Shown piece by piece: positions 1-64,000 of a stretch of 64,000 nucleotides of DNA. The position numbers and the translations under genes are program-made. Each line of letters starts with the position of its first letter. The stretch's first letter is position 1. Source of the stretch: Planctomycetes bacterium MalM25 (GTDB lineage Bacteria; Planctomycetota; Planctomycetia; Pirellulales; Lacipirellulaceae); contig CP036424.1 of assembly GCA_007745835.1 (NCBI GenBank), positions 1,883,001 through 1,947,000 on the forward strand. The letters are read 5' to 3'. The notes under the pieces were generated by a model, which saw only the letters and a list, made by a program, of their open reading frames with translations, had not been told where the DNA came from and did not search any database.

Positions 1-1214
1 TGTCGTTTGCGCTGCGCTTCTTCAGTTGGATCAAGGTTCGCAGATACCATCCGTCCTAGGTGCTCGGTCGCCAGATGCTGCGATCGATCGGACTGCCTTG
101 TATAGACGTCTAGTGTGAGGGCGGCGTGGGCGTGTCGCATGATCCCCTGGGCAACCTTGATATCGGCGCCCGAACCGATCAGCCACGAGGCGGTCGTCAC
201 CCGGAGGCTCTTGAAGTCGATCCGCTCCCCCGCGTGGTTCCGCTCAGCAAGGAAATCGGACGCCGTCATCTGGCCAAGCTGATCGGCTCCTTGAGCACCC
301 ACCAACCATTGCGTGCGGGCGTGTGCAACGTCTTTACGAAGCATCTCCGCGAGCTTAGAGCCATCAGGCAAGCGGAAGAGGACGCCACTGGCACGGTCGC
401 CTAGGTGACCCCGAAGATCCTCGGCGAGCCGGTCATCGATAGCCTGACTGGCTGCTTGTCCATTCTTGGTGCCGCCTTCAGGCAGAGACAGATACCAGCC
501 AGAACGGGACTGCAAGCTGCTGACTGTGAGTCGTCGCAACTCGCTCGGCCGATATCCGGTAGCGACCGCTACCCGGTAAAGGAGTGCTCTCTCTTGACCG
601 GTCAATCCACGACGCGTCGGCCCCTCGCTCGTAGCGAGGATGAGCCAGGGCCATTCCTCGCTTGTGATGCAACGGCTGACGCGTCGTTTATCGCGTCGCG
701 GATCGGGTCGCGAAACGGCCGTGAGAGGATCACGTAACAATCGCCCTGATTGATGCGCCCAGCTACTGAACCGCTTAGCCGCCGTGATGGCGGCTTGCAC
801 AGTCCGGGCGGAACGACCTTGCTCGTGGTAGGATTTGGCGAGTCTCTCGACCGCCGAGGCCTCGATGTCCGAAAGGGATTGGATCCGCCCCACCTCGATC
901 AACCGGACTAAGTAGCGTCGCGTGTCGGCTAGGTGCTTCTCGGTGCGGCCCGAGGTGCGCAGCTGATCGAAAAACTCTTCCGTCTGTTGATGGATGGGAC
1001 GCTTCGACTCTTGGGTGGCGCGGTCCGTGGATGGATCGATGACACCCTCCTTGCGCAACGCCGCGTCGGCCTCCTGCTTGGCCGCGATCCGTTCGGCGGT
1101 CGCCTTATCGGTCGTCTTAGCCGACCGGGTGACCCGCTTCCCGGTGTGATCAACGAAGCTGTAGTAGTAGTTGCCCTTGGAGCGTTTGCCGCCCCGCTTA
1201 TAAACCGAAGCCAC
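1..1214 (-). CDS. Tyrosine recombinase / phage-type integrase (C-terminus off the edge)
   Basis: Site-specific recombinase that would integrate and excise the island. Reading back from GTG at 1214 gives an uninterrupted frame of 404 codons to the window edge. GGAGG lies about nine bases upstream of the GTG, and no ATG opens this frame, so ATG-only gene finding misses it. An N-terminal arm-binding and core-binding SAM-like region covers about residues 1-165 and the catalytic domain about 180-385. Visible catalytic positions are Arg222 in ATGYRPSEL, Lys250, Arg338 in KSLR, His361 in RHAH and Tyr371 in LDVYT. The HxxR box has Lys at the usual His (residue 335). Downstream of the prim-pol gene by 74 bases in the same direction, so probably co-transcribed with it. 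The reading frame is clearly intact; activity is unknown. Confidence 0.9.
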   Translation of the reverse strand, partial: MASVYKRGGKRSKGNYYYSFVDHTGKRVTRSAKTTDKATAERIAAKQEADAALRKEGVIDPSTDRATQESKRPIHQQTEEFFDQLRTSGRTEKHLADTRRYLVRLIEVGRIQSLSDIEASAVERLAKSYHEQGRSARTVQAAITAAKRFSSWAHQSGRLLRDPLTAVSRPDPRRDKRRVSRCITSEEWPWLILATSEGPTRRGLTGQERALLYRVAVATGYRPSELRRLTVSSLQSRSGWYLSLPEGGTKNGQAASQAIDDRLAEDLRGHLGDRASGVLFRLPDGSKLAEMLRKDVAHARTQWLVGAQGADQLGQMTASDFLAERNHAGERIDFKSLRVTTASWLIGSGADIKVAQGIMRHAHAALTLDVYTRQSDRSQHLATEHLGRMVSANLDPTEEAQRKR

Positions 1215-1288
1215 GCCTGGCCTCCTTGCTATTTGAGGATGCTTATTCGTAATCGTAGCCGTTGACGCCTCGACACTGACAGAACCGC

Positions 1289-3522
1289 CTAAACCCCGTC
1301 ATCGAAGCCGGTTGTGTCGTCGCCCTCCTGCTCGAGGACGAACTGCCGAGTCGGTCGTCCTCCCTTGGGGCCAGGGGGCACGACCTCCCAGTCGCCCTTA
1401 CCTGCTTCCTTGAGCCGCTCGAAGGCCTTGGTCGCCGCTTCGTTGGTCTCCCAACGCTTGCCGCAACGCTGCAGGTCCCTCACGGACATCGAGCCCCCCT
1501 TCTGGATCAGCTTCTCGACCACGGCGTCCTCTTCCCGCTCTTCCGAATCCTCGCGGAACGAGGCGTACGCCCGCCGGTTTTCATGCTTGAACCACCCGAC
1601 CAAGCCGATGCCCCGCCGCATCGATTCCGCGGAGATCTGTTCGCCAGAAACGCCCGTCTGAACATCCTCCACTAACTGGATCACCAGCGCCAGCCTGGCG
1701 GCCATCCCCTCCAGCTTGGCCCAGGCGGCCGCCAGGTCGCCCGTCTCGATGGCGGACTCCTCGGCGTGCTCGTTGTAGAAGTCGACCCAGACCCGCTTGG
1801 CCGCCGATGAGAGCGAGACAGAGATTGGAACGATCTCGTCACCGTTGGGATCACCCTGCAGCTCGTAGAGCCCCTCAAAGACCTGTTGGACCGCCCCGGT
1901 CCGATCCGAACCGAGCTCCGCCTCGGTCCATACCTTGGGCTTACGCGGTGGGTTCGCCAGCAGGAGGCGGGCGGCCAAGCCGCTCTCACGGTGCTGCGGC
2001 TTCAGCGCCCGTCGTAAGACGCCCGGCTGGATCCCCCCGGTCACCGAGACCGAGGCCCGCTTCACGAAGATCGTACGCGGTTCGCCCGTCTTGCGATCAA
2101 CCTGGATCGATCGGCCGCCATGCATCTCGAGCCAACGGGCCGCGTCTCCTCCGCTCGCTTGGGCGTACCGGTCGAACCCGCCGAACCAGCTCGCCAGCTC
2201 ATCGCACGCCACCAGGAGCCCTCGGGGCTGCAGCTGGAGCAGAGAAGCCAACGCCTCCACGGTCAGGTCGTCGGCCCACGTGCGTGGCAGCACGGGCTCC
2301 TCGGGGGCGACGGGGGGCTCGCCCGATTCGGATGACTTCTTCCAGGCGGTCAGCTCCTTCTCGTAGGTCAGCTTCTGGCCCTCGCATTCCGCGAGGGCGA
2401 AGACGTGCGAGTCCCACGCTTGCTCTTGGCGCTGCTTGACCGGACGCAGGGCGGCCTCGAGCGCCGGGCTCTTCATCGTGCCCGAGTCGCCCACGATGGC
2501 CGACCAGAGGATCGACGGCTCGGTCCACCCCTTCTTCAGCTCGATGCGACGCGTGTTGCCGATCGCCGAGGCGGCTCCGGTCAGCAGCGGCAACGCCAGG
2601 TAGCTGGCGTCGCAGCCGATCGCTTCGGCGCCCTGCTCGACGAACTCACGGAAGGGACTGGGAAGCGTCTCCGTTGGGAACGGCTTGTAAGCCGGCGCCC
2701 CACTCACTCCGTTCTCGGGTGCGTACCGACCAACGCTCTTGGCGATCCGCCGGACCTCGTTGTTGGGCAACGGTGGGTTGCAGATCTTCTGGTTCTCGAC
2801 CAACAGAGCCGCCTCCATCGCTTGGGCGCAGAAGCCGGCGCGTCGTAGACTCCCGGCCCGACTGGCCAGCGTTTGGTTGCGTTCCCCTTCGGGGACCTCG
2901 CCATCCGTGATCGACGTCGCCTCTCGCTTCGGCTCGGTGATCAGCTCGATCAGCCAATCGGGCGCCTTCGCCACTTCGATCTCATCCGGGGATTTGATCC
3001 AGCTGTAGTCGCCGTTTGGGAGCCGGCTCGGAGGGGCGACGACGTACCCCCCGTCGCCACGGACGTCGAGCTTGGGGCCGAGTTTGCCTGCCGAGTTGCG
3101 AACGTCGGCATCGCCGGGCAGATCGAAGTAGAGGTGCCGACCACCACGGGGCGTCTTGGTGGTCACCGTCTCCGGCAGCTCACCGTGCTGCTCGATCAGA
3201 TCGGCAAGGGATCGCTCCCCCTCCTCCCCATCGACATCGAGCACGAAGAAGTCCGAGGACGCGCCCGTGGCGATCCCCACGTTGCATCCCTTGGTGAATA
3301 AGTCGCGATCACTTCCGGGGAAGTCGTGGCGTCCTTGCAGCCGTGCGGCGTCGCGGGTCGCTTGTCGCCCGGTTTGCAGGGGAAGACGGCGAAGTCGTTT
3401 TCGATCGCATAAAGGACCGCGGCGTCCCTGGTTGACAGTTCCATCGATTTCTCCGGGGTTGGAAGGGTTGTGTCAGTGTCGATCCGTCGTGGGGTCTCCT
3501 GTGGGTTGGGGGGATGGGTCAT
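1289..3522 (-). pseudogene. Bifunctional primase-polymerase / DUF3987 replication protein, frameshifted
   Basis: Element replication protein of the prim-pol plus DUF3987 type. The start at 3522 (MTHPPN) overlaps the stop of the HTH gene as ATGA, which suggests translational coupling. The N-terminal prim-pol segment runs in one frame (FAVFPCKPGDKRPATPHG, then VIATY). It continues in another frame from about 3298 (TKGCNVGIATGASSDF, LDVDGEEG, then PRGGRHLYF). One extra T near 3295-3300 would restore a 745-codon frame. After prim-pol come a PriCT_1-like segment and a DUF3987 region with a P-loop-like GDSGTMKSP and a Walker-B-like LLVACDELASWF. A 663-residue product could start internally at GTG 3280 but would lack the start of prim-pol. 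Either a real one-base deletion, a sequencing error or programmed slippage; a broken gene is most likely. Confidence 0.8.
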
Positions 3523-3737
3523 GACCGGCCTCCTCGGGTCTGGGCGGCGACGTAGTCGTCCAGGTGGGCGTCCGCGTAGCGGACGTTGCGGCCGATCCGC
3601 ACGCTGGGGATCTCGCCGCTAGCGGTCAGCGCCCACAGCTTGCGGGGGCTGATCGCGAGACGCTCGGCCGCCTCGGGGCTCTTGAGGAGCGGCGGCGAGG
3701 GGTTGGGGGCTTCTGCCCCGGTGGGTCTGGGAGTAGC
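3519..3737 (-). CDS. Excisionase-like helix-turn-helix DNA-binding protein
   Basis: A 72-residue protein of the MerR-like/HTH_17 type that in integrated elements usually directs excision or controls the integrase operon. The core reads LKSPEAAERLAISPRKLW, then GEIPSVRIGRNVRY and LDDYVAAQ, which is the winged-helix pattern of small excisionases. I chose ATG 3737 because GGAGG precedes it by seven bases; an upstream ATG at 3773 would add 12 residues without a clear ribosome site. Its stop overlaps the start of the prim-pol gene by ATGA. Two short palindromes lie upstream and may be its operators. Excisionase is inferred from size, fold and context; a plain regulator is the alternative. Confidence 0.8.
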   Translation of the reverse strand, partial: ATPRPTGAEAPNPSPPLLKSPEAAERLAISPRKLWALTASGEIPSVRIGRNVRYADAHLDDYVAAQTRGGRS

Positions 3738-3799
3738 CATGGCGGGCCTCCAAGGGGTCGTGTCTGGCAGCACACGCTGCCTCTATGAACCCCCTTCCC

Positions 3800-3846
3800 C
3801 GGTCGGTTTCAGAGCCGACCGACCACCCGCTCGGATCAAGATCCGA
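3800..3846. promoter_or_regulatory. Two perfect palindromes upstream of the HTH gene
   Basis: Positions 3800-3806 and 3815-3821 form the inverted repeat CGGTCGG-8-CCGACCG. Positions 3831-3837 and 3840-3846 form TCGGATC-AA-GATCCGA. Both are perfect over seven bases per arm and sit 60 to 110 bases before the chosen start of the excisionase-like gene. An AT-richer stretch at 3846-3900 could hold its promoter. They are not followed by a T-run in either direction, so operators are more likely than terminators. Binding by the adjacent HTH protein is inference. Confidence 0.45.
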
Positions 3847-3907
3847 AGTGATTTAGCCCTAGAGATATAGGCCAAAAAGAATACCGAGAAACTTCTGGTA
3901 TGGTCGG

Positions 3908-5119
3908 TTAGTCGTCCTCGAGTAGGTCGTTCCGACCACCCTGAATGGCGAAATCATCTAGGTCCATCGGGCGCTCGCGTCTTGGAGCCGGCAGTCGACC
4001 TAAGAGATTCTGCAGGGCTTCTCGCGCACCGGATCTGGAGCAATGCAGGCGACGAGCCCAAGCTCTTTCAGATAGTCCTTGCAGCCTGGAATCTTTCTGG
4101 CACTCGAGAGTAACAACCTGAAGGATAGTAAGTCCGTCTGAGTATCCAGCATTGCTGCTTCTCCAACGATTGGGAGAAGCGGCAGGCCCCACGTCTTCAG
4201 GCTGCCCCGTTAGCTTGAGCGCCTTGGCGATATGCTCATCGAACCGCAGGTCCTTGAATGCAGGAACGAAGACTGCATGACGGTCGCTGTAGAGGTCCCA
4301 GAGGGCTCGTGGATCAAATCGCGTCATCTCAAAGAACCGCCAAGCCCACAGGACGTCCTCCCAAACCACGAGTAGCCAATCACGTTCGTCTTGACTGACG
4401 TCGATGCGATTGATTCTCCCATCGTTGAGCCGGATCCAAAGGCGATCGATTGACGCCGAGCAGTCCTCCCTGGCAGGTCCTTCAGCTGTGCCTAGAACGG
4501 TGTCAACCAAGACCGATTGAAGCAGGGTCAAGTCTTCAGCCAATCGACGGTAGTCAATCTGGGCTAGATCACTGGATGCCGAGATTGTCTGGCGCCGAAC
4601 GTTCGCGGGTTCTGACCGCAACGCCTCCTCGAGTACTCGCACCATCGCGTTGCCAGCAAGATGATGCTGAAACCATACGCCTCGTACCTGGTCTAGGTTG
4701 AAGTAGCTGCATCGGTTCGATGCGTACGAATCACGTACGCATAGCCTGCATGGCTGACTATCCCAGGTGATCTCGAAGCCTGCTTTTAGGGGTTCGCCCA
4801 AGTTCTCAAGGACTTCGTCCGTGATCGCGTCGGCGACCCACTGGGTGTTGGGAGACTGGTAGGGCGGGGCTCCTTCTCCCTCCCATGCCTCGAACCAGAA
4901 TGGGCACCTGAGCCACGCCTCTTCCCGTGGATCAGGTTTGATGGAGTCGCATTGCTGACCCAGGTAGTGGATGCAGTAGACAATGTGAACTTCGCGTTCT
5001 GTCGGGTCCTGACCATCCCGGACATCGTTTGTGAGCACATCGAGCAGATGCGAGCCGAGCACTCGGAACCAATCGGCCGAGACTTCTCGATTCGAGCGAG
5101 TAGGGGGCGGCCAATACAT
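3908..5119 (-). CDS. Unknown 403-residue island protein
   Basis: I do not recognise this protein. It is soluble in appearance, with no signal peptide or membrane segment, and rich in Trp and acidic residues. A mid-protein Cys cluster (CRLCVRDSYASNRCSYF, about residues 123-139) could be structural or metal-binding. The C-terminal part (about residues 340-380, QGLSERAWARRLHCSRSG then AREALQNLL) resembles a helix-turn-helix of the kind that reads DNA. It is transcribed toward the excisionase-prim-pol-integrase run, with 170 bases between, and its third-position GC is lower than in the backbone genes, consistent with recent acquisition. It could be an element regulator or cargo; no function is assigned. 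Confidence 0.7.
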   Translation of the reverse strand: MYWPPPTRSNREVSADWFRVLGSHLLDVLTNDVRDGQDPTEREVHIVYCIHYLGQQCDSIKPDPREEAWLRCPFWFEAWEGEGAPPYQSPNTQWVADAITDEVLENLGEPLKAGFEITWDSQPCRLCVRDSYASNRCSYFNLDQVRGVWFQHHLAGNAMVRVLEEALRSEPANVRRQTISASSDLAQIDYRRLAEDLTLLQSVLVDTVLGTAEGPAREDCSASIDRLWIRLNDGRINRIDVSQDERDWLLVVWEDVLWAWRFFEMTRFDPRALWDLYSDRHAVFVPAFKDLRFDEHIAKALKLTGQPEDVGPAASPNRWRSSNAGYSDGLTILQVVTLECQKDSRLQGLSERAWARRLHCSRSGAREALQNLLGRLPAPRRERPMDLDDFAIQGGRNDLLEDD

Positions 5120-5227
5120 TCCTGCTAGGCAATGCTGCTGGGCTTCTGGTTATTGCGAATACTACGACACTAAGGTGGCATCACGAGATACGAAACAGCA
5201 ATCGGATCAACTCTAAGCTCGTGGCAA

Positions 5228-5585
5228 TCAAACCACGCAGTACCGAACCCTCTCGCTCAGGACACTCTGGACGGCTTTCGGGCCTCGGAGGCGCTGTTCG
5301 AGCATCCCGATCGCCAGATTGATAGGGAGGCAGTCGGCGAACTTCAACCCCTGGGTGGCCCGTTCATCGACCGCCGGTCGCATCCGGTCCGAATCGTGCT
5401 CCTGAAGCGTTTCGATCGCCTGCTGGACCCCCGCTTCGGGAGCCGTGGACTCGATCGAAAGTACGAAGCTGTCGTGATCGACTCGGAAGCGGCCCTACAA
5501 GTCGCCCTCGAACAGGACGGCCGAGCCACCCAGAACTCGCCGTGGTTGGACCAGCACCGGTCAGTTCGCCAGCCGCCGCAAGCGC
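5228..5585 (-). pseudogene. Degenerate C-terminal fragment, possibly of a DEAD/DEAH (Lhr-like) helicase
   Basis: On the minus strand an open stretch ending with TGA at 5228 reads FVLSIESTAPEAG, then ERATQGLKFADCLPINLA and MLEQRLRGPKAVQSVLSE. This resembles the C-terminal tail of large ATP-dependent helicases. The same frame continues upstream as VLVQPRRVLGGSAVLFEGDL but is broken by a TAG near 5502 and a TGA near 5565, each where Trp or a similar residue may have stood. No start codon or upstream domain is present. The family is a recollection-level match; that this is a decayed gene end is better supported than which gene it was. Confidence 0.4.
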
Positions 5586-5589
5586 AAAG

Positions 5590-6084
5590 GCCTTGGCCGA
5601 GCTTAGACACCGCTGCGCATTGGCGGATTCGCTAACCTGCCTCGGTTGAGGCATCCTCAGCGACTTAGCCAGGGGCAGAAGTCCGCGAGGACGATGCATA
5701 CGCCGCGAGTTTCGGCGAGCGCGAGCTGATGGCGGTGGGGATACCGCAGCCGGTGCATTACCACTCCCGGCCTTAGAGATCATCGGAGTTCATTAGAGGC
5801 GGGAAACCCATTGCTGCCTGGGGATGCGAACGGGCGTCCATATATCAGAAGATTGACTGGTTGACGGGCCTAAAGGTCATCCCATTGGCTAGCGTGCTAG
5901 CGTTCGCCAGATTGCGGTAGGTGTTTGGCACCCGGCATTCTGGAGCACCCAGGCAAAGCCTGCCGGTTATTCTCAAGCTAACGACTATCGCGTTCCGAAT
6001 AGAAGCGATGTCCCTAGCTCCGTCATGACCGCAGTCTAATCCATTCGGCTCGAGTGCTTCTTGTTCCTTGATGCCGACCACCCA
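5590..6084. other. Intergenic stretch, no gene recognised
   Basis: Short open frames here on both strands show no recognisable family, signal peptide or ribosome site. The segment includes the region upstream of the porin gene, where a promoter for it must lie, but I see no convincing -35/-10 pair. Confidence 0.5.
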
Positions 6085-7593
6085 ATGGCGCAGAGGCCTG
6101 CCAGGATCGCTGGTCGAGTGCTGGTTCTCTTGCTCATTCTCGCGAATCTTGCTGTCGCGCAAGAGCCCAAAGCCGATGCGCAAGAAACCGAAGCCAATCT
6201 ACAGGCGCTCAGGCAACAGCTAGACGAACAATCGCGCAGAATCGAACTCCTGGAGAGCACGCGGGGCTCGGGGCGAGCAGACTTCCCCGAATCAGCGACG
6301 AGGGCTGACCTGGAACAGCTGACCGCACGACTCAGCCTTGTCGAGAATCGGGCGACTAGCGCGCGCAGACTCGAATCGGGATTCCTGGAGTCGCCATCAA
6401 CGGAATCGCTTCGCAGCACAACCGGGCGCCTGCACTTGGACTACTGGGGATTTCCCCAGACTACCGCAGGCATCAACCAAATCGAAACGGGCGATCCCTC
6501 AAACAGTGTCGGGGACCGATTCGAGCTGAGGCGGATCCGCTTGGGGGTCCGTGGTTCGGTGCCGCCCAGGAATGCGACTTACCAACTCGACCTCGAGTTC
6601 GCGGGGGTCGATCAGATCGGAATTCGCGACGCCTGGATCGGCATCGACGATCTAGAGGTCTTCGACACGATTCGCATCGGCAACCAGAAGCGGCCGTACT
6701 CCCTGGCACAGCTGAACAGCAGCAACTTCACGGTCTTTATTGAGCGGCCTTTCATCGCCGAAGCGGTCAACGACCCCAACCGACGTTTGGGAATTCAGTC
6801 GTATGGGGCTTCGAATGACCGGTGCCTCAATTGGCGCTACGGGGTGTTCAACCTGGTGCCAATCGATGAAACAGGGTTCATTTCCAGCAACAGCTATCAA
6901 ACCGAGTTGGCCGGGCGTTTGGCTTCGACCGCCTGGCACGATCGTTGCGGGAGCGGAGAACGCTACCTACACCTGGGGTGTGCAACCAGCTTTGCGTTCC
7001 CGAGCGAGAATGTCGGATCCACAACGGCGACATTCCGGTCTCGACCTGAAGCCCGCACGATCAACCGGTGGCTGGATACAGGTTTTATCGAAGCTGCCCA
7101 ATCGTCTCAGTTGTTCGGCTTAGAGTCTGTGCTAAACCTTGGCCCACTGCAGATTGGCGGCGAATACATGAACCTGTGGATGCAGCGGTCGGCAGGCTTC
7201 TCCGATCTCCGCTTCCACGGCGGCTATCTCTACATCTCGTACTTTCTTACCGGTGAGAGCATCCCCTGGAATCGAGAGATGGGCATTCTCGGGCGCGTCG
7301 AGCCATACCGCGACTTCATCCAGAACGGCCAGTCCTGCAAGTCCGGCTGGGGAGCTTGGCAGTTCGCCGTTCGTGGGTCCTTCGCTGACTTCACCGACGA
7401 AGACATCTTCGGCGGCGAGGCCAGCAGCGTTGCTTTCGCACTAAACTGGTACTGGAACTCTCACACCCGATGGCAATTCAACTATCTCATCGGCGACCTC
7501 CGCGATCGAGAAGTTGTTAGCGGCATGGCCCCTGCTATCCTGTCATCCGGAAGCTACCAGGTCGCGGGGCTTCGTTTCATGATGGATTTCTGA
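6085..7593 (+). CDS. Phosphate-selective-type porin (OprO/OprP family)
   Basis: Outer-membrane beta-barrel channel. ATG 6085 opens a typical signal peptide (MAQRPARIAGRVLVLLLILA, cleavage near AVAQ). A coiled-coil stretch follows at about residues 30-110 (LQALRQQLDEQSRRIELLE), as seen in trimeric OprP-like porins of Planctomycetes and Bacteroidetes. The barrel then begins with GRLHLDYWGFP, and FELRRIRLGVRGSV and YQLDLEFAG match the OprO/P strand pattern. The chain ends in an aromatic residue (FMMDF), typical of barrels. 502 residues is normal for the family. It overlaps the end of the convergent next gene by 17 bases. The transported ion is not predictable; in this cargo it may serve sulfated or anionic substrates. 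Confidence 0.82.
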   Translation: MAQRPARIAGRVLVLLLILANLAVAQEPKADAQETEANLQALRQQLDEQSRRIELLESTRGSGRADFPESATRADLEQLTARLSLVENRATSARRLESGFLESPSTESLRSTTGRLHLDYWGFPQTTAGINQIETGDPSNSVGDRFELRRIRLGVRGSVPPRNATYQLDLEFAGVDQIGIRDAWIGIDDLEVFDTIRIGNQKRPYSLAQLNSSNFTVFIERPFIAEAVNDPNRRLGIQSYGASNDRCLNWRYGVFNLVPIDETGFISSNSYQTELAGRLASTAWHDRCGSGERYLHLGCATSFAFPSENVGSTTATFRSRPEARTINRWLDTGFIEAAQSSQLFGLESVLNLGPLQIGGEYMNLWMQRSAGFSDLRFHGGYLYISYFLTGESIPWNREMGILGRVEPYRDFIQNGQSCKSGWGAWQFAVRGSFADFTDEDIFGGEASSVAFALNWYWNSHTRWQFNYLIGDLRDREVVSGMAPAILSSGSYQVAGLRFMMDF

Positions 7594-8119
7594 TCTCGCC
7601 GACTGTTGCAGGGACCCGGCTCGGATGCGACTCCGGCATTACGGCGACTGCTCGGTGTTGAAACAAGGCCCGCAGCTTGTCCCAGAAGTTGCCTCCGAGC
7701 ACGAAGAGGCTTAGTAACAACAAAGCATCGAAAATGGCCGCATAGACCCATTCACCTGAGTGGTACCCAGGTAGAAGCCAGCCGATGTAGGGAGAGGCCC
7801 AGCCGAACGCCAGCGACGAAGCAAACAAGACAAGGCCCGTGGCGTAACGGGTGCGGCTGACTTGTTGGGGCGGGCCGTAGCTCGTCAACCAGCCAACGAG
7901 CTTGTTCCTGATTAACGAATAGCCTTCTTTGCCTGCGATCGCCGCCGCAGCAACCAAGAGCAGGTCCGCCGCGATCACCATGAAACCACTGAACGCAGCA
8001 GTGACCCCTACCGAGACGCCCATAAGCGATAGCGCGGGCACCAAGACAGGCCAGCCGATGCTGACGACGAACAGCGCGATCGCTAGTCGGGTCTTCCAGC
8101 TGGCCCTTTTCTTGGTCAT
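7577..8119 (-). CDS. Small four-helix membrane protein (transporter-suffix-domain type)
   Basis: A 180-residue inner-membrane protein with four predicted helices: about residues 12-33, 38-62, 92-112 and 125-147. The pattern, with a first pair of helices followed by GKEGYSLIRNKL, resembles proteins annotated with a transporter suffix domain, whose function is unknown. It starts three bases before the end of the downstream-reading beta-propeller gene's stop region and is read in the same direction, so it is the last gene of that minus-strand cargo run. It converges on the porin gene. No catalytic motif is visible. Confidence 0.65.
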   Translation of the reverse strand: MTKKRASWKTRLAIALFVVSIGWPVLVPALSLMGVSVGVTAAFSGFMVIAADLLLVAAAAIAGKEGYSLIRNKLVGWLTSYGPPQQVSRTRYATGLVLFASSLAFGWASPYIGWLLPGYHSGEWVYAAIFDALLLLSLFVLGGNFWDKLRALFQHRAVAVMPESHPSRVPATVGEIRNPS

Positions 8120-8122
8120 CAG

Positions 8123-9772
8123 TCATTCCTGGTGCGAGATAGTTGCTCTCGACGGTTTATTGGAGATCCTCACGGGTCCAAACACATCAGTAATGTAGAT
8201 GTCATCTTCGCTCAGCGGGATGAAGAAGCCGCCTGCCGTGTTGAATATAGGACTCGTGCCAAGTATCAGCTTACCTACTGCCTCGCCCGTGTCCCAGTCG
8301 ACATGCACCAAGCTATAGACGCCTTCCTCCAACAAAGTCAGGGTCACTGTGTTACTTGCAGCCGAGGCAGGATGCAGCGCCCACTGTAGCGGGACGTCGG
8401 CGACCCAGTCGCTTCTGAAAGACTTCGTAGTTGAATCCCAGCTCCATTTTTCTGCTCCTACAGGTGCCTCACGAGTGACACCCGCAGTGAGTACCGTTTC
8501 GAAAACGGAGACCTTGCCATCGCCTTGCTTGACCGGATCTGGCCAAGCGGAAGCCATCATCATTACACCGTTGCCATAGACGTGTGGCGACCATTCGATC
8601 GTTGCCGGAACTTTAATCTTCAGTGGCAGTTGATCGGCAATACGGCGAGATTTCGTGCCCGGCTTTTGTTCAAAGGCATCGGGAACTTCATCTCGCCAGA
8701 AAGCAATCACGCTGATCTTGGAACCAGCATCGGCCAAGACAACCAGTTTGTCGTCATTGGGGCCAAAGCCCATCAGGGTCGGAGTGTTTCCCGAGCCGCG
8801 GGACAGAGCTTTCGGATTGGGAACGTAGTCGTATTCGCTTTTCCAGGCGCCGTCTTCTTCCTTGTCCGACAACGTCTTGCCGTCCCAAACGACTTTGCGC
8901 ATGTACTTGGATGTCACGCAGTAGATACCCCCTTGGTCGTCAACAGATATTCCGTTATCAACCGCTTCGTCACCCAGCAGGATGTACTGCATTTCGCCAA
9001 AGTCTCGATCCATAATGGCGATAATGCCCGGCATGGCAATCGCCAAGTGACCGTCGTAGGTCATGGCAAAGCCAAAGATGCGACTCAGCTTGTCGCGTTG
9101 GTCGGCCGGAACTCCGTCTCGCACGTCGTAAGACTCGACGATTTCAATCGGTGAATGAATGTCGCCAGGTCGAACGTCACCGACTTTGTAAACGGTGGTT
9201 CCCCAACCGGCGTAGTAATAACCGTCTTTGTCCATCAAGGTGTAGGTTCCGTTGCCGACGGTAGCTGAAGTCTGTTTGGTTTGGTTCAGGAATTTCCGAT
9301 ATGCCGTCAGATATTCCTCTTCGTTATCCCTGTTGGCCTCCATCGCCTTGGCAATCCGTCGGATCTCGGTAGTCGACATGTTGTCGTCTTCGCGACCAGG
9401 AAGCGCGACCTCGTCGATGATTTCAAAGTGATGATCGGTGATGCGGATTTTCCCAATTCGGTTCCCTCCCGAAAAAAACATCGCGTGCTCGCCATTGCCG
9501 TAGGGTCGATGCACGGTGCCGATCGTTGTCACACCGGGAAGCCACTGCACCTGCGACGGTACGATTTTTGTTTCACTTTCCCAAACCGGCAATGATGTCG
9601 TGTCGGTTTGCGCGGCATCGAAGTGAACCGACGGATACAGGCTGTTCTGAATCAGAAACGGATGAGCCGGCGGCAACGCCGCTTGTTCCTGGGCGTAGAC
9701 ATGTGTCGAAGCAATAAGAGCGATGGTCAATAGGGATGACAAGACTATATTCATGGATCTTTTGAACGACAT
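8123..9772 (-). CDS. Secreted beta-propeller-like protein of unknown function
   Basis: A 549-residue exported protein. I chose ATG 9772 (MSFKRSMNIVLSSLL), which gives a signal peptide ending near HVYAQ; ATG 9754 is equally possible, and an upstream in-frame ATG at 9868 would bury the signal. The body has repeated short beta-rich units with Gly-Asp-Gly turns (LMDKDGYYYAGWGTTVYKV, MTYDGHLAIAMPG, VDDQGGIYCVTSKYM), which suggest a six- or seven-bladed propeller. It is the gene after the truncated DUF1254 protein in a minus-strand run with sulfatase and DUF1254 genes, and its base composition is lower in GC than neighbours. A sensor or esterase-like role toward the same substrate is conceivable but not shown. 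Confidence 0.7.
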   Translation of the reverse strand: MSFKRSMNIVLSSLLTIALIASTHVYAQEQAALPPAHPFLIQNSLYPSVHFDAAQTDTTSLPVWESETKIVPSQVQWLPGVTTIGTVHRPYGNGEHAMFFSGGNRIGKIRITDHHFEIIDEVALPGREDDNMSTTEIRRIAKAMEANRDNEEEYLTAYRKFLNQTKQTSATVGNGTYTLMDKDGYYYAGWGTTVYKVGDVRPGDIHSPIEIVESYDVRDGVPADQRDKLSRIFGFAMTYDGHLAIAMPGIIAIMDRDFGEMQYILLGDEAVDNGISVDDQGGIYCVTSKYMRKVVWDGKTLSDKEEDGAWKSEYDYVPNPKALSRGSGNTPTLMGFGPNDDKLVVLADAGSKISVIAFWRDEVPDAFEQKPGTKSRRIADQLPLKIKVPATIEWSPHVYGNGVMMMASAWPDPVKQGDGKVSVFETVLTAGVTREAPVGAEKWSWDSTTKSFRSDWVADVPLQWALHPASAASNTVTLTLLEEGVYSLVHVDWDTGEAVGKLILGTSPIFNTAGGFFIPLSEDDIYITDVFGPVRISNKPSRATISHQE

Positions 9773-9883
9773 TAAATGCATTTGGTTAGTTAGGGCGTAG
9801 CAAAGCGACCGCGAGTGTTTCAATAGTTGTGGAGCGGCGGAATGCGACTCAACGGTGTTTTTGATCATAGGTCTAGGGCATCA

Positions 9884-11031
9884 TTATTTGCGTTCCTCAA
9901 TGTCTGGCAGTATCCAAGTGTCATTGAAAATTGGCTCTTGGGGACCATAGATGCGGAGGAAGGTGAACCAGCCTTTGCCTGGAATTGTTTTGACCCACTG
10001 GTTTTCTTTTCCTTCGGGAGCATTTGCCCCAAAGTAGATGTCAAACGAACCGTCCTCGTTTGGCTGAGGATTCTCGTAAATCGTCCGAACCGCACCGCGG
10101 CCCTGGTCGGTGTCGATAATGGTTCGAGTTTCGGAGTCGTAGACCGTGACAGACCAGAACAGCGAGGCGGGAACGGGGCCGGGGACATTCAGCTTGTAGC
10201 TCTTTCCGCCGTCTAAATAGGCGCCGCTCGAATCGCGAGGTGTGTAGAAATAAAGCGAACCGGGGCCCGCCTCACGTTTGCCGATACTAGCGGACGTGCC
10301 CCAAGCCATGAAGAAATAAAAATCGTTCGCCAAGAGATCGCGATTATTCGCGGTGCCGAAATCCTTGGTTTCCCGATTGACCGGGCCGGCAAGGGGAACG
10401 TACTCCCATTTCCGGTTCTTCCAGACCAGCCTTTCGGGCCGCGGATTTGCGAAGAAAGTCACGTTCATTTCCGACCAGCCGGTCTGAGCCGCTTTCATCA
10501 GCAGAGCCTTCATTCGCGCATCTGGGGCGAATGGCTCGCCTTGGCGAATACCGATACCATCGAGCATCCCCAGCATGAAACGGTGACGCTGCTGCGCCGT
10601 CTCATTACCGACGACCGTATGCAACTGCCGCCAATAGTCCATGGTCTTTTCCCATGTCAGCATTGGCAGCGGCGCAGGCATTCCCTTCACATCGACAATC
10701 TTGTAGCTGGACGCTTTCCCTGCCTCGCTAAGCGGGTAAATCTTCAGTTCTCGGGCGAGTTTGACAGCGTCGTCGTAATCGCCCGACTGCACCATGATCC
10801 GCATCGCCATCACGGCCTTCCAAGTCCGGCAGTAGAGCGGTGTGTAGCCCTCCGGGATCTTGCCGTCATAGCCGGGCGGAACAAGAAGGTTCTTCTCGCC
10901 CTTGCCCTTGCCGGAGCCGATCGTGCCCATGTCCCCGAACCATTCCATGTGATGGTCATCGATCAGGCCAATATACGGGCCTGCAGGAACGTCGATCACG
11001 ATCGGGCCATCCTTCAAATCAAATACGCTAA
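9884..11031 (-). pseudogene. DUF1254/DUF1214 protein truncated at its N-terminus by IS5
   Basis: About 380 residues of a periplasmic DUF1254-DUF1214 protein. It begins inside the DUF1254 domain (KDGPIVIDVP, then YIGLIDDHHMEWFGDMG) immediately next to the IS end. The C-terminal DUF1214 domain is complete: GPGSLYFYTPRDSSGAY, LNVPGPVPASLFWSVTVYD and TIPGKGWFTFLRIYGP. The full-length relative at 14405-15964 has a signal peptide and some 140 more N-terminal residues. Without these the product could not be exported normally. A TTG at 11017 is the first possible start. Probably non-functional, unless transcribed and translated from within the IS. Confidence 0.8.
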
Positions 11032-11034
11032 TCA

Positions 11035-12078
11035 GGCCTTGCTTCCTAACCCCAGATGTTGAGAGGCATACCGATTGCGACGAAGGCGTTGAGTATCTTG
11101 CAGCGTAGGGCGAGTTCGGTGGCTTGGTTGCGGGGTTCTCGGTTCTTCAGCCGGTCGCCGAAGGCACCCTTCAGCCGGCTCATGGCCGTCTCGGCGAGGC
11201 TGCGTCGGTGATAGCCGATCGCCTCCTTCCAGCTCTTCTTGCCGTCGCGGCGGATCTGCCTGAGGCACTCGTCGCGTTCGATCGGGTCGGCCGACGAGTT
11301 GCCGTGCTGACGGATCACCGCGTTCTTCCGCGGCGGGATGATCTAGTGGATACGCTCTTCTTCGAGGTGCTCGCGGACGGCCCACGTGTCGTACGCCCCG
11401 TCGCCGTAGAACGTCTGGACCTCTTGCTCGACTTGTTCCAGCAGCGGCTTCACCGGCGTGGCGTCATGCATGCTCGACTCGGTCAGCAGCTGAGCGACGA
11501 TTGCGTGGCTCGCCGGATCGACCGCCAGGTGGACCTTGCGGAACGTGCGACGCTTATCGACCCCGTGCTTCTTGCGATGCCACTCGCCGTCTCCGAAGAC
11601 CTTCAGGCCCGTGCTATCGACCACCACGTCGATCGGCCCCTTCGCTGGGTCGATGTCGATCGAGACCTTCAGCTTCGCGGCACGCTTCACGAGGCTCGTA
11701 TGGTGCGGGATCGCGACGCCCGCGTCGAGGAGCTTAGCCAACGCTCGTCCGAAGCCCTCGGTCTGCCGGTAAGGCAGGCGGAACAGCTCGCGGATCGTCA
11801 GCAGGGTCTCGATCGCCACGTCGCTGTAGGTGAACGGGCGGCCGTTCTTCTTCGCCTCGTTCTCGTGCTCCCAAGCGTCCACGACTTCTTCAGAGAAGTA
11901 GAACGTGAAGTCGCCCCGGTTCACGAGTGCCTCGTTGTACCGCTTCCAGTTCTTGACCTCGTAACGCTTCTTACGCGGCTCCGCTGCGCCTGCTGGCATC
12001 GTTCGCTCCGTCAGATGAGAGATGGGACTCCGTCCACGGCGATCTACGCGGCGTTTCAAGGGGTTGTTCAGCAAGGCC
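11035..12078 (-). mobile_element. IS5-family insertion sequence
   Basis: The element is flanked by perfect nine-base inverted repeats, GGCCTTGCT at 11035-11043 and its complement at 12070-12078, followed inward by a further matching AACCCC. It is 1044 bases long, typical of IS5 relatives with one transposase. The bases just outside the two ends (aatca and cttcg) show no target duplication. The left flank enters mid-domain in a DUF1254 gene and the right flank supplies the last codons and stop of a sulfatase gene. Confidence 0.8.
11046..11999 (-). pseudogene. IS5-family DDE transposase with in-frame amber stop
   Basis: The transposase frame runs 318 codons from ATG 11999 (MPAGAAEPRKKRYEVKNW) and is interrupted only by a TAG at 11343-11345, after EHLEEERIH; the same frame then continues IIPPRKNAVIRQHGN to the natural end. 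DDE-type motifs are VVDSTGLKVFGDGEWHRKKH for the first Asp, FYGDGAYDT for the second, and ETAMSRLKGAFGDRL for the Glu block. All are on the correct sides of the stop, so this is a one-base nonsense change in an otherwise complete gene. Readthrough cannot be excluded, but the copy is probably dead. Confidence 0.85.
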
Positions 12079-14353
12079 CTTCGCAGCGGAAAGGCACCGC
12101 ATAAACGTCTTCGATCACAGGTGATCCGGTATCTTCACCGACATCGAACGTCTCTTCGATCGAGAAGGTGATGGGAACGGTATTAGCGAGATGCTCTTTG
12201 CCAACCCTCTTGCCGTTGATAAAGATCTCTGCGTCCCCTTCGAAGTCGCCGGTCTTGGTGAACTTCATCGATAGTGTCGATTTGCCCTCCGGCACTATAT
12301 CGGTCGATTCGATGACAGTACGGTCGATGCCGAGGTAGTTGTAAACGTAATAGAGGCGGTTGTTCTTAATGAACAACGCGTAACCGGATGTCCGTCCGCC
12401 AGCGGTCACCAACATGCCATCATCACCGGCTGACGGCATGTCAACTTCCGCGATCAGCTCGTGAGAGCGGTTCTTGATCGGGGGAGAAACCGATTCATGA
12501 ACGCGGATCGCTGCTGGTGGATAGTAGACAAGTTCTTTGTCCTGTGGGGCGGCTCGCGCCTGCATCGCGGCGAACCGTGGGCCGACGTCTCCATCCAACG
12601 GATAGACGTTATTCTTTTTCGCCTCCTCGTTGAAGAGAGCTTGCAGTTCCTTGAGCTTGTCGGGGAATTGATCAGCGACGTTATTGCTCTGTGAGAAGTC
12701 TTCATTCAGGTTGTACAGCTCCCAAACGTCTCCCTCGAGGGTGCCTTGGGCATTCAGCACCCAAGGCCGCTTGTTGCGGTGCAGGGTGACGGCCGTCCAG
12801 CCGTCGGCATAGATGCCACGGTTGCCGAACATTTCGTAGTACTGAACGGTGCGAGTGTCTTCGGCCTTGGGATCCGAGAATGCGTAGTTCATCGGGACGC
12901 CATCCATCGGCATCTGCTCGATGCCGTCGAGTACCTTCGGCGTCTCGACTCCACAGGCTTCAAGGATCGTTGGGGCGATGTCGATGATGTGGTGGTACTG
13001 ATTACGGACCTGGCCGTTGTTCTTCCTATCGATCCCTTTCGGCCACGACACGATCAGAGGATCGGCATTACCTCCCCGGTGGGCGCTTTGCTTGAAGAAT
13101 TGGAACGGGGTGTTTCCCGCCTGGGTCCAGCCAGCGGTGACGTGCCAGACGCCAACGCGGTTACCCCACTGGTTCTTGTACTGGTTGTTAACCTCGAAGT
13201 CGATGTTCGGGCGGCCGTTGAAGAAGCCGTTTTCGTTGAAGGTGCCGCGCAGGCCGCCCTCGCCGCTGCCACCGTTGTCCGAGGTAAACATGACGATGGT
13301 ATTGTCGAGTTCACCAATCTTCTCGAGGTAGTCAAGAATGCGACCGAACTCGTAGTCAGAGTAAGCAAGCTGGCCTGCGAAGGCCTCCATCTGGCGGGCG
13401 TAGAGTGCTTTCTCACCATCGTTCAGAGTGTCCCATGCAGGGATCTGTTCGTCGCGCGGCGAAAGTTTGGTCCCCTTGGGAACGATGCCGATTTCGATCT
13501 GTTTGGCGAGGATTTGCTCGCGGGCTTTGTCGTAACCCATATCGAACTTGCCACGGAACTTACGGATCCAGTTCTCGGGAGCTTGGTGAGGAGCGTGAAC
13601 GGCACCGGTCGCCCAAAACATGTTGAACGGCTTATTCTGATTGGAGGCGCGCAACATTGAGATCCAGCGGATGGCGGTGTCGGCCATATCTTCGTTTACA
13701 TGGTAGCCCGGCTTGTCGTAGTTGGGCTGCATCGGGGTGTGATCCATCCACATGATCGGGTTGAAGTTATTCATGTCGCCGGACATGAAGCCGTAGAAGT
13801 GCTCCCAACCGTCACCTGAAGGCCAGCGGTCAAACGGACCAGCAAAGGTCGATTCCCACTGCGGGGTATGATCCCATTTGCCCAGGAACATCGTGGACCA
13901 ACCAGCGCGCTTCAAAATGTCGGCGTAACCCTTGGCGGATTCCGGCGGATGAGCGTTGTAGCCGGGAAAGCCCATCGCAGTGAGCGAGTGGGAACCCATG
14001 CCCAGATTGTGATGATTGCGACCGGCGGCAATCGCTGCGCGGGAAGGCGAGCACAGGGCCGTGGTGTGGAAGTTGTTGAAGCGCAGTCCGTTCGCGGCTA
14101 CGCGCTCGAGGTTCGGGGTTGGAGTTAGCCCACCAAAGGGGCTGGCATGTCCAAAGCCCATATCGTCGATAAGCCAGACGAGAACGTTGGGAGCGTTTTC
14201 ACCAGGTGTGACCGGTTTCGGCCAGTACTGTTCCGAATCTTTCAGCGTATTGCCGATCTTGCCTTTGAATTCTTCGTCTTGAGCATTGGCCGACGGTGTA
14301 GCCAAAAACCCAACACACAAGAGTGTGATGAGAGATGTAATTGTTCGTTGCAT
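12068..14353 (-). CDS. Arylsulfatase (type I, formylglycine), C-terminus altered by IS5
   Basis: Periplasmic sulfatase that would hydrolyse sulfate esters. ATG 14353 gives the signal peptide MQRTITSLITLLCVGFLA, cleaved near ANAQ. The metal site is WLIDDMGFG and the formylglycine motif is CSPSR with Cys101; NHHNLGMG and FTSDNGGSGEGG are typical of the arylsulfatase A-like branch. The C-terminal region (about residues 600-755) is a lectin-like sandwich ending YAVPFR, after which relatives have roughly 15 more residues (a GTI/V-beta strand). Here the frame enters the IS end and stops after CEGPC. Loss of the last strand may destabilise the protein. It follows the DUF1254 gene by 51 bases. No maturation enzyme (FGE or anSME) is in the window. 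Confidence 0.9.
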   Translation of the reverse strand: MQRTITSLITLLCVGFLATPSANAQDEEFKGKIGNTLKDSEQYWPKPVTPGENAPNVLVWLIDDMGFGHASPFGGLTPTPNLERVAANGLRFNNFHTTALCSPSRAAIAAGRNHHNLGMGSHSLTAMGFPGYNAHPPESAKGYADILKRAGWSTMFLGKWDHTPQWESTFAGPFDRWPSGDGWEHFYGFMSGDMNNFNPIMWMDHTPMQPNYDKPGYHVNEDMADTAIRWISMLRASNQNKPFNMFWATGAVHAPHQAPENWIRKFRGKFDMGYDKAREQILAKQIEIGIVPKGTKLSPRDEQIPAWDTLNDGEKALYARQMEAFAGQLAYSDYEFGRILDYLEKIGELDNTIVMFTSDNGGSGEGGLRGTFNENGFFNGRPNIDFEVNNQYKNQWGNRVGVWHVTAGWTQAGNTPFQFFKQSAHRGGNADPLIVSWPKGIDRKNNGQVRNQYHHIIDIAPTILEACGVETPKVLDGIEQMPMDGVPMNYAFSDPKAEDTRTVQYYEMFGNRGIYADGWTAVTLHRNKRPWVLNAQGTLEGDVWELYNLNEDFSQSNNVADQFPDKLKELQALFNEEAKKNNVYPLDGDVGPRFAAMQARAAPQDKELVYYPPAAIRVHESVSPPIKNRSHELIAEVDMPSAGDDGMLVTAGGRTSGYALFIKNNRLYYVYNYLGIDRTVIESTDIVPEGKSTLSMKFTKTGDFEGDAEIFINGKRVGKEHLANTVPITFSIEETFDVGEDTGSPVIEDVYAVPFRCEGPC

Positions 14354-14404
14354 GCTGGTTACTATCAAGAGAGTTGGATGGAAAGAGGGAAGTATCACGC
14401 CCCA

Positions 14405-15964
14405 CTACTTGGTGTACTCTGAAAAGTCTTTGACCTTGTTGATCGTGGGAAACTTGTACTCATCGTTAAAGAACTCTGCCTTGGCGCCGTAGGCTCGCAT
14501 GTAGGGGAACCAGCCGCGGCCGGGGATCGTTTGCACGTGATTGGCCTCCCAGCCTTTTGGGGGCACATCGGGGCCAAGCAACATAAAGTAGGAACCGTCA
14601 TCGTTTATGCGTAGCCCCTCCGTCGCACTACCCATCGTGGCCTTGCCACCAGCGGCTCCATCTCGATTGTCTATCAGACAACGGGTGTCGGTGTCGTAGA
14701 TGACGATGGACCAGAACAGTTCAGCCGGTACATCTTTTTCGATGCGAACCACGTAGTTGTTACCGCCCTGTAACCGCCCGCCGTCTTCGTCTTCAAACTT
14801 GCCGATGTAAGCCTGTGCCGTCCCGGGCCTGGGAATCGTCATCGCCGGCGAGGTGGTGATGGCTTCGTAGGTGTAACGGGCACGTGGATCGAAGATGTCA
14901 TAGTACTTGGTCCGCTGGGTGTTCTTGATTCCGTCACCCCGCTTACCGCCCAAAATCATCCTCCAGTTGTTCTGACGCAAAACACCTTCCAAACGCTCAC
15001 TGAACACCAGCGTCTTGGCCATCAGCTCTCCAGTCTTCGCGCCGTCAACAAGTACTCTCTTTTGATGCTCGGTGGGGCTAAACGGTTTTCCCTTTTCAAT
15101 GCCCAAACCCTTCAGCCAATACATGAACAATCGGTCGCGTTCCTGAACGACTTCCTGGTTGACGGCAAAGTGCAGCATTTCCCAATAAGCGAGGCCTCGT
15201 GGCTGATACATTGGTACGAATTTGTCTTCTCCATCAATGATCTTGACAGGCTCGGGCTCGTCTCCGTCGTTGTAGATGCGAACTTTGCGGATCGCGGTTT
15301 CGACTTCCTCGGGTGTCCCCAACATTCGCATCAGGTAGTAAACGCGATCGGTGCTGATCCGATGGAGGTCTTGGCCATCCTCTGGTGCAGGAATTGCGTC
15401 AGTGGGAGTATTGGGGCCGACGATGACTAGGTTGTCGCCTTTGCCGGCGTTTGGTCCGAATACACCCAAATCGGTGGGGCTCTGTTGCCACATGTCAACG
15501 ATCATCCCGACGGTCAGTCCGGGTGGCACCTCCAGCCTGACGGCCGCGTCACGTGTGTTGCCGAAACCCCAGTAGTAATGAGTCGTCTCGTTGGCGGTCA
15601 GGACCCCGCGACGTTCATTGAACGACTTGATGTCCATCAGCACGTTGTAGTCGTAATCCTCGTAGTTATCGACGTACCCTTGATGCCAGCGGGTCATGCC
15701 AACGATCGGCAATCCCCACAAGTAAAGCTGCGAAGCACGCTGGTGATCCATCAAGTCGTAGATCCTGTCCGCCTCGCCCGGTGCCGGAAAGCTGTGATCG
15801 AGCTTAAAGTCGCCAAAAAAGGTGTCTACCTTGCCGGTGACCGGCATGAGCTGTTGGAAGTCTGCCTCCGATTGAGAGGGAGCCTGCTGCGCAAATGTTG
15901 ACGTTGTGGTCTGGCAAAACAGCACGCACGACAACCCGACCAGGATCTCTCGTATAGTGTTCAC
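14405..15964 (-). CDS. Secreted DUF1254/DUF1214 protein (full length)
   Basis: A 519-residue periplasmic protein with signal peptide MNTIREILVGLSCVLFC, cleaved near TFAQ. The DUF1254 domain spans about residues 75-220 (QLYLWGLPIVGMTRWHQGY, LEVPPGLTVGMIVDMWQQ) and DUF1214 about 385-500 (YVVRIEKDVPAELFWSIVIY, TIPGRGWFPYMRAYG). This pair is widespread in environmental bacteria with no firmly established activity. First gene of the minus-strand run DUF1254 - sulfatase - [IS5] - DUF1254 fragment - propeller. Repeated linkage to sulfatases suggests a shared sulfated substrate, but this is inference. The IS630 remnant lies just upstream, where the operon promoter should be. Confidence 0.85.
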   Translation of the reverse strand: MNTIREILVGLSCVLFCQTTTSTFAQQAPSQSEADFQQLMPVTGKVDTFFGDFKLDHSFPAPGEADRIYDLMDHQRASQLYLWGLPIVGMTRWHQGYVDNYEDYDYNVLMDIKSFNERRGVLTANETTHYYWGFGNTRDAAVRLEVPPGLTVGMIVDMWQQSPTDLGVFGPNAGKGDNLVIVGPNTPTDAIPAPEDGQDLHRISTDRVYYLMRMLGTPEEVETAIRKVRIYNDGDEPEPVKIIDGEDKFVPMYQPRGLAYWEMLHFAVNQEVVQERDRLFMYWLKGLGIEKGKPFSPTEHQKRVLVDGAKTGELMAKTLVFSERLEGVLRQNNWRMILGGKRGDGIKNTQRTKYYDIFDPRARYTYEAITTSPAMTIPRPGTAQAYIGKFEDEDGGRLQGGNNYVVRIEKDVPAELFWSIVIYDTDTRCLIDNRDGAAGGKATMGSATEGLRINDDGSYFMLLGPDVPPKGWEANHVQTIPGRGWFPYMRAYGAKAEFFNDEYKFPTINKVKDFSEYTK

Positions 15965-16053
15965 GCGTATTTCCTGGGTGGTTGGGGCGAGCCTTGTTCT
16001 TATGTGCCTTGCAGTTTGTGGCTGCCATCGATGAACGTTTTCTATGAGGCCAT

Positions 16054-17157
16054 GCGTCTTATTGACCGTGGCGCGGCGAACGAACCCTTGTTGCCGCTAG
16101 CACCGTAGCAAGGTGCATGAGACCTAAAGGCAGTGCGGCGGAGCTGGAAGCTCGACGCCGTCGCGCTGCGGCGTGCTTCCAGGCAGGGGAGTCCGTCCGC
16201 ACGGTGGCCGAACGTTTCGATGTGGACCCGAGCAGCGTGAAACGCTGGCGGCGGGCTTGGCGTGAAGGAGGCGAAGAGGGCCTCGCCGCCAAGCCGCACC
16301 CCGGCGGTAAACGCAAGCTCACCGATCCACAGCGTGACGAGTTGGTCGACCTGATCGTCGCCGGGCCGCGTGAGGCGGGCTTCCCGACCGACCTGTGGAC
16401 CTGCGCGCGGGTGGTTGAGTTGATCCGCGATCGGTTCGGCGTCGAGTACGACTCGGGGCACCTCGCGCGGATGCTGCGGCAGCTGGGGTTCACGCCGCAG
16501 AAGCCCCGCACGGTCGCCCGCGAGCAAGACCCGAGGCGGTCGAGCACTGGCATCGGGTCGAGTGGGTGCGGATAAAAAAGCCCGCCGACGGGGCGCCAGC
16601 CTCGTCTTCCTCGACGAAACGGGTTCATGCTCCAGCCGGTGAACCGGCGGACCTGGGCCCCTCGGGCTGCACGCCGGTCCAACTGTCTTGGTATCGACGC
16701 GACCGGCTCAGCGTCATCGGCGCGGTGATTCTCTCGCCAACCAGAACCCGCGTCGGCTATTGCTTTGACGTGCCGGAAGAACGTGAAGACCGACGACGTG
16801 ATCGGCTTCCTGCGTCGGCTGCGGAAGAAGGTCCGTCGCCCGCTGATCGTGGTGTGGGATCGTTGGAGCGTGCATCGGTCGGCCGAGAAGCGGATCCTGG
16901 AGAAGGGCTGGAAGGAGATCGAGTCGGCAGCTGCCTGCTTTACTACCCGGAGCTTAACCCGGTCGAGGCGATGTGGAGCCACACCAAGTACACCGACCTG
17001 GCCAACTTCGTCCCCGACGACGTCAAGGAACTCAACACCGCGGTACACGCCTCGCTCGACGATCAGGCCCACGACCACCGACTCAAACTCTCCTTCTTCA
17101 AGACCGCTCAACTCAGGCTCTAGAGGGGCTCATTGGCGGCGCAATGGTCAATAACGC
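16054..17157 (+). mobile_element. IS630-family insertion sequence remnant
   Basis: Imperfect inverted repeats bound the element: 16054-16076 begins GCGTCTTATTGACCGTGG and the complement at 17135-17157 begins GCGTTATTGACCATTGCG. Between them is one IS630-type transposase with several frameshifts. The element lies between the DUF1254 gene and a second sulfatase and may have split their original transcription unit. I do not see a clean TA target duplication. Confidence 0.7.
16117..17123 (+). pseudogene. IS630-family transposase, multiply frameshifted
   Basis: The N-terminal HTH half is intact from ATG 16117 (CFQAGESVRTVAERFDVD, VKRWRRAWREGGEEGL, then FPTDLWTCARVVELI). The DDE half is present but scattered over three frames: SLVFLDETGFMLQPVNRR near 16600, KNVKTDDVIGFLRRLRKK and PLIVVWDRWSVHRS near 16790-16880, then YYPELNPVEAMWSHTKYTDL near 16940-17000. 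At least three shifts (about 16540, 16650-16760 and 16930) separate them. No single product is possible, so the element is immobile on its own. The WDRWSVH and LNPVE motifs are diagnostic of the family. Confidence 0.8.
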
Positions 17158-17222
17158 ATCTGGAGCGCGCCCACGTTAGACGCGCGCGGCCCAAGAAACG
17201 GCGCGCTTCACGGACGGGCGCG

Positions 17223-18779
17223 CTACTTGTCGCCAGCACCTTTTTTGATTGATTCCATGACATTGTTTAGATTGAAGCTGCCAGGTTTCTGACGCGGCGG
17301 AAAGGCCTTAAAGCTCTCTAACCACTGGGCAACATAAGCACTGGCAGGTGCGAACGCAAACATGTGCTCGAACTGCCACTTGCCGTACCCAATGGCTTCC
17401 TTGTGAGCGCGCTCGAATGGATCGGTACGCAGATTCCCGACCATCGGCATCCGCAGCTGCTCGTAGGGGGCCTGCCAAACGTGCATACCATGGGCATTCT
17501 GCCTCAGGAAGGTGATCTTCCAGTCGTTGTAGCGCAACGCAGCCACTTGCCCGTCATCGGTCCAGTAGAGAAACTCCTCGCGTGGGCTCTCCTTTACCTC
17601 GCCCTTGAGAAAAGGCATCAAGTTGTAGCCGTCGAGGTGAACTTTGTAGTCTCTGCCAATCGCCCGTCTTCCCTTGAGCAGGTCTTCTTTGACGGTCGTG
17701 TCACCCGCCGCGGCCAGCAGTGTCGGGAGCATGTCTTCGTGGGCACCGATGTCGTTGATGATCGTGCCGGGCTTGATGACGCCCGGCCAACGGATAGCGC
17801 ACGGGACGCGGAATCCACCCTCCCACTGCGTCGCCTTTTCGCCGGCAAACATCGTTGAGCCGCCGTCGGGCCAAGTGAACACCTCAGCACCGTTGTCGGT
17901 GGAGTACATAATGATGGTATTGTCAGCGATGCCCAACTCGTCGAGCTTGTCGAGCAGCTGACCCACCATCCCGTCGTGTTCAACCATGCCGTCGGCATAC
18001 ACACCGTAGCCCGTCTTTCCTTTCGACTCGGGCTTTAGGTGAGTCCAGACGTGCATGCGGGTGCTGTTCCACCAGACGAAGAACGGCTTGTCAGCCTCGT
18101 GGGCGCGATCAATGAAGTCCAACGCGGACGTCGTGACTTCCTCGTCCACGGTCTCCATTCGCTTCTTTGTCAGCGGGCCAGTATCTTCAATCTTTCCATC
18201 CGCCGAAGATTTGATGACACCGCGCGGTCCGAACCTCTCTTTGAAATCTGCGTCCTTGGGGTAGTCAGGCAGCTCCGGCTCCTCTTCCGCGTTCAGGTGG
18301 TAGAGGTTTCCGTAGAACTCGTCGAACCCATGGTTAGTTGGCAGCATCTCGTCGCGGTCACCCAAGTGATTCTTGCCGAACTGACCCGTCATGTAGCCAC
18401 GCGCCTTGAGCAACCCGGCGATGGTCGGGTCTTCCTTCTGCATGCCCTCGGGCGCGCCTGGCAATCCGACCTTGGTCAGGCCGGTCCGCATGGGCGACTG
18501 GCCGGTGATGAAGGCGGCGCGTCCGGCTGTGCAACTTTGTTGGCCATACCAATCGGTAAAGGTTGCCCCTTCTCGAGCGATCCGATCGATGTTGGGCGTT
18601 CGGTAACCCATCACGCCCATGTTGTAGGCGCTGACGTTGAACTGCCCGATGTCGTCGCCCCAGATGACGAGGATATTGGGCTTGGAGTCCTGCGCTGAAG
18701 CGCTGCCGCCAGGACCAACAAGGCACACAAGTGCAAAGGCCATCGCCAGGAATAGATGGGAACGCAATGACATACTCAT
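17223..18779 (-). CDS. Arylsulfatase (type I, C-T-A-G-R motif)
   Basis: Exported sulfatase of 518 residues. GGAGAGAGACG directly precedes ATG 18779, which opens the signal MSMSLRSHLFLAMAFALVCL, cleaved near ASAQ; the longer frame to 18851 has no ribosome site. The metal site is VIWGDDIGQFN, the modified residue Cys83 in SCTAGR fits the C-x-A-x-R variant that formylglycine-generating systems accept, and FGKNHLGD and YSTDNGAE complete the active site. The family resembles sulfatases that use the HMHVWTHLKPES insertion. It is separated from the DUF1254 gene by the IS630 copy. The substrate is unknown. Confidence 0.88.
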   Translation of the reverse strand: MSMSLRSHLFLAMAFALVCLVGPGGSASAQDSKPNILVIWGDDIGQFNVSAYNMGVMGYRTPNIDRIAREGATFTDWYGQQSCTAGRAAFITGQSPMRTGLTKVGLPGAPEGMQKEDPTIAGLLKARGYMTGQFGKNHLGDRDEMLPTNHGFDEFYGNLYHLNAEEEPELPDYPKDADFKERFGPRGVIKSSADGKIEDTGPLTKKRMETVDEEVTTSALDFIDRAHEADKPFFVWWNSTRMHVWTHLKPESKGKTGYGVYADGMVEHDGMVGQLLDKLDELGIADNTIIMYSTDNGAEVFTWPDGGSTMFAGEKATQWEGGFRVPCAIRWPGVIKPGTIINDIGAHEDMLPTLLAAAGDTTVKEDLLKGRRAIGRDYKVHLDGYNLMPFLKGEVKESPREEFLYWTDDGQVAALRYNDWKITFLRQNAHGMHVWQAPYEQLRMPMVGNLRTDPFERAHKEAIGYGKWQFEHMFAFAPASAYVAQWLESFKAFPPRQKPGSFNLNNVMESIKKGAGDK

Positions 18780-19044
18780 CGTCTCTCTCCAAAGTGGGGC
18801 ATTCCTAAGGCTGAGGCTCGCGCCGAACGCAACAAAACCGCTCGCGTTCAATCAGCGTTAGTGGACAAGGCAGACGGCTCCAGCAGCACGACGCAATGCT
18901 AGCATACCCTGGGCAGAATGCGCGGCCCAGCTGGCGTGGGGTGAGTTGGACCGCTGCTCGGAAAATCCCGATTATTCAGGCGCGGTCTTGCCGATCGAAG
19001 GCTGAAGACCGCCCTGATCTTTCGGTACTTCGAAGGCAGCTGCC

Positions 19045-19998
19045 ATGCGAACTCTCCTCCCGGTTCTGGCCGTCATCGCCATTGCGGCTAGCCGCAACGC
19101 AGCCGCCGAGACCGAGTCGCTCCCGAACGCTTCTGAGAACGCCGTCTCGCTCGCAATGGCGGATTGGGGAAAGACAACGGATGACTTGGGCATCGAACCC
19201 TGCTCGGCGGAATTCTATGGGGCGTCGGGCGTGGGGTGTGGCTGCTGCGTGAGCGATTGCGGCGAAGAGCGAGGCCTTTCGTTCAAGCTGACGGAGTTCA
19301 ACATCTACCCGACCTTCTCCTACCTCGACGACCTGGCCGCGTCCTACAACGAATTTGAGTTCGCATCGAAGACGTACCTAGGCGACTGGGAGATGGAGAA
19401 CCGAACGGTCTTGAACGTCGCGGATCTTCCGGGCACCATTTCGCTGGGGCCCACGAACCCATCCGGCGACCCCAGCAACGTCGGGGTGAGAGCGCAGGGG
19501 TTCGGCGACGTACTCTCGGGCTTCTTCTTCTCGCGTCGGCACTCGGGCGAAGGGACTCACCTCGGGATCGGCCCCGTCTGGACGTTCCCGTCCGCCACGG
19601 ACGACATCCTCGGCAGCGGTAAGTACACCGTCGGACCTGGCGCCCACTTCTCGACAGAAGTGACCGAGCGTCTCGATTTCGGTTTTTTCATATGGCAGTC
19701 CTGGACGTTCGCCGGAGACGACTCTCGTAAGGACGTCAACCAGCTGTTCGGGAAGCCGTTTATTATTTACGAACTCAGTGAGAAGTGGGACCTAGTCTAC
19801 ATACCTCTTGGCCTCAGTTACTCTTGGAACGGCCCTGGCAATAAAGGCACCGTACCTCTAGGTGGCGGCATACGCCGGCTCTGTGAGGTGGGCGGCCAGA
19901 AGATGGGGTTTCAGGTCCAACTGTTCGACTACGTTGCAAGAAAGAAGTCCGACCCCGAGTGGGAATTGCGCATGACCATCGAATTTATGCTTGATTGA
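19045..19998 (+). CDS. Putative outer-membrane beta-barrel protein with Cys-rich N-terminus
   Basis: A 317-residue exported protein with signal MRTLLPVLAVIAIAASRNAA. A Cys cluster, GVGCGCCVSDCGEE, sits at about residues 62-76 before the first strands. The remainder alternates polar and hydrophobic residues with aromatic girdles (LTEFNIYPTFSYLDD, LDFGFFIWQSWTFAGDD, WDLVYIPLGLSYSW) and ends in FMLD, as in transporter-like barrels of the phenol-degradation MetA / neuromedin-U-annotated group. It has its own upstream region and is followed by a porin-like gene in the same direction, 56 bases on. Barrel assignment is from pattern only; ligand unknown. Confidence 0.6.
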   Translation: MRTLLPVLAVIAIAASRNAAAETESLPNASENAVSLAMADWGKTTDDLGIEPCSAEFYGASGVGCGCCVSDCGEERGLSFKLTEFNIYPTFSYLDDLAASYNEFEFASKTYLGDWEMENRTVLNVADLPGTISLGPTNPSGDPSNVGVRAQGFGDVLSGFFFSRRHSGEGTHLGIGPVWTFPSATDDILGSGKYTVGPGAHFSTEVTERLDFGFFIWQSWTFAGDDSRKDVNQLFGKPFIIYELSEKWDLVYIPLGLSYSWNGPGNKGTVPLGGGIRRLCEVGGQKMGFQVQLFDYVARKKSDPEWELRMTIEFMLD

Positions 19999-20054
19999 GT
20001 GATGGTCAAATCAGTCGTTAGCTGTGGCCAGGTCTTTCGGCCTCGCCGAGATTC

Positions 20055-21563
20055 ATGAGCATGGCAAGACTACCCCGCCAACCGATACTGCTCGCGTGCG
20101 CCTGCACGCTGCTTGTCGTTGGAATAGCTTGTCGAGTGTCGGAAGCGCAGTCGCTTGGCGCCTCGGCGATCGCCGAGAGCGAAGGGGCTGCATGGGGCTC
20201 CCCTGTCGCGATCCAAGATTTCTCGCAACGCCTTGAGGCGGTAGAAGCAGAAAATACCTTCTTGAGGGCGGAAGTCGAGCGTCTGAGCGCGGCTGCGTCC
20301 CTCAGCACTCCTTGCCTTGGCGCCGAGACTCAATATTGCCCGGATTGCGGCGAGCAGTTGTGCAAGGGCATGCCGCACTTGTGCGGGGTCTGTCATGAGA
20401 AGATGGCTTGGAACAAGAACGGCGGCATTCGGATTGTGCCCACCATCACAATTCGTGGGGAGGCGATCCAGTCGGACCGCGTTCGCTTGGGTTCGCCGAT
20501 CATCCTCGGGCTGGCCCCCTCTACCCCGGGCGTTAACGAAGACGAAATCACTCTCCACGCGAAAACAAGCACGTTGACGCTCGACGCGACAGGCCCGCGA
20601 ATCGGTTCGTTTGCGACAAGCGGCGGTATCGCCGCGAGTCTTCTGAATCAGCTTCCGCTCCGGAATCTCTCGGGGTTCTTCGTGCTCCGTGCTTACGTCG
20701 ATCTCACGAATGACGACTGGAGATTTCGGTTCGGTCGTGACAACGACCTCTTCAGCCCAATCAATCCAAGCACGGTAAACATGCTCCAGCAGAAGGGCGC
20801 CGGCAATCTAGGCTGGTTCCGGGGGCAATTCCGTGCGGATCGATTCATCAGCGTAAGCGAACAGCAGAAGTGGACTTTGTCCACCGCTCTGTCACAGCCC
20901 GACGTGAGCGACTTCCTCAACAACCCAGCGATTCGCGGGAGTGACAACGGTTGGCCCAATGTCGAGACTCGAATCGGCCTGGAACTCGGCACGCCGCGCG
21001 ACGGGCAGAGCCCACTCGAGGTGGGCGTCTCAGGCGTGATCGGACAACTTAGGGCGGTCGACCCGGGGGGAGTGTTCGACGGGGGCGCAGGCCCGGTCAT
21101 CGTGTTCCCCGCCGAAGAAATATCGGAAATCTGGGGTGTCAACGTGGACGCCCAACTGCATGGCGAGCGGCTTGGGGCCCGGGGCGAGATCTGGGTTGGG
21201 GAAGGGGCTGGGACTTACTTCATGGCGGCTTTGCAGAGCCTGAACCCAGATACCGGATCACCCATCGGAGCACGCGGCGGCTGGGGAGAAATCTACTACA
21301 AGCTGGCATCCAACCACACGCTGCATCTCGGCTACGGAATCGATGACCCACGTGACGCGGACGTCGGTTTCCTGAACTCGACCAATCCGAATGACCCTGG
21401 CCAGAACACCCGGAATCAAGTCGGATGGGTCACCTGGTGGTGCCAGGCAACCGAGCACCTAAGGCTTGGGCTCGAGATCAGTCACCGCAGGACGGAATAC
21501 CTTGACGCCTCGTTCAATAGCGACGGCATGGTCTACCACGGAGCAGCGTGGCTCACGTTCTAG
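20055..21563 (+). CDS. Porin-like outer-membrane protein with CxxC pairs
   Basis: A 502-residue exported protein; signal MSMARLPRQPILLACACTL, cleaved near VSEAQ. A short coiled coil (FSQRLEAVEAENTFLRAE, about residues 57-78) is followed by YCPDCGEQLCKGMPHLCG and VCHEKM, which looks like a zinc-ribbon or disulfide knuckle. The barrel follows: NGGIRIVPTITIRGEAIQ, FVLRAYVDLTNDDWRFRFG, NMLQQKGAGNLGWFRGQF and a terminal aromatic residue (HGAAWLTF). The arrangement resembles DcaP-like porins. Direction and spacing suggest co-transcription with the preceding barrel gene. Function as a channel is likely, substrate unknown. Confidence 0.7.
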   Translation: MSMARLPRQPILLACACTLLVVGIACRVSEAQSLGASAIAESEGAAWGSPVAIQDFSQRLEAVEAENTFLRAEVERLSAAASLSTPCLGAETQYCPDCGEQLCKGMPHLCGVCHEKMAWNKNGGIRIVPTITIRGEAIQSDRVRLGSPIILGLAPSTPGVNEDEITLHAKTSTLTLDATGPRIGSFATSGGIAASLLNQLPLRNLSGFFVLRAYVDLTNDDWRFRFGRDNDLFSPINPSTVNMLQQKGAGNLGWFRGQFRADRFISVSEQQKWTLSTALSQPDVSDFLNNPAIRGSDNGWPNVETRIGLELGTPRDGQSPLEVGVSGVIGQLRAVDPGGVFDGGAGPVIVFPAEEISEIWGVNVDAQLHGERLGARGEIWVGEGAGTYFMAALQSLNPDTGSPIGARGGWGEIYYKLASNHTLHLGYGIDDPRDADVGFLNSTNPNDPGQNTRNQVGWVTWWCQATEHLRLGLEISHRRTEYLDASFNSDGMVYHGAAWLTF

Positions 21564-21742
21564 TCAAGGAGACTTGAGGCCAGCGTTTCAGCTCGCGATC
21601 CGAAGCTTGCACGATCCGGATATGAGACGCACGCTTGCTCGGAGTGTCCCGCTGGATAAGCAGTGAAGTGCCCGCGACTAGCTTCCGGCGAAGGCTCACC
21701 ATAACTGAACTTGGTGGAAACTCGCATGCCGCAGGTGATTCG

Positions 21743-23017
21743 CTAGAACGTAGTCTTCGCCCGCAAGCCGAGAACCAGTGCGGTGTCGTTCGCGTCAATA
21801 GCTGGTTCGATCACTTGTAGGTCTATAGTGAGATGAAACCAAGGCGTGATCGCGGCGTTGTAGTAGACTTCGCCGCCGTAGACATCGCCGATGGGGATCG
21901 TCGTGCTGAACGCATTCTGGAAATCATCGTTGAGGGCACTATAAAACCAGGCGATGCCGATACGGTCTCTAGGACGACAATCGTTGACCCCAAACGCCTC
22001 GAAAGAAACGGCCGAAGTGACCTTGTACGGGCTGTTCTCGCGATCCGAGAACCCCACATATCCCGCTACCTTCGAATACCGCCGCTCGTTACGCGGGTCT
22101 GTCCAAATCCTCTGTTCAGCGACATACGTCACCATCCATGTGCCCGACTTGGCCGTTGGGACGGCGCCTCCGCCAGGTACGATTTCCCATCCCGATGTGT
22201 CGAAGGATGTGTAGTCGCCCGTAGCGTAGGTGGTGAATAGGGAATGGGTGCCGGGGAGTCCACCGAGATTGCTGTTCTTACGAGCGAAACCCAGCAGGGT
22301 GACGCCGTTAGGGAAATCTAATCCGACGGTCGTAGGCGAGTTCTGGCTTTCTATCGCCACGAACGCGAACTGGGGACCACGTTCGCCCGCCTTTAGGATC
22401 CCGGCGACGTTGGATATGAACGGGAGGCTCGGAGCGACGCTCAGAGGCAACATCGCCGAGGCATTCATGAACCCGTCAATACCACGACCATAGTCAGGGT
22501 AGAAAGCGCTCCAAAGATCTAGCGAGTTGTAGCGGCCAATCTGCGCGACCCAGCCATCACCGAGTTGCTGCAAGAACATCATATTGGTGAGCCCAAAAGA
22601 CTCTTCAGGCTCCGGTGTGAGAAGGTTCGTGTTGACCGGAGCAAGGCCTACGGCGTCAGCGACCGCGTTTTCACCGAACTGCCAGTCGACTGCATGAATC
22701 TGGAACTGGCCGCCCTCCCACAACCCCATGCCGCCCGTGTCGGCGAACACGAACAGGTCTAGCTTGTCGCCGTACCTGAAGTCCTGCTCGGTTCCACCGC
22801 TCGCGGTCCCTTGGAAGAATTGGGTGAGCGAGGATTGAACGGTAATCCCATGCTCCGATAAACACGAACCGCAACCGAGCCAGTCATTGGTGAGCGTGTC
22901 GCGACAGCACAAGCAGTCGCATGTGCAATGCGGTTTGCAAATTGGTTGCCCTTGTGCCTCGCCGTCTAATGGCACGCACAGGAGCCAGGCAATGGCGAGC
23001 GCGGCACCTACTCGCAT
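21743..23017 (-). CDS. Carbohydrate-selective porin, OprB-like
   Basis: A 424-residue outer-membrane protein. After the signal MRVGAALAIAWLLCVPLDG comes an exceptionally Cys-rich stretch, ICKPHCTCDCLCCRDTL then LGCGSCLSEHGI, with eight Cys in 26 residues. The OprB-type barrel begins GITVQSSLTQFFQGTASGG and includes GRYNSLDLWSAFYPDYGRG, RIGIAWFYSALNDDFQ and DVYGGEVYYNAAITPWFHLT, ending in an aromatic TTF. OprB porins admit sugars. It converges on the preceding porin-like gene and is the last intact cargo gene before the island's right end. Confidence 0.8.
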   Translation of the reverse strand: MRVGAALAIAWLLCVPLDGEAQGQPICKPHCTCDCLCCRDTLTNDWLGCGSCLSEHGITVQSSLTQFFQGTASGGTEQDFRYGDKLDLFVFADTGGMGLWEGGQFQIHAVDWQFGENAVADAVGLAPVNTNLLTPEPEESFGLTNMMFLQQLGDGWVAQIGRYNSLDLWSAFYPDYGRGIDGFMNASAMLPLSVAPSLPFISNVAGILKAGERGPQFAFVAIESQNSPTTVGLDFPNGVTLLGFARKNSNLGGLPGTHSLFTTYATGDYTSFDTSGWEIVPGGGAVPTAKSGTWMVTYVAEQRIWTDPRNERRYSKVAGYVGFSDRENSPYKVTSAVSFEAFGVNDCRPRDRIGIAWFYSALNDDFQNAFSTTIPIGDVYGGEVYYNAAITPWFHLTIDLQVIEPAIDANDTALVLGLRAKTTF

Positions 23018-23404
23018 TCTGCACGCCTTCTACAAGCAAGGAACAAGAGAGACATATCTGTTCCTTTCAATCGGTAAAGTCAGGCCGCGGCATCAACTCC
23101 TCGACCGAGGTCGGTGCCGTTTGACCGCCATCGATGTCGGTGATGCGGAATATTTGGATCCGGCAAGATCCCGCCAGAGTCACAAAGCTGGGATGCCTTC
23201 GTATCCCAAAGCAGTCGGCAGACGTTTCCTGCTGGGATGCCGCCGACCTCTGTAATTGGCCAGAAACGAAGATGAAGGCGGGTGGACCAACGAATGGCAC
23301 GTAGTTCGTCGCAAGTCGTTATGGGAAAGTGACCTACGAAGAAGGGCCTCGCTCGCCTAGATGGGAGTTGTGACGCAACCCATCCGAGGCAAGGAGGCCC
23401 AGCG
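23018..23404 (+). other. Upstream region of the OprB-like gene and of the IS4-type fragment
   Basis: No recognisable gene. Positions from about 23300 to 23404 probably belong to the untranslated left part of the IS4-type element, since a purine-rich ribosome site (AAGGAGG) precedes the transposase ATG at 23405. The rest should hold the promoter of the OprB-like gene on the minus strand. Confidence 0.4.
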
Positions 23405-23620
23405 ATGAAGAGTCTTACCGATGGACGCTGCCGAAGCCAGATCAACTTGCTGCGGCGGCAGTTCTTGCAAGACGACGGCCTGCCGTTTGGCGACGTGCTC
23501 AGCGCGAAGACATTATCGACAGCGCTGGCCACGATCGAGGGCGGCTGGGTCGATCGGATTTACACGCCGCTGACGACCTTGTGGGTCTTCCTCGGCCACG
23601 GCAGCAGCCCGCCATTGTAA
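23405..23620 (+). pseudogene. IS4-family transposase, N-terminal fragment
   Basis: 71 codons that match the start of planctomycete IS4-type transposases: INLLRRQFLQDDGLPFGDVL, then WVDRIYTPLTTLWVFLG. The similarity stops after VFLGH, a TAA follows within a few codons, and no DDE domain is present downstream. An AAGGAGG ribosome site precedes the ATG. It is a truncated copy close to the island's right boundary. Confidence 0.7.
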
Positions 23621-23721
23621 GCCAGGTAATCTAAATACCAAAAAGTGGCTGTTCGCGGCGGGGGCTGAATGCGTTTCCAGGTGGGGGAGAACCTTAGCGT
23701 GCAAGGAGTTAGTCACCCTGC

Positions 23722-23928
23722 CTAGCTGGATGTAGCTTGGGGATCGGCCATGCCGTACGCTCCGGCTGTCGCCACCACGACCACCGCCTTCCTGACCTGA
23801 ATTGGCAGCGTTCGCCACGCCGCGAGCAGCTCTTCGAGCTGAGGGTCGGGGAACAGTCGATGGCAGAGCGCTGTAGAATGCGCTGCGCTAGCCGATAATC
23901 TCGCCTCTATCTCGGCAATTACTGCATT
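23722..23928 (-). CDS. Short conserved-looking ORF end at the island boundary
   Basis: The minus-strand frame reads VIAEIEARLSASAAH, then LFPDPQLEELLAAWRTLP and VRKAVVVVATAGA. The D-P-x-L-x-x-L-x-x-A-W-x-x-L-P-x-x-V-R pattern recalls the C-termini of short hypothetical proteins found next to integrated elements in Planctomycetes. No start codon with a ribosome site is visible; the frame simply runs back through the antisense of the tRNA fragment. It may be a gene tail brought by the element. Low certainty that it is expressed. Confidence 0.3.
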   Translation of the reverse strand, partial: NAVIAEIEARLSASAAHSTALCHRLFPDPQLEELLAAWRTLPIQVRKAVVVVATAGAYGMADPQATSS

Positions 23929-23933
23929 TTCAG

Positions 23934-23991
23934 ACTGATTCGAAATCAGTTGCCGGGTAACCGGTTGAGGGTTCGAGTCCCTTGCCCTCCG
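23934..23991 (+). other. attR-like site: 3' fragment of tRNA-Ser (anticodon CGA)
   Basis: The anticodon stem ACTGA (23934-23938) pairs with TCAGT (23946-23950) around the loop TTCGAAA, anticodon CGA at 23941-23943. The long variable arm of class II tRNAs follows (GCCGG-GTAA-CCGGT). The T arm is GAGGG-TTCGAGT-CCCTT, then the 3' acceptor strand GCCCTCC and discriminator G at 23991. The 5' acceptor strand (expected GGAGGGC) and D arm are absent: the bases before 23934 show no such fold. This is the portion usually duplicated by tRNA-targeting integrases. Confidence 0.85.
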
Positions 23992-24124
23992 CTCTGTTTC
24001 TGTGGCCGCTGGTGAGCGGACAGCCCGCTGGAGGGGCCGTCTTACGGTGCTGCCTCCTAGGCGCCGTTTCGTGGTGTCAGCCTCTGATATTCCCCCCCCT
24101 GTGCGATTGAGCAACGGGGCGGAT

Positions 24125-24967
24125 CTATCCCGAGACGGTGCGCTGCTCTTGCTCGCCGAGGCCTTCGATGCCGAGTCGCATCGTCTGGCTGGGCTTGAGG
24201 TAGGTGGGCGGGGTTTGGCCGAGGCCGACCCCCGGGGGGGTGCCGGTCGAGATCATGTCGCCGGGCTGGAGCGACATGAACTGGCTCAGGTAGCTCACCA
24301 AGTGGGCGACGCCAAACACCATCGTCTTCGTCGAGCCGTCTTGGTAGCGATGACCATCGACTTCGAGCCACAGTCCGAGGTTCTGCGGGTCGGGGACTTC
24401 GTCCGCGGTCACCAGGTAGGGCCCGATCGGCGCGAAGGTGTCGCAGCTCTTCCCTTTGACCCACTGCCCGGCACGCTCGAGCTGAAACTCGCGTTCCGAC
24501 AAGTCATTCACGACACAGTAGCCGGCGACGTGGTTCATCGCGTCGCCTTCCGACACATACTTGGCCGTCTCGCCGATCACCACGCCGAGCTCGACCTCCC
24601 AGTCGCTCTTGGTAGAGCCCCGCGGGATCTCCACGTCGTCGTTGGGGCCGACGATCGAGCTGGTCGCCTTCATGAACACGACCGGCTCGGGCGGCAGCTC
24701 CATCCCGCTCTCGGCGGCGTGGTCGGCGTAGTTGAGGCCGATGCACAAGAACTTGCCCACGCCCGCGACGCACGGTCCGATCCGTGTCCTCGCGTCGACG
24801 GTGGGCAGGCTCGACAGGTCGACCTGCGAGAGCCTCTGAAGCGACTCGGGCAGCAGCGCGGCGCCCGAGAGGTCGTCCACCAGCCCCTCGAGCGAACGGA
24901 TCGTCCCGTCTCCATCGAGGACGCCCGGCTTCTCTTCCCCGGCAGCTCCGTATCGCAGTAGCTTCAT
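24125..24967 (-). CDS. FAH-family hydrolase, probably 2,4-diketo-3-deoxy-L-fuconate hydrolase
   Basis: A 280-residue enzyme of the fumarylacetoacetate hydrolase family. Expected reaction: cleavage of 2,4-diketo-3-deoxy-L-fuconate to pyruvate and L-lactate. Family motifs are CIGLNYADHAAESG, EPVVFMKATSSIVGPND, WEVELGVVIG (metal-binding Glu residues), and MISTGTPPGVGLGQ. I start at ATG 24967 (MKLLRYG); the frame to 24991 overlaps the upstream gene. It lies 20 bases after the SDR gene and downstream of the L-fuconate dehydratase, which supports the specific assignment. Ureidoglycolate lyase or another acylpyruvase is the alternative by sequence alone. Cytoplasmic. Confidence 0.85.
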   Translation of the reverse strand: MKLLRYGAAGEEKPGVLDGDGTIRSLEGLVDDLSGAALLPESLQRLSQVDLSSLPTVDARTRIGPCVAGVGKFLCIGLNYADHAAESGMELPPEPVVFMKATSSIVGPNDDVEIPRGSTKSDWEVELGVVIGETAKYVSEGDAMNHVAGYCVVNDLSEREFQLERAGQWVKGKSCDTFAPIGPYLVTADEVPDPQNLGLWLEVDGHRYQDGSTKTMVFGVAHLVSYLSQFMSLQPGDMISTGTPPGVGLGQTPPTYLKPSQTMRLGIEGLGEQEQRTVSG

Positions 24968-24987
24968 CGAACTCTCGTCCCGCGTTA

Positions 24988-25767
24988 TCAAGGTTTGAGA
25001 TGGTGAAATCCGCCATCGATCTCGAAGTTGCTGCCGGTCACGAAGGCCGACTCGTCCGAGGCGAGGTAGACCGCCAGGGAGGCGATTTCTTCGGGGCGCC
25101 CCATGCGGCCCATGGGTTGGGTCGAGGCGAGGTTCGCGAAGATCTCTTCTTCGCGGCCCGGGTAGTTTTGCTCAACAAAGCGGTCCACGAAAGGCGTGTG
25201 AACCCTCGCCGGCGAGATGCTGTTGCAGCGGATGCCCTCGCTCACGTAGTCGCACGCCACCGAGCGGGTCATCATGAGCACAGCGCCCTTGCTCATCGAG
25301 TAGGCGAAGCGGTCGGGGATGCCAACGGTCGAAGCGATTGACCCCATGTTGATGATCGAGCCCCCGCCGTTCACCTTCAGGGCTTCAACCCCCGTCCGCA
25401 GGCAGTGGTAGACGCCCAGGACGTTGACTCGGTACACCCGATCGAAGTCTTCGGGCGCGGTCTGTTCGACGTTGCCGACGTGGGCGATGCCGGCGTTGTT
25501 GACCAGCGTGGACAGCCCGCCGAAGTCGTTCGTGACCGCGGAGAAGACCGCTTGCACTTCCGCGAGATCGGAGACGTCGCAGGGGTAGGGGCGCGCGGCG
25601 CCACCGTCTGCCGTGATTCGTGAGGCCACTTGCTGTGCGGCATCGTTCTCCAGGTCAAGCACCGCAACCCGTGCGCCTTCCGCGGCGAAGCGAAGGCTGA
25701 TCGCTTCTCCGATCCCGGAGCCACCACCAGTAACCACGGCTGTCTTGCCGGCTAGACGATCGCCCAT
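24988..25767 (-). CDS. SDR-family dehydrogenase, probably 2-keto-3-deoxy-L-fuconate dehydrogenase
   Basis: A 259-residue classical short-chain dehydrogenase. The NAD-binding motif is VTGGGSGIGEA, NNAGIAHVG follows, the catalytic Ser is in MGSIAS, and YSMSK supplies Tyr and Lys. The C-terminus FVTGSNFEIDGGF is typical. Acidic Asp in VLDLEND after the second strand favours NAD over NADP. Placed between L-fuconate dehydratase and the FAH hydrolase, it most likely oxidises 2-keto-3-deoxy-L-fuconate to the 2,4-diketo acid. L-fucose dehydrogenase is possible too, but the neighbours fit the former better. Confidence 0.85.
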   Translation of the reverse strand: MGDRLAGKTAVVTGGGSGIGEAISLRFAAEGARVAVLDLENDAAQQVASRITADGGAARPYPCDVSDLAEVQAVFSAVTNDFGGLSTLVNNAGIAHVGNVEQTAPEDFDRVYRVNVLGVYHCLRTGVEALKVNGGGSIINMGSIASTVGIPDRFAYSMSKGAVLMMTRSVACDYVSEGIRCNSISPARVHTPFVDRFVEQNYPGREEEIFANLASTQPMGRMGRPEEIASLAVYLASDESAFVTGSNFEIDGGFHHLKP

Positions 25768-25873
25768 CGAATACGACTGTTGGGGGTGCCAATAGGATGT
25801 GATAGGTCGTCAGGGCTCGCGTCGTGCCGACAGTCAAGTGATTAAAGGACTTGCACGCCGATGGCGGCAACTG

Positions 25874-27202
25874 CTAACTCAGCTTGGCTTGCCAAACGGG
25901 CCCGTCGGGATAGCGAAACTCGGAGAGCGCCTTCTCTTTGATCTGGCTGCTGTAGCCCGGCGCCGTGGGGGGCATGTAGGCGCCCTGCTTAACGACGCAC
26001 GGATCAACGAAGTGCTCGTGGAGGTGATCGACGAACTCACAGATGCGATTCTCCAGGCTCGCTCCAATCCTCAGGTAGTCGATCATAATGAGGTGGTTGA
26101 CGTACTCACAGAGGCCGACGCCCCCCGCGTGCGGGCAGACAGGCACGCCGAACTTCTTTGCCAGCAGCATCACGGCGAGCACCTCGTTGACGCCGCCTAG
26201 TCGGCACGAATCGATCTGGCAGAAGCTGATCGCATCGAGTTGCAGCAGCTGCTTGAAGACGACGCGGTTCTGGCACTGCTCTCCGGTGGCGACGCCGATC
26301 GGCGCGATGGCCCTGGCGATTTCGGCGTGTCCGACGGCGTCGTCGGGCGAGGTCGGCTCTTCGACCCACCACAGGTTGAACTCGGCCAGCTGTTGGACCC
26401 ACTCGATCGCTTCTTGCACTTCCCAACGCTGGTTGGCGTCGACCATGAGCTTGCGATCGGGGCCGATCTCTTCTCGCAAGATCGCGGCTCGCCGGCGGTC
26501 GTCGGCCAAGTCGGCTCCGACCTTCAGCTTGAACACCTCGAATCCCTCGGCTAACGCTTCACGGCAGAGCGTGCGGATCTGTTCGTCCGAGTAGCCAAGC
26601 CAGCCGGCGGAGGTGGTGTAGGCCGGAAACCCGGTGGCAAGCAGCTCGCGCTCGCGCTCGGCTTTCCCCGGTTCGTTCTCTTCGACAATCCGGAGGGCGT
26701 CGCCACGCGTAAGAGCGTTTCCGAGGTAGCGGAAATCGATGCAATCAACAAGCGTTTCCGGGGGAAGATCGGCCGCCAGTTTCCATACCGGCTTGCCCTC
26801 GACTTTGCCCCACAGGTCCCACACCGCGTTGACCACCGCCGCCGTGGCGAGGTGAACCACCCCCTTCTCGGGGCCGAGCCAACGGAACTGCGAGTCGCTG
26901 GCCAAGCGACGCCAGAAACCGGCGAAGTCGGATGTGATCTCCGTGAGCGACATCCCGACCGCCATCTCGCCCAGCCGCTTAGCGGCGGCGGCGCAGAGGT
27001 CGGTGCCTCGGCCCAGCGTGAAGGTCAGGCCATGCCCTTCCAGCCTGCTGTCGTCGGCTGCTCGCCCGTCGGTGTGCAGAACGACGTAGGCCGCCGAGTA
27101 ATCGGGATCGGCGTGCATCGCGTCCGACCCGTGCAACTCGTCCGAGGTCGGGAAGCGGAGGTCGATGACCTCGCAGCCGGTGATGGTTGGGTCGATGCTC
27201 AA
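25874..27202 (-). CDS. L-fuconate dehydratase (enolase superfamily)
   Basis: A 442-residue enolase-superfamily acid-sugar dehydratase converting L-fuconate to 2-keto-3-deoxy-L-fuconate. The N-terminal cap holds ITGCEVIDLRFPTS, LTFTLGRGTDLCAAA and WLGPEKGVVHLA. The barrel has the Lys pair FKLKVGAD, metal ligands in LMVDANQRW, WVEEPTSPDD and GVATGEQCQNR, and CPHAGGVGLCEY for the His. These are characteristic of fuconate dehydratases rather than mandelate racemase or galactonate dehydratase. It heads the three-gene catabolic set; the gap to the SDR gene is 106 bases. L-galactonate and D-arabinonate are known alternative substrates of the family. Confidence 0.9.
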   Translation of the reverse strand: MSIDPTITGCEVIDLRFPTSDELHGSDAMHADPDYSAAYVVLHTDGRAADDSRLEGHGLTFTLGRGTDLCAAAAKRLGEMAVGMSLTEITSDFAGFWRRLASDSQFRWLGPEKGVVHLATAAVVNAVWDLWGKVEGKPVWKLAADLPPETLVDCIDFRYLGNALTRGDALRIVEENEPGKAERERELLATGFPAYTTSAGWLGYSDEQIRTLCREALAEGFEVFKLKVGADLADDRRRAAILREEIGPDRKLMVDANQRWEVQEAIEWVQQLAEFNLWWVEEPTSPDDAVGHAEIARAIAPIGVATGEQCQNRVVFKQLLQLDAISFCQIDSCRLGGVNEVLAVMLLAKKFGVPVCPHAGGVGLCEYVNHLIMIDYLRIGASLENRICEFVDHLHEHFVDPCVVKQGAYMPPTAPGYSSQIKEKALSEFRYPDGPVWQAKLS

Positions 27203-27385
27203 TTGAGGTCGGTCCTTATAGGCTGAATCCAGACGGCCGCTTCGCCGGACTCAAGCAACGCGACCTGCAGCAGGGAACCGGAGGTGACCTGATGGCGGCG
27301 TACGCCGACGTGCGTCCTGGTGTCCACGGCCGGGTCATCGTAATAGACCGTGGCCTCGTAAGTCTGGCCAGCCGTGGGGAACCCC
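27199..27385 (-). pseudogene. C-terminal fragment resembling a GH97 glycosidase
   Basis: About 60 codons ending with a stop at 27199, four bases overlapping the start of the dehydratase gene. The text AGQTYEATVYYDDPAVDTRT, then VTSGSLLQVALLESGEAA and VWIQPI, matches the C-terminal beta-sandwich of GH97 alpha-glucosidases and alpha-galactosidases. The catalytic part is missing. Upstream, the frame becomes unrelated at about 27385. Confidence 0.5.
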
Positions 27386-27433
27386 AAGGGCGATCGGCCT
27401 GGTGTTGGGTTATCCGCTGGCAAACGAGGGGCG

Positions 27434-27664
27434 CGGTGTGAGGAGATCCAGTACGAGCAAATCGAACTCATGCGCCCGGAAAGGCACTCGGAACTGATCG
27501 CCGACCTTCAGGAGCAAACCGGCTTGAAGATTAGCCGGATCGAGCTCGGACGCATCGATCTGCTCCGCGACACGGTTTCGATAAGGCTCTTCTACTTCCC
27601 GCACGAGCAAGAACAAGCCGACGTGGTCCAGGTTGAGATCACACGCCGCTCGCGACGCAGGTGA
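27434..27664 (+). pseudogene. C-terminal fragment of a DUF4956 membrane protein
   Basis: The frame reads EEIQYEQIELMRPERHSE, LIADLQEQTGLKISRIE and LGRIDLLRDTVSIRLFYF, which is the conserved cytoplasmic tail of DUF4956 proteins. The membrane-spanning N-terminal half is absent; similarity begins near 27434. Only about 77 residues remain, so this is a gene remnant. It points away from the GH97-like fragment, and both have lost their 5' parts at the same place. Confidence 0.65.
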
Positions 27665-27699
27665 TCTGCCAGCAAACGCGGTGCGTTCGGGCTCACACC

Positions 27700-28632
27700 C
27701 TACTGGGATTGGACGCCGGCTTCGGCCAGAAGGTCAGCGGGCAGTTTGGGGGTGGCGCCCGGTCGGCTGGCGACGTACGCCCCGAGCCGATTCGCCAGGG
27801 TGGCTGTCTTCTCCTGGGGCCAGCCCCGTAGAGAGCCATAGAGCAGACCGGCGGAGCAGGCGTCGCCTGCGCCGACCGTGTCCGCTTTGGAGTCTTGCGG
27901 AAAGGTCGCCTCCTCGCCTGCGTGGTGGCGGTCTTGTGCGACCAGCAGCGTGCCTCGCGGGCCTCGGGTGAGGGCGAGCCAGTCGAGGTCGTACCTCTTG
28001 AGGAAGAATGCCGTGCTTTGTCCGACTTTCAGTTCGGGATCGAGGCCGAGCAAGCGAGCAACGATCGTGAGCTCGTCCTCGTTGAACTTGGCCGCGCTGG
28101 CGAGCCGGAGCGATCGGTCGATGATCTCGGCCGAGTAGAAGTCTTGTCGAAGGTTCACGTCGAACAGCCGGATGGCCATCGGCGCGTCGAGTAGAAACGA
28201 CTGGATCGCTTCGCGGCTGGCTTTGTCGCGCTGTCCGAGCGTGCCAAAGACGACCGCGTCGCAGCTCCTCGCGAGTTCGGTGAGCGGGGCGTCGAGCTCT
28301 AGGGCGTCCCAGGCGCTGGGGGTCAAGAACTGATAGGTAGCGTCGCCCGCCGAATCGAGCAGTACGTCAACCCGACCGGTTGGCAATCGCTCGTCGATTT
28401 GCACGAAGCTGGTGTCGAGACCGCGGTCGCCGAGTTCGCGAAGGAGCCGCTCTCCGAGTTCGTCCCTCCCAATGCGAGTCGCCACAACGCCTCGCCCCCC
28501 GACCAGGCCGAGTAGGGCGTTCGCGTGGAGGGCGACGTTGAGCGGCGCCCCGCCAAGCACTTCGCGGTCCGGGAAGCAGTCGAACAGCGACTCGCCGAGC
28601 CCGACGATCAGCGATTGAGATCGGGAGGGCAT
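27700..28632 (-). CDS. PfkB-family carbohydrate kinase (fructokinase-like)
   Basis: A 310-residue ribokinase-fold sugar kinase. It begins LIVGLGESLFDCFPD, with the substrate-binding GGAPLNVALHANALLG and the C-terminal catalytic DTVGAGDACSAGLLYG, where the GAGD Asp is the base. The family phosphorylates free hexoses with ATP in the cytoplasm, and the GGAPLNVA form is most like fructokinases. It is set apart from the L-fuconate genes by the remnant-bearing gap, and its ATG lies only nine bases beyond the stop of the peroxidase gene, which is upstream in the same direction. Confidence 0.85.
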   Translation of the reverse strand: MPSRSQSLIVGLGESLFDCFPDREVLGGAPLNVALHANALLGLVGGRGVVATRIGRDELGERLLRELGDRGLDTSFVQIDERLPTGRVDVLLDSAGDATYQFLTPSAWDALELDAPLTELARSCDAVVFGTLGQRDKASREAIQSFLLDAPMAIRLFDVNLRQDFYSAEIIDRSLRLASAAKFNEDELTIVARLLGLDPELKVGQSTAFFLKRYDLDWLALTRGPRGTLLVAQDRHHAGEEATFPQDSKADTVGAGDACSAGLLYGSLRGWPQEKTATLANRLGAYVASRPGATPKLPADLLAEAGVQSQ

Positions 28633-28641
28633 GCCGACATC

Positions 28642-29814
28642 CTACAGGCCCGCTGGCAAGCGGGGGGGCGAGACGCGGCTGTTCGACTCGGTGAGCGTGC
28701 CGAGGAACGCCGCGAGGTCCGCCAGGTCCTGTTTGTTCAGTCCGAGCGGCTTGATCAGGGGCGATTTCTTCGGCGGTGGGATGTCGCGTGTGTCCGTGGC
28801 GCGGCGTCGTTCAGTCGGCATGCCGGCGTTGTAGAGCCGGAGGATCTCGTCCATATCGAAGAGCCCGCTGTGCATATAAGGGCGTGTGCGATCCACGTCG
28901 CGGAGGGACGGCGTGCGGAACGCACCCAGGTCTTCGGTCCTGCCAGTGACCGCGTACCTACCCAGGTCCTCCCCTTTGCGACCGTACATACCCAGGCCGA
29001 TGGCGTGGAACTTGTCGTCGGTCAGCAGCGGGCCGTTGTGGCAGTTCAGGCAGCGGGCGTCGGTACGGAAGAGGTGCAGCCCCGCCAGTTCCTGATCGCT
29101 GAGCGCCTTGTGCCGCCCGCGGAGGAACGAGTCGAACCGAGTGCCGCGGCTCACGACCGTCCGCTCGAACGCCGCGATCGCTTTGGCGACCTGCTCGATG
29201 CCCGGCTCCTTGACGTCGAAGAGTCGCTTGAAGCTCTCGACGTACTCGGGGATCGCGGCGAGGTTCTCGACGAGCACCTCGTCGGCCGAGTGCATCTCGT
29301 CCTGGTTATTGAGCACAGCGGCCGCCTGCTCCTCGAGCGAACCGGCCCGTCCGTCCCAGAACAGCGCTTTGCGGTGGCCCGAGTTGAGGATCGAAGGCGA
29401 GTTCCTCCTGAGTTTCCGGCGGTTGTGGCCGAAGGAGGTCGTTCGGCCGTCGGCCCATCCGAGGTCGGGGTCGTGGCACGAGGCGCAGGCGATCTGCCCG
29501 CTGCCGGAGAGTCGCGGGTCGAAGAACAGCTGCTTGCCTAGCGCCACCTTCGCGGGATCCGCCGGGTTGTCTTCTGGATGGCTGACCTTTGGCACGAGAC
29601 CGAGCTCGCGGTGATCCACCTCGGAGTCGAGCACCGGCTTAGGCCAATTGGCTGGCGGGGCCTCGTACCAAGCGCGGAGCTGCTTGAGGTGCTCATCGCG
29701 CTCGGCTTCGCTGCGTTCGGGGCGTGGCGGGAGCCGTTCGCCGGCGCCGGCCGGTGCGGCTGAGCCGATGGCTGTCGCGACGGCCAGCAGGCTGCCCAAG
29801 GGGAGGCGGAGCAA
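28642..29814 (-). CDS. Di-haem cytochrome c peroxidase (MauG/CcpA type), TTG start
   Basis: Periplasmic peroxidase with two c-type haems: CASCHDPD and CLNCHNGP, plus the family segments LGKQLFFDPRLSGSGQIA, RNSPSILNSGHRKALFWDG and FRTPSLRDVDRTRPYMHSG. I use TTG 29814 as start because GAGGAG lies nine bases upstream and the resulting N-terminus (LLRLPLGSLLAVATAIGSAA) is a proper signal peptide, whereas the ATG at 29877 would lie inside the preceding gene. That makes 390 residues. It follows the dockerin/PEP-CTERM gene with 14 bases between and is probably co-transcribed. It could reduce hydrogen peroxide or act as a MauG-like oxidase. Confidence 0.88.
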   Translation of the reverse strand: MLRLPLGSLLAVATAIGSAAPAGAGERLPPRPERSEAERDEHLKQLRAWYEAPPANWPKPVLDSEVDHRELGLVPKVSHPEDNPADPAKVALGKQLFFDPRLSGSGQIACASCHDPDLGWADGRTTSFGHNRRKLRRNSPSILNSGHRKALFWDGRAGSLEEQAAAVLNNQDEMHSADEVLVENLAAIPEYVESFKRLFDVKEPGIEQVAKAIAAFERTVVSRGTRFDSFLRGRHKALSDQELAGLHLFRTDARCLNCHNGPLLTDDKFHAIGLGMYGRKGEDLGRYAVTGRTEDLGAFRTPSLRDVDRTRPYMHSGLFDMDEILRLYNAGMPTERRRATDTRDIPPPKKSPLIKPLGLNKQDLADLAAFLGTLTESNSRVSPPRLPAGL

Positions 29815-29828
29815 GGCGGAGGACTCCT

Positions 29829-32153
29829 CTAGCGGCGGTGGGCGAGGGCGAGCATACCGGCCAGGGCCATCAGCCATGCGGCCGGCTCGGGGACCGCCAG
29901 GGCGGTGGCGGTGACGCCGTAGGCGGACATCCAGCGGTCGTAGTCCGTTTGGTCGATGACGCCGTCGCCGTTGGCGTCGGCGGCCAAGTCGGAGCCCGTT
30001 TCGCCCAGCGTATCACGCCAAATCGTGTAGTCCGCGGCATCGACCACGCCGTCTGAATTGAAGTCAGAGGCCAGCGGATCGATCACGTGGTTGTCACGCC
30101 AGATGGTGTAGTCGGCCGCATCGATCAAGCCGTCGCCGTTGCCGTCCGCGTCGAGTCCGGCGCCCGCCTCGCCGTAGGCGGCGGCCCACACGAAGTAGTC
30201 GCCGTCGTCGACATCGCCGTCGCGGTCGTAGTCGCCCGGGATCGCTTCGCCGGCGGTGAAGGCGGCGATGGCGTCGGCGAGGAACTGGCCGCTGTAGCGC
30301 GAGGCCAGCTCCGACTCGCTGGGGGCGGGCTGGCCGAGGTCGTTGAGCCAGGCGTCGGCCAGCACGTCGAGATCGACCTCGTTCACGAAGTTGGCGTCGA
30401 CGACGTCGAACAGGTAGCCCGGGTCTACGCTGGCGAAGTCGCCCAGGGCCCACGTCGCCGCGGTCTGCCCGGTCGTGTAGTAGTTGGCCGACATCACATC
30501 AAGGTCGGTGAAGTCGAGGGCGAAATCGAAGTTCGCGTCGCCGTTTGGGAAGGCCTCGAACTGCTGGAGAATCTTCACGTCCTTCCAGTCGATCACCAGC
30601 TCATCGCCGAAGGTGTGCTTGATAACGGGGTCCCCATCGTTATTTGTGTCCCGGAAGGCCGTTTCGTTCCCGTTCAGGTCGTAGAGGACGTTCGCGTCGT
30701 CCGCGATGGCGTTGCGTGTGCCCAGCACGCCGGAGAAGGCGGCGAAGTCGTCCGCGTCGACGTCGTTGTCACGATCGAAGTCACCAACACGGTGCGCTAA
30801 GACGCCGATCGGAGCATCGATCGAAGAATCGACGTAGACCACCTCCGTCACCTCGAAGCCGGGCGCCATGCTCGTCCGGAAGGAGAGGTTGCTGATGTCG
30901 TCATTGCCAAACGATCCGGTGACTGACGCCTGGAACAGGTTGTGTTCCCGCTCGCTGGCGATCTTCACGAACCGCCCCTGGGTGTCGTAGCGGAAGAGGA
31001 GGTCGGTCTGCTGTTCGCTGAGGTAGAGGTCGCCGTTGGGCGCCGCGCCGATCGCGATGTAGCGGGGCGTGCTTTCCGCGTAATAATCGGCGAAGTCACG
31101 GAACTGCTGCTCGGTGAAAACGACGCTCGGCGCGCCCAGCGTATTGCCTCCCGTATCAACAAACACGTTTACGCCGCCGTGATTCCCCGTGTTGCCCGAG
31201 CCTTCCACGACGATCTGATCGCCCACGGCCGGATCGCCCGGAGCGTAGTCGTACGACGAGGTGTGGAGGATCGCCGGTTCGGAACGGATCGAAGTGGTCC
31301 CTTCGGGCTGCGAGCCACTGTTGTCGAGCAGTCGCACGAATCCATCGGCGTCGTTGGCCGAGCGCGTCGGGTCGATGCGGAAGATGCCCCCCTGACCACG
31401 GCTAGAATCAACCGCGTAGATCGATTGCCCATCGGAGGACCAGCCAAACTGACGGCCGAATCCGTCGCTGCCGGTCGATCCACTCTGATTGCGCAGGTCT
31501 TGTTCACTAACGACGTGCTGGAAAACATCGTTCCAGTCAGCACGGCCGAAGGCGCCGATCACTGGGCCGCCGTCGAACCCGCGGGCCGTGTTGTAGTCGG
31601 GCTCCATCGTGGTCGGCTCGAGCACGGTGCGGAGGTCGTACCGGTAGAGCTTCTTGGCCAAGTCGGCACGCGATGTCCCGCCAGTGTCGATCGGCACGCC
31701 AACGTTGTCGGCGATGAACGCGAGCGAGCCAGCCGGGTAGACGACCGTCTGCGTGCCGCCCGCGCCGGTCGGCACGTCGATCGTGAGTGGCGCCGGGTTG
31801 AGCAGCAGGGCGCCGGGCGAGGTGCCGATCTGCCCGCCCCAGTCGGTGTTGGCGTTGCCGGCCGCGAGGTCATCGGCGCGGCCGAAGAGGGCCAGCTCAC
31901 TGGAGATGACGTTGTCCGTGCCGCTCCAGGTCGAGCCGTTGAACTCGAGGTGACGGATCCGTTGCTCGCCGCCGAAGCCGATCAGCCAGAAGTCGCCGTT
32001 CGCCTCGAACGCGGCGCCACCGAGCTTGCCAGCATCGGCGATGCCGCCATTGAAGTAGAGTTGGAATTGGTCGAAACCAAAGGTCGGACCGGCTGATGCG
32101 ACAATGCACAGGGCAACTGTCAGCGCCCTCCAGAGCGGGGAGCGGATCGTCAT
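29829..32153 (-). CDS. Secreted dockerin-like / PEP-CTERM protein
   Basis: A 774-residue exported protein. ATG 32153 is preceded by GAGG and opens a signal (MTIRSPLWRALTVALCIVA, cleaved near TFG). About residues 25-465 contain beta-propeller-like repeats (NGDFWLIGFGGEQRIRHLE, SSDGQSIYAVDSS, APNGDLYLSEQQTDLLFRY). Type I dockerin-like calcium loops follow: GDFDRDNDVDADDF, GDYDRDGDVDDGDYFVW, DGLIDAADYTIWRDN, DGVVDAADYTIWRDT. The end is a PEP-CTERM anchor, VPEPAAWLMALAGML then HRR, for exosortase-type sorting. Ligand unknown. It sits between a pseudopilin-like gene and a cytochrome peroxidase. Confidence 0.8.
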   Translation of the reverse strand: MTIRSPLWRALTVALCIVASAGPTFGFDQFQLYFNGGIADAGKLGGAAFEANGDFWLIGFGGEQRIRHLEFNGSTWSGTDNVISSELALFGRADDLAAGNANTDWGGQIGTSPGALLLNPAPLTIDVPTGAGGTQTVVYPAGSLAFIADNVGVPIDTGGTSRADLAKKLYRYDLRTVLEPTTMEPDYNTARGFDGGPVIGAFGRADWNDVFQHVVSEQDLRNQSGSTGSDGFGRQFGWSSDGQSIYAVDSSRGQGGIFRIDPTRSANDADGFVRLLDNSGSQPEGTTSIRSEPAILHTSSYDYAPGDPAVGDQIVVEGSGNTGNHGGVNVFVDTGGNTLGAPSVVFTEQQFRDFADYYAESTPRYIAIGAAPNGDLYLSEQQTDLLFRYDTQGRFVKIASEREHNLFQASVTGSFGNDDISNLSFRTSMAPGFEVTEVVYVDSSIDAPIGVLAHRVGDFDRDNDVDADDFAAFSGVLGTRNAIADDANVLYDLNGNETAFRDTNNDGDPVIKHTFGDELVIDWKDVKILQQFEAFPNGDANFDFALDFTDLDVMSANYYTTGQTAATWALGDFASVDPGYLFDVVDANFVNEVDLDVLADAWLNDLGQPAPSESELASRYSGQFLADAIAAFTAGEAIPGDYDRDGDVDDGDYFVWAAAYGEAGAGLDADGNGDGLIDAADYTIWRDNHVIDPLASDFNSDGVVDAADYTIWRDTLGETGSDLAADANGDGVIDQTDYDRWMSAYGVTATALAVPEPAAWLMALAGMLALAHRR

Positions 32154-32192
32154 AGGGAGCCTCATCTCAGACGCAGCAGCTACAGCGTTCAT

Positions 32193-33038
32193 TTACGGGC
32201 ACTTCGAGAAACAGCGATCGAAGCACCTCTCGCTGTGGTACTCCACATGGCCGTCGAAGTACAGGATATTTCGCCCGTAGCCCGTTTCGCTCATCGTAGC
32301 GTGCGGGATTTCGAACAGCTCGCTGACGTATTTGCAGAGCCGTCCGCTCTCGTTGATCTGGGTGACCGAGAGCCCCTGGGTGAAGCCCCGCCAGCCGCTG
32401 GTGGGGGGGATATCGACCGTGTTGCACCACATCCACCACGACTTCTTCATGATGTCGGGGCGTTGCACCGGCGGCTTGATCAGCAGGCTCACGGGTCGGG
32501 CGGCATACGCGTAGGTGTTGCCCCAGGCCTCGCCCATCAGGGCTAGGTCGGGGCAGACGAAAATGCCCGAGTAGGGCTCGATGTAGTCGTTCAGCACGAA
32601 GGAGGCCTCCGCGCCGAATTTCTCTGGCCCGGCGTACAACAGGCCACGGTCGGTCAGATCGGGTGACCAGACCTCGTTCGGCGAAACGCGGAAGTTGTGG
32701 CTGCCGACGATCTTGCGACTGTTGTTGATCGGTGTCTCTGAGCCATCATCGGGCTGCTCTTCGTCAGGATCGAAATCCGGGTTCTTGACGATCTCCTCTT
32801 CGTGCCCCCCCAGGTCATCGACCGGGTGTGGGAATCGCCCCTTGTGCGTGTCGCGGTACATGATCGTTAGGAGTCCGATCTGCCGCAGATTGTTCAGGCA
32901 CTGCGTGTAGCGTGCCCGAGACCGGGCCGCTTGGATTGCGGGGAGCAGCATAGCCACCAGGATGCCGATGATGGCGATCACCACCAGCAGCTCCACGAGC
33001 GTGAACGCCCGATAGCGGGGCGTCTTGCGAGAATCCAT
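32193..33038 (-). CDS. DUF1559 pseudopilin-like protein
   Basis: A 281-residue protein with a class III (type IV pilin-like) leader: short basic [10 protein letters not shown], then [20 protein letters not shown], where cleavage precedes Phe and Glu5 is conserved. Planctomycetes encode many DUF1559 proteins with this head, and FDGHVEY near the C-terminus matches the family's FxDGSV motif. ATG 33038 fits the leader and has GGAG upstream. The C-terminus, [14 protein letters not shown], has three Cys. It heads a minus-strand run with the next two genes, 39 bases before the dockerin protein. Confidence 0.88.
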
Positions 33039-33185
33039 CGAAGAACGTCTCCAAACCTCTAGCCATAAGCGCAAACGGCTGTCGTCAGGGCGGATCCGTG
33101 GCCAGACAATCCTTCTGCCGGAATCGATTCGCCCGGGCCGCTCGGCGGATGGCCCACGATTCTTGCGCTTTCGAAGCCGAAATAC

Positions 33186-33214
33186 TTGACTCGCGCCGTC
33201 CAGATGGCTAGCGT
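33186..33214 (+). promoter_or_regulatory. Candidate sigma70-type promoter for the PEP-CTERM gene
   Basis: TTGACT at 33186-33191 and TAGCGT at 33209-33214 are separated by 17 bases, about 120 bases before the start at 33335, in the divergent spacer between the DUF1559 gene and the PEP-CTERM gene. The -10 box is weak, so this is only a candidate. Confidence 0.3.
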
Positions 33215-33334
33215 CGTGTCCAAACTCTGACGATTCGGTTCGTCATAAGCAATCATTTATTTGCGCATCGCGACCACTTTTTTCCGCCGTCTGGCGGACC
33301 TGAGCGGTCAGGACGAGCACCAAGGTTACGCCTA

Positions 33335-34375
33335 ATGATCCGCACACTCTCCATCGCCTCTCTCGTGGGACTGCTCTGCGCGCCCACGGCTTTCTCGGGC
33401 ACTTATTACGAGGTCTTCAGCGAAGCCGAAGCCTCAGGCAGTATCGCCTCCCCCTTCTTGGACACCGTCGCCGTTAAAGGCGGCAACGCCTACGCGATCG
33501 TTCGCGACCTGACGGCTAGTGATGTCGGCTCAGTCGTAAAGTACGACGGTTCGACCTTCACCGAGATCATGGACACGGCCGATTGGCTCGGCGCCGGCGC
33601 CACGACCGACATCGGCGGCTTCCTCGGCGCCGCGGTCATCGACCGCGGGTTGGGCGACCAGGTCCGCTTCGTGAACTTCTTCGACAACTCGATCTGGGAA
33701 GTCGACGCCACGACCGGAACCCCGGTGCGTGTGGTCAGTGACGCCAGCATCAGCGTCTTCACCGGCGGTAGCGTGAACCTCAGCGCTTCCAACTCGATGC
33801 TGTCCGACGGCACGGCGATCGTTTACGACGGCGTCAGCGACTCGGTCCTGCAGATCACTCCGGGTGGCTTCGTCTTCAATCAGATCTCCTCGGCCGAGCT
33901 CACCGCGCTGACCGGCAGCGACATCTTGTCGGGCACCGGCTTCGCCCTGGTTGGAACGGACATCTACTTCGGCAGCAACTTGTCCGACTCGCTGTACGCT
34001 TGGGACATCATCAGCGACACCGGTTCGTTGGTCCTCGACACCGCCGCCCTCGAGGCGCTTTCGGACGACATCGACGGCCGCGTTGGCATCGATGACATCT
34101 ACTACGCCCCGGACGGCTTGGTCTACTTCTACGAGGACGACGCCGACTACATCTACTCGTTCGACCCGGCCGACCCGGCGGGCACCCTCTCGGTGGTGCT
34201 CACCGAGCAGCAGCTCAACGACGGTCCCGGCACGGACGCGGTCGCGCAGTTCGCTTGGTGGAACGGCAACCTCGCCTGGACCGACCAACGCGACGGCTTC
34301 TACGCGATCCCCGAGCCCTCCACGGCTCTGTTGGGCGCGATCGCCCTGGTCGGATTCGCCGCCCGTCGCCGCTGA
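33335..34375 (+). CDS. PEP-CTERM secreted protein, unknown function
   Basis: A 346-residue exported protein: signal MIRTLSIASLVGLLCAPTAF, then beta-rich repeats (VKYDGSTFTEIMDTADWLG, IVYDGVSDSVLQITPGGF, VYFYEDDADYIYSFDPAD) suggestive of a propeller. The C-terminus is IPEPSTALLGAIALVGFAA followed by RRR, a canonical PEP-CTERM anchor. It lacks dockerin loops. A strong terminator follows 25 bases after the stop, so it is a single-gene unit. The propeller part resembles the N-terminal half of the dockerin protein across the divergent spacer (QQxxxFADYY-like and TEQQLND-type phrases), suggesting duplication. Confidence 0.8.
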   Translation: MIRTLSIASLVGLLCAPTAFSGTYYEVFSEAEASGSIASPFLDTVAVKGGNAYAIVRDLTASDVGSVVKYDGSTFTEIMDTADWLGAGATTDIGGFLGAAVIDRGLGDQVRFVNFFDNSIWEVDATTGTPVRVVSDASISVFTGGSVNLSASNSMLSDGTAIVYDGVSDSVLQITPGGFVFNQISSAELTALTGSDILSGTGFALVGTDIYFGSNLSDSLYAWDIISDTGSLVLDTAALEALSDDIDGRVGIDDIYYAPDGLVYFYEDDADYIYSFDPADPAGTLSVVLTEQQLNDGPGTDAVAQFAWWNGNLAWTDQRDGFYAIPEPSTALLGAIALVGFAARRR

Positions 34376-34400
34376 GTAGACGCGGCTAGATGAACTCAAC

Positions 34401-34438
34401 GGCCCCCGCTCGGATCGTCCGAGCGGGGGCCATTTTTT
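34401..34438 (+). terminator. Rho-independent terminator
   Basis: GGCCCCCGCTCGGA pairs perfectly with TCCGAGCGGGGGCC around a TCG loop, followed by ATTTTTTAT. A very stable 14-base-pair stem with a T-run ends the PEP-CTERM gene and insulates the next gene, which starts at 34466. Confidence 0.92.
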
Positions 34439-34465
34439 ATCGTACTAGACTCAACGGCTCTTGAG

Positions 34466-36031
34466 ATGCTCGCCGGTTCCAAACTCGCGATACTGACACT
34501 CGGCGTGCTTGCGACGGGCTCGGTAGGTGTCGCTCAGACCACCTGGTCGCAGTTGTTGGTCGAATCGCAGGTGCTGCCGGGCGCCGATCAGCTGCCCGGC
34601 TTCCAGGCGAATGAGCTGGTACGAAACAACGGGTTCCGCGATTTCACGGTGATCCCCAACGGCAATTTTGCGGGCCTCGTGAGCACCGACCGGTTTGCTC
34701 CCTTCGGCCAGGAGGATTGGTACCTGTTCGGCTCGGTCGATCGGGGGACGACGGTCGGCGCCTTGCGTCGCGAGGGGACCTACGACGGGCAGAACCAGCT
34801 CGAGTTGAGGTCAGCGGTCGGCGTTGATCTGGCGGGCAACCTGTTCTACGAGGCCGAGCTCGCGGCGCCCGGTGCGGAGCAGAGCCTCTGGCTGAACGAC
34901 ACGTTGCTGCTTGAGGAGGGGGACGTGGTCCCCGCCGGTCCGCTGATGGGTTCCACACTCGATTCTTTCACACGAACCACGCTTGCCCCCAACGGCGACG
35001 CGTACTGGGTCAGTTCGTATAGCGGCGCCTCGGGAAGCGGGGTTGCGATCTTCCGCGACCTAGTCAATTACGAGGTGCTGCTGCAGGGCGGCGATTCGAT
35101 CGGCGGGGGACTGACCGCCGAACCGGAGCTGTTCTCGGGCAACTTGAGCTGGTCGGCCGAGCGGACCAACTACCTTACGAGCATCAAGGTGGCCGCGACT
35201 CCCGTGAACAACGATCCGAACTTCCTCATCGATGAGGCGGTCGCACTCAATGGCCAGGTCGTCTCGGTCGAAGGGGGCGGGGTGCTGCGTGAAGGCGACA
35301 CCGTTCCCGCTGAGGCTGGGGGCTTGCCCGGAGAGACATGGGCCCCCGGCAGTCTCATGGCCGTGAACGAGGCGGGGGATTGGGCTGCGTCGTCGTCGGT
35401 TCGCATGAACGGTGTCGGCAACACGACCAGTGATATGATCGTCTATAACGGCGAGATCGTGTACCGCGATGGCGATGTTGTTGACGGCCACACCCTCAGT
35501 GGGTTGCCGCAGGACCTGTCGATCAACGATCGCGGTGACCTCGCCTTCGTCTGGGACAACAAGGCCTTCCTGAACGGCGAGATCGTCGCTGAGGTTGGAG
35601 ATCTCGTCGACACCGATGACGACGGCGTCAATGACACGGCGATCATCAACCTCTTTGACCTCGATCTCACCAATCTCCCCTCCGGCGACGGCGACGGCAA
35701 ACCGCTCGCCTATATGAAGGCGCGGATCGCCGGCAGCCTAGAGATCGTCGCCCGCAATGCGCTTGTCACCCTTGAGGGGGACTACAACGGCGACGGCGCC
35801 GTTAACGCCGCCGATTACACGGTGTGGCGAGACACGGAAGGCTCAACGCTGCTCCTTGGCGCCGACGGCGACCTAAGCAATACGGTCGATGCGGGTGACT
35901 TCACCGTGTGGTCCGACAGCTACGGCGGCGTGGCAGCTGCGCCTGCGGTTGGCGTCCCCGAGCCGTTGAGCCTTGGCATGGCAAGCGTTGCGTGCTTGGC
36001 ACTGGGAGCTTGGCGTCCCTATCGGGTTTGA
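34466..36031 (+). CDS. Secreted dockerin-like / PEP-CTERM-type protein
   Basis: A 521-residue exported protein: signal MLAGSKLAILTLGVLATGS, cleaved near VAQ. The body (about residues 25-430) repeats a unit built around LLxEGDxVPAG and LxPNGD/VNEAGD phrases (LLLEEGDVVPAGPLMG, VLREGDTVPAEAGGLPG, VYRDGDVVDGHTLSG), a pattern of choice-of-anchor-like propellers. Two calcium loops follow: GDYNGDGAVNAADYTVWRD and DLSNTVDAGDFTVWSDSYG. The C-terminus VPEPLSLGMASVACLALGAW ends PYRV rather than RRR, a slightly atypical PEP-CTERM basic tail. Converges on the GH2 gene. Function unknown. Confidence 0.78.
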   Translation: MLAGSKLAILTLGVLATGSVGVAQTTWSQLLVESQVLPGADQLPGFQANELVRNNGFRDFTVIPNGNFAGLVSTDRFAPFGQEDWYLFGSVDRGTTVGALRREGTYDGQNQLELRSAVGVDLAGNLFYEAELAAPGAEQSLWLNDTLLLEEGDVVPAGPLMGSTLDSFTRTTLAPNGDAYWVSSYSGASGSGVAIFRDLVNYEVLLQGGDSIGGGLTAEPELFSGNLSWSAERTNYLTSIKVAATPVNNDPNFLIDEAVALNGQVVSVEGGGVLREGDTVPAEAGGLPGETWAPGSLMAVNEAGDWAASSSVRMNGVGNTTSDMIVYNGEIVYRDGDVVDGHTLSGLPQDLSINDRGDLAFVWDNKAFLNGEIVAEVGDLVDTDDDGVNDTAIINLFDLDLTNLPSGDGDGKPLAYMKARIAGSLEIVARNALVTLEGDYNGDGAVNAADYTVWRDTEGSTLLLGADGDLSNTVDAGDFTVWSDSYGGVAAAPAVGVPEPLSLGMASVACLALGAWRPYRV

Positions 36032-36042
36032 AATCCGACGCT

Positions 36043-38958
36043 TCAAGGCGAGGTCTCATTCGCCCTGAGTTCTACAATCTCCAGCCCACTCAGGGCGATC
36101 GGTCCTTCAGGCGAGTCGGCGGCGATCCGTAGGAGGACTGGCGCCTCGCCTGAAGCGGTCACGCGAGTCTCCGCGTAGCCGCCAGCCGCCAGGTTCGATC
36201 CGCCGTCGCCAGCGCCACCGCCGCCCGCAGCGGAGACCTGGATCTTCTTGCCGTAGGTCGGCTTGAAGCCGGCTGTAACCGGCTCCTTGTCACGCCCCGC
36301 GTCGTCGACTTGGAAGGCAAGCGGCGGCGCCTCATCACGCTCGCTCACCACGCGATGGTGCCACGTCCGCAACCGGTAGTTGCCCACGGGCAAGCCGGCG
36401 ATCTCGAGTGTCGCCTCGCCGTGAGCGACGGCGGCGTCCTCGATCAGGAAGCAGAGATCACCCGGCACGCCCCACGAGCTGGTCCAGTCGAGGTCGCGCG
36501 GGCTGGTGAGCGTGATCGTGAGTTCACACGGTGTGTCGCCATCGGCGGTGGTTTCGAGGGTCGAGTCGCCCGACTCATGGGTCCACTCGGTCCAGGTTTC
36601 TTGGACGTGTTGTTCGGCGCCCCCGAGATCGACTCTTAGTCGGAGTGGCTCGAAAGGAGGGGCGATCCGGTGTGGGCCTGAACCGGGTTTGTTGAGCGTG
36701 AGCTGCGCGCTGGCGGCGCCAAGACCCTCCGCGCGAGCGGTTAGGACGATCTCGCCGGCTTCACGCCCCACACGCAGCAGCGCCGGCGCCAAGCCCCGCC
36801 GCCAGACGACCGGGTTCGCCCCGATCGAAGCGTCGCCGATGATCTCCGCCGGGCCGCCGACGGTGAACGACACGGGGGGCGTATCGCCCGGGATGACGGC
36901 GCCGTGTTGATCGACGACCGTGGCGTAGGCGTACAGCACGCTCGACCCGTCGGCGGCGCCGCCGAAGCCGTCGGTGTCGATCGTCAGTTCGAGGTGGTGG
37001 GCCGCCTCCGGGATGCGTCGGCGGTGCTCGGCGACGGGCTCTCCGTTGCTATAGCCGACCGCAACCGCCTCGCCCCGCAGCCATTCGACCGGGAAGAGCA
37101 GGGGGGGCGCCTTGAGGTGCTTGTCGCTCGTCGCCGGTTTAAGTCGTGTCCGCTCTTGGCCCGCGACCCGCAGCTCGACCTCGTCGCAGTTTGTGAAGAC
37201 CGTGACGCCATCGTCTCGCTGCGCGCGGTCGTCTGGGATGTAGACCATCGGCTCGTCGGTCAGTTCGGCTTGGTACCAGTGGTAAGCCGGCTTGGGGTGG
37301 CGGAACGGGTCCCACAGCGCGGCGCTCCACACCGAGAGGTTCGGGTATTGCTTGTCACGCTTCTTGAACGAGAACCCATCGTGCGCCGCCCACAGCGCGA
37401 GACCGATCCTCGCCGGGTCCGCCTTGTAACGGGAGACGATCGCCTGGTGGCCGCGTGCGTCGATCGACCCGCTGTGCTCCATCGCGAAGAGGGGCTCTCC
37501 CTCGGGCACGCGGGCGCCACGGTAGTCCATCACCGAATAGAGGTCGGTCACACCAGAGTGGGTCGGACCGGTCCACAGGGTGCTGTTGCTCATGGTGATG
37601 CGGGTCGGATCTTCTTCCTTGGCCGTGTAGTGGAGTCTAGCGATGGGGCCGCGGTGGTTCACACCTCCGCCCCAGCACCACACGCTGGGATGGTTGCGGT
37701 GGTTGCGGATCATGACGCGGGTCGCCCGTTCGAGCCGGTCCATCCAGAGGGGCGGGCCGACCTCGATCCAGGTGGGCGCCTCTTCGGCGACCAGCATGCC
37801 AAGGCGGTCGCACGCGTTGAGGAACTCGTCGTCGTGCGGGTAGTGCGCGAGCCGCACCACGTTAACCCCCGCCCGCTTGAACTTGATCGCGTCGGCCCGG
37901 TGCAGGTTGTCGGGGACCGCGTCACCCATGTAGGGGATCTGCTGGTGGCGGTTGACGCCGATCAACTCGATCGGCTCGCCGTTGAGCAGGAAACCCTCCC
38001 GCGGGTGGTAGTTGAACCAGCGAAAGCCGAGCGGGTTCACGGCCTGGTCGATCGCGTCGCCGCCGGACTCGATCGTCGTGTGAACGTGGTAGAGATTTGG
38101 GTCGTCACACGACCAGAGGCGCAAGCCCTCGGTCACGCCGCCCGTTTGGACGAACGTGTGCGTGCGGCCCGGCTCCACGGCGACCGGGCGGCTGACGAGC
38201 TTTTCGACGACCCGCCCCTCGGGGTCGGCCACGCGGGTGACGACACGGCAAGCGTGCGGCTCGGGGCCGGCGTTCTCGACCGTGGTTTCCACGGTGACGG
38301 TGGCCGAGCGGGGCGAGACCGAGGGCGTCGTGATCCGCACGCCGGCGTCGCGTGCTTCCCAGGGGAAGGTAATCCGCAGCGGATCGGTCACCACCAGACG
38401 CACGTCGCGGTACAGCCCGCCGAACAGGATGTAGTCGCGCCGGTCGCCGTCGGGCGGAACCTCCTCGTTCACGCGGTTGTCGAGGCGCACCGCGACCACG
38501 TTCTCACCCGGCACGACGTGCTCGGTGATCTCGAAGTGGAACGGCGTGTAGCCGCCGGTCGCGTGCTGGCCGAGGTGTTGGCCGTTGACCCACAGGTCGG
38601 TGATCTGGTGAGCCCCCTCGAACTCGAGGAAGACACGCTGCCCAGCTTTCGCCCGGCACGTGAAGTTGCGGCGGTACCAGCTCAGGTCGCGGTGGAAGGT
38701 GAGTTGGTACTGGTCGTCGGGGCTGTCGTCGAGATTGATCGACGTGAGCGCGTAGGTGTGGGGCAGCACGGCCGCCTCCCAGGCGGAGTCGTCGTAGCCG
38801 GACGTCGCGGCGGCTTCGCCCGCGTCGCCTCGGTGGTATCGCCAGTCGAGGTTGAGGTTCTCAACGCGTCGTTCGGCCCGTGCTTCAACGACGCCCTGCA
38901 GGGCGAGCACGACCGTGGCCATGACGAGAGTGCGAGCGCAGCGAGGCGCAGTGTTCAT
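36043..38958 (-). CDS. GH2-type glycoside hydrolase with atypical acid/base site
   Basis: A 971-residue exported protein of GH2 architecture: signal MNTAPRCARTLVMATVVLAL, a jelly-roll sugar-binding domain (YRRNFTCRAKAGQRVFLEFE, TDLWVNGQHLGQHATGGYTP), an immunoglobulin-like domain, and a TIM barrel starting GFRWFNYHPREGFLLNGE with GVNRHQQIPYMGDA. The segment that normally carries Asn-Glu reads NHPSVWCWGGGVNHRGP (about residues 415-431), so the acid/base Glu is absent. The Glu of LFAMEHSG (about 492) could be the nucleophile. C-terminal Ig-like and malectin-like modules follow. Last gene of the GH86-PSCyt1-DUF1501 run. It may be a non-canonical GH2 subfamily or a binding protein. Confidence 0.85.
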   Translation of the reverse strand: MNTAPRCARTLVMATVVLALQGVVEARAERRVENLNLDWRYHRGDAGEAAATSGYDDSAWEAAVLPHTYALTSINLDDSPDDQYQLTFHRDLSWYRRNFTCRAKAGQRVFLEFEGAHQITDLWVNGQHLGQHATGGYTPFHFEITEHVVPGENVVAVRLDNRVNEEVPPDGDRRDYILFGGLYRDVRLVVTDPLRITFPWEARDAGVRITTPSVSPRSATVTVETTVENAGPEPHACRVVTRVADPEGRVVEKLVSRPVAVEPGRTHTFVQTGGVTEGLRLWSCDDPNLYHVHTTIESGGDAIDQAVNPLGFRWFNYHPREGFLLNGEPIELIGVNRHQQIPYMGDAVPDNLHRADAIKFKRAGVNVVRLAHYPHDDEFLNACDRLGMLVAEEAPTWIEVGPPLWMDRLERATRVMIRNHRNHPSVWCWGGGVNHRGPIARLHYTAKEEDPTRITMSNSTLWTGPTHSGVTDLYSVMDYRGARVPEGEPLFAMEHSGSIDARGHQAIVSRYKADPARIGLALWAAHDGFSFKKRDKQYPNLSVWSAALWDPFRHPKPAYHWYQAELTDEPMVYIPDDRAQRDDGVTVFTNCDEVELRVAGQERTRLKPATSDKHLKAPPLLFPVEWLRGEAVAVGYSNGEPVAEHRRRIPEAAHHLELTIDTDGFGGAADGSSVLYAYATVVDQHGAVIPGDTPPVSFTVGGPAEIIGDASIGANPVVWRRGLAPALLRVGREAGEIVLTARAEGLGAASAQLTLNKPGSGPHRIAPPFEPLRLRVDLGGAEQHVQETWTEWTHESGDSTLETTADGDTPCELTITLTSPRDLDWTSSWGVPGDLCFLIEDAAVAHGEATLEIAGLPVGNYRLRTWHHRVVSERDEAPPLAFQVDDAGRDKEPVTAGFKPTYGKKIQVSAAGGGGAGDGGSNLAAGGYAETRVTASGEAPVLLRIAADSPEGPIALSGLEIVELRANETSP

Positions 38959-39025
38959 ACCGGTCCGGTGGGAGAAGGCCCGAGTGAGGTGACGCGCGTT
39001 GGCAAGCCGAGCCGACCGCTGACGG

Positions 39026-40453
39026 TCAGGAGAGGATCGGCTCGATCAGCTCGCCGTGCACGTCGGTCAGGCGGAAGCGGCGGCCCTGGTACTTGTGGGT
39101 GAGCCGCTCGTGGTCGATGCCCATCAGGTGCAGGATCGTCGCGTTGAGGTCGTGCACGTGCACGCCGTCCGAGGCGATGTTGTAGCCGAACTCGTCGGTC
39201 TCGCCGTGCGAGACGCCCGGCTTGATCCCGCCACCGGCGAGCCAGACGGTGAAGCAGCGGGGGTGGTGGTCGCGGCCGTAGTTGTCCGCGGTGAGCACGC
39301 CCTGCGTGTAAGAGGTGCGCCCGAATTCGCCCGCCCACACGACCAGGGTGTCGTCGAGCATGCCGCGTTGCTTGAGGTCGCGGATGAGGCCCGCGGAGGC
39401 TTGGTCGACGTCCTTCGCCTGGCCCGGCAGCTGCTTGGGAAGGTTCGAGTGCTGGTCCCAGCCCTGGTGGTAAAGCTGAATAAACCGAACGCCCCGCTCC
39501 GCCATCCGGCGGGCGAGCAGGCAGTTGGCGGCGAAGGTGCCCGGCTTGCGGGCGTCCTCGCCGTACAGCTCGAAGGTCGACTCGGGCTCGTCCGACAAGT
39601 CGGTCGCCTCGGGGACGCTGGTCTGCATGCGGTACGCCATCTCGTACTGCGCGATACGAGACTCGATCTCCGGGTCGAGCTCCTTCTCGAACTGGTGGCG
39701 GTTGAGCTGGGCGGTGGCGTCGAGTTGCGCGCGGACCCGCGAGCCGCACACGCCGTCGGGATTCGTCAGGTAGAGGACCGGCTCCTTGCCCGCGCGGAAG
39801 CGGACGCCCTGGTACCGCGAGTCGAGGAATCCGCTCCCCCACAGACGGGCGTAGAGGGGCTGGCCCCCTTTGCCGGCGGTCGCCAGCACGATGAACGCGG
39901 GCAGGTCCTCGTTCTCGCTGCCCAGGCCGTAGGACAGCCACGACCCGAGCGACGGACGCCCTGCGATCTGCGAGCCGGTCTGGAACATCGTGATGGCGGG
40001 GTCGTGGTTGATCGCCTCGGTGTGCATCGCCTTGACGAAGCAGATGTCGTCGACGATCTCGCGGTGGTGCGGCAGCAGCTCGCTGAGCCACGCGCCGCTT
40101 TGGCCGTGCTGGGCGAATTTGTAGTGCGACCCGGCCAGCGGCAGCGACGACTGGTTCACCGACATGCCCGTGAGACGCTGCTCGCCACGCACGGCGGGGG
40201 GCAGCTCTTCGCCGTTCATCTTGTTGAGCGTCGGCTTGTAGTCGAACAGGTCCTGTTGCGCGGGACCGCCCGACTGGAACAGGTAGATGATCCGCTTCGC
40301 CTTGGGAGCGAAGTGGGTTCCGACCGGGCCGGCGGTGGCGCTCTGCCCCAGCAGGGCCGACAACGCCGCCGCGCCCACGCCCGCGCCGCTCTGCTGCAGG
40401 AAGTGGCGGCGGTTCACGCCGAGCGGGTTCGGGAAGTTGTGCGATTTCGACAT
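39026..40453 (-). CDS. DUF1501 protein (Tat-exported, sulfatase-like fold)
   Basis: A 475-residue protein with a twin-arginine leader, NRRHFLQQSGAGVGAAALS. DUF1501 proteins are predicted alkaline-phosphatase/sulfatase-fold enzymes that almost always accompany PSCyt1/DUF1549/DUF1553 proteins in Planctomycetes; the exact role is unknown. Typical phrases are RIIYLFQSGGPAQQDLFDYK, HQGWDQHSNLPKQL, VVWAGEFGRTSYTQG and GRDHHPRCFTVWLAGGG. Start at ATG 40453 is two bases after the upstream TGA, implying coupled expression; the frame to 40501 would lie inside that gene. It probably acts in the periplasm or paryphoplasm with the cytochrome partner. Confidence 0.92.
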   Translation of the reverse strand: MSKSHNFPNPLGVNRRHFLQQSGAGVGAAALSALLGQSATAGPVGTHFAPKAKRIIYLFQSGGPAQQDLFDYKPTLNKMNGEELPPAVRGEQRLTGMSVNQSSLPLAGSHYKFAQHGQSGAWLSELLPHHREIVDDICFVKAMHTEAINHDPAITMFQTGSQIAGRPSLGSWLSYGLGSENEDLPAFIVLATAGKGGQPLYARLWGSGFLDSRYQGVRFRAGKEPVLYLTNPDGVCGSRVRAQLDATAQLNRHQFEKELDPEIESRIAQYEMAYRMQTSVPEATDLSDEPESTFELYGEDARKPGTFAANCLLARRMAERGVRFIQLYHQGWDQHSNLPKQLPGQAKDVDQASAGLIRDLKQRGMLDDTLVVWAGEFGRTSYTQGVLTADNYGRDHHPRCFTVWLAGGGIKPGVSHGETDEFGYNIASDGVHVHDLNATILHLMGIDHERLTHKYQGRRFRLTDVHGELIEPILS

Positions 40454-40455
40454 AA

Positions 40456-43400
40456 TCAGCGTTTCCAAACGGTGGCGTCGAGGTTGAGCACGGTGCGGCA
40501 AACGATCGTCATCGCCGCCAGCTCGGTCTTGTCTAGATCTTCGGACGGTTGGCTCTCGCCCAAGGAAAGGAGAGCCGCGGCCGCTTCGGGGTCGGCCCGG
40601 TAGTGCTTGATCTCATCGGCGTGCAACGAGGCCAGGACCTCGCGTTCGGTCTCGTCCGGCCGGCGGCCGGTCAGCGTAACGAAAGCCCAATCGAGGCGCG
40701 ACGCGAGGTCGCCTTCGCGGGACAGCGCCCGCTCGGCGAGCGAGCGGCTCGCTTCGAGGAACTGGACGTCGTTCAGCAGCACGAGCGCTTGCAGCGGGGT
40801 GTTGGTGCGTGCCCGTTTGACGATGCAGACCTCGCGCGACTCCGAGTCGAAGGCCATCATGTTCGGCAGGGGCGCCGTCCGCTTCCAGACCGAGTAGAGC
40901 GACCGCCGGTAGAGCGCCTGGCCGACCGATTGCTTGTACGAGGGGGACATGCTGTTCGACTCGCGCCACAGGTCCTCGCCCGGCTGGTAGGGCGACACGG
41001 GGGGGCCGCCACGCTGCGGGTTCAGGCGGCCCGAAGCGGCGAGCGCCAGATCGCGGATCTCTTCGGCCGATAGACGGTACGCCGGTCCGCGTGCGAGCCA
41101 GCGGTTGTCGCGGTCGTCCTCCGCGAGACTTCCGGTCGCACGCGAGTCCTGGCGGTAGGTCGCCGACAGGACGAGCTGCTTGCTGAACCGCTTCACGTCC
41201 CAGCCGCTCTCGATGAAGTCGCGGGCGAGCCAGTCGAGCAGCTCGGGGTGCGTGGGCGCCTCGCCCTGCAGGCCGAAGTTCTCCGGGGTGCGGACCAAGC
41301 CGGCCCCAAAGAAGCCGCCCCACAGCCGGTTCACCGTCACGCGCGAGGTGAGCGGGTGATCGGGGGCCGTCGCCCAGGCGGCGAGGCCGAGGCGGTCACG
41401 CGGCTGGTCGGCGGGGAAGGGGGGGGCGAGGTCGGTGAACGTGTTGCGGCTGACGAGCGTCTCGTCGCTGCGGGGGGCGTCGTACGCGCCGCGGTGCAGC
41501 ACATGCGCCTCGCGGGGCGTGGCCATCTCGTCCATGACCGGGATCTCGTTGATCGCCTCTTCGGCCGTCACGAACGCTTGGCGGGCGGCGGTCAACTCAG
41601 CCATCGCCTCGCGGGCCTCGGCGTCGACGGCGCTCACGTAGTGGGCGGCGGTCGATGCGATCGACTCGCCGGTGGCGAGGTGCCCGATTTCGGTGTCGGT
41701 CAGGGCGCGGCGGTAGACACGCACGTCGTCGATCAGGCCGCCGTCGAGACCGCGATCGCGGAAACGCTGGCCGATCGTCAGCTTGCCGCCGTGCATGACT
41801 TTGACCAGGGCCCGTTTCTTGATCTGGTCGCGCAAGACCTCGGTCTCGAGCTCAACGCCGTTCACGTAGAGCTTGAGGCCCGCCGCGCGGGAGCGGCCGT
41901 CGTACGTGGCGGTGACCTGGATCCACTGGTCGGCGGGGATCGCCGTCTTGCTGCGTACGCCGATCGCGTTGCCCGGCCAGACGCGGTACATCCGCGATTC
42001 GAGGAAGCCGTCAGTGATCGTCAGATCCCAGCCGTTGAAAGCGAGTTGCCCGCGGCTCACCTGCGCGATGACCGCCTGTTCGGCCGAGCGCTTGGTCTCC
42101 CGCATCGACACGACCAAGCTGAAAGGTGTCCAGCGGTCGAACGCCTCGATCCCCGGCATCACGACGCCCCGCTCGCCGTCGAGCCGAACGGCCATTCGTG
42201 GCGTCTCTTCGCTCGCCGATTCAGCGCCGTCCGCCGAGGCGGTCGGTTTGAGCCTGGGCAGCGGGCTGTCCGTCACTTCGACCGTTGGGAGCGGCTTTGC
42301 CGGGTTGGCGTCCCCTTTGCCGGCGTAGTAGGTCTCCTTCAGTTCCTTCTTGAAGGGGACGTCGAAGCCCAGGGCGAGCACCTGATCGGGGATCTGGTCG
42401 AGCGGTTCGTCGCTGGGGGGCTGGTTGTGCAGACGCTGCTCCGCGTTGGCGACCGCGTCTTGGTAGGCCGCCTCGGCGGCTTCGACCGCGCGTCGGGCCT
42501 CCTCGAGCGTTGCCGCCTGTTCGTCGGTCGGCAGCATGAGCGAGGGGGCGGGGACTTTTTCGCTGTTGTCGTAGACGCCGTTCTCGTCGATCGAGTTGAA
42601 GAACGCCGACAGCGAGTAGTAGTCGCGTTGCGAGATCGGGTCGTACTTGTGGTCGTGGCAGCGGCTGCACTCGAGCGTCAGGCCGAGCACCGCGGTGCCG
42701 AACGTGTGGACCCGGTCGGCGACATTCTCCAATCGCCACTCCTCGAAGACGGCGCCCCCCTCGTTATTCAGCCGGTGGATCCGGTTGAACGCGGTCGCCA
42801 GGCGTTGATCACGTGTCGGGTTCTCCAGCAGGTCGCCGGCGATCTGCCACGTGAGGAAGTCGTCGTACGGCAGGTTGTCGTTGAACGCGCGGACCACCCA
42901 GTCGCGGTACGGCCACTGCGTGTTCAGCTTGTCGGACTGGTAACCGTACGAGTCGGCGTAGCGCGCCGCGTCGAGCCAGGCGACCGCCTGGTGCTCGCCG
43001 TAGGCGGGCGAGGCGAGCAGGCGATCGACCTCGGCCGCGTAGGCCGCCTCGCGGTTGCCCGAATCGGTAAGACGCTGATCGAACGCTTCGATCTCTTCGG
43101 GCGTCGGCGGCAGGCCGGTCAGGTCGAACGTCACGCGGCGGAGCCAGCGGGCGGGCGTTGCCTCGTCTTGTGGTGCAAGGCCGCGGCGCCCGAGCGATTC
43201 GAACACGAAGGCGTCGAGCGGCGTTTTCGCCCAGCCCGAGGTGTCGCCGGCGGGGACCGGCACACTCGCGGGCAGCGGTCGGAAGGCCCAGTGGACCTCG
43301 TACTTGGCGCCCGCCTTGATCCAACGGTCGACCGTCACCTTGGCATCGTCGGTCAGCGACAGCTTCGAGTAGGGGGGCGGCATCATCTCGTCGGGGTCGT

Positions 43401-43647
43401 CGCTGTGGATGCGGCGGGCGACCTCTCCTGATTCGATCGCGTCGCGCGCGGCGTCCTCCAGGTCGAGCCGCAAGTCCGCCTCGCGCGTTTCGGCGTCGGG
43501 CCCGTGGCAGTAGTAGCACTTGTCCGAGAGGATCGGACGCACGTCGCGGTCGAAGGAGACCTCCTCGGCGTGTGCCAGAGAGGGCAACGCGATCGCGACG
43601 ACATAGAGGGCGCACCGGAGCGTGCGAAACAGCTTGGCGGTCGGCAT
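40456..43647 (-). CDS. PSCyt1 / DUF1549 / LamG / DUF1553 protein
   Basis: A 1063-residue planctomycete cytochrome-type protein. Signal MPTAKLFRTLRCALYVVAIA from ATG 43647. The PSCyt1 haem motif is CYYCHGPD (residues 44-51). DUF1549 (about 140-350) contains RRVTFDLTGLPPTPEE and a second haem-like CSRCHDHKYDPI. A LamG/concanavalin-like domain lies at about 480-690 (WTPFSLVVSMRETKRS, GLIDDVRVYRRALTDTEIG). DUF1553 fills the C-terminal third (NRLWGGFFGAGLVRTPENFG, RRSLYSVWKRTAPLPNMMAF). These proteins are thought to couple extracytoplasmic oxidation to degradation of polymers, but no activity is proven. Third of four co-oriented genes with a GH86-like glycosidase upstream. Confidence 0.92.
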   Translation of the reverse strand: MPTAKLFRTLRCALYVVAIALPSLAHAEEVSFDRDVRPILSDKCYYCHGPDAETREADLRLDLEDAARDAIESGEVARRIHSDDPDEMMPPPYSKLSLTDDAKVTVDRWIKAGAKYEVHWAFRPLPASVPVPAGDTSGWAKTPLDAFVFESLGRRGLAPQDEATPARWLRRVTFDLTGLPPTPEEIEAFDQRLTDSGNREAAYAAEVDRLLASPAYGEHQAVAWLDAARYADSYGYQSDKLNTQWPYRDWVVRAFNDNLPYDDFLTWQIAGDLLENPTRDQRLATAFNRIHRLNNEGGAVFEEWRLENVADRVHTFGTAVLGLTLECSRCHDHKYDPISQRDYYSLSAFFNSIDENGVYDNSEKVPAPSLMLPTDEQAATLEEARRAVEAAEAAYQDAVANAEQRLHNQPPSDEPLDQIPDQVLALGFDVPFKKELKETYYAGKGDANPAKPLPTVEVTDSPLPRLKPTASADGAESASEETPRMAVRLDGERGVVMPGIEAFDRWTPFSLVVSMRETKRSAEQAVIAQVSRGQLAFNGWDLTITDGFLESRMYRVWPGNAIGVRSKTAIPADQWIQVTATYDGRSRAAGLKLYVNGVELETEVLRDQIKKRALVKVMHGGKLTIGQRFRDRGLDGGLIDDVRVYRRALTDTEIGHLATGESIASTAAHYVSAVDAEAREAMAELTAARQAFVTAEEAINEIPVMDEMATPREAHVLHRGAYDAPRSDETLVSRNTFTDLAPPFPADQPRDRLGLAAWATAPDHPLTSRVTVNRLWGGFFGAGLVRTPENFGLQGEAPTHPELLDWLARDFIESGWDVKRFSKQLVLSATYRQDSRATGSLAEDDRDNRWLARGPAYRLSAEEIRDLALAASGRLNPQRGGPPVSPYQPGEDLWRESNSMSPSYKQSVGQALYRRSLYSVWKRTAPLPNMMAFDSESREVCIVKRARTNTPLQALVLLNDVQFLEASRSLAERALSREGDLASRLDWAFVTLTGRRPDETEREVLASLHADEIKHYRADPEAAAALLSLGESQPSEDLDKTELAAMTIVCRTVLNLDATVWKR

Positions 43648-43697
43648 AGCGTTGTAGGGTGACGCGGTGTCCATGCGGCTTGGTAGTCGGGTTCCGA

Positions 43698-46619
43698 TCA
43701 GCGTCGCCGCGACAAGAGACTGCAGGCGGTGAGAGTCAGCAGGAGGGCCGTCGGTTCGGGGACGCCTGCCAGGGCGGGAGCGGTCGCCGACACGCCGTAG
43801 TTGGCACGCCAGACAGCGTAGTCAAGATCATCAACAATCGCATCGCCGTTGGCGTCGGCGGCCAGGTCGCTAGTGCTCCCTGCCGCGTCACGCCAAACGG
43901 TGTAGTCCGCGGCATCGACGACGCCGTCCGCGTTGAAGTCGCCTGGAAGGGTGGGAAGGACGACCAAGTCGAGCTGACCGCCGATGCCGTCGCCCGCCCA
44001 TTCCGCGGCGGAGAGGAAGTTGGCGAGCACCGCTTCATCAAGGCCCGCGGGCGCCGTGAGGCCCAGGCCCAAGAGCACGAAGCCATCGACCCCTTGGCCG
44101 GCGGCCGCTTGGGCGCTGACCCAGCCCGCCTGCTGCTCGGTGTCGTCCGCCCACCCGTCGCCGGCGTCGATCGCCGCGTCGAGTTCCGAGAAATCGGCCG
44201 CGCCGCCCAATGCGTCGTCGGTCGAGAGGCTCAGGGCGAGGACTTCCAAGCCGGCGGGGGCTAGATGCAATTCACCGGTCGCGGGGTCGTAGACTAGGTT
44301 CGGGTTGCCGGTTTCGTCGTCGCCCAGGAGGCCGGCCGTTGAACCCCCCTCGACGGCGCCTGTGAAGCCGATGAGCGTGGTCGCGACGTCGACGCCATCC
44401 ACATCGCCATCGGCGTCGAAGTTGCCGCGGGTCCACTCGGGGCGGACGCCCGAGGCGCCCCGGTTGGCGAGCACGGCGACCGCGTCGCGGGTGTCGAGGT
44501 CGCCGTCGACGTCCGCGTCGCCGGCGAGGGTGTTCCGCAGCGCGAGCCACTCGTTGACATCGGCCGCATTGACCTGCCCGTCGCCGGTCAGGTCGTGTCG
44601 GTCGCCCGCGGCGACGGCGCCGAATTGCTGGTAGAGCGCATCGAGGTCACCGCCGTCGAGTTTGCCGCCCCCGTTGTAGTCGCCGATCGAGCGGGTCACC
44701 TCGAGGACGGCCGCGCTGATCGTTCCGCTCGATCCGGAGAAGGGGAAGAAGAAGCTGAGGTCGTTCTGGCCGTCGTTGAGCATGTCGACCGGCACCTCGA
44801 TCTCGCGCATGACGAGGTCGAAGTCGTTGTCGTCGAGCTCCAGTTCGTCGGGCGTGATTGTGAAGGAGTTGCCGTTGACTCGCACGCTGATGGTCGGCAG
44901 CGTTTCCGAAGTCGCACTAAAGCCAAACCGCAGTTTCGCGGCGACGGCGTCCTCGGTGTTGGCGTCGATCGTGGTGGTGAGGAACGACTGCGTGCTGAAC
45001 GCCATCTCGGTGTCGGCGCTGTAGGTCGTGCGGCTGTCGTGGGCGTGGTCGTAGACCTCGGCCCCCGCGAGAGTGAGCACCAGCAAAGCGCCCTCTTCGC
45101 CCTGGAGGGTGAGGTCCTGCCACGAGCCGCTCACGTCGGTGTCGGGCAAGTAGAAATTCTGCCCGCCGAGTCGGAAGGTGCGAGTGAGCTTGGCGTCGGT
45201 CACGCCCAGGGCGCCGAGCGTCTCCAGGTCGATCTCCTGTTCGGCGGATCGCAGGTTGTTGAGCATCACGTAGAGCTGATTTCCGTCACGGTAGGCGACG
45301 CTCTGCAAGTCGGGGTCGCCGGCATCGACCTTCACGTACTCGCCGCGGACCTGGGAGTACATGCGGAACGTATTGCCCACGATGGTCTCAACCCAATCGC
45401 CGCTGGCGTCTTGTTCCCAGAAGACGTTGTCGCCGGCCGGGTTGGTCGGCACGGCGTTCTGCCAGTGGCGCGGCGAGACGAAGGGCGTCGCGTTGATGAT
45501 CCGGTCGGGCCGGTCCATGTAGACGAGCAGCTGCTCGCGGACGTCGCGGACCAGGTCCCACTGCTGCTCGTCGCGAGCGTAGTCGCCGTAGGAGCCGTCG
45601 GCCATGTTCGTCCGGTTCCACGAGCCGTACTCGGTGATCGCGAACTGCTTGGGGTCGCCTAGCGTGTTGTGGCTGTAGGTCTCGAAGAGGTCCATGATCG
45701 CCACGACGTGACCGGGCGAGTGGTGGATGGCCTGCTCGTACGACCCGTCGGCGGCGACGTCGTAACGCTCGTAGTTGTGGATCGTCCAGTAGTCGAACTC
45801 GACGCTCTGACCGCCGGGGGTTTGCCAGGTGGTCATGTCGTCGATCAGCGCCTTCATGTCCGACCAGGTGTTGGAGCCGGTCCCCTCGAACTTATCGCCG
45901 CTGGAAGTCCCCCCGATGCGCAGCTGCGGGTAGGCCTCTTTCACCTGTTCCGTCACCACCCGGTGCAAGTCGATCACGTCGTTCCAGGGGACGCCGGTCC
46001 ACTGCGGCTCGTTCATGATTTCGAAGTAGAAACGGTCCTGCGGGATCGGCAGGAAAGCGTTCGGGCCGTAGACGACTTCCTCGAAGTAGACGTTGAGGAA
46101 GTCGGCGTAGGCCTCGTAGTTGGTGGGCATCTGGGTGCCCGAGTCGAGGTAGTCCGGCCAGAATCCGCCGTTGCGCCCGTTCTGTATGAAGATCGGGTTC
46201 TCGCCTTCACGTAAGGGCTCCCAACGCGAGCTGTTCAATACGTGGTTGCGATAGTCGCCTTGAATCTTGGCGACGGCGGCGGCGGGGTCGATGTAGTCCG
46301 GGCGAGTCGGGTCTTCGGGCAGGTTCTGGGCGATGCCCTGATCGAGGTCGGTCGAGTGGCGCCCGGTGGCGATGTTGAGCCCGTCGGCGGACCAGGTCTC
46401 TTCGACTAGGTTGCCCAGGTTCGTGCTGTTGGGCGCAACGAGGGTGCCGTGGTAATTGAAGAATTGGGCGCGGTCGAGCGAACGGACCCCGCCGGTCATC
46501 GATCGGGCGTCGGTCTCGATCGTGAGGGTGGTCTGCGCCACCGCGCCGGCGCCCGCGCCGCAGGCGATCAGCGCCAGGGCCACGCGCATTCCTTGTCCTA
46601 GTAGACGATTCGCCTGCAT
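43698..46619 (-). CDS. GH86-like beta-agarase/porphyranase with dockerin loops and PEP-CTERM
   Basis: A 973-residue exported glycosidase; signal MQANRLLGQGMRVALALIAC, cleaved near AVAQ. The (beta/alpha)8 catalytic part begins SLDRAQFFNYHGTLVAPNS and LNIATGRHSTDLDQG. Likely acid/base Glu is in FYFEIMNEPQW (about residue 203) and nucleophile in FAITEYGSWNRT (about 330), the clan A arrangement. Beta-sandwich domains follow, then calcium loops (GDYNGGGKLDGGDLD, GDFNADGVVDAADYTVWRD) and the anchor VPEPTALLLTLTACSLL then RRR. GH86 fits best by phrase memory; another clan A family such as GH39 or GH5 is possible. Probable substrates are red-algal galactans. Heads the four-gene minus-strand operon. 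Confidence 0.75.
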   Translation of the reverse strand: MQANRLLGQGMRVALALIACGAGAGAVAQTTLTIETDARSMTGGVRSLDRAQFFNYHGTLVAPNSTNLGNLVEETWSADGLNIATGRHSTDLDQGIAQNLPEDPTRPDYIDPAAAVAKIQGDYRNHVLNSSRWEPLREGENPIFIQNGRNGGFWPDYLDSGTQMPTNYEAYADFLNVYFEEVVYGPNAFLPIPQDRFYFEIMNEPQWTGVPWNDVIDLHRVVTEQVKEAYPQLRIGGTSSGDKFEGTGSNTWSDMKALIDDMTTWQTPGGQSVEFDYWTIHNYERYDVAADGSYEQAIHHSPGHVVAIMDLFETYSHNTLGDPKQFAITEYGSWNRTNMADGSYGDYARDEQQWDLVRDVREQLLVYMDRPDRIINATPFVSPRHWQNAVPTNPAGDNVFWEQDASGDWVETIVGNTFRMYSQVRGEYVKVDAGDPDLQSVAYRDGNQLYVMLNNLRSAEQEIDLETLGALGVTDAKLTRTFRLGGQNFYLPDTDVSGSWQDLTLQGEEGALLVLTLAGAEVYDHAHDSRTTYSADTEMAFSTQSFLTTTIDANTEDAVAAKLRFGFSATSETLPTISVRVNGNSFTITPDELELDDNDFDLVMREIEVPVDMLNDGQNDLSFFFPFSGSSGTISAAVLEVTRSIGDYNGGGKLDGGDLDALYQQFGAVAAGDRHDLTGDGQVNAADVNEWLALRNTLAGDADVDGDLDTRDAVAVLANRGASGVRPEWTRGNFDADGDVDGVDVATTLIGFTGAVEGGSTAGLLGDDETGNPNLVYDPATGELHLAPAGLEVLALSLSTDDALGGAADFSELDAAIDAGDGWADDTEQQAGWVSAQAAAGQGVDGFVLLGLGLTAPAGLDEAVLANFLSAAEWAGDGIGGQLDLVVLPTLPGDFNADGVVDAADYTVWRDAAGSTSDLAADANGDAIVDDLDYAVWRANYGVSATAPALAGVPEPTALLLTLTACSLLSRRR

Positions 46620-47051
46620 CCTGTGCCGTGATTGATTGTGGTGAGGGGGGACCCGGTCGGGAGCGGCGGGAGGCGCCCCCAGAGTTCTCTGCCTGCGGAG
46701 CCCACGGGAAGGCGGGTTCTCGGGATGATGAGCCACACTTGTTCCGGAGCGGGCTCAACCTGGGTCGGTGGTACTTTACTTATGTCCTGAGCCGGGGCGA
46801 GCCGCCACTATTGTAGGCGTGTACGGCGGGTCGATTAGACTGAGCTATGGGCCTCGGCGTTTCGGTAAGTCTTTTTGTGGAAGGGGTTTGCGTTCTGTCT
46901 TGGTGTGGCGGCTCCCTTAATCCTGTTGGTCGGCGTCGGCGGATGCCGGGGACGGCGGACATTACGTTCCCTGCGGGCGGTCCGGCCTCGCTTATTCAGC
47001 AGGTGGGGCCCGACTCAGGTATCTTAGCTGCTCTCTTTCCGCTCCCTCTCG
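46620..47051. other. Divergent spacer between the two glycosidase units
   Basis: No gene is recognised. The spacer separates the minus-strand GH86-like operon from the plus-strand GH2/sulfatase unit and must carry promoters for both. A TACAAT-like box lies on the minus strand near 46811-46816, but without a good -35. No obvious operator palindrome was found. Confidence 0.45.
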
Positions 47052-49550
47052 ATGCGACAAGGCGACGGTCTCATAGTGATTGGCTCCAAGCGATTCGTGC
47101 TCTCGCTCCCCCTGATTTTGGCCGCGGCGGTCTCTGCCCATGGGGAGCGGGCGTCGTTCAACGACGACTGGCGGTTCCACAAGGGCGAAGCCCCCGGGGC
47201 CGAGGCGCCGGCGTTCGACGACGCCGCGTGGCGGTCGCTCCGGTTGCCGCACGACTGGGCCATCGAGGGGCCCTTCGATCCGAAGTACAACGCCCGCTGC
47301 GGCGGCCTGCCGTTTCACGGGACCGGCTGGTACCGCAAGAGCTTCCCGACGCCCGATCTCGCCGGCGGCGAGCGGGTCGCGATCGAGTTCGACGGCGCCA
47401 TGTACGACGCCCACATCTGGGTGAACGGCCACTTCGTGGGCAAACGCCCGTTCGGCTACATCGGCTTCGAGTTCGATGTGACCGACCACCTCACGCGTGA
47501 CGGTTCGCCGAACGTGGTCGCCGTCCGCCTGCAGCCGGAAGACCTCTCGTCCCGCTGGTACCCGGGGGCCGGGCTGTACCGTAACACTTGGCTCAACGTC
47601 CGCCCGGCGGTGCACGTGCCGCAATGGGGCGTCGCGGTCACGACGCCGAGCGTGACCGACGAGATGGCCTCGGTCGCCATCGCCACCGACGTCGTGAACT
47701 CTACCGAGGCCGAGGCGAAGGTCTTTGTCCGGCAGGCGGTTGTTGACGCCGATGGGGAGTCCCTCGCCGAGCACTCGCAGCACCTGACGGTCGCCGCGGG
47801 CGAGAGCGAGTCGGTCCGCCAGCGCCTCGCGCTGATGAGCCCGGAGCGTTGGGACCTCGATAACCCGCACCTCTACCGGTTGGTCACCGAGGTGAAGGAC
47901 GCCGAGGGAGCCGTGGTCGACGCGGTCGAGACCGATTTCGGCGTGCGGACGGTCGAGTTCGGTCCCGAGTTCGGCTTCAAGCTCAACGGCCGCCGCGTCC
48001 CGATGAACGGCGTCTGCATGCACCACGACCTCGGCCCGCTCGGTGCGGCGGTCAATCGGCGGGCGACCGAGCGGCAGCTCGAGATCATGCAGGCGATGGG
48101 CGTCAACGCGATCCGCACATCACACAACCCGCCCTCTCCCGAGCTGCTGGAGCTGTGCGACCGGATGGGGCTGCTCGTCCTCGACGAGGCGTTTGATTGC
48201 TGGCGTAAACCGAAGGTCGAGAACGGCTACAACAAGTTCTTCGACGAGTGGCACGAGCGCGACCTCCGCGACATGATCCGCCGCGACCGCAACCACCCGT
48301 CGGTGGTTCTGTGGAGTATTGGCAACGAGATCATGGAGCAGTGGACGAAGGACGGCTACAAGCTGGCGCGAGAGTTGACCGACATCTGCCACGACGAGGA
48401 CCCCAGCCGCCTGGTCACCGCGGGCTTCAACGGCTATCCCGCGTCGTACAACAACAAGATGGCTCACGAGGTCGACGTGGTCGGCCTCAACTACAAGCCG
48501 ATGTTCTACCCCGAGGCGATCGAGCGTGAGCCCGGCTTTGTGCTGTACGGCTCGGAGACCTCCAGCTGCACCAGCAGCCGCGGCGTCTACCACCTGCCGA
48601 TCGAGGCCTACGTGAAGCACCCCTCGCTGCAGGTGACCAGCTACGACCTGATCGGCCCCAAATGGGCCTACCCGCCCGACATCGAGTTCCAGCAGCTCGA
48701 CCGCAACCCTCGCCTCTTTGGCGAGTTCGTCTGGACCGGCTTCGACTACCTGGGCGAGCCGACTCCCTTCGGCGGCAAGGACAACTCAACGAACGGCTAC
48801 TGGAACGGCGACTGGCCTTCGCGTAGCTCGTACTTCGGTTGCGTCGATCTGTGCGGGCTGCCGAAGGACCGCTTCTACTTGTATCAGAGCCAGTGGACCG
48901 ATGAGCCGATGGTCCACCTGCTGCCGCACTGGAACTGGGCCGACGCCGAGGCCGAAGCGATCCCCGTGTACTGCTACACCAACGGCGACGAGGCGGAGCT
49001 CTTCCTTAACGGCGAGTCGCTCGGCCGGCGGAAGAAGGGCGTCGATACGACGCCCGTAAAGGTCGATTGCTACAACTGGCCGGGCGGCGACCTCGATTCG
49101 CCGTACCGCCTGCGTTGGGACGTGCCATTCCAGCCGGGCGAGCTGCGCGTCGTCGCTTACCGCGACGGCAAGCCGGTCGCCGAGAAGACGATCCACACCG
49201 CCAGTGAGCCGGCGGCGGTCGAGCTCTCGGTCGATCGCGATGCCCTGCAGGGAACCGAGGACCTGGCGTTCGTCACCGCCACGGTCGTCGACGCCGACGG
49301 GAACCCCTGCCCGCGGGCGGACAACCGGATCGAGTTCACGATCGAGGGCCCGGGCCGCGTCGTCGCGGTCGGCAACGGCGACGCCTCGTCGACAGACCCA
49401 TTCCAAGCTGACTGGCGGAAGGCGTTCTCGGGCAAGTGTGTGGCCTACGTCGGCCCGCAGGACGCGGACGCCAGCGGCGAGTTCACGCTCACCGCGCGGG
49501 GCGATGGGCTCCGTCCGCAGTCGGTCCGTGTTGCGATCGCCAAGGATTGA
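47052..49550 (+). CDS. Beta-galactosidase, GH2 (canonical active site)
   Basis: An 832-residue exported GH2 enzyme that would release terminal beta-galactose from oligosaccharides. N-terminus RFVLSLPLILAAAVSAHGE is signal-like. Sugar-binding domain: FNDDWRFHKGEAPG, LPHDWAIEGPF, WYRKSFPTPDLAGG, AHIWVNGHFVGKRPFGYIGF. TIM barrel: GVCMHHDLGPLGAAVN, RTSHNPPSPELLELCDRMG. Acid/base Glu is in SVVLWSIGNEIMEQW (about residue 424) and the nucleophile in LYGSETSS (about 501). C-terminal DUF4982 and Big-like domains follow. Length and order match beta-galactosidases from marine polysaccharide loci. The sulfatase gene follows in the same direction after a palindromic repeat. GTG 47076 is an alternative start. 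Confidence 0.92.
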   Translation: MRQGDGLIVIGSKRFVLSLPLILAAAVSAHGERASFNDDWRFHKGEAPGAEAPAFDDAAWRSLRLPHDWAIEGPFDPKYNARCGGLPFHGTGWYRKSFPTPDLAGGERVAIEFDGAMYDAHIWVNGHFVGKRPFGYIGFEFDVTDHLTRDGSPNVVAVRLQPEDLSSRWYPGAGLYRNTWLNVRPAVHVPQWGVAVTTPSVTDEMASVAIATDVVNSTEAEAKVFVRQAVVDADGESLAEHSQHLTVAAGESESVRQRLALMSPERWDLDNPHLYRLVTEVKDAEGAVVDAVETDFGVRTVEFGPEFGFKLNGRRVPMNGVCMHHDLGPLGAAVNRRATERQLEIMQAMGVNAIRTSHNPPSPELLELCDRMGLLVLDEAFDCWRKPKVENGYNKFFDEWHERDLRDMIRRDRNHPSVVLWSIGNEIMEQWTKDGYKLARELTDICHDEDPSRLVTAGFNGYPASYNNKMAHEVDVVGLNYKPMFYPEAIEREPGFVLYGSETSSCTSSRGVYHLPIEAYVKHPSLQVTSYDLIGPKWAYPPDIEFQQLDRNPRLFGEFVWTGFDYLGEPTPFGGKDNSTNGYWNGDWPSRSSYFGCVDLCGLPKDRFYLYQSQWTDEPMVHLLPHWNWADAEAEAIPVYCYTNGDEAELFLNGESLGRRKKGVDTTPVKVDCYNWPGGDLDSPYRLRWDVPFQPGELRVVAYRDGKPVAEKTIHTASEPAAVELSVDRDALQGTEDLAFVTATVVDADGNPCPRADNRIEFTIEGPGRVVAVGNGDASSTDPFQADWRKAFSGKCVAYVGPQDADASGEFTLTARGDGLRPQSVRVAIAKD

Positions 49551-49589
49551 CCCCGCGTCGAATGACGTCAGCGCTTTAATTTCCCTCGT

Positions 49590-49672
49590 GTAGGAGGCGT
49601 CTCCGACGCCGACAGCGCGCCGCCAGCAAACGCGGCTAGGTGAATCGAATCGGCGTCGGAGACGCCTCCTAC
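49590..49672. repeat. 23-base perfect inverted repeat (possible dispersed element)
   Basis: Positions 49590-49612 (GTAGGAGGCGTCTCCGACGC then CGA) are exactly complementary to 49650-49672, with a 37-base loop containing GCCAGCAAACGCGG. No T-run follows. The arms read GTCTCCGACGCCGAC-like text that looks like a mobile intergenic palindrome rather than a terminator. A partial relative of its loop, TGCCAGCAAACGCGGTGCG, occurs at 27667-27685 within another remnant-bearing spacer. Confidence 0.75.
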
Positions 49673-49709
49673 AGCTCGTCCGATACCGACCTCAATCTTG
49701 TTAGACACG

Positions 49710-51227
49710 ATGAAGAATCCGACTCTGATTGCCCTCGCCGGACTGCTGCTGGCTTCCTTGGCCCACGCCGAGAAGCCGAACGTCGTGTTCATCATGGCGG
49801 ACGACGTCGGCCTCGGCGACATCGGCCACTATCACCGCCAGCGCACGGGCAAAGAGCCCCTGGCGCCGACGCCGAACCTCGACGCCCTGGCGATGTCGGG
49901 CATGCGCTTCTCTGACGCGCACTCATCGACCGCCCTCTGCTCGCCGACGCGTTACTGCGCGATGACCGGCAACCTGTGCCACCGCAGCTACACCCCGTGG
50001 GGCGTGTGGAGCTCGTTCCGCAAGACGCCCATCACCGACCGCGACGCGACCCTCGCCCGGGTCGCCGACCGCGCCGGACTGACCACCGCGTTCCTCGGCA
50101 AGTGGCACCTGGGCGGCGACTTCCGCAAGCAGGGGAGCGACGAGATCTACCGGATCCCCGATAAGAACGTCGATCCTGAGGCCGTCGACATGACGCGGCT
50201 GGTGGGCAGCGGCCCGCAGTCGGCCGGGTTCGACTACACGTACACGCTGCTCTCGGGCATCCAGGGTCCGATCTACCTCGCCTACGAGAACGGCGAGTGG
50301 GCTCCCTACGCCGAGGATTCGCAGTTGGTCTTCCTCAGTAAAGAGAACGCCGGCCACCCCTCCTATGTCTCTGACAAGGGCCCCGGCACGGGGGACACGA
50401 ATTGGAACCCCGCTGAGGTCGGGCCACGGCTCTCGGCGAAGGCGGTCGACTTCATTGAGCGGACCGCGGCCGAGGACAAGCCGTTCCTGCTCTGCTACTG
50501 GACCCCGATGGTCCACGTGCCGCACGTCCCGCCGGAGGAGTTCGACGGCCTGAAGATCCGCGGCGCCACGCCGACCCACCACCTCGATATGGTGCTCGAC
50601 CTCGATCAGCAGGTCGGCCGGATCGTCGCCGCGCTGAAGGAGGCGGGCGAGTACGAGAACACGTTGTTCGTCTTCTCTTCGGACAACGGTGGCTTATTGG
50701 ATAAGCGGGGTCAGAAGGCGGGGCACGATTCGAGCGGCGGTTACCGCGGCTCGAAGAACAAGCCGCACGAGGGAGGCCACCGCGTTCCGTTCTTCGCCTC
50801 GTGGCCGGGCCGCATCGCGGCGGGCGCGGAGTCGGACGAGCCGATCGCTGTCCATGACTTGGTGGCGACCCTCGCCGGCCTGTTCGACCTCACGCTGGGC
50901 GAAGAGCAGGCGAAGGACTCGCTTGACCTCACGAAGCTGCTGCTCGGCCAAGAGGGGTTCGTCGGCCGCGACGAGTTCCTCCTGCAGGGGGGGAGCGGCA
51001 AGGAGGTGATCTACCGCAAGGGGGACTGGAAGCTCATCATCCAGGGCAACCACCGGGTGACCAAGTGGGAGCCGAGGGAGCTGTACAACCTGGCCGAGTC
51101 GCCCCTCGAGGAAGCGACCGCCAACAAGATCGACGATCCCGAGCACGCCGATCGCGTCCAAGAGATGTTCGAGCGTTACCTCGAGATCCGCGAGAGCGGC
51201 GCGCGGACGACCCCGCTGCGGGGTTAG
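49710..51227 (+). CDS. Sulfatase (type I, formylglycine)
   Basis: A 505-residue exported sulfatase; signal MKNPTLIALAGLLLASLAHA. The metal site is FIMADDVGLGDIG, the maturation motif CSPTR has Cys77, and FLGKWHLGG, HVPHVPPEEF and FSSDNGGLLDKRG complete the active site. PHEGGHRVPF and KLIIQGNHR are typical of the S1_A-like planctomycete sulfatases in polysaccharide loci. It follows the canonical GH2 gene and so probably desulfates galactan oligosaccharides for it. The TTG at 49698 could extend the protein by four residues, but the signal peptide fits ATG 49710. Confidence 0.92.
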   Translation: MKNPTLIALAGLLLASLAHAEKPNVVFIMADDVGLGDIGHYHRQRTGKEPLAPTPNLDALAMSGMRFSDAHSSTALCSPTRYCAMTGNLCHRSYTPWGVWSSFRKTPITDRDATLARVADRAGLTTAFLGKWHLGGDFRKQGSDEIYRIPDKNVDPEAVDMTRLVGSGPQSAGFDYTYTLLSGIQGPIYLAYENGEWAPYAEDSQLVFLSKENAGHPSYVSDKGPGTGDTNWNPAEVGPRLSAKAVDFIERTAAEDKPFLLCYWTPMVHVPHVPPEEFDGLKIRGATPTHHLDMVLDLDQQVGRIVAALKEAGEYENTLFVFSSDNGGLLDKRGQKAGHDSSGGYRGSKNKPHEGGHRVPFFASWPGRIAAGAESDEPIAVHDLVATLAGLFDLTLGEEQAKDSLDLTKLLLGQEGFVGRDEFLLQGGSGKEVIYRKGDWKLIIQGNHRVTKWEPRELYNLAESPLEEATANKIDDPEHADRVQEMFERYLEIRESGARTTPLRG

Positions 51228-51252
51228 CAACCAGAGGCCGGCCAAGCGGGGC

Positions 51253-51474
51253 TCAGGCGCCGCCACCGCCAGCGAAGAACTTCTTGGTCAGTTCGACGAG
51301 TCCCCAGCCGGAGATCATGCCGAACAGGTACGCGCCGATCACCACCAGGCACTTCGAGACGGTCATCGACCAGAACAGGAACGAGATCTCGACCGCTCCC
51401 AGGTTCTGCACCGAGAAGACCGCGATCGCCAGCAGCGCGAGGCCCGCGGCGATGGTGGAGATGTAGCTGCCCAT
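51253..51474 (-). CDS. Small LapA-like (DUF1049) membrane protein
   Basis: 73 residues with two hydrophobic helices (about 5-24 and 38-58) separated by SVQNLGAVEISFLFWSM, the N-beta-strand phrase of the lipopolysaccharide assembly LapA/DUF1049 family. LapA proteins sit in the inner membrane; in Proteobacteria they help tune LPS synthesis, but the planctomycete role is unproven. It follows, on the same strand, the AIM24 and DUF4239 genes. The Gly-rich end (FFAGGGGA) is unusual. Confidence 0.7.
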   Translation of the reverse strand: MGSYISTIAAGLALLAIAVFSVQNLGAVEISFLFWSMTVSKCLVVIGAYLFGMISGWGLVELTKKFFAGGGGA

Positions 51475-51543
51475 GTCGCTTCGTGCTCCGGTTCAGGGGG
51501 AGGCTCGGACGTTCAAGCCGTGCGTTGGCGCTAAGGTAGCAGG

Positions 51544-52233
51544 TCAGGTCGTCGTCGTAGAAGGCAGATCGGGCTTGTCGCCGCGTTCGGTGAAGACGCG
51601 GTACCGCCAGTAGGGCGCCGGGTTGATGAGCACGCGGCCCGGGCCGGTGTAGGTGCGGACGAGCCCCTCGCCGGACGTGAACCGGCCCAGGAAGTTCTTG
51701 GTAGTCCTTTTAACCGAGAAGCGGACGTCCGCCGTGCGGGCGACGACGTACTTGCCCTCGGCGGCGATCTTCTCGCCCTCGGCCAGCTGGACCTCATCGA
51801 TCGGTCCGCGCGTGGTGAGCACGACTTTGCCGTAACCGCGGACGCGCGTCTGCAGGTAGACCGGGCCCTCGCCCGCCCACAGCGAGGTCTGGACCGGCTC
51901 ACGGCGGAAGCCGACGTCGATGTCCCCCTCGGACGCCCAGTAAGAGCCTCGTTCGAGGATCCACGACTCGCCCCGCAGCTCGACGACGTGGAACCCGCCG
52001 AGCGACGATTCGAGGGTCAGCACACCGGTGCCGAAGTAGGTGGGGCGGTAGATCGATTCGTCGGCGAGCATCGACTTGATGGCGCCGCCGATCGAGGGGG
52101 CGAACCGCGAGTGCGCGGTGATGTCGCCCCGCCAGTAGCTAAGCGCGCCCGACTCGACGCGGACCAACTCGTGGTCGAGGTGCACGTCGACGTACCGCGT
52201 GCCTTCGAGTTCGACGATGCGGAAATCAGCCAT
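51544..52233 (-). CDS. AIM24-family protein
   Basis: A 229-residue single-domain AIM24 (TIGR00266-like) protein without signal or membrane segment. Typical elements are VRVESGALSYWRGDI, GGFHVVELRGESWILERG, VDVGF-like turns with PVYLQTRVRGYGKVVL, LAEGEKIAAEGKYVVA and EGLVRTYTGPGRVLI. The beta-helix-like fold is known from mitochondrial AIM24 and its bacterial relatives; bacterial function is not defined. It overlaps the upstream DUF4239 gene by eight bases, so the two are probably translated together, which hints at a membrane-associated role. Confidence 0.85.
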   Translation of the reverse strand: MADFRIVELEGTRYVDVHLDHELVRVESGALSYWRGDITAHSRFAPSIGGAIKSMLADESIYRPTYFGTGVLTLESSLGGFHVVELRGESWILERGSYWASEGDIDVGFRREPVQTSLWAGEGPVYLQTRVRGYGKVVLTTRGPIDEVQLAEGEKIAAEGKYVVARTADVRFSVKRTTKNFLGRFTSGEGLVRTYTGPGRVLINPAPYWRYRVFTERGDKPDLPSTTTT

Positions 52234-53083
52234 CGGGGCTTCCTCCCGCGGCTTGTGCTCCCGTGGCTTGCGGCGCGGGGGGCGCCATCGTCTGAGGGGC
52301 CTCCATCACTTGCTGCACGAGGATGAACGCGTCGGGCGACACGCCGAACTCGACGCTGCGGTACGGCCGGTCGAGCACGGCGATCAGCAGGATCAACGCC
52401 CCGAGGAAGAACGCCAGCAGGCCTCCCAAGAAGAGCTGTGTGACCAGCCGCATGTCGAACAGCCAGAGCAGGATGAAGTTGATCAGCGTGCCGATCACGA
52501 CCACGTACCACATGACTGAAGGCAGGTGCTGCTTGGTCGCGTAGACGCGGTGCCGAGAGCGTTCGGTCATCAGCTCGAAGTGCTCAATCGCCAGATTCAC
52601 GAGCCGCTCCTCGCGCCCGTCGCTCGGCTCGAACCGCATCAGCGTGGTGCGGATCGGACCGAGGATCTTGTGGGCGCCCCTGGGGATTTCGCCCCGGCGT
52701 TGGACGGGCCACTGCTCATCGATCACGAGGCTGCAGTAATCCTTCAGCAGACCCTGGAGCTTGTCACGCTGGGGCTGTGGGAAGTTTCCGGCGTCGCGAT
52801 ACAGGGCCAGCAGGCTGGCGGCTTCGTTCTCGACCTGGGTCTCAACCTCGTTAAGGTTTTGGTAGGCCGCGACGGCAATCAGGCTCAGCAGCAGGCCGTA
52901 CAACACGCCAAAGGACGAGAGCACCGTGCCGATGATGTCGTTTTGCACGGCCCCGCCCGAGCGGACGAAGACCCGCAGCACGGGGCGCAGCAGAAAACAG
53001 CCGACCCAGTACGAACCGACGAACAGCACCGCGGCGAGGATCGCCAGCGCGGAGATCGGCAACGAGTAGAGGCTGTCGGTCAT
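52226..53083 (-). CDS. DUF4239 (bestrophin-like) membrane protein
   Basis: A 285-residue inner-membrane protein with helices at about residues 7-32, 50-75, 183-203 and 210-235. The loop GTVLSSFGVLYGLLLSLIAV then AYQNLNEVETQVENEAASLL is characteristic of DUF4239. The soluble middle part (about 80-180) is helical. The C-terminus is Pro/Ala rich (QTMAPPAPQATGAQAAG). It overlaps the AIM24 gene and is 27 bases after the zinc-ribbon gene. DUF4239 resembles bestrophin channels in outline, but ion transport here is not demonstrated. Confidence 0.82.
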   Translation of the reverse strand: MTDSLYSLPISALAILAAVLFVGSYWVGCFLLRPVLRVFVRSGGAVQNDIIGTVLSSFGVLYGLLLSLIAVAAYQNLNEVETQVENEAASLLALYRDAGNFPQPQRDKLQGLLKDYCSLVIDEQWPVQRRGEIPRGAHKILGPIRTTLMRFEPSDGREERLVNLAIEHFELMTERSRHRVYATKQHLPSVMWYVVVIGTLINFILLWLFDMRLVTQLFLGGLLAFFLGALILLIAVLDRPYRSVEFGVSPDAFILVQQVMEAPQTMAPPAPQATGAQAAGGSPDG

Positions 53084-53110
53084 CGGCGGCCTCCGCCGTG
53101 GAAAGGTCGA

Positions 53111-53656
53111 TCATTGGGCATGACGGAGCTCCTTCACCGGACCGTCGCACCGCAGGCAGTGACGCTTCGAGCCGCGCCGCGGTTGTTCGACCGTGTGCTC
53201 CGTGCCGAACACATCGACGCCCGCTTGGTGCAGGAAGTACGCGCTCGCGGCGAACGAGGCGACGCCCACGAAGAGCCCGAGGTAGAACCAGCCGAATGCG
53301 TACCAGGCCAGCAAGCCCAGCACGATCGCCCCGATGGTCAGGGCGGGCCAGTAGCCATCGACCGGCTCGGCGTAGATGGCGGGCGCCTCGTCGTGCTCCC
53401 GGCTGGGGTTGCAGACGTCACAGACCGGCTTGCCGTAGTAGTCGCATGCCTGGTTGACGCACTGAAGCGTCGTGTCGGGTGGCAGCAGCCGGGCGCGGCA
53501 GTGGAAACAGAAATCGACGCCGCACGTCGGGCAGTGGTACGCCTCGGGATCGACGGCCGACCCGCAGGCGGGGCACTTGCCCGTGTCGCCGTGGCGGGTG
53601 ACGTCGTTCAGCTCGGGCGTCTCGGCCTCGGGCGGAGTTTCGTTGTTGTCGGACAT
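53111..53656 (-). CDS. Zinc-ribbon membrane protein
   Basis: A 181-residue protein with two or three treble-clef/zinc-ribbon knuckles near the N-terminus: CPACGSAVDPEAYHCPTC, FCFHCRARLLP, CVNQACDYYGKPVCDVC. Two membrane helices follow (about residues 100-118 and 123-143), then a final CLRCDGPVKEL pair. ATG 53656 (MSDNNETPPEAETPELND) starts a sensible acidic leader; the longer frame to 53683 is unlikely. First of four co-directed genes with DUF4239, AIM24 and LapA-like proteins. No family name is certain. It may organise or sense at the membrane. Confidence 0.8.
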   Translation of the reverse strand: MSDNNETPPEAETPELNDVTRHGDTGKCPACGSAVDPEAYHCPTCGVDFCFHCRARLLPPDTTLQCVNQACDYYGKPVCDVCNPSREHDEAPAIYAEPVDGYWPALTIGAIVLGLLAWYAFGWFYLGLFVGVASFAASAYFLHQAGVDVFGTEHTVEQPRRGSKRHCLRCDGPVKELRHAQ

Positions 53657-53928
53657 GGGGGCTTCGTTTCGCCGGCGGCCCACGGGGGGTGAGATCGCAT
53701 TTTATCTCGGGCCGTCTCCCCGTGCAGGCGATTGCGGCGGGGGCGGGCTTAGAAGCCGTGCAGCCAGCGCCAGCCGCCCCTGGCAAGACCTCCTCAGCCA
53801 CTCTCACCCCCAGACCGACCCACGGCGGGATTTCCGCGATTGCGCGGCCATCTGGGGGCAGGCGGCCTAAGAGCGAGCGGGCTGCAACCGCGAGCCTCTT
53901 GACCCGACTCGCGAACCGAGCCGCTTGG

Positions 53929-56007
53929 TCAACGACGACGCCGGATGGCCCGGCTGCCCAACGTGAGGGCCAGCAGGGCCAAGGCGGTCGGCTCGGGCAC
54001 GCCCGCCGAGTTGGAGGGGAGGCTGGCGCCGTAGTTGTCCTTCCAGACCTGGTAATCGACCCCGTCGACGGTCCCGTCGACGGTCCCGTCGCCGTTGCCG
54101 TCGGCGCCCGAGTAGAGGGGCAGACCGGTTGCGCCCACCGTGTCGCGCCACACGGTGTAGTCGGCGGCGTCGACGGCTCCGTCGCTGTTGTAGTCACCCG
54201 CCAGGGGCGCCTCAAAGCCGACCGGCACAATGCGGGAGAGCGTCGCCGCGCCCGCGGTGCTGCCTCCCAGCAAGAAGAGCTCGCCGGTCTTGCTGTCGGC
54301 GTAGATGCCGTAGACCCGCTCTGGCAAGAGCCGCGTGCCGTCGCCGAAGAAGTCGATGCCTGCTTGGTCGAAGTCGAAGCCGGGCGCGAAGTCCTCCGCC
54401 TCGAGCCGGGGCGCCTCGAACCGCTGGCCAGTGGGGTCGATGTTGAGGCCGTAGAAATCGCCCGGGTTATCGAAGTCCCCCAGGATGATCCGCGAGAGCT
54501 TGCTCGACCCGCCGCCGTGGAAGCCGAGCTCCGCGGCGATGTAGGTCTCGTCGAAGTCCTCGCCGAGGAGTTGTCCGAGGTAGACCTCGCCCCCTTCGAT
54601 CGCGACGCCGCCCACGGTCGCGTCGAAGCCCGTGAAGACCCCACCGGTCTCGGTGAGCGAGTTCCCCGAGTGGTTGTACTCGAAATCGGGGAAAACCAGA
54701 TCGCTGTTCGGTGCGAGTGCGATGGAACTGGTGATGCTCAAGTTCCCCTCGTAGCGGCCCCATCCGAGGTTCGGGGCGTTGTCGTTGCTGCCGCGGGTGA
54801 AACGCGTGGCCTCTTCACGCGAACCCCCTCCCACGTCGCTGAGGACCAGAGTGTTCCCGCTAGCGTCGCGACGGTCGTTCTCGACTCGGATCGGGCTGCG
54901 GAGGCCGACGGCCCAGATCTCGTCGAGCGTGCCGTCGTTGTTCTGGTAGATCGTGCTGTTGGCTAGCGTCGAATCGGGGTCGCCGTCGTTCTCGGGGTCG
55001 GCGCCGGGGGCGAGGACGAACTCCGGGTCGGGCGTGGTGTCGAAGTACGGGTTGTCCGCCGGGATCGAGTACTGGCCGTTGCCGCCCACGCGCCCGGCGT
55101 GCGGCGCGTTGACGTCCGGGTTGATGCGGAAGACTTTGCCGAAGACCGTGTTGAGGTCCTGGCTCGATTGACGGCGCACACGACCGGCGAAGTCGGGGTG
55201 GGTCGGTCCCTCCTGGAATCCGCCGTCGCCGGTGGTGATGAAGAGGTCGCCGGCGGCGTTGAACGCTAGGTCGTAGGTCGTGTGGTTGTTGCCCGTCTGG
55301 TCGATCCGCAGGATGTCTCTCGCGGGCGGGGCCGCGCCCCCGGTCAGCGAGTCGGCGGCGTAGCCACTCGCCACCCACGCGGACAGGTCGTATTCGCGGA
55401 TCGCCGTCTGGAAGGCGAACGACGATCCCTCCGGCGAGAGGCCCGTAGCGCCGTTATCGGCCGTGGTGTCGCCGTACGCGCGCTTCTCGACGGCGGAGAA
55501 GTCGGCCGGGATGCCGGTCTCTGGGATGTTGCGGCGCGTCCCCTCCGAGGGGAGCTGCGCCGAGATGTGGTACGCCTTGCCGTAGCCGAAGGCGCCGGGC
55601 GAGTTGAAGTCGGGGTGCAGCTCGAGCGAGGTGGAGCCGAAGCGGATGCTGTCAACGTAAGAGACTCCGGTCTCGGCGGGAGTGAGGAAGTCGCCGCGGA
55701 GTTTTCCCTGTGTGTCGACGAGCTTGATCGTGCCGCCAAGAGTGTTCACCAGGTAGTGGCCGTTCGGCAGCGATTCAATGTCAGTCGGCAGCAGGGGGGT
55801 GGTGAGGGTCGGCGTGCCCTGAGTGAATCCGCAGGCGTTGCCGCAGAACTCGGGGAAGCCCCCGTCGAACTCGAAGAAGGGCTCGATCCTGACCGTCGGG
55901 CCATTGGGGTTGAACCGGATGTCCTGCGCGAGAAGTCCCCCGCCCTGCAGAACCAGCAGCAAGGCGCCGAGGTGTGAGAGCGCGGGAGCAGCAGAACGTC
56001 CATTCAT
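53929..56007 (-). CDS. Sorbosone/glucose dehydrogenase-like propeller with dockerin loops and PEP-CTERM
   Basis: A 692-residue exported protein; signal MNGRSAAPALSHLGALLLVL, cleaved near LLAQ. The body is a six-bladed GSDH-like propeller: FGYGKAYHISAQLPSE, TYDLAFNAAGDLFITTGDGG, GKVFRINPDVNAPHAGR, DEIWAVGLRSPIRVEND, GSREEATRFTRGSNDNAPNL. Such propellers often bind PQQ. Calcium loops follow (GDYNSDGAVDAADYTVWRD and DGTVDGTVDGVDYQVWKDN) and the anchor is VPEPTALALLALTLGS then RRRR. I start at ATG 56007; upstream in-frame codons give no leader. It may oxidise sugars at the cell surface or be a non-enzymatic binder. Confidence 0.82.
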   Translation of the reverse strand: MNGRSAAPALSHLGALLLVLQGGGLLAQDIRFNPNGPTVRIEPFFEFDGGFPEFCGNACGFTQGTPTLTTPLLPTDIESLPNGHYLVNTLGGTIKLVDTQGKLRGDFLTPAETGVSYVDSIRFGSTSLELHPDFNSPGAFGYGKAYHISAQLPSEGTRRNIPETGIPADFSAVEKRAYGDTTADNGATGLSPEGSSFAFQTAIREYDLSAWVASGYAADSLTGGAAPPARDILRIDQTGNNHTTYDLAFNAAGDLFITTGDGGFQEGPTHPDFAGRVRRQSSQDLNTVFGKVFRINPDVNAPHAGRVGGNGQYSIPADNPYFDTTPDPEFVLAPGADPENDGDPDSTLANSTIYQNNDGTLDEIWAVGLRSPIRVENDRRDASGNTLVLSDVGGGSREEATRFTRGSNDNAPNLGWGRYEGNLSITSSIALAPNSDLVFPDFEYNHSGNSLTETGGVFTGFDATVGGVAIEGGEVYLGQLLGEDFDETYIAAELGFHGGGSSKLSRIILGDFDNPGDFYGLNIDPTGQRFEAPRLEAEDFAPGFDFDQAGIDFFGDGTRLLPERVYGIYADSKTGELFLLGGSTAGAATLSRIVPVGFEAPLAGDYNSDGAVDAADYTVWRDTVGATGLPLYSGADGNGDGTVDGTVDGVDYQVWKDNYGASLPSNSAGVPEPTALALLALTLGSRAIRRRR

Positions 56008-56381
56008 GTTGAGTTGCTCGCGACACCTGGAAGAGAAAGGGGTGTGCCCGTGGCTTTGAGAAGGCAGGCCGTGAAGCCCGAGGCAAGCCGCGGCGACCTG
56101 CACTAGACCGCCATCAAGTAACGTACTCGCCACGCGTTGATTAATCGAAAAATTGTGTCCGCCCACCACACCTTTCCGCCCCACCCTGGGGCGGCTCCGG
56201 GCAGCCGGTCCACTTCAAGGAGAAGGGCGGTGGCTCATAAGCGGGCGAGCTGCTGCGACCCGAACCCGGTTCTCCCCCTCTGCGGGCGGTCCTCGCCCAT
56301 CCGCTCAACCTGGCGGTAGGGCGAGCTATGACTTGCGTAGCCACAAAAGGTCCCCAACCGTATGCCCTGCGGGCGCCCGCC
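56008..56381. other. Divergent spacer, no gene recognised
   Basis: Separates the minus-strand propeller gene and the plus-strand pseudopilin gene. An AT-rich island at about 56134-56156 (GATTAATCGAAAAATTG) stands out from the GC-rich surroundings and may contain promoter elements for either side, but I cannot assign boxes. Remaining open frames are short and without family signals. Confidence 0.4.
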
Positions 56382-56738
56382 ATGCTCACCCGATTGATCC
56401 GCCGTCGTCAGGCTTTCTCGCTGATGGAACTGCTCGCCGTGGTGACGATCCTCGGCATCCTTGCCGCGATCATTGTGCCGCGGGTGACGGCCGGCTCGGA
56501 GACCGCCAAAGAGCGGTCGTGCGTGTACAACGTCGGCCACATCCACTCGGCGGTGGAGCGCTACCGAGACGCGACCGGCGTGTGGCCGAGCGCCGACCTC
56601 AATGAGCTAGACGGCAACCTCGACTACTTCCCCGAGGGCATCCCCGTGTGCCCGGTCTCGGGCAACGCTTACCGCATCGACCCGACGGGCGAGCGGTACC
56701 GCGTGATCGGCCACACCGACGGCGCCCACACGCCGTGA
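56382..56738 (+). CDS. Type II secretion-like pseudopilin
   Basis: A 118-residue protein beginning MLTRLIRRRQAFSLMELLAV, the prepilin leader cleaved before Phe with Glu at position 5, then VTILGILAAIIVPRVTAG, the helix of GspG/GspH-type pseudopilins. The short globular part (YRDATGVWPSADLNELDG, VCPVSGNAYRIDPTGERY) resembles the C-terminal calcium-less fold of GspG-like minor pilins. ATG 56382 is chosen because it opens the leader; the frame to 56328 adds residues that do not fit. It converges on the CBS-domain gene. Which secretion or pilus machine it serves is not visible here. Confidence 0.85.
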   Translation: MLTRLIRRRQAFSLMELLAVVTILGILAAIIVPRVTAGSETAKERSCVYNVGHIHSAVERYRDATGVWPSADLNELDGNLDYFPEGIPVCPVSGNAYRIDPTGERYRVIGHTDGAHTP

Positions 56739-56754
56739 CGTGAGGCCTCGGACG

Positions 56755-57948
56755 CTATTGGCCTTCGGTGGGGTTCTCGGCTGCGGGCTCACCGACTCCG
56801 GGCCGTGAGCCGTCATCGATCGAGAGACCCATCCGCTTGGCTCGCTTCTCCCATTGCGACCGCGCGAACTCTTGCATGTCTCGCTTGGTGTCGGCCTCGT
56901 CCACGATCTCGAGGCCGAGCAGCGTCTCGACGATGTCCTCGAGGGTAACGAGGCCCGCCAAGCCGCCGTACTCATCGATCACGACCGCCATGTGGTGTTG
57001 GTTCGTGACCATCTGGTCGAACGCTTCGGTGAGGCGGAGCGTCTCGGGCACGGAGTGCAGGGGGCGGGCCAGTTCCGACAGCTTCACCTCGCTCTGGTCC
57101 TTGGCGGCGGCGAGCAGCACCTCGTCGCGGAGCACGAAGGTCGTCACGTCATCCGGCTTGCCTTCAAAGAGCGGAACCCGAGAGAACGGGGAGGCGTCGT
57201 GCTGCTCCATGAACTCCCCGACACTGGTCTCGGCGGGGAGGGAGAAGACCACGACCCGGGGCGTCATCACGTGGCCGACCTGGTTGTCCTGCATGCGGAG
57301 CAGGTTCTTTAGGATGCGGGATTCGCCCTGCTCGAGCTTCCCCTCTTTGCGGCCGATGTCCGCCATCACCTTGAGCTCCTCACGGCTGAACTCGGCTCCG
57401 CCGTGACCCGAGCCGCCGAACAGGCGGATGAACCAGACGACCGGCGTCATGAGCCAGGAGAGCTTTTCCAACATCAAACCGACTGTCGGAGCGAGCTGGC
57501 GCCAGTGCTTGGCGCCGAGTGTCTTGGGGATGATCTCCGACAGCACGAGCACGGCGAAGGTCATCAACGCGGCCGCCAGCCCGTTGATCAGTCCGCCGTA
57601 CGCGGAGCCGCTGGCGAGCCCGGCCACCTCCTTGCCGACGCCGATCGAACCGACCGTGTGCGCGATGGTGTTGAGGGTGAGAATCGACGTGAGCGGCCCG
57701 TCGATCTGCGTCTTCAGCTTGTCCCAGCGCTCGCCCGCTTGCGGCTGTGACTTCTTGAGGGTTGCGATGTAGGGCTGGCTCACGCTGAGCAGCACCGCCT
57801 CGAAGATCGAGCACGCGAACGAGACAAAGATCGCCAGGCAGAAGTAGACCGTCAGCATGGTCCAGCTGCCGCCCCCCGTGGCGTCGCCCGAAGAGAGGGA
57901 GACCGCGAGGAGGCCGCCGAACGCCCAAGGACCGACAAGAAGACTCAT
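56755..57948 (-). CDS. CNNM/CorC-type membrane protein (DUF21 plus CBS pair)
   Basis: A 397-residue inner-membrane protein. The DUF21/CNNM transmembrane part (about residues 1-190) contains FCLAIFVSFACSIFEAVLLS and TLNTIAHTVGSIGVGKE, then VLVLSEIIPKTLGAKHWRQL, the family signature. Cytoplasmic CBS pair at about 210-345: VGHVMTPRVVVFSLPAETSV, SPFSRVPLFEGKPDDVTTF and VVIDEYGGLAGLVTLEDIVE. The CorC transporter-associated C-terminal domain is missing, replaced by a short Pro-rich tail. Such proteins are linked to magnesium or cobalt homeostasis. ATG 57948 gives a normal N-terminus. Confidence 0.9.
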   Translation of the reverse strand: MSLLVGPWAFGGLLAVSLSSGDATGGGSWTMLTVYFCLAIFVSFACSIFEAVLLSVSQPYIATLKKSQPQAGERWDKLKTQIDGPLTSILTLNTIAHTVGSIGVGKEVAGLASGSAYGGLINGLAAALMTFAVLVLSEIIPKTLGAKHWRQLAPTVGLMLEKLSWLMTPVVWFIRLFGGSGHGGAEFSREELKVMADIGRKEGKLEQGESRILKNLLRMQDNQVGHVMTPRVVVFSLPAETSVGEFMEQHDASPFSRVPLFEGKPDDVTTFVLRDEVLLAAAKDQSEVKLSELARPLHSVPETLRLTEAFDQMVTNQHHMAVVIDEYGGLAGLVTLEDIVETLLGLEIVDEADTKRDMQEFARSQWEKRAKRMGLSIDDGSRPGVGEPAAENPTEGQ

Positions 57949-58296
57949 AGATACCAAGCTGGGAGAGGGTATGTGTAACGCCAGGAATATCGCAGCTTGG
58001 ACCTCGTGGGCCTAGGGATCGAGGGCTTTCAAAACGGCGAAGCCGCCATCTTTCCCCCCTCCCTCCGCTTGCGGGGGAGGCCGCCTTTCAGAAACCCTGC
58101 GGGGAGGGGGCAGAACCCGGGTACCCGATTCACCTCCTCCCCTAACCCCTCCTCCTAAAGGAAGAGGGGGAGTTCAAAGCGGCTTCGCCGCTTTCGAATG
58201 TCCACGCTCCCTAGAGTCCCGTTGCCTTGCGACGCGCTGGAGGTGCTAAATTGTTGTTTCCCCCAACCGTCCACAATATCCAGCATGGGCCCAACC
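57949..58296. other. Spacer with CT-rich repeats and a hairpin
   Basis: No gene. Positions 58058-58170 are strand-asymmetric, with CCCTCC / CCTCCTCC tracts and their complements GGGGGAGG and GGGGAGGGGG that can fold back on each other. A perfect hairpin at 58178-58196 (AAAGCGG-CTTCG-CCGCTTT) has the short relative AACGGCGAAGCCGCC at 58033-58047. This looks like a degenerate intergenic repeat unit of the kind common in planctomycete genomes, and may end transcripts from either side, although no T-run follows. Confidence 0.5.
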
Positions 58297-58797
58297 ATGA
58301 AAATTCTTCTCCCGACACTGATCCTGATGGCTCTGCTCGTCGCTGCGCGCCCAGCCATCGCCGAAGGAGACGACCACCCGGCGGCGAAGAACCTGAAGGC
58401 CTTCTCTGCGGCCGCCGACGGGAGGGTGCGCTACGTGGTCCTGCTCTCAGAGAAGACGCGCGACGAAGAGGCCGACCTGCGAGTCGAGCTGCTTATCGGA
58501 AAGACGATGATGAGCGACGGCGTTAACACGCTGCGGATGGGGGGCGAGATCGTCGAGCAGAACGTTGAAGGCTGGGGGTTCACCCGCTACGAGGTCCCCA
58601 AGTTCGGGCCGGCCGCTTCGACGCTGATGGCTGTCCCGCCCGGCACACCGCAGGTGGAGAAGTTCGTCGCGATCCCCTCGAAGCTGGTTCGGTACAACAG
58701 CCGTATCCCGCTGGTGGTCTACGTCCCTGAAGGGGGCGAGGTCCGCTACCGCGTGTGGACGGCGTCGGAGACGACCGCCGTGGCGGAGCCGGGCTGA
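58297..58797 (+). CDS. eco: Ecotin-family serine protease inhibitor
   Basis: A 166-residue periplasmic inhibitor of trypsin-fold proteases. Signal MKILLPTLILMALLVAARPA. Family segments in order: NLKAFSAAADGRVRYVVLL, LRVELLIGKTMMSDG, EGWGFTRYEVPKFGPAAST then LMAVPPG with the reactive loop P1 Met, and LVRYNSRIPLVVYVPEGGEV then RYRVWTAS. Both cysteines that form the disulfide in E. coli ecotin are absent (Gly in MMSDGVN, Val in LMAV). ATG 58285 is also in frame and possible; neither has a clear ribosome site. It probably shields the cell from eukaryotic or bacterial proteases. Confidence 0.9.
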   Translation: MKILLPTLILMALLVAARPAIAEGDDHPAAKNLKAFSAAADGRVRYVVLLSEKTRDEEADLRVELLIGKTMMSDGVNTLRMGGEIVEQNVEGWGFTRYEVPKFGPAASTLMAVPPGTPQVEKFVAIPSKLVRYNSRIPLVVYVPEGGEVRYRVWTASETTAVAEPG

Positions 58798-58838
58798 ACC
58801 ACACCTGACGTGGTGGTGAGTGCCCGGTTGGGGAGAGG

Positions 58839-59675
58839 TCAGCCCTCACCCAGCCGTGCCGGCGGGGTGAAGCGTTTGCAGCCCGAGAAGTACTCCAGCG
58901 GGTTCTCAAGTACCACGCGGCGGATGGTCGCTTCGCTGTGGCCACGGGCGCGCATCTCGAAGATGAAGTCGGGAACAGCGGTCGGCTTCGACGGGCCCCA
59001 GTCGCTCGCCGAATTCACGCACAGCCGCTCGGGGCCGTAGCGTTCGACGATGTCGGCCGCGCGCTCGGGCGTGCACTTGCTGGTGGGGTAGAGCGTCATG
59101 CCGGCCCAGTAGCCGGCGTCCAGCACGTGGCGGACGGTGTGCTCCTCGACGTGATCGACCAGCACCCGCTCTTCGGGCAGGCGGCCGTCAGCCTTGAGCA
59201 TGTCGAGGATCATCCGCGTCCCCTGCAGCTTGTCTTTGAGGTGCGGTGTGTGGATGAGGACCATTTCCTCGTATTGCGCGGCGAGGTTGACGTGCTCGGC
59301 GAAGACGGTCGCCTCGTTGGGGGTGTTCTTGTTGAGCCCGATCTCGCCGATGCCCAGGACGCCGCTGCTCCCCGGGCAGGCGGGGTCGAGGAACTCGGGG
59401 ATCATCGCCAGCACCTCGCGCGAGAGGGCGACGTCCTCCGCCTCCTTCGCGTTGATGCAGAGCCACGTGTAATGGGCGATCCCGTGCGCGCGGGCGCGAG
59501 CGGGCTCGAACTGGGTGAGCTGACGGAAGTAATCGCGGAAACCCTCCACGCCCCCCCGGTCCCAGCCGGCCCAGAAGGCGGGCTCGGTCATGGCGACACA
59601 GCCCATGCGCGCCAGCGTGCCGTAGTCGTCGGTCGTCCGCGACACCATGTGGATGTGCGGGTCGATGTAGTCCAC
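58839..59675 (-). CDS. TatD-family metal-dependent hydrolase (EboB-like)
   Basis: A 278-residue TIM-barrel amidohydrolase. MDYIDPHIHMVSRTTDDYGT gives the metal-binding H-x-H, followed by TEPAFWAGWDRGG, GIGEIGLNKNTPNE (Glu), VLIHTPHLKDKLQ (His), VDHVEEHT (His) and VNSASDWGPS (Asp). The opening phrase and FWAGWDRG resemble the TatD-like member of the ebo gene set rather than DNase TatD proper. No other ebo gene is visible in the window, so the assignment to that pathway is tentative. It follows the small gene at 59681 by five bases on the same strand. Confidence 0.8.
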   Translation of the reverse strand: MDYIDPHIHMVSRTTDDYGTLARMGCVAMTEPAFWAGWDRGGVEGFRDYFRQLTQFEPARARAHGIAHYTWLCINAKEAEDVALSREVLAMIPEFLDPACPGSSGVLGIGEIGLNKNTPNEATVFAEHVNLAAQYEEMVLIHTPHLKDKLQGTRMILDMLKADGRLPEERVLVDHVEEHTVRHVLDAGYWAGMTLYPTSKCTPERAADIVERYGPERLCVNSASDWGPSKPTAVPDFIFEMRARGHSEATIRRVVLENPLEYFSGCKRFTPPARLGEG

Positions 59676-59680
59676 GTCGG

Positions 59681-59992
59681 CTAGCCTTCGGTGCTCGGGG
59701 TGTCGGGTGAGGTCTCACCGGCGGCGAATCGCTCGCGCCAGGCCTTGTCGTACCGCCGGCTGAGCATCGTGAGCACACGCTCCGCCCGGTCGGACTCGCC
59801 AGGCTCGAGGATCTCGCGGAGCATCCGCTCGGCGTCGGTGCGGGCGGCGGCCGCCGGCGGCGAGTCGCCCAGGCGGTCGATCCGATCGAGCGCCGCCGCC
59901 ACGTCGACCAGCCGGGCGCGCAGCGTGGGCCACTCGCGCTCGGCGAGCTGCTCGGCGGTGGGGCTGTCGGCGGGGTCGGGGGCTTCGGGCAT
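59681..59992 (-). CDS. Small conserved-looking acidic protein, unknown
   Basis: 103 residues from ATG 59992, with GGAG upstream. It is mostly alpha-helical (AEQLAEREWPTLRARLVDVA, TDAERMLREILEPGESD, RVLTMLSRRYDKAWRERF), with a Thr/Pro-rich end. No known domain is recognised. Five bases separate it from the TatD-family gene, so the two are almost certainly co-expressed. Function unknown. Confidence 0.65.
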   Translation of the reverse strand: MPEAPDPADSPTAEQLAEREWPTLRARLVDVAAALDRIDRLGDSPPAAAARTDAERMLREILEPGESDRAERVLTMLSRRYDKAWRERFAAGETSPDTPSTEG

Positions 59993-60154
59993 CCTGGGCT
60001 CCGGGTGGGGGCGATCGTCACAATCGATAGCACCAGTCTGACCGGAGCGTTGCGACCCGACAACTCCGCGCGCCCTGCCGCGACGGGCATTCGCATCGTG
60101 GCTTTGGTTCGCCAACGGCTGGCGCCGCGGCTCGCCGCCGGACGATGTCCTTGG

Positions 60155-61828
60155 ATGGTTCTCTTGCCCCCCGCCTCCAGCCGCGCGAGACCCGTGCCAA
60201 CCGCTCAGGGAGTCGAAAAGACACTCCGCACGCTGCTCCGCTCCGCCAACCCGGCGGCGTCGGAGCTGCTGACGATTGCTTTGGAATCGGACGAGCCGTC
60301 GCTTCGGGTCGGCGCCGTTCGGACCCTTGCTCTGCGCGACGACGCGGCCGGCCACCGCGCCCTGGTAGAGAATTACCAGCACCTGCCCGCTGACGCGCGA
60401 GAAGCGATCAACGTCACGCCCCACCGCGCTCCCCTCGTTGGCTCTTTGATCGAGATGCTCAAGCCGGGCACGCCACGGCTAGCACGCCGGGCCGCTGAGA
60501 TGGTGCACGACTGGCAGGCGACGCTCGCCCTGCCGGCGGTCGCCGAGGCAGTGCTGTGGGCCGATGACGACAGCAAGAGCTTCTACGCCACTGAGGCGTT
60601 GTGTCTCACGGGTCTGCTTGAGCAGGCGATGAAGGACTACGAGGCTACCGCAGGGTCCGCCAAGGAGTCGCGCCCCGAGGACCCTGCTTTCCAACGACGT
60701 GCGGCGGTGAACGCTCTGGCGAAGGGGGTTGAACGGTATGAATCGCACCAGTGTCCGGAGGTCGTCGACGCTTTTTTGCGTCTCACTCCGTGCGACGAGC
60801 CCACACTGGTCGAGGCGTTGCACAACACCAGCCATCCGGCGCACCGGGCGTTGCTCGAGACGCTCCGCCACAGCGACAGCGAGGGCGCGCTAGGCGTTCT
60901 GGCGTCGGTGTTGCTCGATCTGCACGCTCCCGAGGGTTTGCTGCTGGTCGCTGCGGAGCGGTGTGATCGTCAGGGGCTAACGATCCTGCTCTGCCGACTC
61001 GGATTCCCGATCGGGGCCCGGGCGCGGGTCTCCGTGGCGCGTGTTCCCGGCTTCGCCTGGCTCGAATCGGGGCGGATGGAGGTCCTCCTCCGGCTGCCAG
61101 AGCAGGCCCAGGCGACCGCGATGCAGATCGCCGCTGCGTCGGGATCGAGCCGGAAGCTGCTGGCCGAAGCGATCGAGCTCTTGCTCGAAAGGGGCGAACC
61201 GGCCGGCCGCGCCGCCGCTGCAGACGCCATCGAGTCGTTGAAGGACCAGCAAGCGCACCCGCCGCTCAGCAGAGCACTGCTAGGCGGCGACACGACCGTG
61301 CTGCCGACGGTCGCCCGTCTGCTCCGCGCGAAGAACTACCCGGACGCCACCGCGATCCTGATTCTGTTATTGGACTACGAAGACGAAAGCGTCGTCGAGG
61401 CGGCCCAGCGAGCGCTCGGCGAGCTGAGCTTCTCACAGTTCCGCAACCAGATCGACGAGCTCCCACCCGACCACCGCCGGCGGCTGGGGAGGCTCATCGC
61501 GAAGGCGGACCCGAACGTCGCGGCGACGCTGGCTTTGGAGCTCAAGTCGGGCGCCGCCGAGCGACGGCTGCGGACACTCGATCTGATCGAACTGATGGGG
61601 CTCGCTGGTGATCTGGCGCCGGTGCTGCTGCAACGGGTCGCGGGCGATCCCGATGTGGGGGTCCGTGCCGAGGCGGCCGGTATGCTGGGCGCCGCGCCGA
61701 AGCTGCCCTCGGTGCTGGAAACGCTTGAGGAGGCCCTCGACGACGACGCGCATGCTGTCCGCGAAGCCGCGCGGGCGAGCCTGCAAAAGCTGCTCGGGCA
61801 ACCGCTCATCCCGATCGAGGCGTCCTAG
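60155..61828 (+). CDS. HEAT-repeat protein
   Basis: A 557-residue alpha-solenoid built of about 12 helical pairs such as LRTLLRSANPAASELLTIAL, PSLRVGAVRTLALRDDAAG, LLDYEDESVVEAAQRALGEL and GDPDVGVRAEAAGMLGAAP. No signal peptide: cytoplasmic. I start at ATG 60155 (MVLLPPASSRARP) because codons back to 60005 would overlap the divergent small gene and are low-complexity; the exact start is uncertain. The small membrane protein gene follows two bases after its stop, so the two are probably a unit, with the solenoid held at the membrane by its partner. Function unknown. Confidence 0.8.
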   Translation: MVLLPPASSRARPVPTAQGVEKTLRTLLRSANPAASELLTIALESDEPSLRVGAVRTLALRDDAAGHRALVENYQHLPADAREAINVTPHRAPLVGSLIEMLKPGTPRLARRAAEMVHDWQATLALPAVAEAVLWADDDSKSFYATEALCLTGLLEQAMKDYEATAGSAKESRPEDPAFQRRAAVNALAKGVERYESHQCPEVVDAFLRLTPCDEPTLVEALHNTSHPAHRALLETLRHSDSEGALGVLASVLLDLHAPEGLLLVAAERCDRQGLTILLCRLGFPIGARARVSVARVPGFAWLESGRMEVLLRLPEQAQATAMQIAAASGSSRKLLAEAIELLLERGEPAGRAAAADAIESLKDQQAHPPLSRALLGGDTTVLPTVARLLRAKNYPDATAILILLLDYEDESVVEAAQRALGELSFSQFRNQIDELPPDHRRRLGRLIAKADPNVAATLALELKSGAAERRLRTLDLIELMGLAGDLAPVLLQRVAGDPDVGVRAEAAGMLGAAPKLPSVLETLEEALDDDAHAVREAARASLQKLLGQPLIPIEAS

Positions 61829-61830
61829 TC

Positions 61831-62232
61831 ATGCAACGCATCGATGGCTTCACCGAACTGATCCCCCTCGCCCAGCGATCGGCCTGGGACGCCTTGGGCA
61901 CGCGTTTCCAGGGGGAGTACCTAACGCTGCGTGCCGAAGACCTTGTCGGCTTCGTGGTGGTTGTCGCCCTCTTGATCGGCGGCTTCTACCTGCTGCGTCT
62001 CCTGGCCAGTTGGCAAGAGCAGGGGCAGTCTCAGCACAGCCCGAGGCGGCTGATGGCCGAGCTGTGCGATGCACATGGACTCGGTTTTCGAGAGCGGCGT
62101 CTCTGTCGCCGGGTCGCCAAGGAACTGCAGCTCAAGCAGCCGGCCGAGCTGTTTGTCCGGACCGAGGCGCTGAAGCAGCTGGCCAAGAGCGATGCGGCCC
62201 TCGCGAAGCGCTTGCTCGGCCAACCGCAGTAA
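61831..62232 (+). CDS. Small single-helix membrane protein, unknown
   Basis: 133 residues: an amphipathic start, one transmembrane helix at about 36-59 (LVGFVVVVALLIGGFYLLRL), and a basic soluble tail (LMAELCDAHGLGFRERRLCR, ELQLKQPAELFVRTEALKQL) with a repeated alanine/lysine pattern. The tail resembles the C-terminal domain seen in planctomycete proteins of similar size, but I cannot name a family. Start codon follows the HEAT gene's stop by two bases (TAG-TC-ATG). Probably anchors or regulates the HEAT protein. Confidence 0.7.
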   Translation: MQRIDGFTELIPLAQRSAWDALGTRFQGEYLTLRAEDLVGFVVVVALLIGGFYLLRLLASWQEQGQSQHSPRRLMAELCDAHGLGFRERRLCRRVAKELQLKQPAELFVRTEALKQLAKSDAALAKRLLGQPQ

Positions 62233-62323
62233 TCGCAACCAAGCACTCCCAGTGCGTGGGGGGCGAGCCTACCGGTGAAATGCTGCTGACCGATCAGCCA
62301 CCGGCGGCTGGCGCCGTTCCGGC

Positions 62324-63682
62324 TTACGGGGTCCGGAAGCGGAAGCTGGTCGGCGCTCCGCCGGCCCCACCCGAGCGGGCCTGGCTGCTGCCGGTGAAGC
62401 GGAAGGTCGACTCGGCGGGGCGGTAGCCCATCCGATCGAGGAACTCCGGCAGCGTGATCGTCTCGACGCCCAGGTTGGCCGCCTCGGCGCTCATCGTCTG
62501 GAAGCCGTCGCGGTAGAGGGCCTTGCTCGGCTGGTCGGGCGAGTCGCCCAGCACCAGGTAGCGTGTTTGGACAGTCATTTCGCCGTCGATATCGCCGTCC
62601 TCTTCAAGCGACACGTCGACCACGCCGCCGTTGAGCGCGATCAGGTCCTTGGCCTGCTGCAGGTCGCTCTGGCCGTCGTTGTCCAGATCGACGAAGCCGG
62701 TCAGGCCAAAGCGGAGCTGCTTGCCGCGTTGCCAGACCTGGCTGTAGATGCGGTCGCCGGGGACGATCGGCTCGCGGGGGTTGTCGGAGGTGATCTTGAC
62801 CTCGGCGATGTGGTCGCCCAGCACGCGGACGACCTCGAGGCTGCCCTTCCGCTGCGCCTTGCCGGCGTCGTGAAGGGCGGAGTCGAACACGCTGAAGGTC
62901 ACCTGGCGGCGGAGCGCGTCCGCTTCGCCCAGGTCGATCCAGGCGGTCTGGGTCGCTTGGTTCACGTAGGTGACCTGGCCGTCGGCCACCTCGGAAGTCG
63001 GGTCGCCCACGCGGCGCTCAGCGAGCAGCGTGGCCCGTGAGCGGTCGCTCTTCACGAGCTGCTCCTGCGCCTCGTCGCGGGCGGCGATCGCCTCGGCGAG
63101 GCGCGTCTCGAACTCCTTCTCCTTACGGGCGATGGTCGCCGTCAGCGTCTTGCGGTTCTGGTCCAGGCGGTCGAGCTCGGCCTTGTACTTGGTCTGCTCC
63201 GAGGCGAGATCACGCTTCGCCTTGTCGGCCTCCGCCTTCTGCTCCTCGAACTGCTTGGTCCACTCGTCCTTCAGGGCGACCAACGCTCCCTCGAGCTGCT
63301 TGACCTGCTGCTTGGCGACGTTCTCTTGCTCCGCGATCTTCTTGTTCTCGGTGTACACGTAGTCGAGCGAGTTGCGGTAGCTCTTCTCGGCGTTGGACAT
63401 CGTGCCCATGAACAGGGCTTGGTCGCTCTTGTACTGAGTCTCCGCCTCTTCGAAGGTCGTGGCCGGATCGAGTCCGATCATGCTCATCAGCGCCTCGGCC
63501 TGCTGAACACGCTGGCGGGCGTTGTTGTCGGCGTCGCTCTTTTGCTTGGCGAGATCCTTCCCCCTAGCGTCCGCCTTCTTCCACTCGGAGTACGTAACGT
63601 AAGAAACGATGCTCATGATTCCGAAAAGGATCAACGCCGTGATGGCGAGAGCAAATGTTCCTTGGTCCTTGCTTGCGGCCAT
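62324..63682 (-). CDS. Long coiled-coil membrane protein, conserved hypothetical
   Basis: A 452-residue protein with one N-terminal membrane helix (ALAITALILFGIMSIVSYVT, about residues 11-30), a long coiled coil (about 32-215; rich in Lys, Glu, Gln and Ala, e.g. KQQVKQLEGALVALKDEW), then a beta-rich domain at about 225-345 (VTYVNQATQTAWIDLGEADA, VRVLGDHIAEVKITSDNP, VPGDRIYSQVWQRGKQLRF) that looks like an SH3/OB barrel. A low-complexity Gly/Ser tail ends it. The layout recalls MreC-like scaffold proteins, but MreC motifs are not evident. A good promoter lies about 260 bases upstream. Confidence 0.75.
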   Translation of the reverse strand: MAASKDQGTFALAITALILFGIMSIVSYVTYSEWKKADARGKDLAKQKSDADNNARQRVQQAEALMSMIGLDPATTFEEAETQYKSDQALFMGTMSNAEKSYRNSLDYVYTENKKIAEQENVAKQQVKQLEGALVALKDEWTKQFEEQKAEADKAKRDLASEQTKYKAELDRLDQNRKTLTATIARKEKEFETRLAEAIAARDEAQEQLVKSDRSRATLLAERRVGDPTSEVADGQVTYVNQATQTAWIDLGEADALRRQVTFSVFDSALHDAGKAQRKGSLEVVRVLGDHIAEVKITSDNPREPIVPGDRIYSQVWQRGKQLRFGLTGFVDLDNDGQSDLQQAKDLIALNGGVVDVSLEEDGDIDGEMTVQTRYLVLGDSPDQPSKALYRDGFQTMSAEAANLGVETITLPEFLDRMGYRPAESTFRFTGSSQARSGGAGGAPTSFRFRTP

Positions 63683-64000
63683 AGGGTTTCCTTCAGTCGC
63701 TTGGCTGGTGGGGGCGCTGGGCGGCCGCCACGGGTGGGAACGTCCCCGGGCAGGGGCGTAAGAGCGGGGCGACTGGGGTGACTAGGTGGAGTGGTGTGAG
63801 CGACAGCAGCAGTGTCGGCTCGTGGGACGCACGACGCAAGCAGCCGCCGGGGCGGTCCGCCGCGCTCGCGCCCCGCCAGCCGGGGGTGGAGCCTCTCCTC
63901 AGCCGTCGCTCGGTTCAGCGGCAGCCACGGAGCCTAAGTCGAAACTAGTTAGGGGATTAACGCGTGTCAACGAACGGGGTAGAGTCCCCCCCAGACGGCT
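63683..64000. other. Upstream region of the coiled-coil gene
   Basis: GC-rich leader without a recognisable gene; it includes the promoter at 63942-63970. It would give a 5' untranslated leader of about 250 bases, long enough for a regulatory structure, though none was identified. Confidence 0.5.
63942..63970 (-). promoter_or_regulatory. Sigma70-type promoter
   Basis: On the minus strand, TTGACA (63970-63965) is followed by 17 bases and then TAGTTT (63947-63942). A perfect -35 with ideal spacing and a fair -10 facing the coiled-coil gene at 63682 make this the best promoter match seen in the window. Confidence 0.5.

Follow-up and report, generated by a model that had tools for sequence, protein, structure and literature searches.

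A PSCyt–DUF1501 gene pair within a putative red-algal galactan locus of a planctomycete

In the genome of Planctomycetes bacterium MalM25, the genes for a PSCyt1–PSCyt2(DUF1549)–LamG–PSD1(DUF1553) protein, here called the PSCyt protein, and for a DUF1501 protein lie between those for a GH86-like endo-enzyme and a GH2-family protein (GH2a). The locus type is familiar; its useful part is what it reveals about the unexplained PSCyt–DUF1501 pair, and comparison with relatives suggests, from gene content, which sugar the pair serves. We tentatively propose a red-algal galactan locus in which the two proteins may form an exported, substrate-specific complex performing a redox step on galactan oligosaccharides, a reading that we consider possible rather than probable.

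Gene content and layout of the locus

The window is the whole 64,000-nucleotide stretch that was analysed. The four genes described in the first-pass annotation are borne out by the sequence. All four genes lie on the minus strand between 36043 and 46619 (Table 1) and are separated by 50, 2 and 67 bases (GH86-like/PSCyt, PSCyt/DUF1501 and DUF1501/GH2a, respectively), the first gap being 23 bases if the PSCyt gene begins at the upstream ATG at 43674. No promoter-like site was found at the operon and its terminator-like sites are not above those of shuffled sequences, so that spacing and strand are what argues for co-transcription. A divergent pair of genes at 47052–51227, encoding a second, canonical GH2 (GH2b) and a sulfatase (sulf3), was absent from the first-pass annotation. 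A Pfam scan of 34 window proteins shows no SusC/SusD pair.

Table 1. Features of the locus, in window coordinates
Feature	Position	Strand	Basis
GH2-family protein GH2a, without acid/base Glu	36043..38958	-	Pfam, PDB matches, alignment
GH2a segment GGVNHR in place of canonical ..GNE	37651..37668	-	Alignment with 59%-identical homologue and canonical GH2s
DUF1501 protein	39026..40453	-	Pfam, predicted model, Foldseek, hhalign
His166 codon of DUF1501, nucleophile column	40004..40006	-	77/77 rows; aligned with sulfatase catalytic Cys
PSCyt1–PSCyt2(DUF1549)–LamG–PSD1(DUF1553) protein	40456..43647	-	Pfam, sequence, two CxxCH
PSD1 (DUF1553) domain	40627..41397	-	Pfam; hhalign match to a DUF1800 segment
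Laminin_G_3 domain, predicted lectin-like jelly roll	41686..42078	-	Pfam, Foldseek
PSCyt2 (DUF1549) domain	42586..43221	-	Pfam; CxxCHDHK at 42655-42669
First CxxCH, in PSCyt1	43504..43518	-	Sequence
GH86-like endo-galactanase (agarase/porphyranase type)	43698..46619	-	Pfam, PDB matches, catalytic Glu alignment
Divergent intergenic region, GH86/GH2b	46620..47051		
Second, canonical GH2 (GH2b), divergent from operon	47052..49550	+	PDB match; NE kept
Sulfatase (sulf3), 3' of GH2b	49698..51227	+	PF00884; PDB match

The GH86-like protein matches Porphyrn_cat_1 (7.1e-12) and Dockerin_1 (9.7e-5) in Pfam, and contains Dockerin-like repeats and a C-terminal tail that, by eye, is PEP-CTERM-like. Matching solved GH86 structures are 8h97 (a beta-agarase, 2.3e-32), 5ta1 (2.8e-27) and 4aw7 (GH86A beta-porphyranase, 1.1e-16), with 5ta0 within range. 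E203 (in an NEP motif) and E329, the other catalytic Glu, do not vary across five aligned GH86-like sequences. Because the closest solved GH86s include agarases, porphyran is not separable from agarose, and the substrate of the window enzyme may be either. Carrageenan, named in the first-pass annotation as a growth substrate to try, finds no support.

GH2a has the GH2 domain set, as seen from Glyco_hydro_2_C (1.1e-20, Pfam) and PDB matches to GH2 structures. Its acid/base Glu (..GNE) is missing: the segment reads GGGVNHRG in GH2a and AGGVNHRG in a 59%-identical homologue (genome G394), and the putative nucleophile Glu (MEHSG) is retained in both. This loss was absent from the first-pass annotation. 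There the pair is enclosed by two glycosidases; both genes do flank it, but the description is weakened by the missing acid/base residue of GH2a. The divergent GH2b retains NE and matches PDB 5t98 with 1071 bits, a structure that we take to come from the same study series as the Bacteroides uniformis NP1 locus. Sulf3 matches PF00884 (2e-43), with 9bas (S1_15A) as its best PDB match (7e-46).

The DUF1501 and PSCyt proteins

The DUF1501 protein (Pfam, 6.3e-163) carries a twin-arginine motif, identified by eye. Its predicted model (pLDDT 86.7) resembles the alkaline phosphatase/sulfatase superfamily fold, with Foldseek matches to 1p49 (1.5e-6) and 1ajc (1.6e-6) at a probability of 1.00 and low TM-scores of about 0.28–0.40; hhalign against sulfatases gives a probability of 95.4 (E 2e-8). 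Six residues, H166, D349, H351, E392, H412 and D451, are invariant in all 77 DUF1501 rows. The Ser, Thr or formylglycine (Cys) nucleophile is missing from all of these rows, from each of the genome's 14 further DUF1501s and from the ten DUF1800-linked DUF1501 rows that reach the column. With an invariant His at this position in the profile alignment and residue counts, a plain sulfatase or phosphatase reading of DUF1501 is weakened, and with it the sulfate- or phosphate-cleaving step first suggested for the pair.

DUF1501 might nevertheless be a sulfate or phosphate ester hydrolase or transferase in which His166 is an atypical nucleophile, or in which the metal site activates a water. PSCyt would then bind and present the substrate, with its hemes in a regulatory role. 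The superfamily resemblance, found both by Foldseek and by profile, and the conserved Asp/His/Glu set would fit such an activity. So would the surroundings of the pairs: a sulfatase gene lies within 10 kb of 7 of the 15 pairs of the genome (circular-shift mean 3.0, P 0.027), which makes sulfated substrates likely. The test used 62 of 66 sulfatase rows, excluding the second half of each of two split genes, a row that falls within a DUF1501 gene and a weak one at 861983, and 16 of 17 DUF1501 rows; circular-shift and random figures vary slightly between runs. In a subset of 11 genes, picked after the data had been seen, 7 are within 10 kb of a sulfatase (P 0.003). However, significance is lost when the distance is set to 5 kb (P 0.095) or to 15 kb (P 0.109), canonical sulfatases already adjoin the locus, and the standard nucleophile is absent from all three sets of DUF1501 sequences. 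We consider ester cleavage by DUF1501 unlikely.

The PSCyt protein contains PSD1 (1.2e-96), PSCyt2 (1.8e-80), Laminin_G_3 (7.4e-16) and PSCyt1 (1.3e-10) domains, in agreement with the LamG domain previously assigned to it, as well as the CxxCH motifs of PSCyt1 and PSCyt2 and, by eye, a Sec-type signal. C336, C339, H340, D341, H342 and K343 of PSCyt2 are invariant in a 79-row alignment, both CxxCH motifs are present in 78 of the 79 rows, and the protein is predicted to carry two c-type hemes. Foldseek matches listed for its AlphaFold2 model (pLDDT 89.5) are mostly lectin-like jelly-roll domains, the top ones being clostridial neurotoxin binding domains; these were dismissed as a clue to function, since they reflect the LamG fold alone. 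No fold match for PSCyt2 or PSD1 is found among the best 50.

Profile comparison shows that PSD1 is remotely homologous to part of DUF1800, another partner of DUF1501 (hhalign against a 30-protein DUF1800 profile, probability 90.4, E 1.4e-6). Two proteins chosen as weak DUF1800 matches (L173 and L174) match both the PSD1 and DUF1800 models below the curated cut-off (1.7e-5 and 1.1e-4). The window PSD1 segment matches PSD1 alone in Pfam at E up to 5, with no PF08811 match; the DUF1800 proteins L117 and L118 fall below the PSD1 model threshold, and PSCyt2 alone matches DUF1800 weakly (probability 9.7). With flanks of 1.5 kb, 7 of the 30 DUF1800 loci show no neighboring DUF1501. The DUF1800-linked DUF1501 proteins keep the same conserved His/Asp/Glu-Phe-Gly-Arg residues. 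CxxCH occurs in none of the 30 DUF1800 proteins examined, so that heme may be dispensable for the core chemistry. For the oxidative step originally envisaged for the pair the evidence points both ways: the predicted hemes fit it, but the DUF1800 partners of DUF1501 lack CxxCH.

The shared DUF1501 partner and the PSD1–DUF1800 homology are also what one would expect if the pair were a surface module for assembly, binding or delivery, with a PSCyt/DUF1800-like scaffold and a chaperone-like DUF1501 fitted to various substrates, and not a polymer enzyme. The LamG domain, found with the same HMM in only 2 of the genome's 14 remaining PSCyt ORFs, looks like an exchangeable binding part, and, according to the available text of PMC5122149, other bacteria have DUF1501 and DUF1800 linked to genes for chitin synthase. 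Against such a module, which seems to us rather improbable, the invariant His, Asp and Glu residues of DUF1501 resemble an active or metal site, and 78 of 79 PSCyt rows retain both heme motifs.

We tentatively favor a redox complex acting on galactan fragments. The locus would serve the use of red-algal galactan (agar or porphyran), which the GH86 enzyme would cut, and PSCyt and DUF1501 would form an exported, substrate-adapted complex. DUF1501, exported by its putative Tat-type signal, would provide a site rich in His, Asp and Glu that probably binds metal, set in an alkaline-phosphatase-like scaffold now devoid of the nucleophile. PSCyt would contribute PSD1 as a DUF1800-like scaffold, LamG as a lectin-like domain and a pair of c-type hemes. 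In the fragments, galactose or L-galactose units may be what the complex acts on, most likely by a metal- or heme-dependent oxidation, with electrons leaving through the PSCyt hemes.

The pair across the genome and at orthologous loci

All 15 PSCyt2 genes of the genome have a DUF1501 gene on the same strand within 4.7 kb. Among 80 related loci, DUF1501 lies within 1 kb downstream in 72, four more end at a contig edge, and in L004, L009, L019 and L027 none is found within that distance. Other pairs of the genome adjoin GH3, GH29, GH92, rhamnosidase or lactonase genes (10 chosen neighbors at 8 loci). A 3-keto-sugar pathway was considered for the pair and rejected: PF06439 domains adjoin two relatives of the pair (L101 and L107), but in this genome 3-keto-disaccharide hydrolase genes lie within 10 kb of 0 of the 15 PSCyt2 genes, the nearest at 11.1 kb.

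One 110-kb contig of a genome from the same genus bears the closest homologue of each of the six genes, rearranged and accompanied by five GH86 genes, with identities of 58% (GH86), 59% (GH2a), 69% (PSCyt), 83% (DUF1501), 75% (GH2b) and 61% (sulfatase). On this contig a different GH86-like gene stands directly 5' of the PSCyt–DUF1501 pair; its product is only about 24% identical, and the order GH86-like/PSCyt/DUF1501 is thereby repeated in a second genome. As GH86 is scarce, occurring in 2 of 392 genomes that span the phylum and 3 of 43 in the family, the repeated order is more than chance. In another genus, GH2b (74%) and the sulfatase (66%) are directly 5' of the pair on the same strand.

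Three further genomes (L103, L105 and L106) have an operon of UxaE, aldo-keto reductase, amidohydrolase and Zn-alcohol dehydrogenase genes directly 5' of the pair's orthologue. UxaE of these relatives matches the tagaturonate/fructuronate epimerase 9lhu (2.6e-84), and the other three (AKR, Amidohydro_2 and Zn-ADH) are assigned by Pfam only, the AKR having no PDB match at 1e-15. Judged by these assignments, the operon looks like one for L-galactose catabolism; in an established route, as given in the available part of PMC12632266, L-galactose and then L-galactonate are oxidized to reach D-tagaturonate. Of the 10 clade genomes having UxaE, 3 carry it no more than 10 kb from the pair, with 0.037 expected under uniform placement, and two of the three share a genus. 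Its presence anywhere in the genome is associated with the clade both inside the family (7/8 clade genomes versus 16/35 others, P 0.037) and outside it (3/6 versus 0/12 same-order genomes without a match, P 0.025), kinship being ignored in both comparisons.

Galactan or L-galactose genes are thus present at 6 of 8 orthologous loci inside the family, L101 and L104 having none, compared with 0 of 8 outside. These neighborhoods uphold the proposal that the operon is galactan-linked and gives the pair a candidate substrate. They do not extend it to the pair in general: neither GH86 nor the L-galactose set is near any of the 80 related loci from other taxa or any of the 8 extra-family clade members, and the galactan link may therefore be a family-level habit. 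Six extra-family orthologues, which serve as an independent test of the link, have no GH86, GH2 or L-galactose genes.

At most of the orthologous loci outside the family the neighbors are unrelated (transporters, kinases, a methyltransferase). Together with the many paralogues in the genome, this could mean that the pair serves respiration or housekeeping in a generic way and that its galactan neighbors are incidental in each genome. We find this the least plausible account, given that one PSCyt clade is recurrently linked to galactan genes in rearranged form (three genomes) and to the L-galactose-type operon (three others), and that other pairs of the genome have the GH3, GH29, GH92, rhamnosidase or lactonase neighbors mentioned above.

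Known systems and implications for the pair

For freshwater Verrucomicrobia, He et al. (2017, PMC5615132) have already proposed that PSCyt clusters play a carbohydrate role. As far as the accessible text of that study goes, these clusters likewise combine PSCyt1, PSCyt2, PSD1 and Laminin_G_3 with a conserved adjoining gene family of unknown function and often with nearby sulfatases. In contrast to the present pair, which sits inside a GH86/GH2 locus and has a substrate suggested by relatives, their density is inverse to that of GH genes and no substrate is named.

The agarose locus of Bacteroides uniformis NP1 (PMC5849685) resembles the window in joining GH86 and GH2 for a red-algal galactan, and GH2b has the 5t98 match given above; the available sections of that report name 5T9A/5T9G for GH2C. 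Unlike the window, in whose 34 scanned proteins none of these is found, the NP1 locus has Sus-type transport and binding proteins and GH16/GH117, and the same sections do not mention a PSCyt/DUF1501 pair. GH86, GH2 and S1 sulfatase genes also occur together in the porphyran locus of Bacteroides plebeius, for which the accessible part of PMC12316285 mentions no heme/DUF1501 pair. The S1_11 L-galactose-6-sulfatase described there is not the best match of sulf3 (7lha 5.9e-18 and 7snj 3.2e-15, versus 7e-46 for S1_15A).

The DUF1800–DUF1501 pair (PF08811/PF07394; PMC5122149) is alike in its DUF1501 partner, the conserved residues and the DUF1800 segment common to PSD1; it differs in that DUF1800 proteins lack CxxCH and do not belong to the PSCyt proteins. 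In Luteolibacter LG18, a dual L-glucose/L-galactose pathway employs L-galactose and L-galactonate dehydrogenases to form D-tagaturonate, as proposed for the relatives' operon, but with a tagaturonate reductase instead of UxaE, and the portion of PMC12632266 at hand does not mention the PSCyt/DUF1501 pair.

More broadly, and doubtfully, DUF1501 could represent a class of the alkaline phosphatase superfamily in which replacement of the nucleophile with His has turned ester hydrolysis into metal-dependent redox chemistry, with DUF1800-like scaffolds as partners. In planctomycetes and their relatives these scaffolds would have gained hemes and sugar-binding modules, giving rise to substrate-specific sugar-oxidising complexes, of which this locus would hold the galactan/L-galactose one.

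PSCyt/PSD1 and DUF1501 genes number dozens per planctomycete or verrucomicrobial genome, and their function is not known; Rhodopirellula baltica has 41 copies each of the PSCyt2 and PSD1 domains, according to the accessible text of PMC2754498. The change from nucleophile to His and the DUF1800 link suggest that a plain sulfatase is not to be expected, and point to where else the same chemistry should occur. A PSCyt clade tied to one polysaccharide and one catabolic route would give the pair a defined substrate.

Gene arrangement and glycosidases

The source genome of 4.72 Mb is a single contig, of which the window spans bases 1883001–1947000. The four-gene set, as placed in the first-pass annotation, is correct, with minus-strand genes separated by 50, 2, and 67 bases. 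Inspected by eye, the sequences show a Sec-type signal in PSCyt, a twin-arginine motif in the DUF1501 protein, and a PEP-CTERM-like C-terminal end in the GH86-like protein. No promoter or terminator signals above shuffled controls are found at the row.

Genes of the locus, in window positions
Gene product	Position	Strand	Placement
GH86-like protein	43698–46619	−	First of four minus-strand genes
PSCyt1-PSCyt2-LamG-PSD1 protein (PSCyt)	40456–43647 (alternative start 43674)	−	Second in row
DUF1501 protein	39026–40453	−	Third in row
GH2-family protein (GH2a)	36043–38958	−	Fourth in row
Second GH2 (GH2b)	47052–49550	+	Divergent, upstream of the four-gene row
Sulfatase	49698–51227		Divergent, upstream of the row, alongside GH2b

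The PDB matches of the GH86-like protein include agarases and one porphyranase, and both catalytic Glu residues are invariant in an alignment of five GH86-like sequences. Since the GH86 of B. uniformis was judged an agarase according to PMC5849685, agarose and porphyran are both possible substrates. Its dockerin/PEP-CTERM-like tail (GH86 residues about 920–1012) recurs in several unrelated proteins, both of the window and of other loci in this genome (29829–32192, 34466–36031, 53929–56184).

GH2b matches PDB 5t98 with 1071 bits and keeps the ..GNE motif of canonical GH2. GH2a has GGVNHRG at this site, as does its 59%-identical homologue in the same-genus genome G394; at the nucleophile position, both retain a Glu. 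This subfamily, with the acid/base motif replaced, is seen in two genomes (GH2a and L100:2759–5974, L100 being the PSCyt locus of G394). Two readings follow for GH2a: an enzyme specialised to do without the acid/base, or a binding protein. The earlier description of the pair as enclosed by two glycosidases is therefore not established.

Elsewhere in the window, SDR, enolase-superfamily (MR_MLE), and PfkB kinase genes lie in tandem on the minus strand (24988–28632); they resemble a sugar-acid pathway and could be part of galactan breakdown. At 28642–33074, a MauG/MbnH-like di-heme protein ORF overlaps that of a 787-residue dockerin-bearing protein and is followed by a DUF1559/pilin-like protein. 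DUF1254/DUF1214 proteins are interleaved with two sulfatases at 12068–18851.

The PSCyt–DUF1501 unit and its relatives

PSCyt and DUF1501 form a unit. In this genome, each of the 15 PSCyt2 genes has a same-strand DUF1501 gene within 4.7 kb; at two loci the order is reversed, with one gene between. The PSCyt2 proteins of these two (L090 and L091; G000:C1:2870000–2880000 and 930000–937000) are short and have a single CxxCH, and DUF1501 lies upstream. Among the best 80 of at least 588 related PSCyt loci, from several phyla, DUF1501 lies less than 1 kb downstream in 72 and is absent within 1 kb in 4; a contig end truncates another 4.

The top structural matches of the DUF1501 AlphaFold2 model (pLDDT 86.7) are alkaline phosphatases and sulfatases (1p49, 1.5e-6; 1ajc, 1.6e-6; probability 1.00), with low TM-scores of about 0.28–0.40. 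Comparison of the DUF1501 profile with 24 sulfatases (probability 95.4, E 2e-8) aligns His166 with the catalytic Cys and Glu392-Phe393 with the Asp-Asn metal site. His166, D349, H351, E392, R395, H412, and D451 are invariant in 77/77 rows. In DUF1501 proteins adjoining DUF1800, another partner family, D349, H351, E392-F-G-R395, D411, and H412 are kept in 23/23, and His166 in all 10 rows spanning its column (13 fall short of it). The predicted metal site is likely. Because His166 sits at the catalytic Cys column and is conserved throughout, classical-type ester cleavage is unlikely, which argues against the sulfate- or phosphate-cleaving step first suggested for the pair. A His-dependent hydrolase is a rival explanation.

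PSD1 matches a 30-protein DUF1800 profile over 59 columns (probability 90.4, E 1.4e-6), against 0.1 for the reversed profile. PSCyt2 and PSD1 together give 83.9 (E 7.7e-6), with reversed and ten column-shuffled controls at or below 1.1; with PSCyt2 alone the value drops to 9.7, so DUF1800 homology is supported for PSD1 only. Two proteins from planctomycetes that carry Pfam PSCyt2 and PSD1 domains, selected via their DUF1800 match, match DUF1800 below the curated cut-off (1.7e-5 and 1.1e-4); the window's own PSD1 has no match to this model. DUF1501-like ORFs adjoin 23/30 DUF1800 genes. CxxCH occurs in 0/30 DUF1800 proteins, and two such motifs in 78/79 PSCyt rows. From these comparisons, we conclude that PSD1 and DUF1800 have a domain and the DUF1501 partner in common, and that the predicted hemes are an addition in the PSCyt branch. 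A narrow literature search found no paper holding both DUF1553 (PSD1) and DUF1800.

Proteins matching both PSCyt2 and DUF1800 models (L173, L174, L175:2161–4119, and L176:81–3285) are possible intermediates between the branches. The gene after the L176 protein encodes a TAT-signal protein matching phosphodiesterase, sulfatase and, weakly, DUF1501 models.

Linkage to galactan and putative L-galactose genes

GH86 is found in 2/392 genomes across the phylum and 3/43 of the family. In G394, all five GH86 hits lie on one 110-kb contig. By one-way best BLAST hits, this contig carries the closest homologues of the sulfatase (61%), GH2b (75%), and GH86 (58%) in the divergent layout of the window, then an L-galactose-type operon, GH2a (59%, divergent), a second GH86-like gene, PSCyt (69%), and DUF1501 (83%). 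The GH86-like/PSCyt/DUF1501 order recurs there with a GH86-like protein 24% identical to the window's. The contig (G394:C11; L159, L160, L100, L161–L163) holds several sulfatases, two PSCyt–DUF1501 pairs, and a further partial PSCyt. In G404, of a different genus, GH2b, sulfatase, PSCyt, and DUF1501 are consecutive on one strand.

In three relatives (G409, G396, and G393), the pair is preceded on the same strand by UxaE, aldo-keto reductase, amidohydrolase-2, and Zn-alcohol dehydrogenase genes, with Pfam domains determined in one of the three. UxaE matches 9lhu (2.6e-84) and is firmly assigned by sequence as a relative of tagaturonate/fructuronate epimerase. A pathway from L-galactose through L-galactonate to D-tagaturonate is reported for Luteolibacter (PMC12632266), and by analogy we infer that this operon may run the same steps. 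In the MalM25 genome, the four genes lie together at 2176980–2181829; this cluster is 252 kb away from the window operon, adjoins two sulfatases, and has a GH86-like gene at a distance of about 10 kb.

The window PSCyt belongs to a clade of 16 (support 100/100, 28-row tree). Galactan or putative L-galactose genes are nearby in six of its loci (window, L100, L102, L103, L105, and L106) and absent in ten (L001, L002, L101, L104, and L167–L172), that is, present in 6/8 inside the window's family and 0/8 outside. The link is not seen in L167–L172, six loci outside the family fetched as a test of it; UxaE occurs elsewhere in 3/6 of these genomes vs 0/12 controls. Neither GH86 nor the UxaE/aldo-keto reductase/amidohydrolase set is found in the best 80 of at least 588 related loci. 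The placement beside galactan genes could be incidental. UxaE lies within 10 kb of the pair in 3/10 clade genomes (two of the three share a genus), against 0.037 expected under uniform placement (Poisson 8e-6). The link is therefore real within the window's family and not a general property of the pair, and the candidate substrate proposed earlier is upheld at that level only.

Around eight further pairs of this genome, ten neighbours chosen by hand, without a base rate, include at six loci GH3, two GH29 alpha-L-fucosidases, a rhamnosidase, GH92, an apiosidase-like protein, and an SMP-30 lactonase with Zn-alcohol dehydrogenase; the others are a kinase and an FG-GAP/ASPIC protein. Sulfatase genes lie within 10 kb of 7/15 pairs (mean 3.0 expected, P 0.027); with the limit set to 5 kb (P 0.095) or to 15 kb (P 0.109), the excess is not clear. 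These neighbours agree with the view, published in PMC5615132, that PSCyt genes accompany carbohydrate genes.

Proposed role of the pair

The likeliest reading, which we hold tentatively, is an exported PSCyt–DUF1501 complex. Galactan fragments would be bound via LamG, and the DUF1501 His/Asp/Glu site and the PSCyt hemes would together perform an oxidative step on them. Such a complex is favored by the hemes and the nucleophile loss, as well as by the Tat-type signal of DUF1501 and the putative oxidative L-galactose genes close to the pair. Against it stand the heme-free DUF1800 branch and the distance of 3-keto-disaccharide hydrolase genes, found within 10 kb of 0/15 PSCyt2 genes in this genome; the pair could instead be a binding or assembly module.

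The occurrence of galactan genes with the PSCyt pair extends an already known association. Added here are a candidate substrate, a clade for testing it, the missing nucleophile, a PSD1–DUF1800 link, and a GH2 without acid/base.
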